Source: Thunnus maccoyii (taxonomy: Eukaryota > Chordata > Actinopteri > Scombriformes > Scombridae). Taken from it: a stretch of DNA of 64,000 bases. Location of the stretch: assembly GCF_910596095.1 (NCBI RefSeq), contig NC_056548.1, forward strand, positions 10,441,151-10,505,150, given 5' to 3'. Shown here piece by piece: positions 1 to 64,000 of the stretch (position 1 is the stretch's first letter; every line of letters begins with the position of its first letter). The translations under genes and the position numbers were made by a program. The notes under the pieces are model-generated. The model was not told the DNA's origin. It saw nothing but the letters and a program-made list of their open reading frames with translations, and did not search any database.

Positions 1-2018
1 GATAATGGAAATAATTGCTACTGCACAGTCGGGGGAATCTCTCGTCTCCCTATTAAAACAGTTTTCCTCATAGGATCGTTGGCAGTTTGTGGTGGTTTCT
101 CGGCCAGGCTGGGCTACGAGTGCAGAGCCAGAATAGGGGCAAACGCTCTGTTAATTCAATTCAATGAATTCCAAGTGGCGAATTAACATTCATTGCAGGG
201 GACGTGCAGGTAAATTCTGACTGTTGAACACGGCTGTGAATCACAGGTGCTGCAAGTTACAATATGGTGCTATAATAATACAGAACATATTGTATAGTGG
301 TTGTATGACAATCAGCTACACTGCATTACCCAACCTGCATAACTGATGACCTTATAAGCAGATCAGCTATGAGCAATGATGTGACCGATCCAGTTTCTTT
401 GTCAATGATGTTATAAGACTCAGTGTTTCCACTTTTACGTTATATAAAACTATTTTAACGACTATCACAAAATGAGGTGTACAGATTTGTGGAATCAGAT
501 CGGGAAAAAAAAGGCTGACGGAGCTAAAAGTTTCCACCTGTTGCTAGTTTTTGTATAAAGCTACCCTGATCTAAAAATGTCATTAGCTTAACAGAGCGTT
601 TTAGTGTCTTTCAGCTCATGGTTTTGGTTTTTCAGCCCACAACTTCATCTGTGTTGTTTCCTATCACATCCCTGCATCCCTATCTGAAATGATCAAACAT
701 TTTTTAATGAATTAGTCTTTCTGTATTTACTCTCCATTACAAATGATTCTCCATCTCACATTAGTGCCTTTACAACTTACAGTAAGTGTGTGATGCAGCG
801 CAAAGACCCTCCGCCTCGATTTCGTACGTGCAAAAACATGCAGGCTACACGTACCATCAGTCCGATGTAAAAATCACCATAAACTGCCTGGAATATTAAG
901 AGTTTTCCGCTTAAAATATTTGCAAATGTCCTTTCATTCCTTTCACATTATGGCTGGGTGCTGTTGGAGTCAGCCACTGTGAACAGTGTTCAAACAACGT
1001 TAGTTTTAAACCTCGAATACAACTGTCAACAGTTTGAGGGTTTTGTTTAATACAGTGTTTGACTGTGTGGTTTACAAGTGGATAATGCTGTTAAGATAAT
1101 ACGCAGCCAAGCAGGGAATAAGAAAGGAGGTTTACGGGGCAAAATAATCTGCTGGAGTCAGACACTGCGGCCAGAGAAGCCCCTTAATCCCCATCACACA
1201 GGACGAAACAGCAGATGGGGTCTGAGCAATACAAACACAAACTACTGTCGGTGAACAAAAAGCAAAAGCACCCCTGCATTTCTTATTAGGAAATCAAGCC
1301 TGTCACATCTCCACTTGTGGGAGATCTCAGTGGGATTCATCAAAAATTAATGGATAAAATTATTGTGTCCCAGCATCCAACTATCCAGCCATGAATCAAA
1401 TGCAGTTTCCTTAATATGTTCTAAAATACAATTCAAGACCTCGACTTTTTATCATCAATCTTGTTCGCGGAGACCGTTTTTGGAAGATATCGATTTCTTC
1501 TGTACACGGTAAAAACTTCTTCATGATGTTTGTTTCCATTGCCAATAAAAAATTTGGCAAATTTACAGTTTCCAGACCTGTCAGGAAATCTATCTAGTAG
1601 CTCGCTTTGCTGAAATTTCTGTCCGTTTTGTGACCACTTCATCTCCACTCTGTACAGCCGGAGAATTGACTTGGAACAGGCCAGTGAATCAATATTAAGT
1701 AAGAGCGTGCACAAATAGCACTGACCGCTGAGACACACACACACACACATACACACACTGCCAAAGCCGATGCTGAAGAGGTGGTATTTGCTGTTGTTTG
1801 AAGCTGGTAGTTAACCTTGCCCGTATAAATGACACCTAGAGGATTTGCGGGTCTGGTGTGGTGCCAAATTTAGATTAGGAGTCCGGTCTCTCCAAAGCTA
1901 GAGGCGAGAATATACATATTTCCCCAAACACCAACCCTTGGGGACTCAATAAGCATGGATGTCAATTGCCTTTGAAACTGGAGGCAACAAAGTGATCAAT
2001 AATGTATCATAAGCTCTT

Positions 2019-2032
2019 CCCCCCCCCCCCCC
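2019..2032. repeat. C14 homopolymer
   Basis: A run of 14 C. The length of such runs is prone to sequencing error. Confidence 0.9.
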
Positions 2033-3016
2033 ATTCATAAACTAGGGACTGCACTCCTGGAGGGGAAAGAGATGATCCACATCTTTCAATCACCATGTAT
2101 GCAAAACTAGAACTTTCACGACCGTACCGCTGGCCGATGCGCCAAAAAGACATTCTTTCCACCGAAGAACAAGGAAACTGACAAATGTAAAATATGCAAC
2201 TACAGATACATAACAGTACCAGTATTTTTCTTTAACATGTGTAGACCTTTGGGGGAAAATATTTCTTGCATGTTGTCAGGTAACTATCTACCTTATAAAA
2301 AAACGTGAATGTACAGAGACCTGCATCTGCTACAGCACACAAAGACTCAGTATTCATACAACCTTAAACTCTCCTCTGCATTCAATGTGAGTGAAGTGCT
2401 GGTGGCAGTCTTTTCTTTGAGCCGTCTGTCTGAGGCTTTAATAAGGTGTTCCAGTCTACAAAGCTCCATTTTACAGCGCTGATGTAAAAATGAACTGCTG
2501 TCAGTCCAAACACAGGTGGGAGCAACGTTTCCTAATCAACGTGGCTCGTTTTGGAAATCGTTCTCATCTAATATATGAGCTGTTCAGTGTATCCACACAA
2601 TCTGTATTCATGTTGAAAACTAACATTACATTCCTGATAATAGCAAAATGACTTAATTCCTTCATATCATCTGTACTGTGAAGAAACATACCACTGCTTT
2701 GGCATGTCAACTCAAGTGATGAAAATAACAATACAGTAATTTTCACCCATAATGCTGCTGTGAGTGTCTATGGTTACACTTAAGAGTGAGCAAGGTGAAG
2801 AGACAACAACAAATTAACACTTAAATGATGTTAACACAAGTCAGAATTAAGTGTGATTACCGCTCGCTTATTTTTGGGGTTTCCATGGATTTACATCTCA
2901 TTGTTGAAGCTTGACTGTTACTGAATTCATAATGTGTGCTGAAATTAGATCATATCAAATGCCGACACAAACCGCTGTCTGGCTGAGATTTACGACTCAC
3001 CATGGCAAGTGTGCAC

Positions 3017-3040
3017 GGGGGGGGGGGGGGGGGGGGGGGG
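3017..3040. repeat. G24 homopolymer
   Basis: An uninterrupted run of 24 G following 'gtgcac'. It could form a G-quadruplex. Its exact length is likely to be unreliable in the assembly. Confidence 0.9.
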
Positions 3041-3451
3041 TCCTTTTCTTTGGCAGACATAGCAACACTGTAACATAAACATACTACATTAAATGTTAAT
3101 GGGGATTCACACCGGAGGCGAGACGTGAGCGGCTCGTAAGCACGTTCCGATCTGTTCAGTCTATTGAGAGACTCTGACCTGCGTTCAGCAGCAGCTCCTG
3201 ACCGATGGCCCGGCTAACCCGCCTTCACCAGGAGGCTGACTGACAGAAGAAATTTACTGAACCAAAATAGTTTTCATGTCGGCTGCATGGGAAGAAATCA
3301 ACAGTGTTTGTATTTGTTGATTTATTTCCCCAGTGTAGCCAGTGAGGGGAATCTGCCTGTAGTGAAAGGCGAGCTCACAGACAGATTGGGATCCATCAAT
3401 GTTAATAAGTTGTGAAACACATATACAGCAGGATATTTGTGCGATTTAAGC

Positions 3452-3731
3452 CAGTGGTTCTCAAAGTGGCAGGGTTCCTTGAGGAGGGTCCAGGGGGTCC
3501 CCGGCAAAAAGGGGAATAATTTATTTCCACTATAATTCCATCTATACGTAACACAATGACAGAATGTATGACTATTTTGGTCATGGGTTGCATACACTCT
3601 CTGTAATAAAACATCTAAAAGCTGAAAATCTTATCAGATGAGGGACTGTGGAACAAAATCTTATCAAAGATCTGTGGTCTAATTTGTGTCAGTTCAGGGG
3701 TCGTTGATGTGAAAAAGTTTGAGAACAACTG
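3452..3731. mobile_element. hAT-type MITE with 'CAGTGGTTCTCAAA' terminal repeats
   Basis: The left end reads CAGTGGTTCTCAAAGTGG. The reverse complement of the right end reads CAGTTGTTCTCAAACTTTTT, giving imperfect terminal inverted repeats. Similar 'atttaag/atttaaa' words flank the two ends and suggest an approximately 8-bp target duplication, as hAT transposons make. The roughly 280-bp interior has no transposase frame, so this is a non-autonomous copy. This type of repeat is abundant in fish genomes. Confidence 0.7.
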
Positions 3732-4974
3732 ATTTAAAACAGCTGTCTGTGCAGATTACACGTCATTAAATGTGACAGAAATAGACTCGGGCTTAAAAAA
3801 CACAGGGGGTTTCTGTGAGACGCGTGTCACTCACACGTGTCTCGGAGTCATTGTGGTATTAATACATTTAATAAAAATGGAAGTGTATCTGATCTGTGAG
3901 ATGCGCGAGTGACGGATGTCAAAAACACTTCTAAAAACACTTTCTATGTGAATTGGCTGTTAGATTCCAGCATTTAAAATGAACAGTAAACGCTGTGAAA
4001 TATACATGGGTGTCAAAAATAAAATGTGATGAAGAGTTTAAATCATTTCTGTGTTAACTTGTCAGTGGTAATTTATTGTAGTAGCTGGTTTTAATGGGCC
4101 ACATGCCACAGCTGGTTTAAACTCTTAATCGTATTGTATTAGCATTTGTTCCACATATAAAACCTTCACAATCGATCTAACTAGTAACTACAGCTGCCAA
4201 ATAAATGGACTTGAGTAAAAACTCTAAATTGTCCTGTTGAAATGTAGTGAAGTGCACATTTTCACACAAGTGTAAATACTCAAGTGCCAGAGCATCAAAA
4301 ATATTAAGCACTTCAGTAAATGTTCTTTGTTGCTATCCACCTCTGTTCAACATGATCAGTGTAAAGCTACCTAACTGCAGACCTTAAGGCCAGAAAAGTC
4401 AGATTAACTTCACTTTGAAGCTTTGTTTAAAAAACCTGCAGGCTTGTGTTAAGTCTGTTTCAGTATATTCTGCATGTAGTGAAGCTCAGATCCAGTTAGG
4501 CTCTAAGTTATTCATAATACAGGTAGTGGGTTGAAAGAGAAAAGAGCCGTCTTAACTTTGGAAAGTAAAGCCTTGTATTGTTTTCCCACTCTCGACTCTT
4601 TAGAAAACTATATAACCACTGCCAGCCAGCAGACTTGGCTGCATCAGCAAGCACACTTGTGCGTCAGCTGCAGGTAAAGGCAGCTCGCTCAGCCTAGCAA
4701 CCGCTGAGCCATGAAGGAATACCAGGGAGAGATCACAAAACCTGCAAAACACACATACACTCATGTGACATGACGCACCTCGTCTCATTACTGTTCAACC
4801 TGACAGCTGAGTAGTAATACTTTAACAAAGAAACTCAGCCTCTTTTATGACATTGAAGATCGAATCAGCTGTCATGACGTTATCTGACCTATCATTATAT
4901 CGTCACTGTTATCTGACAATATGCAATTTTCCTTTCCAAATCAGCCTGGTGACTTAAACATTCTCAGCTTAGCC

Positions 4975-5130
4975 CGGGGCAAAAACTTAGCACCAGCCAA
5001 CTGCTGGTAAAATATGCAAGTGGCTGGTAGATTTGCTTCACTCACCAGCCAAAAACACAATGGTAATCTATTGAGTGGCTGGTAAAATCTGAACATTCAC
5101 TAGCCATTTTGTTAGCTGGTGGACAAAACA
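4975..5130. repeat. Interspersed repeat built on 'ggctggta' words
   Basis: The words 'agtggctggtaga', 'agtggctggtaaaa' and 'accagcca' recur several times in both orientations over about 150 bp. It looks like a low-complexity repeat of short direct and inverted words. I cannot name the family. Confidence 0.4.
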
Positions 5131-6539
5131 GCTAATTTTGCACCCTGTCCTGGCCATGCTGATAATGGCTGTGAAGCAAAGCTAGCATGTACTAGCACAA
5201 ATTCCACACAAATCTGTGTTATTGATATGTTTGTAGATCTCCACAGGGAGAAATTTACAAGCCAGTACACAAGCTGTGGTCACCAGCTGCTTCTGTAACC
5301 TTGTTTTTCCTCTTTGCTTTCAGTTAAAAGGAAAAATCTATGTTTTCCAAATATTTCAAGGTTTGTTTTATATGCTTCCAGTCTAAACTTGAGCACAAAA
5401 AGCCTGACCTGAGCAGATAATTGATAATAACTTGTATATATTGTTTCATATGCAGCTCACTTGTAGCGTATGGGCTCTGATTTGTCTACAGCTCTGTGAA
5501 TACTGAATTTACATTGGAACAATTTATGGTATTCTATTATAATATTTAAAACACTGACAACGGTGCTATATATCATTGCCCCCGAATGCACCCTTCTCAT
5601 TGTTAATGCTATTAACTCCTTGGCCAGCAGCTCTTCACACTTTGGCATCTCGCCACAGTTGATCGTAATAAGCTGTGCAGGACATTTTTGAACGATCAAT
5701 ATTTAGCTTAATGGTGCCTGAGTTCTCTGTGTTAAGTGTCATGACACTAAATAGGTCAGAACCAATAAGTTACATCGCTCTAATGTCTGTGTAATGAAGC
5801 TGCAGCGACATAATGTTGTGCATGTGTGGCCAATGAATCTACATATTATATTGTGAAAATAACCCTGAAAACATGGATAAAACTCAGTAAAGTTGTCATT
5901 TTCAATCATTTGTAGTTGCTTTTTTTTACAAGTATCAGTCAGGATCCACTGGCTTAAACGTATGAAAGTAGAAGAAAACGTTCAATTTCGACATGAACCT
6001 GTAATTAAGTCAACAAATTCAGTTTAGTTTTCTTCTTCCTGGCTTGGTTTGACCTGACCGGCCCAGTAAGCGACAGTCAACAGCAATGCAGCCAATTACT
6101 CAACAGGAAGCCACATCACAAGGATATCCTTGCAGCCATGGGTGACAAAAGTATTTTAGAAATCATAACAAAAGATTTGTTTGCATACTGACATGACCGG
6201 AATTCAGGGCTTTCTTTAAACAATGAAATAACACCAGCGGCAATACATCATCCTACTCAACCGTACGTAAAAAAAAAACAAAACGATGAGTGCATATTCT
6301 TGTGTAATCATAGCAGATTATATGCAGTAGATGTCGTTAGTAATACACTTTTTTTCAAAGCTGACAGCACCATCATACCAAGTAATTTGGGGGGAAACTA
6401 CTAGGATAACTGGTATGTCGAATGCTGCCTTATTCTATTATTTTAATGAATGCAATTAAAGAGAAAACTGTCATTAGGGTTGATTAAATATTAGAGTGCT
6501 TAATTCTTAACACTGGGCTTCATTAAGTTAGTTTCATTG

Positions 6540-7670
6540 CTTAAAGATGTGTTATATGATTAATATATTATTAGACAGAGAGATAAATAGACTAATGAGG
6601 GCAGACGGCAGTAATATCAGGTTTCTATCTGATACCTCTTCCTCCAACGAAGGCTGGACAAATATGAGGAGCAGTTATTGTTCTTCTTATAGCCAACATC
6701 TTGAATCAAGGTCACCGTGCAATGAGCTCTGACAAATGTCAAAGCCATTACATAATCTCCTGAGCTGTGTCATTATAAGCATATGGCTCTAACAAAAAGC
6801 ACACTGCCATCGAGCTGTGACTGCCTCTGGCTCGGAAACTACACAATTTATAAATCTGCTCGTTCCAAATTGATACTACGCCTAAAACAATATCCTCTTT
6901 AATACCTTTATGTTTAAAAGGCTCAATTACTAAGTAAAAGGAAATAAAAGATGTGCCGTTTGCTTTTTTTTTTTTTTTTTAAACAGCGTCAAACCAATTC
7001 TCCTGTAAACAAATACCCATATTTGCAACAAATTACATTATGTGTGTATACTACTAATAAGCTGCAATATGTGGTTCTCAGGCTTGTATTACTATGCTCA
7101 CTAGGCTACTATTGGAAGAGCCAGGGCAAAGAGCCAAGCGACTCAAGGGATAGAGGAAGGAGGAGGGATCATTCACCATTTCTGTTAACCCTTAATGTTA
7201 TCTAAAAGATTTAAAACAATGACATGAAACCTAAAGCTTGTCACTGTATAAAAAATGTGCAAGAAATGCCACTTAATGGTTGGCTTCATACTGTTTTATT
7301 CCCAAAACCCGAGGCAGGGACAGACTGGTACATAACCGGATATTCATCACAGTATTCCTCAAACAGAAATAAAAACTGTGTGGGAATTCAAAGACTCAGT
7401 GAGATAAAAAATCATTTAACAGTATTTCGTTCGTAGAGGGTTTCTTTACTACAAGCCAAAAAACACAGCTGTTTCTAAAGCATTTCTGTTCTGTGGGGCA
7501 TCAGAGCTACTGCATACTTCCCCTATTAACATGGATGTATCTGAACCAATTGATTTGAGAGCCCATTAAACTGTGTGTCTTAATGGTGGATGCCTGCAAT
7601 ACAACTGTAATTATGTTTTTGAGTGAGTCCAAGCAACAGACAGCTGTCTATACGGGTTCCATGCTAAATA
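6540..7670. promoter_or_regulatory. Candidate conserved non-coding (enhancer-like) block
   Basis: This non-repetitive stretch is rich in homeodomain-like and TALE-like words. At 6730-6741 there is a perfect palindrome, TGACAAATGTCA, resembling MEIS/PREP/TGIF half-sites arranged head to head. Stop codons rule out a long frame. Conservation cannot be tested from one genome, so this is a guess from texture. Confidence 0.25.
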
Positions 7671-9359
7671 AGTAAACAACGTCTGCAATGCAACCCGACT
7701 ACTATGAGCACTAGCTTAAAAACATGAGGCTTTATGAGTCTTCACATGGAAGAGGAGCAAAGGTCACAGTATGTGTGTTTATATGTCTAGTGTGTGTAGA
7801 TATTATCAGTTAATTATTGTTTACTACAGGTGGAGAATCTGACGTTTCCAAATGTTGTAAATCACAGCATCGCGTTCATCATCTAATGTCTGATTAGATT
7901 AGGAACACATTTTTCTACACTGATCTTTATGAATACACTACTCCAGCAGGGTTTTTCAACAAATTCACACTTTAAACTGTGTTTTCACGCTGCATTTTGA
8001 TAGGAATATGTAATATATACAAAAATACTAATGTTCTGACAACAGCTGAAAGTGTTGATATCAGCCGGCTCGAGCTTGGCATTTGATTAGTGATGAGTGT
8101 TTCACGGAAATTACATTATTTTTTTAATAGTTTCCTTATTGTAGTCTTTTTTGTACAATCTTATTAATAAAGTTTCATTTACAGTACATTTTAGGGAAAG
8201 GACATCTTTTTGGACAAGCAATCCCAAATTAATTTAATGTACTGGGAAAACTGGTTCACATTTAGCATAGTGTACAACAGATCCATTGGCAATACAGCAG
8301 GGCCTGTTGAAATACTCAAGTCCAATAGCTGTTGCCCTGCTGGACTTGACTGACTGTAGCAGGAAGGGAAAAATATATAATTACACATCCACTTCCAGTT
8401 TATATCTGGACTGAAGCCACTTGAGTTAGCTGTAATCAGATGAGGTGTTTCAATATAAGAAATAGTATATTAATCTTGAGGGAATATAGAGCATAATTTG
8501 TAAGTTTTTGCACCTCCTAAATAGACTTTTCCAAATGTCAAAACCAAACATAATATATTTTACAGGTCCTCTAAAGCAACTGTTCCCTCACATAGAGATA
8601 TGGACATGCTACACTATACACTTGCTTTTAGATTATGCTTATAAATTTAAAATATACTCAAAAAAATCCACCAAAACATTATTAACTTTAATATTTTAGG
8701 TATCCATTTATTCAAAAAATATGTCAACAGCAGGAAGAAAACCATTTCCAAACTATCTACATGTGGTTTTCAACGCCATATGCAAAACACAAGTCTGCCA
8801 AAATGTAATGTGTATTGATTAACTTGTTCTGCAGGATAAATTAAGTGTGATTTGTGCATTATGGGGTGGAAACACTTGAGTGATAAGACAAGTTTGGCAG
8901 GCAAGCGGGGCTGCAGATAGCAATCCAAGACAGCCTGGATGAAGCATCACATGGCTGACAGTAAACAAAGCAGTTATGCAACAATGTGAGGTTCATGCAC
9001 ACTGCCGGGAGCCACTCTGACCCACTATCAACAATCCCCAAACAGTGTGGAAAGGGGAGGGGACGGCCAGGACTGGAGCCCGTATGAACCTGTAGGGCTG
9101 GCTGGTGGAGCCCATCCCCCTTAATGTGACTCATGTTTCCCCGCTCAGTGTTGCCTGCTTCCCGCACAGAAGGGGGCGGGAAGGGGAGAGAAGCGCCATA
9201 ATAACATTGTTAAACATGCACGAGTCCAAAAAGCAAACACTATATTGTTTTTTAAAAAAAAGAAAAAAAGCATTCACGTGCTGTCATTCATGAAACATGC
9301 AACCTGTTTATTGTCCGTGTAAAAAGTCAGCACCACTCTGAAAACTTGAAGGCACATAG

Positions 9360-9360
<1 letters not shown>

Positions 9361-9388
<28 letters not shown>
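9361..9388. repeat. (GA)n microsatellite
   Basis: About 28 bp of GA dinucleotides with one GG interruption. Confidence 0.85.
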
Positions 9389-9390
<2 letters not shown>

Positions 9391-10117
9391 GGGATGCTGG
9401 TGTTGACAGGAAAAAAGTAGCAACTCAGAACACATATTGAACATCTCTGAGAGTGCACAAAAGCAAAACTGCCGTGGGTTGATGGCAGAGAGGGGAAAAA
9501 AAATGTACAACAACGTGGCGTTTGCGTGGTTGACGAACCTAACCGCACAGAAAGCACCGTACGGCAGGAGGGCAATACTGTACAATCATAACACGGCTGT
9601 GCAAATGAGAGAAGGTGATGCTCTGATTCCTGCCTTGCAAAGAGCAAGAAAACACGTCACACCGCATGGCTCTTTATTTGTTGACAAGCCAAACTCCAGC
9701 GCCGGTTGGAAATTGGTGGCGAACAGGCCACCGCTGCGGCAACCACTTGCCCTTCTTGCAAGTTGTCTTGCCGAAATTTTGGGGGGCTAGCTCGCAAGCT
9801 AATGGCTCTGCTAGGCTATAATGTAACTGAGGAAGAGAGAGAAAGCACATTCACCTCCGTTAGCCGCTAGCGCCCATCCCCCAACCAACCAGTCTTCCCT
9901 GTCTGTGTCCACCATCTTTAATCTGTGCTCCGTCTCCCTTCCCACCGCACAAAACACGACAAAAACACAAGACACTCACCTTTCACGACCATCCCCGAAT
10001 CGATTACCGCCTTCCGAAATAATAAATCGATTTTCGTTATAATATCGTGGGTATTTTAATATTGAAAATTGGCCGTGCGAGCGGAACCGCGCCTTGAGAG
10101 AAGAGCAGCAATCCTAA

Positions 10118-10132
10118 ACCGCCATCTGGTGG
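10118..10132 (-). promoter_or_regulatory. CTCF-like binding site 1
   Basis: The minus strand reads CCACCAGATGGCGGT, which fits the vertebrate CTCF core consensus (CCASYAGRKGGCRSY) at every position. Confidence 0.6.
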
Positions 10133-10184
10133 TATTTTCCTCTCTGTGATGCAGCGGGAGCGGCGCAGCCTCAGACCGAGACAC

Positions 10185-10200
10185 AGCTGCCCCCTGGCGG
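10185..10200 (-). promoter_or_regulatory. CTCF-like binding site 2
   Basis: The minus strand reads CCGCCAGGGGGCAGCT, one mismatch from the CTCF core consensus. It has the same orientation as the site at 10118 and starts about 67 bp from it. Confidence 0.55.
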
Positions 10201-10619
10201 ACACAGCGGGCCGCGGCGGACGCGCGCCTCAGGGGGTGCGAGCACGGGGAGGGGGAGGGACCCGCAAAAGACCCCGCCAGCACAACACTGGCGGGGACGC
10301 GCACACGAGCACAGAGACTCCCCCTATTTCTCTTTCAGGTCAATTAAAATTTAGATAAGACTGTCTGTTAAAAAAAAAAATACGACGATTCAAAGCACTT
10401 TACAGTGTTCAAATTCATAAAAACAACAAATAAATACGTACTGATTTCCTTTTGGAATATTATAAACACTACAGCAATACACTTAAGTATAATATTACAT
10501 AAATGCAACTACTATGATTTAAAATAAATCTCAAAATCCTAAAATAATACCATAGTGGAATAAAATATACATATATATATAACATACATATATATATATC
10601 ACCTATATGGGCATGCAAA

Positions 10620-10950
10620 TAATTATTTTCTTTATTGATCAATCATTTAGTCTGTGAAATGTCAAAACGTAATGCAAAATGCATGTCACATTTTCCCAGA
10701 GCACTAAGCAACGTCTCTAAATGTCATGTTTTGTCCAACCAACATCCAAAGAGATTTCATTTACTGTCATAAAAGACAAAGAAAAGCAGCAAAACCACAT
10801 GTTGGAGAAGCTGGAACCAGCAAATGTTGGGCATTTTTGCTTGAAAAATGACTAAAATAATCTATCAATTATAAAAAATAGTTGCAGATTAATGTTCTCT
10901 TGATTGCGTCCCTTAATTGATTGATGGACTAATTATTGCAGTTCCTATAA
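10620..10950. repeat. Percomorph-type interspersed repeat, copy 1
   Basis: The element starts with 'tattgatcaatcatttagtctgtgaaatgtc'-like text, passes through 'tgttttgtccaaccaacatcc' and 'agctggaaccagcaaatgttg', and ends with 'gatggactaattattgcag'. This word order matches a very common repeat of spiny-rayed fishes with 'attgatcgatta...ttgcagctct' ends. A second copy lies in an atr intron at about 56395-56622. It has no coding capacity. Confidence 0.6.
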
Positions 10951-13900
10951 AGTCACTGAAGAGCACATTTCTGCAATCTGGATTTGAGTGAAGAATCAAA
11001 AATTCAGGGTTACACTGCTCGTAAAATAGCCCATGAGTGCATTAACGACCTTTGACCTGGGGTTGTATTTGATCATTTCTCTCTCTCTCTCCTCTCTACC
11101 TGAGATACAGAGAGAAAAAGAAAGAGTCAGCATGTGAATCTGGCCAAACTCCTATCCCATTTGTCTCCATGAGGGTCCTAGGGCTGGAATTGGACATACA
11201 TAAATTCAATTACAGAGCCTGGATCTACTCGCATTACTCACTCCCGCTCACTATGGCCTGATAATACCAGGAGGAGAGAGATGGAGACTGACAGGGGAAG
11301 CAGTGGCTTCAGTTAATTATGTTAGTCCCACTTGAGAGTATTTAAGTAGATATCAAACACTTGCAATAGGTTGTGTGTGTTTCTGAGTGCATTCAATGCA
11401 TCTCTGCTGCATGATCTTTGCAATAGATAATGCACGTGTGCACTCAAACCCACACACAAATGTACCGGGTGGTGTTTCATCTAATGGACACACTGTTGTT
11501 TGCCATAGCAACAGCACGTCTTTCCCATAAAAGCTGCAGCCAGATCCTCCCCCTGAGGTTATTTCATACAAACACACAGACACACTCACACATAAATATT
11601 CAGACGTTATTATCCCCTAATGTTTGGTGTAATGAGGCATTCCACAGGTGTGGATATTACACCAGCTACCTGGTCATTTTGTCAAAAACTAATCATGGGA
11701 AAAACAGGGACAAAATTATGTGTAAGTACTGACAAACCAAATGGAAAAAAATGTACGTATCTTTTATATTTTATATTTTATATCTTAGATAACGCTGCAT
11801 ATGCTTAAAGTAACATTGAAAGATCACGAGTATGTGAATAATATCATTATATAACCACTATCATCATTATTTTTGTGTTATTCCACACTTACAACTTTTC
11901 AGTTTTTGCTGATGTCTAAACACACACGTATTTATGTATTATAATCCTCTGGAGTCATATGGTCAAGTGCCTTGCTAAAAGGCACCTCAGGGAAAGTCTC
12001 AGTAATTCACAGCCAGCATCCAGCTGTCCTCAGTTGCTCTGGAGATCCAAATCAAGGGAATAATACACTTATCTGTTTTTTGAAGGTTCTCTGTTGATTC
12101 CCATAAAGACAAAACATTTTTTCTCCTCTATTTAACAGAGAGGTCAGAGGTCAGCTACAGAACAGCAACACTGGGATTTGGTGTATTCCTCCAGAGTTAT
12201 TTAGCAGGTCAGAGACTTTCCAACACGGTGGCTTAAAGCTGCCTCTTCTGATCAGGGTATGATCTCAGTCCTGTGATGTCTTGTTACCTTTTTTGTTTAC
12301 TTTAGTCAAAGCAATAATCAAATCAAATACAGTTTAAACTCACCTCTCTCAAGGTAGATGCCCTTGTTTAAATGATATCCTTCTCCAGAGCAAATTTTAT
12401 TGTGTGCAACGGTTAAAAAAAAAAAAAAAAGTAAAAAGTCTTCCATGCTCTGTTCTTAGATTACCAGCATTAGACAAAGATATAAGAACTAGGTCAGAAG
12501 AGCAGCATAAACACACCTGAGGTTACCAATATGCCCCAAAACTTGAATGACACCTGTATTAAAGATCTGATGCAGCAGAGCATCACTGATAGGATGGCAA
12601 CATATTTTTCTTATTTTTGTCTTTGTGTCATCTGTACTCTGCGGCAATCTTTTATGTTTTATTCACAAGATTTTATTTACAGCACATGCGGAAATTGTTT
12701 CTTGTCCCTGGTTCAAACTGAATAAGCAGTTTATTTCTGCAGGATAATGACACTCCGTTGTAGATAAAAATATATACTTCCATAATAACATATCAGCTCT
12801 GAGCCCAGCAATAACATTACTCTGTCCTCTGGCCGCTGACACATACAATGCAGTATTTTACATTTCAGGCCTTACCTCTTGAATAGCCCTGAAATAAAAA
12901 ATTCTGCTCAAATTTTTAACATACTGTATGTTCTAAATGTTTGATTTCGGGGCTGTCAGTGCACTCATTTAGACGTATTAATTAATAAACACTGATGAAG
13001 TATGAATGAACCTACTTTTATGAACTGCTAAATTAAATAAAGCTCCAAATATAAATTCATAACTTTGCATATTTAACCTCCAACTACAATCTCATCAGTT
13101 ATATCTGAGAAATTACACAATCTAACTTTCAAATAGGTACAAATGAGCACACACACACATACATTACATACCACACTTGAAAATAAACTGGCTGATTATC
13201 CTCTTGTCTTGTTGAGTTTTTTGAACAAGGTTCAGACAAACTCAGACAAAGCAGGGCTGTCTGTGCAGAGTATTGCAATATATTGCAGTGTTTTGCTGTG
13301 AATTGCAAGCTTTTTTATCTTCCCTTTGGGCCAAAAAAAATCTCAAAAACCTCAATATAAACAGTTTTATCTTCTAAACATCATTTTGCAGACACCCGCC
13401 CAGGATAAAATCTCTAAAATCTACCTGGTATTTAAGCTTATGATGGTGTTTTATTCAGACTACGCCTTACTTTTTCAGTATGCATGGTGCAATGTTGAGT
13501 TACATAACCAGTAGACTTCTATGGCATGTGAATCAAAATTTCTGGGTCCACGTTCCTATTGTTTTAACACAGATTTTGCAGTACGCCAGACATTGACCTT
13601 AAGTGCGTACATATATACATATACACGCAAACACCGGCATAATTGGATGCAATCACAGCATCCAGCATGATCTAAAAACTTTTCCCGGGGCTGTAACCAT
13701 GGCAACAGAGGCTGTAAGCAGAGCGAACCCTTTTAGACGGTCAATGTAATCACAGGTTATCACTCCAATAGTCGATAGTACAGACAAACATCTCAATTCT
13801 GTGGGAAAACACAGGCCTCAGGGGCTCAGAGGGTTCTTTGATGATGGCTCATTTCAAACCTTCTCCCTTTATTTTGGATGAAGCACAGTCGTTTGACGTT

Positions 13901-13991
13901 TGGAGAGTTATGTAATGAAGGTCTGTTTTATTCCTTTGCTCTGTCTCATCTCTGGGGCTGTTGACTAACTGAGAGGCAGTTCTACGCCTGT

Positions 13992-14205
13992 ATGCCTGTT
14001 CTATTTTTAATTCCCTCTGACCTTGCCTGCAGTATTTTTTTTTTTACTCCAGAGGCCTTTTCTTTTTCTCTACCTCTCTGGTACCCCTTTTCTGACTCTC
14101 TCCACATGCCTCTCTTGCCTCTCCCCCGTCTACCCTTGTTCTTACCCTCCTCACCTCCCCACCTCCCCACCTCCCCTCCTCTTTTCTTCCCTTCCACTGC
14201 TGTGG
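13992..14205 (+). repeat. Pyrimidine-rich tract with a short minisatellite
   Basis: The plus strand is strongly C/T biased for about 200 bp. At 14146-14179 a roughly 8-bp unit (acctcccc) repeats about three times. The complementary strand therefore carries several G runs spaced by short loops, a G-quadruplex-compatible pattern. Confidence 0.7.
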
Positions 14206-16848
14206 TAATGCAAAATGTATGAGAGATCAGAGTGCCGTATTAGCTGGAAAAAGCCATTACGGTCTATCCCAACCTCACTCCTGAATCAAGCATTCATCGT
14301 CCATCACATCCACCTCCCTCTTTCTCTCACTGGAACACACACCAGTAGTGATTGACAGAGCCAAGTTTTTTTGCTGCAGTGTATGTGTGTGTAACACTGT
14401 ACATCATCAGTCCAGGCTCCCATTTCCACTGAAGATCATTATCTTATCCCCATGTGAATCTCAGTGGTGGTGTTTTTATCCCACTTTAGTTTTTTGACTC
14501 CCTTGCTTCTCCCCTCCACCACAGAGGCTTGTTGATGAATGTGTCCTGTCTGCGGTTGCGGTTCACTTATTTCTGCTCTCATCAGCTCTTCCTGTAATGA
14601 GAACAAGCGCTCAGACATCCAAGGACCCCAGCTTTGAATAATGACATCTTGTTTATAGTTCATTAACACCCAATGCCCCAAAACAGACCCATATAATCCC
14701 CTGAGACAGAGGAATATTGATTGATGCTGAAGATGAATCTGTATGAGCAAATATCAACTTTTTATTTATTATAGAAAAAACCAAACTGTTGATTAAACTG
14801 TTCAACATTTCAGTCTGATGTCCGTGAATGGTAATATCTGACAGACTGAGAATCATGATGCTCCAGTGTCAAACAAGTGTGAAACTGGCAGAAACATAAT
14901 ACCAACCTGCATGTGTGCCAGTGTGTGTGTGTGTGTGTGAGCATAAGTTAGAAACAGACAGACTGAAAATGTGTTTGAGGGGGAGTTTGAGAAAGAAAGA
15001 TTCACACAGGAAAACACAGATGAGGTTGCAGCATGTACTCAAAGATTTAAGGAGAAACCCAAGTTTAGCACACTCAAAGTCAACCTTTCCCTTCCGGCTG
15101 CCGCTCCTCTCCTCCTCCCCACTCCATAATTCATTTAATCCTGACCAGAGATGGAACAAGAGGGGCGGACAGTAAAGAAAACATCTTGATTCTGGCTCTC
15201 CCATGTGTCCTTGAATTCATCAAAAACCTCCCTGCCTCTCCCATCCTCTCCATCCTTTCCATCTCCACTCGACTACACCGCTCTCATCACCCCCACTTGC
15301 CTCCCTCCGTCTCTACTTCCTCCCTGCTGTCAGCTCATCTCTACTTCCCTTAGCATATTCTTATCACAGCAAGTCACCAACTCCTCCCCGGAGGCTGTGC
15401 CTTCGAATCTGGATATGAACCTTTTCCCCAAAACCTGGCTAAGGAGTAGTCGATTGGATTTAAACAGTGCCCTAAATAGCTGGGGCCAATGTACTCTTAT
15501 TCGACGTAACCATGGAAACAGTAGATATTCCTCCTCATCCTCAGAGAAACAGCCTAAAGCAAATGCATAGATGAAAGAAAGAAAGAAGGATCTGTAGATC
15601 TACATTGTCTCTCAGCCTGGTCACTATAGATATAGCCCAAGGGACAGACTTGTTACAAAACAATACACGAGTAAATTAACTTTTCCCATCAGTGCTCCAT
15701 TTTTCCGTGTCGGACTCATTTTTAAACAGTCAATTTGGGAAGCATTTCCAGGGCAATTATGTGAAAACACCACCCCAGCTGTGTTTAATAAATAAACAGT
15801 ACAAGTTCAGAGTCTGACATCCCTATTTTCCACTGTGCTGTTTGTGATTTTTAAGGGGAACAGGGCTCCTGAGAGTAAGCTTACATTTTGTCTCCTGAAT
15901 TTTGTCTTCTGAAGTCAAAGCAGGGTAGTTTTTGAGCTCTATGACAGTCAGTACTTAAAAGTAACATCCATAATCTCAGACATATCCCAGCATGCTCCAA
16001 CTAGACACTAGATTTTGAAAGCACTGCTGCATGACAAAACATGGCTCAGATAATGGGCTTTAAATGGGTGGCTTCTTTTAATTAACATTAAAAAATAGAG
16101 CTGTCATAAACCTTGTTCTTTGTTGATGAAAATCCAAGTGCAATGAGACTTGCATTTCCCAAGCACAAAGTACTAATTAACAATAGCATCTTTGAATACT
16201 TGAGTAACTTAAAGCTGCACCAATCAATATTTTTATATCAACAATGGATTAAATTACTATGTAAAAGGGTTCGCTCTTAGTGACAAACCCACAGAGAATT
16301 ATCACCTGACACCTGCTGTTCCCCTCAGCTCTTTGGAGCATCTTAAGCATCAGTTCATTGTTTTAGTTTTCCGACTTGCAACTTGTCATCAACCTTGTTT
16401 CCAGTCACAGCAGGCAACAGTTTTTGTTTTCTTTTAATCAGAAAAGCTCTGATAAACCCTTTGCATGCTATGTGTCCATCCCCAAACAACAGACAGACAA
16501 AGTTAGCAGTTAGCTGGTGAAGCATTTAGCAGCTAAAGAGCCAGATATCTCCTTCAGGAGCTGGTGGAGACCAAAACAGAGGTAAAATGAGAGTGAATAT
16601 TGGACTCTTATTTGTTGGGTGGCCAGGTACCAAGTGGCAAAAAATCTGACAGATGCCTTTTTAGAAACTCGGGTTGTCAAGAGAATCAGACAATTTTAGA
16701 AAACTGGTCTACATACAACCAGATTTTAATGGATGTTCTGATTGGTTGACACCACACATAATTTGTCATACATCTTATCTAGGTTTGTCTGAACATTGTT
16801 CTGAAAAATCTACAAAACAAGAGAATGAGCCAGACCAGGTGTGGTACG

Positions 16849-16906
<58 letters not shown>
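16849..16906. repeat. (GT)n microsatellite
   Basis: About 58 bp of uninterrupted GT dinucleotides. Confidence 0.95.
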
Positions 16907-18304
16907 ATTTCTGTCTATTTGAAGCTAGATTGTGTAACAGCTCAGATCGAAATTATGAGACAGCTGGCAAGCTTGCAAAACTATCCACAGCTTTGTTTTT
17001 CATGAGTGTTGAACCAGTAACGTGTTGTTTTTGTAGATGAAAACATTGGTATAGTTGGTGGCGTATTTACAAGGAAGAATTACACTCTCATTCTGTTGTG
17101 CAAGCTTGTGTCATCAAACCATTAAAAATTGAAATAAGCACACTGCTGATGTAAATAACTTAATTTCAATTATTTCTTGACTGAATGAAATCATTTTGCT
17201 GGATCCTTTAAATCTTTGAAGGTCAAAAGGTACCTGAATGTGAATGTAATCTGCCCTTTAAGCCACTTAAGTGGATTATTTTATGTAAACGGGACCACTA
17301 AATTCAATTTCTTAACAAATGACTTTGCTGAATTTCAAATAATTTAAAAGTTCCTCCTCTAACAAATCACTCTCAATTCATGTTTTTCTTCCTAGATGGC
17401 TCATCTATATAACTCAGATATATAACTACTGACACAAGAAACTAAATAATGCAAGGATGGAAAAATGATCTCTATGAGCTCAATTGTGCACATTGAGACA
17501 GTGAACTGACTAACGAGAATGACAGCAAAGCCTCAAGACTCCTTGTTAAAACATCAACATGCTATCTTGGCACTGTTAAATTTGATATCTAGCGTGGCAA
17601 ACTGTCATCACAGTCAAGAGTTAAAAGTGAAATCACCAGGTGTAGTAATTGGTTGGCAAGGAAACCTACACACTCTCCAAGGCACTCATTTGATTACCAC
17701 TGATATGAAAAAAAGCAAACCCTGTAATATGCAGACTGGTTAATTTTCTTTCATAGATTGTTGTTGATTTTTATGGGCTGCTTTATTCCCATGATCCTAA
17801 TTTCTGGGGCAATTAGTGAACATTCTGATTATCATCATATGCTCATGGTTACATACTTTATTTGATCTTGCTGTTTACCACTGTGCGTCTCTCACAGTCC
17901 CAGCAGAGAAGTCATTCTCCTGTGCTAACAGTGTAGCAGCAGCCCAAGGCTTCTTATTAAACAGTAGGATGGTGAAACCTAACAACAGTCAACCCAGCTG
18001 CATCTGGCAAAGGTTAATACAGCTTGAAACGGAGCAGAGCACACAAGTGTTATAGCAGCAAAATGTCAAAGCAATTACTGTCAGGTTGATGAAAGTGTGT
18101 GAGATTGTGCAGTGTTTGTGAGTGAAAGAGTGGAAGACAGAGGGCAGAGAGAAACATACAGAGATCCTTTGAAATCTTCCTCCTTCTTATTTTTATCTTT
18201 CCTCACCATTCTTTCAATCATCATCATATTCAAATCTTGAACTTCTACCAAAAGTAACAGTAACAGGATTTTCTCCTGTTCAGCCACATAATCATTAATG
18301 AGGT

Positions 18305-19058
18305 CAGCAGGGTTGGGAGGGTTACTTTAAAATGTATTACAATACAATTACTAATTACCTGTTAGAAAATGTAGTCAGTTACCTTATCCAAGTATCACAC
18401 TATTATAGTAACATAACTTGACTTTCCCTTACTCTTGGATTACATCAATACCAAATATGCAAATAAAGACAAGAAAAAAGACAACAATATGACTTCTACT
18501 TAAGTGTATTCTGTAAGACAACAGAACAATGTAACCTTAGAATTAAGAAAATGGGGAAAGCGAGATTTTTAGCATCAAAAATGCATCCTCTGCTCAGTGT
18601 ATTTTTAAAGAAAAACTTGCAAATTCAGGCAGTAGCCAATGCACAACACATGATGCTCATTACAGAGAACATTCTCAGGGAAAGCCTCTTACGAACCAAC
18701 ACTTGGCCCACTGGCTGTGTGAAGCTCTCACACAGGCAAACTGTGTGTAGCAGCGGGGGAAAACGACCGTCCCTGCCTGCCCTACCAACATAAGTTCACT
18801 GTGTGTGAAGTGTGTGTATGTGCGCCTGCTGTGCGCACCTGCGCGCGCTATGTGGCATCATTCTCTACTCACACCATCGTGGATCAGTGAGTTATTCAGC
18901 CCTCTCATTCCTGCAGTGCTTACTTTTGTCGTGCACGGCAGTACATTGTCCTTTAAAATTGTAATCCTGTTAATAATCCCCATTTTTCAAGGTACCTTTT
19001 TTGTATCCTTATTACGTAACGTCACTCCATGTATTCCATTACTCTCCATGCCTGGAGG
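18305..19058. mobile_element. Degenerate hAT-like non-autonomous element
   Basis: The left end 'agggttgggagggttactttaaaatgtatt' is mirrored by the right end 'attccattactctccatgcct'. This is the pattern of a teleost repeat with 'AGGGTTGGGGAGTAAC...' terminal inverted repeats. The ends are diverged and the 750-bp interior holds no transposase frame. Boundaries are approximate. Confidence 0.5.
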
Positions 19059-19059
19059 T

Positions 19060-19390
19060 CAGGTACTGGTGTTGGTTGGTAAGGCTCACATTTGGTGTTC
19101 CTGTTCATCCCAAAGGTGCTGGAAAGAGTTGAGGTCCCGACTCCAGTTCATCCACACCAAACTGGGAAAACCATTTTTTTTATGGACCACACTTTCTGCC
19201 CAGGGGCATACTCATGTTGAACCAGGGAAGGGAAAACACACACAGTTGCCACAAAGTTGGAAACACATTACTGTCTAAACCAGTATTGTAGGTTGTAACT
19301 TCAAGACCCTTTATTGGAAATAAGGGGCTTAACCTAACCCATAAAGAAAACAGCCCAGACCAAACATGATTGGACATACAGTGTATCATT
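19060..19390 (-). mobile_element. Decayed interspersed repeat, Tc1-like in texture
   Basis: On the minus strand the words 'accacacttt', 'cagtttggtgtggatgaactgg' and 'cacctttgggatgaacaggaacacc' run in the order seen in a widespread fish repeat whose text resembles the end of a Tc1-type transposase (…LWDE…). Many stops and frameshifts are present. The family name is uncertain. Confidence 0.45.
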
Positions 19391-19499
19391 ATTCATTTTC
19401 AATGACTTAATAGTGTGCATACAAATTGTGTTTTTACTTTTAAAAATCTGAGTTATTATAACATACTATATACAAGACTGATCACAAATTAAAGGAAAA

Positions 19500-20037
19500 A
19501 AACAACATAAAGTGTCTTGGTCCACCATGTGCCACCAGAACAGCTTCAGTGCACCTTGTCATTGATTCTACAAGTCGCTGAACTCTTCTGGAGGGATGAA
19601 CACCATTCTTCCAAAAGATATTCCCTCATTTGGTGTTTTGATGATGGTGGTGGAGAGTGCTGTCCAACACGTCAGTCCAAAATCTCCCATTAGTGTTAAA
19701 TTGGGTTGAGATCTGGTGATTGCGAAGGTCATAGCATATGATTAACATAATTTTCATACTCATCAAACCATTCAGTGACCCCTCGTGCCCTGTGAATTGG
19801 AGCACTGTCATCCTGGAAGAGACCACTCCCATCAGGATAGAAATATTGCGTCATAGGATAAAGGTGATCACTCAGAACCACTTTGTATTGATTTGCAGTG
19901 ACCCTTCCCTCTAAGGGTATAAGTGGACCCAAACCATGCCAGCAAAATGCCCCCCACAGCATAACAGAGCCACCAGATCCCCTCACTGTAGGGGTCAAAC
20001 ATTCAGGCCTGTACCGGTTTATACTTAAATTTGTCAC
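19500..20037 (-). pseudogene. Tc1/mariner-like transposase remnant (C-terminal part)
   Basis: The minus strand encodes GGSVMLWGAFCWHGLGPL, then LFQDDSAPIHRA with the second catalytic Asp region of the DD(34)E fold, then PSQSPDLNPI. These are hallmark Tc1 motifs. The tryptophan before PSQSPDLNPI is replaced by a stop, and a stop follows directly after it where the catalytic Glu (IENLW or IEHLW) should be. The N-terminal DNA-binding half is missing. The copy is dead. It sits in a cluster with two other decayed repeats (18305-19390). Confidence 0.85.
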
Positions 20038-21053
20038 CTGTCTGTATATTCAATATTCTTAAACATTCCCTCCAGTTGCATTTTAAGACATAAAAAAACC
20101 CTCTGCTTGGAATAATAAACTGTGTCTCTGATATTGTTTTTCATCAAAAAATATCTTGTTTACATCTAGTCTTTCTCCTTCATTAAAAATTCCAGAGTCT
20201 ATGAATATGCAAATATTGTTCATTACAAAAGTTTAACAGCTGGACACAAGATGTCTCCTATTTCTACTCCTACTGAAAAGTCCATTCTCAGTGTATGTGC
20301 ACTGTATGTTCTATACTGCACCACGATTGGCTTTCAACCTAGTTGTGATGTCTCAAATCATTCTTGTATTTCAGCAGATAAATGTGAAAACAGCCTTCTA
20401 GTGTCAAACTCTGCACACACATCATTATGCACAGTGATGGCCAGACATCCAACTAAAGGAACAAGAAGAAAAACATATTTTTGACTGGAGGAGGTCTTCA
20501 AACACTGTAAATCCATACAACCCACTTTCCCAATACTGTACATATAAATTGGATTAAGGGTTGGATTAACCTCTTGTGTGGGCCGCAGGGAAAAAAATTA
20601 GCTGCAGGCACCTATTGACATCCGACACCACCAGCATCATGTGATGCTGTGCATTGTGTATGCATAAATTAATTCTACAGATTTATACAGTATAGGGATA
20701 TGCACTATGAGAGCACAGAACAATCTTAGATAACGGTATTAAAAATGGCTTGTGACACAGACCTGAGTAAATCTGGGCCTCAAAATTAAGTATTGATGCA
20801 AATGCACCTGATTAAAGGCCCATATTTCAACATTGGTTGATATTCTTATTCAGTGGTAACAAATTTGCAATTAATCAAATTACCAGAAACAATCAATAGA
20901 GAGAATCTGGGACTTGTGGGGGTCGTGAAGGTCTATGGACCCCAACAGTTGCCCACTTTACCTGGTAATCCAGTTTTAAAGCCAATTTAAGTTTAAAAGA
21001 GAGTGAGAGACAGAGAAATCTGGTTACAAGAGATGCAATAGGAAGGTGATATT

Positions 21054-21056
<3 letters not shown>

Positions 21057-21111
<55 letters not shown>
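21057..21111. repeat. (AC)n microsatellite
   Basis: About 55 bp of AC dinucleotides. Confidence 0.95.
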
Positions 21112-21112
<1 letters not shown>

Positions 21113-21370
21113 GTAAGGGACATTTTTATGGTGCATTTGTCAGGTCATTATATACAGTCTGTAAAGCTCTTTTCATGCAAAACAAGGAAATTGAGTTGTC
21201 TTTTTGCTTTGTTTGATTATTTCCACTTTGCTTTCATTCATTCCCTCCCACTGTCTGTCTCTCTCGCACACACACACTTGAAAATACACTCTGGGATGAC
21301 ACGCAGTGATCAAAGGGGACAGTGCTGGTGGTTTAATGGATGTCACGCATGCTCAGACATCATGATTAGT

Positions 21371-21401
21371 TCCCCCCTCCTCTCTCTTTCTCTCTCCCCC
21401 C

Positions 21402-21433
<32 letters not shown>

Positions 21434-21434
21434 G
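21371..21434. repeat. (CT)n-rich tract upstream of the slc35g2 promoter exon
   Basis: CT-rich sequence ending in an 11-unit run of CT. Such tracts are common just upstream of CpG promoters. Confidence 0.8.
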
Positions 21435-21439
21435 GTGAA

Positions 21440-21754
21440 GCTGAGGAGGAGCATCTGTATCAGTGCTCAGAGAGTGATGAACGAGCCGCAGGTCGCCATA
21501 AAACACACGTTTTCCTCCCGCAGAGCCGAGTGAGGTGATCGCAGGTGTCGGGTCTGGCAGGGCGGAGGCGCGCCGCGGTGCCCTTGAGGAGACTGCCGCA
21601 GAAGAAAGAGGAGTGGAGCGGGTAGAAGAAGAATAAGCAGGGGAACAAATGGACAAGAAGAGGTGATGGAGCGTCGGGGATGCTCAGTAAATGACTGAGG
21701 CTGACCGAGAGTGAAGTTCAACCCGGCGGGATCCGCTGGTTTGCGGGAAAGCAG
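21440..21754 (+). other. slc35g2: Putative slc35g2 promoter and untranslated first exon
   Basis: This CpG- and GC-rich block ends in GGGAAAGCAG|gtgagcgg, a strong plus-strand donor (last exon base 21754). The next plus-strand acceptor that fits is ...ccctttcag|GTGTCTG with exon start 25325, 26 bp before the slc35g2 start codon. A 3.57-kb first intron is therefore likely. Three short upstream ORFs lie in the block (21477-21533, 21649-21666 and 21666-21698), the last two overlapping by one base. The transcription start is not defined by the sequence. The exon assignment is inference. Confidence 0.5.
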
Positions 21755-22237
21755 GTGAGCGGAGGGCGGAGGCGGCTTTTTCTGACGACTGTGGTAGACT
21801 ATAAATTACCCACTTGGTGGTTTATTGATTAGAGCACATTGTACAATAACACGAAATTACACCACGTCACTAATTGGGGAACAGTCTGAAGACTCAGTCG
21901 GGGTTCATTGATTGAGCTGTTTTGTGCCAATCCGCGGGCGCATGCAGCGTCTGAGCGAGCGCGCGCTTGTCTCCATTCAAGAATTCGTCATGGGTCATGG
22001 GTCGGGCTATCAGTAGCCTATAAGATACAACATACATGGGTTAGACACATGCAGTTTGGTGGACGCTGAACAAAACCTCACAGTGTGTCTGGAGCGGGAA
22101 TCGAACCGTCATCTTTGCGTCTTGCGTGAGCCGCACAGTGATGGAACAAGCGAGGTTGGGATGTTTTATGATGTTAAATGAGTATTTTAATTGAATGTGA
22201 ACGCGAACCACAGCCCTTCCGTTTTTTCCATGTGTGT

Positions 22238-22238
<1 letters not shown>

Positions 22239-22320
<82 letters not shown>
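22239..22320. repeat. (GT)n microsatellite
   Basis: About 80 bp of GT dinucleotides within the putative slc35g2 first intron. Confidence 0.95.
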
Positions 22321-22322
<2 letters not shown>

Positions 22323-22430
22323 AGTGTGTGTTCAACCCTCTGGCGTCACAGGGGCGCATCACTGAGGAACCTAGATAACCTTGAGAATAACATCTCCCTC
22401 ATCACATAGGCCACAGACACACACCCACTT

Positions 22431-22482
22431 ACACAAACAGGGATACACAAACACACACACACACTCACACACACACACACAT
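22431..22482. repeat. Interrupted (CA)n tract
   Basis: CA dinucleotides with several interruptions, about 50 bp, complementary to the nearby (GT)n run at 22239-22320. Confidence 0.8.
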
Positions 22483-22891
22483 TTCCACAATAACCACCAA
22501 GCAAACTCTTACACTGGCATGATTTTACCAGTTTTTTCCCAACTTCAAGATACAACAGGTACTGTGCACTGTGAAGCTCGCATCAGTCCTACTCTGAATA
22601 TATAAAGAGAAGGAGTATCATTCATAAAAGTGACTGGTCTGTTACTCTCAATATTCCATATTAAAGATGGTATCGATTTTAAAAGGGATGTAAGACTTTC
22701 ATCAATAGAAATATAGCAGGTGATGCACATAAATGACATAACCAGGAAGACATTTCTTCTGCCAGATTTCATCAGAAGAGCATACTGTCCATGAGAGCGT
22801 CGTCTGCTGTCGTCCCCACATTGTGCAGGTCTGGTGTCGGCTCACTTTAAGGTTGTAAAGGTGTGAAATGGGCTTTTTAGAGCAGCTGTAA

Positions 22892-22894
<3 letters not shown>

Positions 22895-22924
<30 letters not shown>
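22895..22924 (+). repeat. (CAG)10 trinucleotide repeat
   Basis: Ten uninterrupted CAG units in the putative slc35g2 first intron. No credible coding frame covers them. Confidence 0.95.
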
Positions 22925-22927
<3 letters not shown>

Positions 22928-23902
22928 TGCAGAGGCAAGCAGCATCATCCAGATGAGTAAATTTTACTGACTGAGAAGGGAAGAATCAGAGATGAACATC
23001 CTGATCTCTTCTTGCTCTTTGTGTGTTCATATAGAGCAGCAGATCGGGTTGCATCCAACCACCAGTGAGAGAGAATGACTCGATCTTCTCAAATGTCATC
23101 AGAGCGATCTCAAGCCTGTGGCTATTTTTATGCTTCATTCAGCGAGCTGTGAAGTTGTGAAATCATAAAGTCGTAGTTTATCATTCAATTTCTGATCCCT
23201 GATTCAGCATTTTAATACAATTCTTTAAGTCAGTGTGATTTTTAGAAGGGATGTCATTCAGGGTGTAGAATATCCCCCAAAACCTCTATATTCAGGTTTT
23301 CACATGTTATGATAATTTAGATCTTTTATGAGCACTTTACCATTAACCAGGGAGAAACACACAGCTGAGAAAAAGCACACACAGCAATGACCTCCCCAGG
23401 TGTTGTAATTTGTAACATGGCAATCCAGGCTGTTAGGTGGGAACAGTCCACATCTCCAGAGAGAACAAAGGCCACGTAGCCAGACACAAACCAAATTCAT
23501 AACCTCACCCCGCTCCTACCAAATCAAAGGGACTGCACCATTTACGATGTGAAAAACAGCAGTGAGCTGCCAAAACGTCGGACTTTTACCTGCTGCAGTC
23601 ACACACCATTCATCTAGACCTTTAAACTACTCGGTGAAATAGAACAAAACTGCAGCCATGTTTTTCATAATCTGACACATCTGGAGTGACATGTTGGGTA
23701 ATGTGATGATATATACCATGAGATAACTGTAAGGTATATTTTAGGCAGTCAATGCACAGGACTGACTGACAATATTGGATTTTTCTATGATTTTTGCATC
23801 AATGTGATGGTGTACTATGATTTGTCAGGTGTTTAATTTGCTGGATTATCTAAAAACATACCTCCCTGTCTGGTGATTTTATCCATAAATTGTTAGTTGA
23901 TT

Positions 23903-23956
23903 TGAAATTTTATGACATCACGATATATATGAATATCGTGATGTCATAACATTTCA
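23903..23956. repeat. Near-perfect hairpin / inverted repeat
   Basis: Positions 23911-23926 (tatgacatcacgatat) and 23933-23948 (atatcgtgatgtcata) are exact reverse complements around a 6-nt spacer. With one mismatch the arms extend outward to 23903 and 23956. A 'gattttatccata' word also occurs on both sides (about 23874 and 23983). It may be a tiny palindromic MITE. Confidence 0.75.
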
Positions 23957-25350
23957 TTTACATCTTAAATTCTTTGATTGAAGATTTTATCCATATCATC
24001 TTCTCATAATATTTGTCATGTTTTTAAGTGTGTTCCCTGTTCTTGTGTTTTTATTATCACACATTTTGTGATTTTAAGAGTAATTGTTTCTCAGCTTGAC
24101 TATGAGATTGAGTGGTTACACTCACTTTTTGTTGTGTGACATCCAGTGTTAGGTAGTTTTCAGTTCATTGTAAACTTTAAAATGTGATTTTTTGATATAT
24201 TTAAATGCACAAAATCCCATTTTGCCTTTGAGTGTTTTGTCTTGTCTTACGTTTTTTGCATGCTTGAATCTCACTCCGTATCTGTTCGTTCAAAATATGG
24301 ATTTCTTCTGAAGTCAAGGAGGCAAAAAATGTTGAGCTGCTGACTGTTACTGTTGAGCAATTCCTCACAACTCCAGGGAAATAACTGAGCAGCATTCTCC
24401 CTCTGCCTTTTACCTGTATGAACATTATGTCACGTGAAAGTACTCCCCATTCGCTGAGAAACCAGTGGACTGCTTAGTGTTTTACAACCTGAGATGCAGC
24501 AGCGGCTGTGTCCCTTATAGCACCTGCACAGCCGTACTGTTCTGCTGCAGAGAGCCATTACTACTTTGGTTTCAAGTCAGTCATCCGTGGAGCAGGACCT
24601 TGAGGAGAAAAGTTAAAGAGATGAGTAAATCAGCTGAAATGAGAAAGGGAGCTGTTTGACAGGAATATTATGGAGGTATAAGAGGGGAGAGATGGTAGAT
24701 TCTGGTACCTGTTATTTATGTAAAGGCTGACATATATCATATTTTGACAGACTGACAAATAACAGAACAGATGTACAGAACATTTATATTTATTCTTTTG
24801 ACTGCTTGAATGTTTAAAGTGAGGGAGGGGTTAAGAGGGAGACAGAGACGGAGGAAAGAAAAAAAAATGTTCGAGACAGACAGAGATGAAAGACAAATGA
24901 GGCAGGAAGCACTTGCTTATGTAACTGTCATTGCCAACAATTTCCACCCCCCCCCTCCCATCAAGGTCATGTTATCCAAGGAGACTAAAAGGCGTGATAA
25001 TAGTGTTGCTAATCTGCCATCATGGTTATATTTCTGCTAATGTGGATTTAATTTGAACTCTCACGACACAGAAATAACAATTAAACTGGTGACTGTTCAG
25101 ACGGGCGAAGCTTACGTATAGGTACATTCCCTGCCAAACTCACGGGGCACATGGGGAGATGTGAGTCACTGCTATTATTATCTCGCATAGGCTATTAAAG
25201 ATATATGAGATAAGAAGCGGCATCCTAGAGAGAGGGACAGCGTGAGGGAGAAAGAGGAAGAGAGAGCGTGTGTAAAATATATATTGTATGTGGCTCTAAA
25301 AGTGTCCTTTCTCTTCCCTTTCAGGTGTCTGTCTTCTTTGAACTTTTACA

Positions 25351-26712
25351 ATGGAGTCCACTCACCTCCTGGGAGGCTCTAAGAAAAGAGTAAAGATCCA
25401 CCCTCACACTGTCACAGCCAAATACGCCACGCACACCCCCTACTCCCCTCAACCTGGAGTGCACACACACTTCCCCCAACCCGGGGACGATGGCTACGAT
25501 GATGCTCCGTCTTTCGAGGACTTTGGCTCCTTCCTGGAGGAGACGTCAGACAGGAAACAGCTGACGGAGAGCAAGAGGTGGCCTCTGACTCTGTTTGGCT
25601 CCAGAGACAAAGACAAGGACACGACCCACAAACCCCAAGCTGCCGGAGGAGGGGAGGGGAGCGAAGGTGGAGCTAAAGCAGCAAAGGGGTCTGGGAAAGG
25701 GGTGGGGGAACAGCTGGCCAGTTTCGGGGAGGCTTCTGTGTCTGCGTCTCGGCTCACCTGGGTGGGGCTGCTCGGGGCGGCGCTGTCTCACGGCTGTTTG
25801 ATCGTTCTGACACGTGTGGCTTCTGAGCGCTTCAGCCTCGGCCCCCTGTTTCTGCTCTTGGTTCGGTCCATCGTCCAGCTCTTATCTGTGGCTGTACCAC
25901 TGCAGAAGGGGGAGAACCCTTTCGGACCAAAAGGCTATCGTCTACGTCTACTCGGTTATGGCATTGCCTACTCTCTCTCCCTCTGCTGCGCCTACTCATC
26001 CTTAACCTTCGTCTCCCCTGGAAATGCCACGACAACCTGGCGCCTGGCAACCACGGCGCTGTCGGCGACTCTGGCTTTCCTGCTCCTGGAGGAGAGGCTG
26101 GGATTGGCTGATGGCATCACCATAGCTGCAGGGCTGTGCGGTTTGGGGCTTGTGTTGCTTCCCACAGCAGATGAGAACAATACAGGTTCATCAACTGACC
26201 CGGTTGCATTCTGGAGGGGTGCGTTCGGATGGTCTCTTTCAGCGCTGGCGGGGCTGTGGATGGCTCTGGCGCTGGTTGGATATCGCTCCCTGAAGGAGAG
26301 AGTGGGAGTTGGCACGGCTCTCTTCACAGTAAGCTGGACGGGCTGCCTGCTGGCCCCAGCCTCCTTGGCCCTGCTCCAGGAGGGCTGGTCCTGGCCTACG
26401 AGTACCACAGCCTGGGGTCTAGTCCTGGGCCTGGTTGCCTGCTCAATTGCAGCCTTCTTGGGGATGACGCATGCCCTCACCCGACTCCACCCGGCTCTGG
26501 TCTCCGCCTCTCAGAGCCTGGAGGTACCTGTTGCCCTGCTTCTGTATCTAACCGTGCTGCCATTGGCTCCCACTGCCCCTGAGGTTGTCGGAAATGTGAT
26601 GGTCATACTGAGCGTTGGCTGGCTGGTGGCAATGAAGCTGCTGCCCTCTCGCGGGGTTGGGCGCCACCAAAGGGAGGAGTACGAGGAGATTCTGGACTCA
26701 CCCATCAAATAG
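25351..26712 (+). CDS. slc35g2: Solute carrier family 35 member G2 (SLC35G2/TMEM22), complete
   Basis: A single-exon frame of 453 codons starts at ATG 25351, 26 bp after a plus-strand splice acceptor. The N-terminal ~130 residues are hydrophilic. They include KKRVKIHPHTVTAKY, a PQPGDDGYDD box and a Gly/Lys-rich stretch absent from the 412-residue human protein. From about residue 135 the chain is strongly hydrophobic, with the roughly ten membrane segments of two EamA (drug/metabolite transporter) repeats. Family blocks include GPKGYRLRL, AFLLLEERLGLAD and HPALVSASQSLEVPVA. The C-terminus EEILDSPIK is the signature of human SLC35G2 (QEILDSPIK). The protein is a multi-pass membrane protein whose substrate is not established. 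The coding region is much more GC-rich than its surroundings. Confidence 0.93.
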   Translation: MESTHLLGGSKKRVKIHPHTVTAKYATHTPYSPQPGVHTHFPQPGDDGYDDAPSFEDFGSFLEETSDRKQLTESKRWPLTLFGSRDKDKDTTHKPQAAGGGEGSEGGAKAAKGSGKGVGEQLASFGEASVSASRLTWVGLLGAALSHGCLIVLTRVASERFSLGPLFLLLVRSIVQLLSVAVPLQKGENPFGPKGYRLRLLGYGIAYSLSLCCAYSSLTFVSPGNATTTWRLATTALSATLAFLLLEERLGLADGITIAAGLCGLGLVLLPTADENNTGSSTDPVAFWRGAFGWSLSALAGLWMALALVGYRSLKERVGVGTALFTVSWTGCLLAPASLALLQEGWSWPTSTTAWGLVLGLVACSIAAFLGMTHALTRLHPALVSASQSLEVPVALLLYLTVLPLAPTAPEVVGNVMVILSVGWLVAMKLLPSRGVGRHQREEYEEILDSPIK

Positions 26713-26900
26713 ACACCTCCTCTCTCCTACTCACACTTCCCCTCTCTCTCACCCCACTCTCTCCTCTATGAGATTTGTTTCTGTTGTACATAAGAGACTG
26801 CTAAATGTTTATTGGAGCTTTATCTATTTTGTATTGTCCTCTTTGCTTTTGGGAAAGTGCCGATATTGTGTTGTCTGTTATCATGACCATGTGATGTGAC

Positions 26901-26906
26901 ATTAAA
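26901..26906 (+). terminator. slc35g2: slc35g2 polyadenylation signal candidate (ATTAAA)
   Basis: ATTAAA lies 189 bp after the slc35g2 stop codon and is the first good poly(A) hexamer on this strand. Confidence 0.55.
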
Positions 26907-26929
26907 ATCTGAGTGATGAACAAACTCCT

Positions 26930-28700
26930 GAAGTCAGTTGTAATCAAGTTCTCGCCTTCTTAAGAGAGTGTGCGTGTGTATATTGGCTATGCTTCACAAG
27001 AGTGTAATGTCAGTCACTTCGACCAGCCAGCTGAAGGTTGGCCAAGGATTGATGCCATCTATTTGGCTGCTGGCTGCTGGCTGCTGGCGAGAGAGAGAAA
27101 AAACAGGAGATGGGAGGCAAGGGAGAGCAGAGAGAGCAGGACAGAGCGAGACACACAATCAGAGGAAGATAAATAGGGAGAGAGAGAGAGAGAAGATGAT
27201 GGGGTTGGCATACAAATAACAAGCAGGGGGGAAAGGAGAGTGACGGCAGATGACGACAGCAGAGATGAAAGGGAAGGAGCGGAACGAAAAGAAGCCAGGG
27301 CAGAAAGGGAGGCTGGTTATTGAAATGTGTCTGGCCAGCTGGCTGATAAAACCCTGCTTTGTGTGCAGGAACAGTCATTATGTCTAATAAGCACCTGTCA
27401 GACACACAAGCACTGTCACTCTTCTTTTCTGTTATACTCATCATTAGCCTCCTGCTTCCCTTTTTTCCCCGCCTTGTCTGTTTTCCTCTCTTGCAAGGCC
27501 TTATAAATCAATGAAGTGCCAACATGAGATGACATGACAAAGCTTCCAATCACTGAAATCCCCACACCCGCCGCACAGATGGAGATGTTCAATTGAAACA
27601 AGTGTCCCTGCATTGAATAGACCAGTGTGTGTATGTGTGTGGAGACTGTGGTGAAACAGGTGTAATGAGAAATCTATGAGATAGAACTACTGTTGTTCTT
27701 CGTGCTCTACACTCATCTGCATCGTGTTAGTTGTGTCATTTACAGAAATACATGTAGACCTTAAAAAAAACCTTCAGATCTTGCCTGCAATTTTCCACCC
27801 AGCTGCGGATTTATAAAGAAAGGTGCATGCACACACACATACAAGGGCATGGGCACAAGCATGCATTCATGCCATGGTTGTAAACCTTTCATTAGTGAAT
27901 ATGTTCATGTGATGTCAGTGCGCTGGCCTAATTAAAATCACAAGACCATACCTTGTTTTCTATACTTCTCTCTGACAGTCTACTTTTTTTCTACACTCTT
28001 GTTTGCCCAATTTCTTCATCAGCTCTAATAAAAGTCTAAACAAAAGCATTAATATGTTAAAAATAAATGAAGAGGCAATCTGGGACAACAACATTACAAC
28101 CCATCACAGTGAAACTATAACACATGAAAGTACCTCCAGCCAACACTGGCCATTCCATGTGGTTTATAACAATGAATGTGTGTGTGTAAGCGACGGGCAG
28201 CTGAGTAATAGGCCTGGCAGAGATTCATGAATCATAAACATTCAAAGTGTTGTAAGTCATGGCCTCTTTGCATACAGACACTCTTAAAGCAGCTAATGAG
28301 TGGGAGAGGCCTGCCCAGAATTAAATACAACCCAAAACCTCTGACACACTTTCCTGCGGTCGTCCACATTTGCAGAAATCACCACAGCTACACAAATATC
28401 AAGGTGGCGTAGACTCTAGCGCACACTGGAACACATAAAAATCACAAGACTGTAGGCATATACATGAACATAAGCATGCAGCACTGAAAATGAGTTGATT
28501 AGTGTGTGTGGGAAGAGGGAGGAAACCTTTCCATGAGGCTAATTTGGTTGTTTAATTAGTTTTTATTCATTACAGTAAACCCACAACTTTTATGGTACAT
28601 TTAAAGTCATTGTCACCAGACAAAATCAACCTCACATATAAAAAACAACATCAAAAAATGAATATGTGCAAAAGCATTATCACTGGAGAGCTCCCAGTCA
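26930..28700. other. Intergenic stretch between slc35g2 and the ptx3-like gene
   Basis: Purine-rich (GA) sequence at about 27080-27290 is followed by AT-rich DNA. I looked here on the minus strand for a pentraxin-domain exon (about 200 codons with the HxCxxW motif) and found no such frame. Confidence 0.6.
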
Positions 28701-28721
28701 ATCTTTCATTATTCTTTCCCC

Positions 28722-30270
28722 TCATGTGTCTCCTCTGTCCTTCCTCAGTGTTCCTGCCTGCTCTATCACATTGCTCAGCTGCAGGTGAACCTTCTGCAGC
28801 TCTGTTGCTATGGAGACCAGGGCCCTTCCCATTGTGGCCATGTCCAGTGGTGAAGTCACTTCCTGCTCCTTCAGGCCAGATGGCAACGGCTTCACACCCA
28901 AGCCAGAAGCTGTCCCCAAACCTCCAGGTCTTGGTGTTGGCTCATGTCCCATCCCCGGAAAGCTGTCCGCTGCTGCCGATGGCGCCACTCTGTAAATGCT
29001 ATCTTCCTCCAGCAGCGTCAGCCGGGCATTCTCCTCGTGACTGTTGTGCAGGAGCATCTGCAAGGTAGAGTTTAACCTCCTCTCTCTCTCTGCTCCCTCC
29101 TCCCTGAGCTCCTGCAAGCCTCGCTGCAGCCTGAGACTCGCCTGCTCTGTTTGCCTCTGGCATGCTGACTCCATGCTGGGTAGACACTGTTGGCATGTCC
29201 CTCTAACCAGTTTGTCCATCTGCGCCCTGAGAGAGACCATTCCTCCACAGCGCTGCTCGAGAGACTCTAGCAGCATGTTCTGCCTCATGTGGGAGTCCTC
29301 CAGAGCGATGAAAAGCTTGTCCCAGCGGGAGAAATCTGCAGTCTGGCATGGTGTAGTTGGAGACTCCCCTGCAGACAAAAACCAGAGGGATGCATCAACA
29401 GCACAGTCCCATAGACAACTGAAAGATTATTAACATTGACATAAACCAAACATAACCAAAATATTAACATTTATTCGATTTAATCCTTTATTTGAACAGG
29501 TATTCTCATTGAGATCAAGGTGTCTCTTTCACAAGACTAAACACACACAGTACTAGTGTAGACAAACACAGAAATTTACATACACAATATGGTTTCACAG
29601 AATGGGAAAGATTTATAAGTATGTCTTAATCTTCAGAAGAAATGAGGGATTTTTCTTTTGAAACACTTTGTAACTCATTCCATTTGTAAAAATAATTATA
29701 AACAGTTGTCCCTTTCTCTGTTTGAACATGCTGTATGAGTCAAAATGCCCTGTGTCCTGAAATTATAATTACTGTATTTTGATGTGCTTAGACAGCAGTT
29801 TCCCAAGAAGCGCTTTACAGATAGATAATTGACAGGAAAACTCCCCTTAGTTGGCTAAAGATTGTATCATATGAATAAAAATGCGGATTGGCAGAGATGT
29901 GGATTGGAGGATATATAAAATGAATAGAAGTGGACCGAGAATAGAACCCTGTGGAACACCTTTCCTCACCTTACAAAACTAATAAACCAATTTGTGTGGA
30001 AGAAAAAAACACTTTATTTGGCAATGGTTTAATGAAATCTGCCATGGCAACTGAGGACAAATTCTACACAATGAGCCATCTGTTCTAACAAGCACGAACC
30101 AAAAGTGACAAAAGGATAAATAAGCAAAACATACCCTCCTGCTGATCCTGAGAGATCTCGTTGTCATAGTTGTCTTGGTAGTTCCCTTCATACTCAACCT
30201 GATTCACACACAAGGATGCACCCACGTAGCAGAGCACACACAGGACACGCCAGATCCTGAACACACACAT
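28722..30270 (-). CDS. ptx3: PTX3-like long pentraxin, N-terminal domain only
   Basis: There are two coding exons, 30135-30270 (signal peptide MCVFRIWRVLCVLCYVGASL plus an acidic Asp/Glu/Asn-rich stretch) and 28722-29368, joined in phase with GT-AG ends. Together they give 260 residues. The core SRWDKLFIALEDSHMRQNML closely matches human PTX3 (SEWDKLFIMLENSQMRERML), and several Cys and a coiled-coil-like helical region follow. In PTX3 this domain drives oligomerisation of a secreted pattern-recognition protein. A third exon should encode the ~200-residue pentraxin domain. Here exon 2 runs into a TGA after ...RKDRGDT with no good donor near the stop, and no pentraxin exon is visible on the minus strand down to position 1. 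It is either a truncated gene or a degraded duplicate. Confidence 0.75.
29369..30134 (-). other. Intron of the ptx3-like gene carrying a repeat
   Basis: The intron begins gtatgttt after 30135 and ends ...tgtctgcag before 29368. Most of it (about 29478-29965) is interspersed repeat. Confidence 0.7.
29478..29965. mobile_element. LINE-like interspersed repeat fragment
   Basis: It contains 'cctttatttgaacaggtattctcattgagatcaagg', a common fish repeat 3' end of the type 'tttattt..accaggta..tcattgagatcaaga', and farther on 'agaaccctgtggaacacc'. No intact frame is present and the boundaries are approximate. Confidence 0.45.
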
Positions 30271-30398
30271 GATGGAGCTCTGAAATGTTGAAGTGTGTTG
30301 GTTCCTTAAGATGTTAGAGAGCTGCTCTCTCTTTCCTTATCCACCCCCTTCACTATATGTAAAGCTCTCCACACTGAGCCAACTGTTGCGGGTGCTCA

Positions 30399-30405
30399 CT
30401 TATAA
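30399..30405 (-). promoter_or_regulatory. TATA-like box of the ptx3-like gene
   Basis: The minus strand reads cagTTTATAAGtg, about 130 bp upstream of the ptx3-like ATG. A TATA promoter fits an inducible secreted protein. The transcription start is not known. Confidence 0.35.
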
Positions 30406-30852
30406 ACTGTGCTAGAAGGAAGAAGGAGGGAGGAAGTTAGGGAGGGTGGGACAGAGGTGGGGGTGCTGTGGACGTTGGTTGAGTAATGCTTCAGTGGAGG
30501 TAATATGTCAAAAGTCAAACTGAGTGGGAAATAGGGGCATTATGGGGAGAGAAGGAGAGTTACAGGGGTAATGGGAAAGCTGGGGTGAAAAGAAAGCAAT
30601 GAAGGCAGGGTGGAAAGCAGAAGAGAAGAGAAAGATGGAGAAATAAAGACATTCAGGGTGGAACAGTGAACCATTTAAATGTGTGTAGGTTTACAGATAG
30701 GAACACGTATACCAAACCACGTATACCAAAATTTTCCCTCTTCTTATCAACTCTCACATTGACTCACTGTCAAATTCACGTACTATACACTGGAATCATT
30801 CTGGGAATGTTTTCTCTGGCTGTGAGATTGCCAACTTGGTCACATAATCCCG

Positions 30853-31099
30853 ATATGATTGAAAGCTCCAGAACAGCTACTAAATGGACCTTTAGGTGAG
30901 ATTGTTTTGCTGTTTCTAAGGTCAATGAACTCTGAAGCTCAACTTTTAAGCCGACGTGAATGAAAAGTTCCAGTTTGAACATCTACAATTCTGGCCATTC
31001 TACAAACTGGGCAAACTCAATCTGCTGATGAAGGTCATGCGATATGATCAAATGTTCTAGAACAGCTACTAAATGGACCTTGAGGTGAGATTGTTTTGT
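30853..31099 (+). repeat. Two copies of a ~189-bp repeat unit
   Basis: The text gatatgatt..., then 'agaacagctactaaatgg' and 'aggtgagattgttttg' occurs at 30853-30910 and again at 31042-31099. The offset is 189 bp. This looks like the junction between adjacent units of a tandem array trimmed to little more than one unit. Confidence 0.7.
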
Positions 31100-33379
31100 T
31101 TGTACTACATATCATTAAATAATTGAGTATTAAAATTGCCCACTGCCTGACTTGTACTTTCATTTTTAAGATAACACTGCATAATTTTTTTGAATTTGAA
31201 ATTTGAATTTTCTCTTCTTAAAAAACATTTTTCGTTATCAGTGACCAGATGTTCAGTCCAAACTGATATTATTCCCTCATCGCAAGATGCATAATATTGT
31301 TGTGCCTCATTCCAGAGTCATTTACAGTCATACTCGCATTGCATTGTTTCCACAGGACATCTCAGTCCACACACACAGGTCTGTCTGCCTCTTTAACCTT
31401 TTTACTGATGAGTCAGTCACTCTGTGCTCTGTGTCAACACAAAATCCCCTAACCTAAAGAAGAAGTTGCAACATTTGAGAATCTGGATTATGTTTTAAGC
31501 TTACAATGAGTATTGAGGGAGAAAAACATATACTGTTGCTAAGGAAAGGTTTGTGCAAAACATTTTGTACCTGGAGATTCCACACTGTGTGCTGTACTCC
31601 TTTCTTTATCTTTTTTCTGTGGAAGGGAGGCCTCCACACAGCTGCACCTATGTGCCCCTCTTTGTGCCCTTGGTGTCTTTGTACTTCATGTCTAATATGT
31701 ACTTCCATCCTGTTTCCCTAAGTTTTTTGCTAACCATGTAACTGACCAAATAAAGGTAAGAAAGACATTATTTGAAATGCTATTGGTAACCTGAGGGGCG
31801 TAGAAATACTATATAATCTATATATACTATATACTATACCTTGCCAATCCTGTGTTGGTTGGAAATTTGCGACATATCTCTGATGGTGATACAATTTTCT
31901 GCAGGCCTGTGTTTACTGCCTCTGTTTCCTGCAAGATGCAGAAGGATGATGATCAAATTCACTGTTTTATCTATGAAGTATGTATTAACCAAATTTTGTT
32001 GCTAAGTAACACTGCAAAATTGGCTTTCTGGCTGTGTGATTATATTTTGTTGCCTGGTGACACTGTCGATTAAACATTCAGTGAGGATGAATTATACTCA
32101 GCAAGGCCAAATGACCTTATTCTTCCAGGCAGAGGGCTCTGGTCAACAGGTGTTGGGGTTAAGCAGCAGAAGTAGGACATGTCAAGGTCATAGGAAAAGC
32201 TGTGACCTCTCTGCTCCCAACAGACCTCCAGACTGAGCTCCCTCTGCAGACGTCAGCAAGTCTGCCAGTCAGCATGTCGGATTTTCTCAGGCTGTAATGG
32301 GACTATTTGTGGTGGGGGGGCTGGACGTGGGTGGTGGCAGGTTTATATCAGGAAAAGAGAGAACCTGCAGAGGAAGAGATGGACAGACAGAGAGGTGAGG
32401 GGGGTATGGAGGGTCAGGTGATATTTGTAGAATTTGTATTTTCCTCACTGCAGCAAAAATGCCTCCCTGCGTGGCTTGTGTATGTGCATTTCTCTGTCCC
32501 AGTTCCATAAAATGCAAGTAATTAGGATCCCTCCAGCAAAGCAATACATTTGTATGTTTTTATGTTGGAACTTGCAGGTGGGGTGTAAAATTCTGTGTAT
32601 GCATACAAGTTATAAACTTGTCTTCATTGGTGCCCATCTGATGCATTTCCTCCTCTCCTCTCTATATATCATCTTTCTATTTTGGTCATCATATGACTCC
32701 ATAACAGGGGAGCGACATTTATCAGCAGCCGCCAGACGCTGTTTACCACCCCCACCTGCACACACCACACCTACAGTTTAGCTGTCACACAAATCACTTC
32801 CAGCTGGCAGTGAGGGGAGGAGTGGCGAGAGATGAAGGTAATAAGAAAACTCGACAAACATAAAAGGGAAGATGGAAAGGGAAAGACAGAGATAGAGATG
32901 ATGAAAGTAACTTTAGTGTCTTAGCACTCATTTTATTCCAAAAGAGAGAAAGGAGCAGGGATTTTTGTGGGGCTGGTTGTGATAAAACCAGAGATGCAAG
33001 GGAAAATGGGATGATGGGTGTTGTCAGCAGAAAAAAAAAAATCAGGCTAAAAACAGTCAGTTTAAAACAGCAACAGGACTTTACTAATGAACAAACCGCA
33101 TAAAAACAGTAACACAGTAAAGTCGGCCAACACAAGCCAGTTTATGAGAACTGTGTGGTGTTCTTGGGTGTTTCCCTTTTTTGTCCTGAATATGTAGAGA
33201 GGAGGGGAGAAGACCATTTGTTTTAAATACAGCATACTGTCAAACAATAGAGCCATTGTACAAATATAGCAGACTTATAATTATATCTAATCACTTCAAA
33301 AGGAGTGTATTAGTTGATGATTATGGTATAGCTTAATGCCTTTCTAAGAACAGTGTAGTGAGAGGCACAGTTAAGATTC

Positions 33380-34000
33380 ATAATAATTGATATCTCAGCA
33401 AAGCAAAGCCTTTAATACTGTGGATTATGCCCTGAGAAAGCAAAGGTTGCTTAATATGGGTTACATTATTTTATTATTGCTTAATCTAAGGTTAAAGCCT
33501 GATCAGCCAGTAGGCCGATTTAAGTCAAGTCAACTTTATTTATATATAGCACATTTCATACGACAGGCGTGAACTCAATGTGCTTAAAAACAAAAGCAAA
33601 AAACCTCCAAAAAGGTAAAGTTCATACATGACAAAAACATTACATTAACATTACATATATAAAACATATAAAATAAAACATAAAATAAGGAGATGTTACA
33701 TATATAAAAACAAATAAGACAACATATGAAATTAGACGGTTTAGTAATTATCTCTCAGGTAGAACTCAGTGTGTCAAAGAACATACTTCAGTATGATTAT
33801 TAATGGAGTGCCTCAAGGTTCTGTGCTTGTCCCACTTTTATTTTCACTTTACGCAAATAATTTAGGTGTTATTACGCATTGAACTAATAGCATTCTTTAT
33901 GCAGATGATACTGTTTCTCTTCTCTCCCAAACGTACTTCATAAACTACAGTCGACCTATGATATTTTTCATTCTCCCTCATTTAACCCAAACTTGTACTG
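33380..34000 (+). pseudogene. Dead LINE reverse transcriptase fragment
   Basis: Reverse-transcriptase motifs appear in order. SKAFNTVD lies near 33402, RFSNYLSGRTQCV near 33737, NGVPQGSVLVPLLFSLYA near 33803 and the catalytic box LYADDT near 33898. Between them are stop codons and a frame break, and a repeat at about 33515-33735 interrupts the first part. No endonuclease domain is seen. It resembles non-LTR elements of the jockey/Rex type, but the family is not determined. Confidence 0.8.
33515..33735. mobile_element. Repeat inserted into the LINE fragment
   Basis: The insert begins 'aagtcaagtcaactttatttatatatagcac', the head of a common teleost repeat with the word 'tttatttatatagcac'. It then runs into AT-rich sequence before the reverse-transcriptase frame resumes. 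The insertion is younger than the LINE copy. No clear target duplication is seen. Confidence 0.55.
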
Positions 34001-37000
34001 ACTGCAGATAAAGTTGTTTTCTAATGCTAAGAAGAAGACATTAGGGTAGACAGCTCAGGGGAGGACAATAGAAGTTATCTGTTAGAAATATCAAGGTAAT
34101 TAGCTTTATTTTCCATAAACCACATGTTGAAACCTTGTGATGAAACTGAGACCGAAGTTAGAATTTTAGTCCTGTTTCTCTTGTGAAGCTGGGAGAAAGC
34201 TGGTGGCAGCCACCTATTTACCGGTTCTTCATTGTAGTGATTTGCTGTATATAAATGAATCAGCACAGTGTCCCCACATGCTGGACTATGCTTATCATAA
34301 AACCCTCATAAATCATTGTGCCTTATATTCCAGAGTTGGCTGGCCATGTCTGTTGAATAGTGTATTTTTTCATTTATAAAGTCAGTCTGGGCAATTTACA
34401 TTAACATCATATCTCTGCAAATGTAATTCACAGTTCATCTTCCAATCATTATCTCAGATCACAAGACATACAGTATATCTGCTGTCTGTCTCTAATGTAC
34501 AGATGGCAAAGAAAGCCTTCATGATTACTTAGAATAGTCTGCAAGGAAGAAATTTCAATTGATAAATCTGATGTTTCTGGCAGAATTCAAGACTCCAACA
34601 CTATTAAATGCCACAATTCTTAACTGTCAATTTGTATCTTACTATAAGCCATATTTTAGTATTATTATCTGTTTTAGTACTGTTATCTGATTTTGTATGG
34701 TTTTGTCTGAAACATTTTATGTCGCTGTCCTGGCCAGATCTCTCTTGCAAAATAGGTTTCCAATCTCATAAATACTTACCTGGTTATATATAAGTTAAAT
34801 AAACAGCAAATAAAATAATTGCACCTAAATATAGAAGTATTATCTGTCTGTGCCCCATCAGGAAAAAGCAGTGCCAAATATAATTAGAAACATCCCAATT
34901 CCCTTGATATGCCTCTATAACTCACTCATCTCAATGAGACATGCAAAACATCATTTCAGCTTTCCCTTCCTTCCTGTATAACACAGGAGCCTCATGTGAA
35001 GAGACTAGCGAGAGAGCTGCTGCAGACAGAGTACACACCGAAAACGATAAAAAAAATAAATCGGAAAGGTAGCAGGGATTTTGCTGTTTCAGTAAACAGT
35101 GTGGTGGAAGGGCTAACATGAGCAGTCAGGGACAGATTGAGGAGAATCTATTCTTGTTTGGCTGAGTCATAGGAAAAATGGCAGCAATGTATCACTATTT
35201 AATTTGTCTTTAAGCACTAACTGCACCTCCTGTGAGGCCCCCTAAAATGTAGAGCTGATACAGTGGTGTGATATAAGCGTTAATGATGTTATTTAACCAC
35301 GGGCCTCCTGACTGTACTCAGATCGATATCACACAACCTCCGCTTAATCGATCTGATCTATTTGAACAGCTCCAGGCAGGAAGGAGTGACAAAGCAGGAA
35401 CAATATGCAGGAGAAACACACTTTTTATCAGTGTTTCAACATGTGTGCATATGCTGAGGAGTTGTGTTAAGTGTCATACACCACCAGACTTCATTATCTT
35501 GTTATGTGGTTAGTATAATTAGTAGTACTGCAATCAGTGAGGCAAACAAAGCTTAACAACAAGTTGCAGCGTGTCAAGATGGTTGTATTGAGAGGAGAAA
35601 TATTACTAGACTTGGCCCGGAGAACCCGATCAAGACCTCAACCTGGATATCCTTGTGTGTCTGTGTGTGAGCAAATCTAGGTCAGGAGGTCCGGTTGGTG
35701 AATGAGTGAATGACGAGCAGCAGATCCTCATGAGTAAATAACAGAAAACACCTCAACTGGAGGACAAAGATAGAATCCACACTCGATTTGGAAGTTACGT
35801 CACCGTTTGCATATTTATTTCCACATTTTCAGATGAATCACGTGAAACCACCAACCTCACAATGACTCATGTGACTGGATTACGTCTGCATGTACGTGCA
35901 GTTTATAACGGGCAGTGGAGCGAATGTGAATACTATCCAAACACACACACATCTTTACATATTGGGACAAAAGCTTGGGCTGGTGGACGATTACATCAGT
36001 AGGCCAAAGCTAAATTAATGTGTGTGTGTTTCCATACAGGGTCCCAAGAGTGGACTCACACCACAGTAGATCTGGGCTGCCTTTACAAAGAAAATGAACA
36101 ACATCTGGATGTGGAAACTTCTACCCATTTCACCCAGTGGGGGCTTTAAGGGGGTAAAAGTGAGTATGTGATTTGAGTGGGTGTGTTTAAGGGTGCTAGA
36201 TATATAAAGGGAAACACCCAGAGTGTGTATGAGGAAGCATATGGTCATATGTAACATCAAGCATAAAGGTCCTGTTCAGTCTCAGGTGTGCTGTCACTTC
36301 TCTGGGCCCCCCAACACCAAAACACACACTTTAATGACACTGTGTTTTTAATATGGAAAATGACCTCAACTTGTAGAAACACGAGTCAAGAGGTGGCGGA
36401 GTCACATACATATACACACACACACACACACACTTCTCCTTATAGGTGTCACAGGTTTGGGTGAAGACAGACATATAGCCCATACGTGGACACAAACATC
36501 CATGAACACACACAGACATTTATGTGTTTACACCAACAAATACACACACGTGGACTTGGCACAAAGCTTGATTAGTTCTCTAAATGTAAAAATAAAGATT
36601 TAGTTTCATAGATACCAACTGAAAACAACTCTGCACAGTCATTTGCAGCAGATATAACAGTCAGACAGGCCTCATCTTACAGCCTGAGGCCGACAAATAT
36701 TATATCTACTGCAACAAGAGGGGACAGTCATTATTTCCATACAACATGAATAAAATATGTTAATGGCTAGAGGCTAAAATGATTGTGGCACTATATCACG
36801 TTTAGAAAAATAACCACTTTTACGACAACTTCACATCATCTTCCCTATGGGATCAATTAAATCTTTTTTTTTTTTAACCATACCACATGTATTAATAATT
36901 GTATATCTGTACCTTTCTGTTACAGTCTGTAATCTCGGATCTACGATGTCACAATTACCACTGGTCTAAAACAGCTGAAGCTCCATTCATAGTATATTGC

Positions 37001-37048
37001 AGCTGACGTGTTTGGCCTGATGTCACATCATCCACCGGACGTTAGATT

Positions 37049-39707
37049 CTACTGCACCACATCCTGACTGCCTGTTGATGACTCCTGAGTGTCTTCTCCG
37101 TTAATGGAGGGCAGCTCGCTCTGGATTTCATTAGCCGTTTGGGGCTCAGAAGCGACGTCATTGGTTGTCACGGTCTCGGGAGCTACTGCATTTGCTGTCT
37201 GAGACTCGCTTCCGCTGAGTTGTGAAGGTGGGGGAGTCGTTGCTGTTGTCACACTACCTGCGCCGTTGGTTATTGCAGCTGTCTCACTGAGTGTCAGTGT
37301 CTGGCTTGAAGCAGGAGGCTCAGCGGCCACTGTGGTGGTCCTGCTGGGTGCTGAGAGCTGAATTGTTGAGTGACTGTCTGAATCTGATGTACAGACATGA
37401 TCGAATGCTTGGTTGGTTTGGCTGTCAGTGGGGAAGGTGTTGTTGTTATTGTTGTTATTTGTCTGGTCAGATGGCCGTGTGGTCACGGAGGAATCTGTTG
37501 TTGCTTTCACAGTTCCGGGTGGTGGATTTGCTGTCCATGAGTCTTGGTCGAAGTCTGGAAGTTGGTGGATGAGTACGGGAATTGGAGTGACCTGATTTAA
37601 CCCCACAGGCTCATCGGCTACATGGTTGCTTGTTGATGGCTGATTGACTGCATTAGTAATTGCTGACTGCCAGTTATTGGAGCAGAGGACAGCTGGAATG
37701 CTGCAAGGGGAAACAAAATCATGAGTATGTCATTGAGACCAGATGTCCTGAGTTTTTTCCTACAAATTAGGGTCCGACATAACCGATGTTGGACCCTCTC
37801 CTTTTCATTCATTCATTACAGTTCAACTCCACGTCGGACAGGTGGCTCGCAGAAGCAGACAGAAGGAGCTTGGAGTGAACACGTGCACACAAACAAATGC
37901 CAATATGTTCTTTCTCTCACTGTTCTATCTTGACAAGTACATTTCTGCAGATCTCTCAGCATTGTCTCAGTTCTTGCTGTACTCAGTACTCGCTGAAATG
38001 TTATAATCACAGAGTGTGTTTACATCATTGCGAGTATCCCCGTTTTGAGTCTTATCCTGGTTTTGACCATATTTTGGACGTGGCGTTTACATGGAACATA
38101 AGAAACCGGGTTTTTAATGTCCCTGTTTCTATGACTCTAACAGTATCCAGGTTTCTGATGATCTGTGTCCAGTTGTGTCTTTATTCCTCAACATCTCAAC
38201 TGCTCATTTCTCTACCAATAAAGAATGTTCAGTAACCTGGATAAGAGGTTTATATGCAACGGTATTGTTTCTATTGGAGTACTCCAGGTAGCATGTCAAG
38301 GTTTCTCAAACCAGGACAAGGGCTAATCCAGGTTTCTGATACCAGGATAAAGTGTTTACATGTGCTACGCAAAATCGGGATACTCCAAAAACCTGATCAT
38401 AACCAGGATACTCGTGCGCATGTAAAAACACTCATAAATTCTGCTCTCTTCTCCCTATGTATTGCATACTCTTTGGCTTTACAGAAAATATGGAGAAACC
38501 TACATTTATACACCATACACCTAATTTTATATTTTGCAAATTTGTGTAATATATCAACATTACATATCCATAAATAAAGGAAAACAACCAAATCTAAACT
38601 TTATTGTTGTATGTATTATGTATACAATAAATAAATCACCTAAATTATGGGGGAAAAAAAAAGATTTATTTTCATTTTATGGCTGCTGGGCCAGTGAAAA
38701 TATACAAGGGGCCAGTAAAACTCTGATCGACTGGCCAAGTGGGCCAGTGGGGAAAAAATGCTACATTGGACACTGCAAGTACATCTCTTGTGGTTAAGTT
38801 GGGCATCTTCTTGCTAACAGAGATCTTTTGCCATTTGGGTTACAGATTCAAATAAAAAACACAGTGGATTGGAATACATTTTTAACTGTTTTTTGGCTTC
38901 TGGATTTACAAGAGACCTTTCTGTTTAAAACCGTTTTTAAATAATTTTTCCTCTTTCCTGAGCAAACAAGTAAAAACCCTGTGACCTTGATGAAAGCTCA
39001 TTAAAAGTGCATTTGGTAGTGCTGCCTGAAAAAGTTAAAACATCCATTTTCAATTAGATCAAAAAACTGAAGGCATAAAAAATTTAAACCCAGACCCATT
39101 ACCAAATAGCATAAAGAAGCAACGGGAGACTTCCATGCTTTATTTTAGCTCTATAAAGATTTTGTCTTTTGATGTTATAAAGCAGACTATACAGACCTGG
39201 CCAGCTGTTTCTGAAGCTCCTGTGCATGTTGGTTGCACTGGGCAAAGTAACAGGCCTGAGCCTCCACAAAGTCAGTCAGGCTCCGCATGTGGTTGGTCTG
39301 ATAAAAAAATAAATCATACAGAGTTTTGGCCCTAAATATTGAGCATTATAAAAAGCAGTAATAGCTACTCTAACAAAACATCAGAGACCAAAAAATAAAA
39401 ACACATAAATTATTGTTTTTAGCAGACTGATTGACAAACGACGGTATATAATTAATTGTGTTCATTTTCCAAACATTATCAAGTTTTGCTTTGACTGTGT
39501 GTATACAGCTCATGTTACAATAATTATAAAAAGAAAATGTTCCAGTACAATGATACACACGCTGTGAACAATATAACAGAATCTTTTTACTATCCAACTG
39601 TGTGTGTTTATACATACGTGAGTGTTGCTAATTCCTTCCAGAAGACGTCTTGTAATTTCTGACTGCCTATCGAACAAAGACTGGCAGATCCTCAGCTCTA
39701 TCTCTGC

Positions 39708-39782
<75 letters not shown>

Positions 39783-42411
39783 AGCAAACAGTCATCTTTA
39801 TGGTATTTTCTGAAAATGTTCCATTAGCAGAAACAAAATCCCGTTCCAAATCCCTGGAGTGCTTATCTAAATGAACCAAACAATCAAAACAAAGCTATTG
39901 TCTACACTAACAACAGAGTCATACTAAGTTTTATAACTTCTGACACTGTTAAAATAGGCTCCATGGGTGACCTTATGAGGAATAAAACATAAACATGAAC
40001 TCACCTGAGAGATTTCCTGAGCCCACATCTGATCGGAAGAAAGAGACAGAAGAGACTGACTTAGTGATAAACAAGAAGTGTTGAATTATGTCTGTCATTG
40101 TTCACAGCCCATCAGACAACCACTGACCTTTAACCATTTAACACGCAGGAAGCTGAACATGTAGGAGACATGAGCTATGTAGTCGTCTTCCAGCGGGTTT
40201 GCATTCAAGGACTGACAAAAAAACAGAAAAGAGCAGAAAAGTATGATGAGTAGATGAATATAGAAAAAAAGGATTTTGGTGTGTTTTAGCTTTGATCCAG
40301 GTCTGATTAATACTAAACACCGTCATTGTAACTCACTCTGGACTCTCGCTCGGCCTCGTGAGCTTTCCTCAGCCGGGTCTTGGCTATGTCCAAATCCAAA
40401 CGCTTATTCAGCAACATCCTGCGCTCATCCTATGAGCAAAGACACACATATTTGAAGAAAAAAAAAGGCTTAAGTATACAACTAATTTACTAACAAAAAA
40501 TGTGAATAAATGACAGAATAAAAATACACAAATCCAAAAAATAACATCATCAGTGCAACGAACATACAGACGTGTGTGTGTGTGTGTGTTACCTGCATGG
40601 CTTTGTATTCCCCCTCACTGAAACTCCGCAGAGGTGTGAGAAAGTGGATGTTAGCGCTTTGGACAAACTTTCTCTTTGCCTCGCCCACCTGCTTCTGAGC
40701 CTCTCCACACCTGAGCAGTGCAGTTCCTGAACCCAAAACAAACTTCAGTTTAAAAACAAGACAATATTTCAGCATGTCCATGTTAAAGACAAATAGCTTA
40801 CAAGACAGGTATGTGCAGATATTCCCCCCTTATTTTAGTGTGTATGTTTGTTATCTTTGAAGTTTTTATGGATGTGCGTGTAAAGTGTACTTCTTAGACC
40901 AACATTATCCATATCAATGTACACTCACCATAGGGTGTGTTGGACCCTATCTCCAATCCAGCCTGATACATTTGCTCTCCCAGCATCTCATGGTCATGAG
41001 GCCGAGGTGGGACACTCCAATCCAGGTATTCATACAGCCGGTCCTCTAACCGTGCTCCTACTCATCAGGGGCGAAAGAGCTTAATTTAGCTTCAAAAGGT
41101 TATCACTCATAAAACCAGGACAATACCACACAGTTTAACCTTGAGATGGTAGTTTGGAGTCAAAGCACGCCATTAACATTTTACTATACAAGGCTATTTA
41201 ACCTCCTTCATATCTGTAATATCCTACTAGGACATGTATGAAAACTAACATTCAATAAAATTAAAAAAGCCCTCGATTGTAAGAAGTCATAATCTTTAAA
41301 AACATCCTTGATGCTAACTGTAAGAGGTTATTATTTCTGGCAGCAGAATGGCCCCCCTTATATGATAGATTACAGACCACATCCACTCATGATTCCATTA
41401 GCTGAGGTAATTGGATTCAAACAGGCAAAATAATGACCGTTCCTTTTCATCCAACCAGACCAATTACAGTCAAAGCAAACTGAAGAAGAGACAAGGGATG
41501 TATTTGTTGTGGGAGGACAAATGAGAGCTGCAATATCGGGTCCCATAGGTAAAGACTGATAGCTATTATTCAGCGGCAATAATGATTATGGCTATTGGGA
41601 TATTGCTGAGAACAGGCTCTGGTTTGACGTAAATGTGAAGAATAAAAGGTACTCATGGAAACACGTTTGTCCAAATATTTATCTACCAACAGTGTGCAAG
41701 ACTACATGTGCATGTATCATATATAGGAAATGATAATCATATATATAAATGCTGGTTGTTGACTTCTCTCCAAGGTCAAGTATGGCAGATAAGTATCCAA
41801 AATAGACCTTTTCCCAATGTCTAGTGACAGGGGTGTATTAAAGTATGTAGGTCAGTGTAAGCATCAAACTGTATTTCTTCTGAATTTGTTGCACAATACA
41901 TCAACTAATTCTGACAAACACAGAATCAACATTTGTCTATGTTGAAATGAGACATTCAAAAGGAAGATATTTTAATGACAAGTCTCTTTTCAGGACCTAT
42001 AGACAACCGGTGAATGAATAAACAATTAACAGTCTCTCACCTGGGTTGGGCTGCAGGAAAACTTCAGTCTGAGAGATTATCTGGTCCGTCCAGGTCTTGG
42101 TTGCGTCTACCCGGCTGACGAGCTCCTCAAGAGTGGGTTCCAACTCTGTCCTGTCCGCCTGTCCAAGACTCTCCCCCGTGTACTGGAACGAAGATAAAGG
42201 ATGATATTAAAAGCTACAGCCACTTAAAAAACTAGTGATGTCATTAGGGTGTACATTCGCTAACCTACATTTCAGTGCTAAGCAGTTAACAGAGAATCCG
42301 ACATTAGCTAAACTCCAGTAAAAGCATTTATTTTTCGGATGGGTCCTCTTTTACCTGAACAGCCCGGTTGATGAACTGACCAGCATCCACAGCCAACCGC
42401 GTCAAATCCAT
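37049..42411 (-). CDS. Endophilin-B-like N-BAR protein lacking the SH3 domain
   Basis: Ten coding exons join in frame: 42355-42411, 42041-42182, 40929-41057, 40593-40726, 40337-40429, 40128-40211, 40005-40028, 39618-39707, 39197-39297 and 37049-37700 (501 codons). The start MDLTRLAVDAGQFINRAVQ matches the amphipathic helix of endophilin B1/B2. N-BAR blocks follow: QADRTELEPTLEELVSR, SQTEVFLQPNP, FLTPLRSFSEGEYK, LNKRLDLDIAKTRL and SEITRRLLEGISNTH. Such proteins bind and bend membranes at mitochondria, Golgi and autophagosomes. The family normally ends in an SH3 domain (human B1 is about 365 residues). Here residues 285-501 form a Ser/Thr/Pro/Asn-rich tail with an N7 run and no SH3. The gene is divergent from both B1 and B2, so I assign the family but not a paralogue. 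Confidence 0.85.
38012..38434. mobile_element. MITE with terminal inverted repeats in endophilin-like intron 9
   Basis: The left end (gagtgtgtttacatcattgcgagtatcc) and the reverse complement of the right end (tgagtgtttttacatgcgcacgagtatcc) align as imperfect inverted repeats. Internal words such as 'ccaggtttctgat' also recur. The ~420-bp element has no transposase frame. Confidence 0.65.
39711..39778. repeat. (CA)34 microsatellite abutting an exon 8 acceptor
   Basis: The 68-bp CA run begins one base past the TAG acceptor of endophilin-like exon 8 (minus strand). In the transcript the acceptor is therefore preceded by (UG)n in place of a polypyrimidine tract. Confidence 0.95.
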
Positions 42412-42641
42412 GACAACGTCCCCAAGGTCGCGCGCTGTCTTCAGCGGCCGTCCAACGGTCGGTTAACGGTCCAGCAGAACTGCGCTTGATGACCAACAAC
42501 AGCACGCTGACCTCGCCATAGCCTCTCAACTGCTAACCGCCACTCTCTTGTTTTAGCCAGCAGATTACGGTTACTGACCGTCTGAGCCCATGAAGACGGC
42601 GCAAGTGCACGCACCCTGTGTTGTTTGTTTATCCTTCAGCC

Positions 42642-42863
42642 ATGCCGAGCTCTCCTTCTGTCAATTTGGTTACTTCGGAGTCCGTGTCACCGATAAATCA
42701 ATCTCGGCTCGGCCATAGCGACCTTAACGGACGGTCGCCAAGAGAATGGTCACTTGTCGTTAGCAAGCGCTATATGGTTACCGTTATCCTATTTATCCTG
42801 TATGAGCGTCTATATAACTTCAAATACCGGGCATTTCGACAGCTAACTAGCTTCAATAGCTGA
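42642..42863 (+). CDS. Short divergent open reading frame, function unknown
   Basis: A 73-codon frame starts 230 bp from the endophilin-like ATG on the opposite strand, with a good Kozak context (GCCATG). Its product begins MPSSPSVNLVTSES and has one hydrophobic stretch (YMVTVILFILYERLY) near residue 45. It matches nothing I recognise. Divergent promoters often yield spurious short frames, so coding status is doubtful. It could be a small membrane protein or the first exon of an unrecognised transcript. Confidence 0.2.
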   Translation: MPSSPSVNLVTSESVSPINQSRLGHSDLNGRSPREWSLVVSKRYMVTVILFILYERLYNFKYRAFRQLTSFNS

Positions 42864-42910
42864 ATATGAATTTTGATAGCTGCCTTAAACTGTGTGTAAA
42901 GAAGCAGGCT

Positions 42911-42947
42911 ATATAAAGTTTAAACATAAATCTAGCTGATGACGTCA
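42911..42947 (-). promoter_or_regulatory. TATA-like box and perfect CRE upstream of the endophilin-like gene
   Basis: A full palindromic cAMP-response element, TGACGTCA, lies at 42940-42947 and a 'tatataa' word at about 42911-42918. Read on the minus strand, the CRE is upstream of the TATA-like word. An ETS-like 'acttccggt' follows at about 42977. The nearest minus-strand start codon is 500 bp away, so the link is inferred. Confidence 0.3.
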
Positions 42948-42949
42948 GA

Positions 42950-44002
42950 TACAAAATGAGACAGGTTGTCCAAGACTTCCGGTCGCAGGGAAAAAAAGCA
43001 AACTCTGCAAATATACTCCACTCAATGACTCAAACATAAGCAGAAACAAATAATTAACCTGCAGAAAGCACGAAACGTTCTGTCTTCAGAAATATGACTG
43101 GAGTTCCTTACCCAAGCAAAAGAAAAAAAGGAAAAAAAAGATGACATTTAGATAATGTGTGGAGCAGTTCACAGGTTATTGCACAGTCTGGTACAGTAAG
43201 TTTTGTAATGTTATTCCAGAGAGAGAAGCTCCACACCGATGGGAGGAGGATCCTGCTATGCTGCAGAATTTAAGAAGACAAAAGTCTCTTATGGACATCC
43301 TCAAAAATGTTCAGTATCCAGCCAGTATCGGATAGGAAAGCGCCTTGATTTGAATAAAGTAATAAGGCCCTTGGTTCTATCCGGAAGCAAGCTGCAATAG
43401 CAGCCATGCATTTACAAAAAGGAGAAAAGTAATGACAAAAAATACAGTGATTTTCTGAGTGTCTGAACTCATGACTGGACAAGAATCTTGTTCACATAAA
43501 GAAACTCCACGCCACTTTGCTTAATACTGGTAACTCGCACAGTCTTCTTCAGCCTCTTAGGGCTTCCATAAACAAACACTTGGCTCTCATTGGTGCTTGT
43601 GTGAAAAAGGTGAGCTGATTGGGCCACTGGGTGTGTGCAGAAACAGAGAGAGGGGATTAAACCAACCAGGTGACTGCTACAGTGACTCTAAGGAGGGTTA
43701 AGAGATTAGAGGACACACTTCTCACAAACACATTTACCTACAAATACAAATTTGCAAAACACACCCTTTATTACAAGAGAATGAACAGCAACAACAAAAA
43801 TATCATGTTTCCAGAAAACAGGAAACTTTAAACAGTGATGCAAATGGCAGAAGAGCTTTTAAAGAGCTTAAACAAGGAGCTTTTCAACAAACTCATAGGT
43901 GTAGGGAATGTTTTTGTGTTTTTACAAATTGTAAGTGCAAATATTTCTGACTTCTAAATGCTTGCCTTTCCTTTCCTTTCACTGTGTAAACTGAGGTATG
44001 TT
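42950..44002. other. Intergenic stretch between atr and the endophilin-like gene
   Basis: The two genes run head to tail on the minus strand with 1591 bp between the atr stop and the endophilin-like ATG. No coding exon is seen in it. It contains the atr 3' UTR with a poly(A) signal and some A-rich sequence. Confidence 0.6.
43767..43772 (-). terminator. atr: atr polyadenylation signal candidate (AATAAA)
   Basis: The minus strand reads AATAAA, 231 bp downstream of the atr stop codon. Confidence 0.5.
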
Positions 44003-63862
<19,860 letters not shown>

Positions 63863-64000
63863 TTTTATAACAACAAATGTCGTGTCGCTTTATGAATAAC
63901 TTGTTCAAAACACCATATCAAGGAAGATTTAACCAGCACACTTCTAGCCTGGGCACCAGCTGCCTGGCGATGTCAGGCTAGGAAACTTCTACATCTCCTG
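63863..64000 (-). promoter_or_regulatory. atr: Start of the atr 5' UTR / promoter region, cut by the window edge
   Basis: Only 138 bp upstream of the atr ATG are present. No TATA box is visible. A first upstream exon cannot be excluded. Confidence 0.3.

What the first reader, a model, noticed from the sequence alone, without database searches (positions are those of the whole stretch)
37049..42411. An endophilin B whose SH3 domain is replaced by a long Ser/Thr-rich tail
The ten exons give a well-conserved N-BAR domain, but the last exon encodes 217 residues of Ser/Thr/Pro/Asn-rich sequence with an N7 run and stops, with no ALYDY-type SH3. I found no SH3 exon farther down the minus strand to the next gene. 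SH3 is how endophilin B recruits partners, so this protein would shape membranes but recruit differently. The tail contains proline clusters (PPPG, PPPSQL) that might be SH3 ligands rather than an SH3.
Basis: partly seen in the sequence, partly recalled or inferred. Interest (0 to 1): 0.7.

Follow-up and report, generated by a model that had tools for sequence, protein, structure and literature searches.

The report
Endophilin B relative without SH3 domain
A fish-like gene beside ATR encodes an intact membrane-bending endophilin B body, but no SH3 partner-binding domain could be found and a long, probably disordered tail stands in its place, so it may be a natural endophilin lacking the brake that the SH3 end gives its relatives.

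Summary
Ten minus-strand exons (42411-37049), all nine introns GT-AG, join into 501 intact codons. Residues 14-284 are a BAR domain (Pfam 1.1e-53); the best PDB match is endophilin B1 (1.9e-87). No SH3 coding was found: Pfam on the minus strand 44018-17051 listed none, and an endophilin SH3 profile over all six frames of the window gave only chance-like hits. The last exon begins like the B1 linker, then runs on as 217 acidic, Ser/Thr/Pro/Ala/Asn/Gln-rich residues. The N-BAR is about equally far from B1 (55%) and recalled human B2 (52%), which are 70% alike, so it is probably a third, diverged paralogue.

Best reading: an N-BAR protein without the linker-SH3 restraint of B1, whose tail adds steric pressure. 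A regulatory heterodimer partner of B1/B2 is a close rival. No fish genome or RNA data could be searched, so orthologues, expression and alternative last exons remain untested. Verdict: new variant of a known kind, moderate interest.

The parts
42355..42411 (-). exon 1: start codon and N-terminal amphipathic helix (H0-like), aa 1-19
   Evidence: aligned to B1
42041..42182 (-). exon 2, BAR
40929..41057 (-). exon 3, BAR, includes the region aligned to the B1 helix-1 insert area
40593..40726 (-). exon 4, BAR
40337..40429 (-). exon 5, BAR
40128..40211 (-). exon 6, 84 nt, in frame: insert absent from the B1 chain of 6up6 (B1 residues 189 and 191 flank it)
   Evidence: the Bif-1b/c microexons 6 and 7 also lie in the N-BAR (PMC5891588, passages)
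40005..40028 (-). exon 7, 24-nt in-frame microexon, part of the same insert
39618..39707 (-). exon 8, BAR
39197..39297 (-). exon 9, end of BAR
37049..37700 (-). exon 10: about 18 residues alignable to the start of the B1 linker, then low-complexity tail to the stop; 217 residues in all
   Evidence: (alignment to query residue 302)
36335..36352 (-). first AATAAA/ATTAAA signals after the stop (starts at 36352 and 36335), giving a 3' UTR of about 0.7 kb if used
   Evidence: use not tested

Best explanation
The gene encodes a diverged third endophilin-B-type N-BAR protein that has lost the SH3 domain. SHOWN: intact gene structure, intact BAR, no detectable SH3, and a last exon that starts at the linker and ends as a 217-residue acidic low-complexity tail. 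INFERRED: the dimeric N-BAR with its N-terminal helix still binds and bends membranes; without the SH3 it lacks the restraint that the linker-SH3 region puts on endophilin B1 and cannot recruit PxxP partners such as dynamin by the usual route; the tail acts as an entropic, negatively charged bristle on the convex side of the BAR coat that adds steric pressure towards high curvature or fission, or tunes assembly.
For: 9 of 9 introns GT-AG and 501 intact codons; BAR 1.1e-53; endophilin B1 1.9e-87, with the alignment running 18 residues into exon 10. No SH3 by Pfam on minus 17051-44018. Tail D+E 23, K+R 3, 64.5% S/T/N/P/Q/A; composition scores lean to disorder (TOP-IDP 0.181 against 0.092 for the BAR; FoldIndex -0.04 against 0.026). 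Helical moment of the N-terminal 18 residues 0.38, B1 stretch 0.42. CpG-rich start (o/e 1.15 and 1.04 in 42800-42401). Truncating the linker-SH3 region of B1 gave more efficient liposome tubulation (PMC11799418, passages). BAR plus disordered region senses curvature better than N-BAR alone for amphiphysin (PMC6175956, passages); crowding of disordered regions on BAR scaffolds is reported to drive fission (PMC9704533, passages citing Snead et al.).
Against: No transcript, orthologue or selection evidence. The tail GC3 (0.482) is lower than in the BAR exons (0.623). PMC11799418 also proposes that the linker itself mediates the intramolecular contacts and that the SH3 weakens them, so loss of the SH3 need not mean release. 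PMC9704533 reports crowding as weaker than helix insertion plus scaffolding in one assay. The tail is about half the length of the roughly 380-residue amphiphysin region.
Confidence: 0.5

Rival explanations
1. Regulatory partner: the protein pairs through its BAR with SH3GLB1/2 and makes dimers with one SH3 or none, diluting SH3-dependent recruitment. The tail is mainly a spacer.
For: Endophilins B1 and B2 form heterodimers in mitophagy (PMC4845016, title and start of abstract in listings). The BAR here is 55% (N part) and 62% (C part) identical to B1.
Against: No interaction data. The N-BAR is more diverged from B1 and B2 than they are from each other, which may weaken cross-dimers.
Confidence: 0.25
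2. An SH3 form exists: the true main transcript uses another last exon that lies outside the window, is too diverged to see, or was lost from the assembly.
For: Exon 10 has three internal GT sites scoring above 3 (37592: 4.51, 37288: 3.70, 37258: 4.77) and one in the 3' UTR (36959) scores 5.29, equal to the weakest real donor. A family-out profile scores isolated halves of diverged SH3 domains at only 5.9 to 12.0 bits, close to noise, so a strongly diverged split SH3 could be missed.
Against: The three internal donors score below all 9 real ones (5.29-12.49). No SH3 in minus 17051-44018 by Pfam. The top profile hits are 7.5 bits at 29854 (5 shuffles gave 5.0-7.1; it lies in intron 1 of the next gene) and 9.4 bits at 23138 (4 of 30 shuffles reach it). 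A PTX3-like gene on the same strand intervenes.
Confidence: 0.12
3. A decaying duplicate: the SH3 was lost by accident, and the exon 10 frame is A+C-rich sequence that happens to be open; the protein has little function.
For: Strand composition alone makes a 217-codon opening possible (41 of 20000). The tail is low in complexity (entropy 3.71 against 4.13 bits). The BAR is diverged from B1/B2. The next gene is also missing its usual C-terminal domain.
Against: No stop, frameshift or broken splice site in ten exons; strong BAR score; CpG-rich start.
Confidence: 0.13

Closest known systems
Endophilin B1 / SH3GLB1 (Bif-1)
   Same: N-BAR with N-terminal helix, 55.4% (98 of 177) and 62.0% (49 of 79) identity in two stretches; linker start alignable; an in-frame insert in the N-BAR at exons 6-7, as in the Bif-1b/c microexons.
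   Different: No SH3 found; the part after the BAR is 217 residues of low-complexity sequence.
Endophilin B2 / SH3GLB2
   Same: N-BAR 52.2% (95 of 182) and 59.1% (39 of 66) identical; B2 letters recalled, not from a call.
   Different: B2 has an SH3 (recalled); this protein is no closer to B2 than to B1.
Amphiphysin 1 (N-BAR, about 380-residue disordered region, SH3)
   Same: Works-like comparison: N-BAR followed by a long disordered region that helps curvature sensing (PMC6175956, passages).
   Different: Amphiphysin keeps its SH3; its N-BAR is of another family; its disordered region is longer.
Laboratory endophilin B1 without SH3
   Same: Same architecture up to the linker; reported to change shape in solution and, with the linker-SH3 region cut, to tubulate better (PMC11799418, passages).
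   Different: An engineered truncation without a long tail.

Membership tests
Endophilin B (SH3GLB) | BAR domain of endophilin B type | tested here: met
   PF03114 1.1e-53; endophilin B1 1.9e-87, next best endophilin A1 3.1e-17
Endophilin B (SH3GLB) | N-terminal amphipathic helix (H0) | tested here: inconclusive
   Alignable from residue 3; moment 0.38 against 0.42; membrane insertion not tested
Endophilin B (SH3GLB) | C-terminal SH3 domain | tested here: not met
   Not in the 501-aa protein; not on minus 17051-44018; alternative transcripts not testable
Endophilin B (SH3GLB) | Orthology to SH3GLB1 or SH3GLB2 by tree and synteny | not testable with these tools
   No vertebrate genomes held; pairwise identities only; neighbours ATR, PTX3-like and SLC35G2-like
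SH3 ligand protein | PxxP core with flanking basic residue | tested here: not met
   0 PxxP, 0 class I, 0 class II in 217 residues
Amphiphysin-like BAR plus disordered region (works like) | Long disordered region following the BAR | tested here: inconclusive

The most novel reading that the evidence does not exclude
A third vertebrate endophilin B (an 'SH3GLB3'), kept next to ATR in at least one fish lineage, that exchanged its SH3 for a disordered tail and became a permanently unrestrained, self-sufficient curvature generator needing no dynamin-type partner: a natural counterpart of the delta-SH3 constructs used in the laboratory.
Probability: 0.25. Interest if true: 0.65.

Novelty: new variant of a known kind. 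Interest (0 to 1): 0.4.

Why it matters
The SH3 of endophilins is credited both with recruiting partners and, in B1, with restraining membrane remodelling. A natural SH3-less relative would let the two roles be separated in an animal, and would test whether a disordered tail can stand in for SH3-recruited fission machinery. The value depends on the gene being expressed and conserved, which could not be tested here.

Tried and rejected
SH3 remnants: the best hit of the mixed endophilin SH3 profile (KGSFPVNYLSV, 29848) scored 7.5 bits, slightly above all 5 shuffles (5.0-7.1). I rejected it because it lies in intron 1 of the PTX3-like gene, just after what reads like a reverse-transcriptase motif, and only 11 residues match. 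The best hit of the B-only profile (23138, 9.4 bits) is reached by 4 of 30 shuffles, and it lies beyond the next gene. Shuffles were of two-base blocks, not strict dinucleotide shuffles.

Tail motifs: no PxxP, DPF/DPW, FxDxF, WxxF, clathrin box, PPxY or NPF. One LIR-like core (FDHV, residue 384) was rejected because 56.8% of 5000 tail shuffles have at least one. Tail internal repeats: none beyond the N run; the only tandem repeats in exon 10 are the short arrays behind it, 37438-37459.

Relatives: genome contigs (23 stretches matched a pattern, 0 confirmed) and viral contigs (1 matched, 0 confirmed) hold none, as expected for a fish gene. Literature: no SH3-less natural endophilin B or fish third SH3GLB turned up (20 of 144 listed; 1 of 1; 3 of 3; 2 of 2), from titles and abstract starts. 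The one 'SH3GLB3' paper (PMC3234227) uses the name only for an antibody, in a passage that is about SH3GLB1. A zebrafish microexon paper (PMC12626424) has no mention of sh3glb or endophilin.

Full report
OBSERVATION. The minus strand at 42411-37049 holds ten exons with 9 of 9 introns GT-AG, joining into 1506 nt and 501 codons with one terminal stop. All five exons 5 to 9 start in phase 0. Exons 6 (84 nt) and 7 (24 nt) are in-frame and together encode an insert that the PDB endophilin B1 chain lacks: its residues 189 and 191 flank the gap in the two-part alignment. The Bif-1b/c microexons 6 and 7 lie in the N-BAR too (PMC5891588, passages), so the insert is an ordinary family feature, although exact exon homology was not tested.

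BAR. Pfam BAR covers residues 14-284 at 1.1e-53. PDB search gives endophilin B1 at 1.9e-87 and endophilin A1 far behind at 3.1e-17. Identity to B1 is 98 of 177 (55.4%) before the insert and 49 of 79 (62.0%) after it; to recalled human B2 95 of 182 (52.2%) and 39 of 66 (59.1%); B1 to B2 127 of 181 (70.2%) and 52 of 77 (67.5%). The protein thus sits outside the B1-B2 pair, either as an old third paralogue or as a fast-evolving duplicate. Without an outgroup tree these cannot be told apart.

NO SH3. Three-frame read-through of the minus strand was scanned with Pfam in three stretches covering 17051-44018. The only listed families were BAR (the gene itself), a sub-threshold MRAP match (0.14) and a DDE_3 transposase (6.2e-07). 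Controls: the split BAR exons were found in the same way, and four isolated halves of endophilin B1 and A1 SH3 domains were recognised by Pfam at best E-values of 1.7e-06, 0.0021, 5e-09 and 7.1e-07 as short queries; in 3333-residue queries the weakest, the B1 second half, would be marginal. A home-made endophilin SH3 profile over six frames of the whole window gave a best score of 7.5 bits against 5.0-7.1 in 5 shuffles and 46.9-59.3 for half-domain spikes that were in its training set. In a harder test, with the family of the spike left out of training, half-domains scored only 5.9-12.0 bits, and the best B-only window hit (9.4) is matched by 4 of 30 shuffles. So an endophilin-like SH3 is absent from the window, while a very diverged, split SH3 exon is unlikely but not excluded.

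TAIL. Exon 10 starts with residues alignable to the beginning of the B1 linker (alignment to query residue 302) and continues to a stop 217 residues in. Composition: T 15.2%, S 13.8%, P, A and N 9.2% each, Q 7.8%; D+E 23, K+R 3; five aromatic residues. Exon 10 is richer in GC than its 3' flank and A+C-rich. Its frame stays open far longer than flank-like DNA allows (0 of 20000), but with its own skewed composition 41 of 20000 random sequences are as long. Disorder scores lean the expected way but the margins are small.

ALTERNATIVE LAST EXONS. Three internal exon 10 GT sites score 3.70-4.77, below all nine real donors (5.29-12.49); one 3' UTR site scores 5.29. The first poly(A)-type signals follow about 0.7 kb after the stop. 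Without RNA data this cannot be closed.

SURROUNDINGS. Upstream on the same strand is ATR (N-HEAT_ATR 2.8e-113 for the ORF at 61382-62359; its C-terminal end near 44020 is read by eye). Downstream on the same strand is a two-exon PTX3-like gene (30270 to 28722, 260 aa, PTX3 4.3e-11) that itself has no pentraxin domain in minus 17051-37049. Then comes an EamA transporter (SLC35G2-like by recall) on the plus strand, 25342-26712.

MECHANISM. In endophilin B1 the linker-SH3 region contacts the N-terminal helix in solution and its truncation gave more efficient liposome tubulation, although the same authors also propose that the linker makes the contacts and the SH3 weakens them (PMC11799418, passages). 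For amphiphysin, N-BAR plus disordered region outperforms N-BAR alone in curvature sensing (PMC6175956, passages), and crowding of disordered regions on BAR scaffolds is reported to drive fission, though crowding was the weaker effect in one comparison (PMC9704533, passages). From these I infer an unrestrained N-BAR with a steric tail, confidence 0.5. The main rival is a heterodimer partner of B1/B2 (0.25), given that B1-B2 heterodimers are known (PMC4845016, title and abstract start).

LIMITS. Held collections are prokaryotic, viral or plasmid; scans found no relatives. The own-genome search did not complete.

VERDICT. A real, intact, SH3-less endophilin-B-type gene: new variant of a known kind. 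It is not filed as a full endophilin B member, because the SH3, a defining feature, was tested and not met. Interest 0.4.

Noticed in passing
window 28722-30270 (-): Two-exon PTX3-like gene (260 aa, signal-like start, PTX3 N-terminal homology 4.3e-11) that ends without a pentraxin domain; none found on minus 17051-37049. Two neighbouring genes thus both lack their family's C-terminal domain; why is unexplained.
   Followed up: partly
window 40005-40211 (-): Exons 6 (84 nt) and 7 (24 nt) look like in-frame cassette exons in the N-BAR, comparable to the brain-specific Bif-1b/c microexons.
   Followed up: partly
window 17051-27049 (-), hit about 19.7-20.0 kb: DDE_3 (Tc1/mariner-type by recall) transposase fragment, 6.2e-07.
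   Followed up: no
window about 29920-29970 (-): Stretch reading like a reverse-transcriptase motif (GVPQGSILGPLLFILYI) in intron 1 of the PTX3-like gene; read by eye.
   Followed up: no
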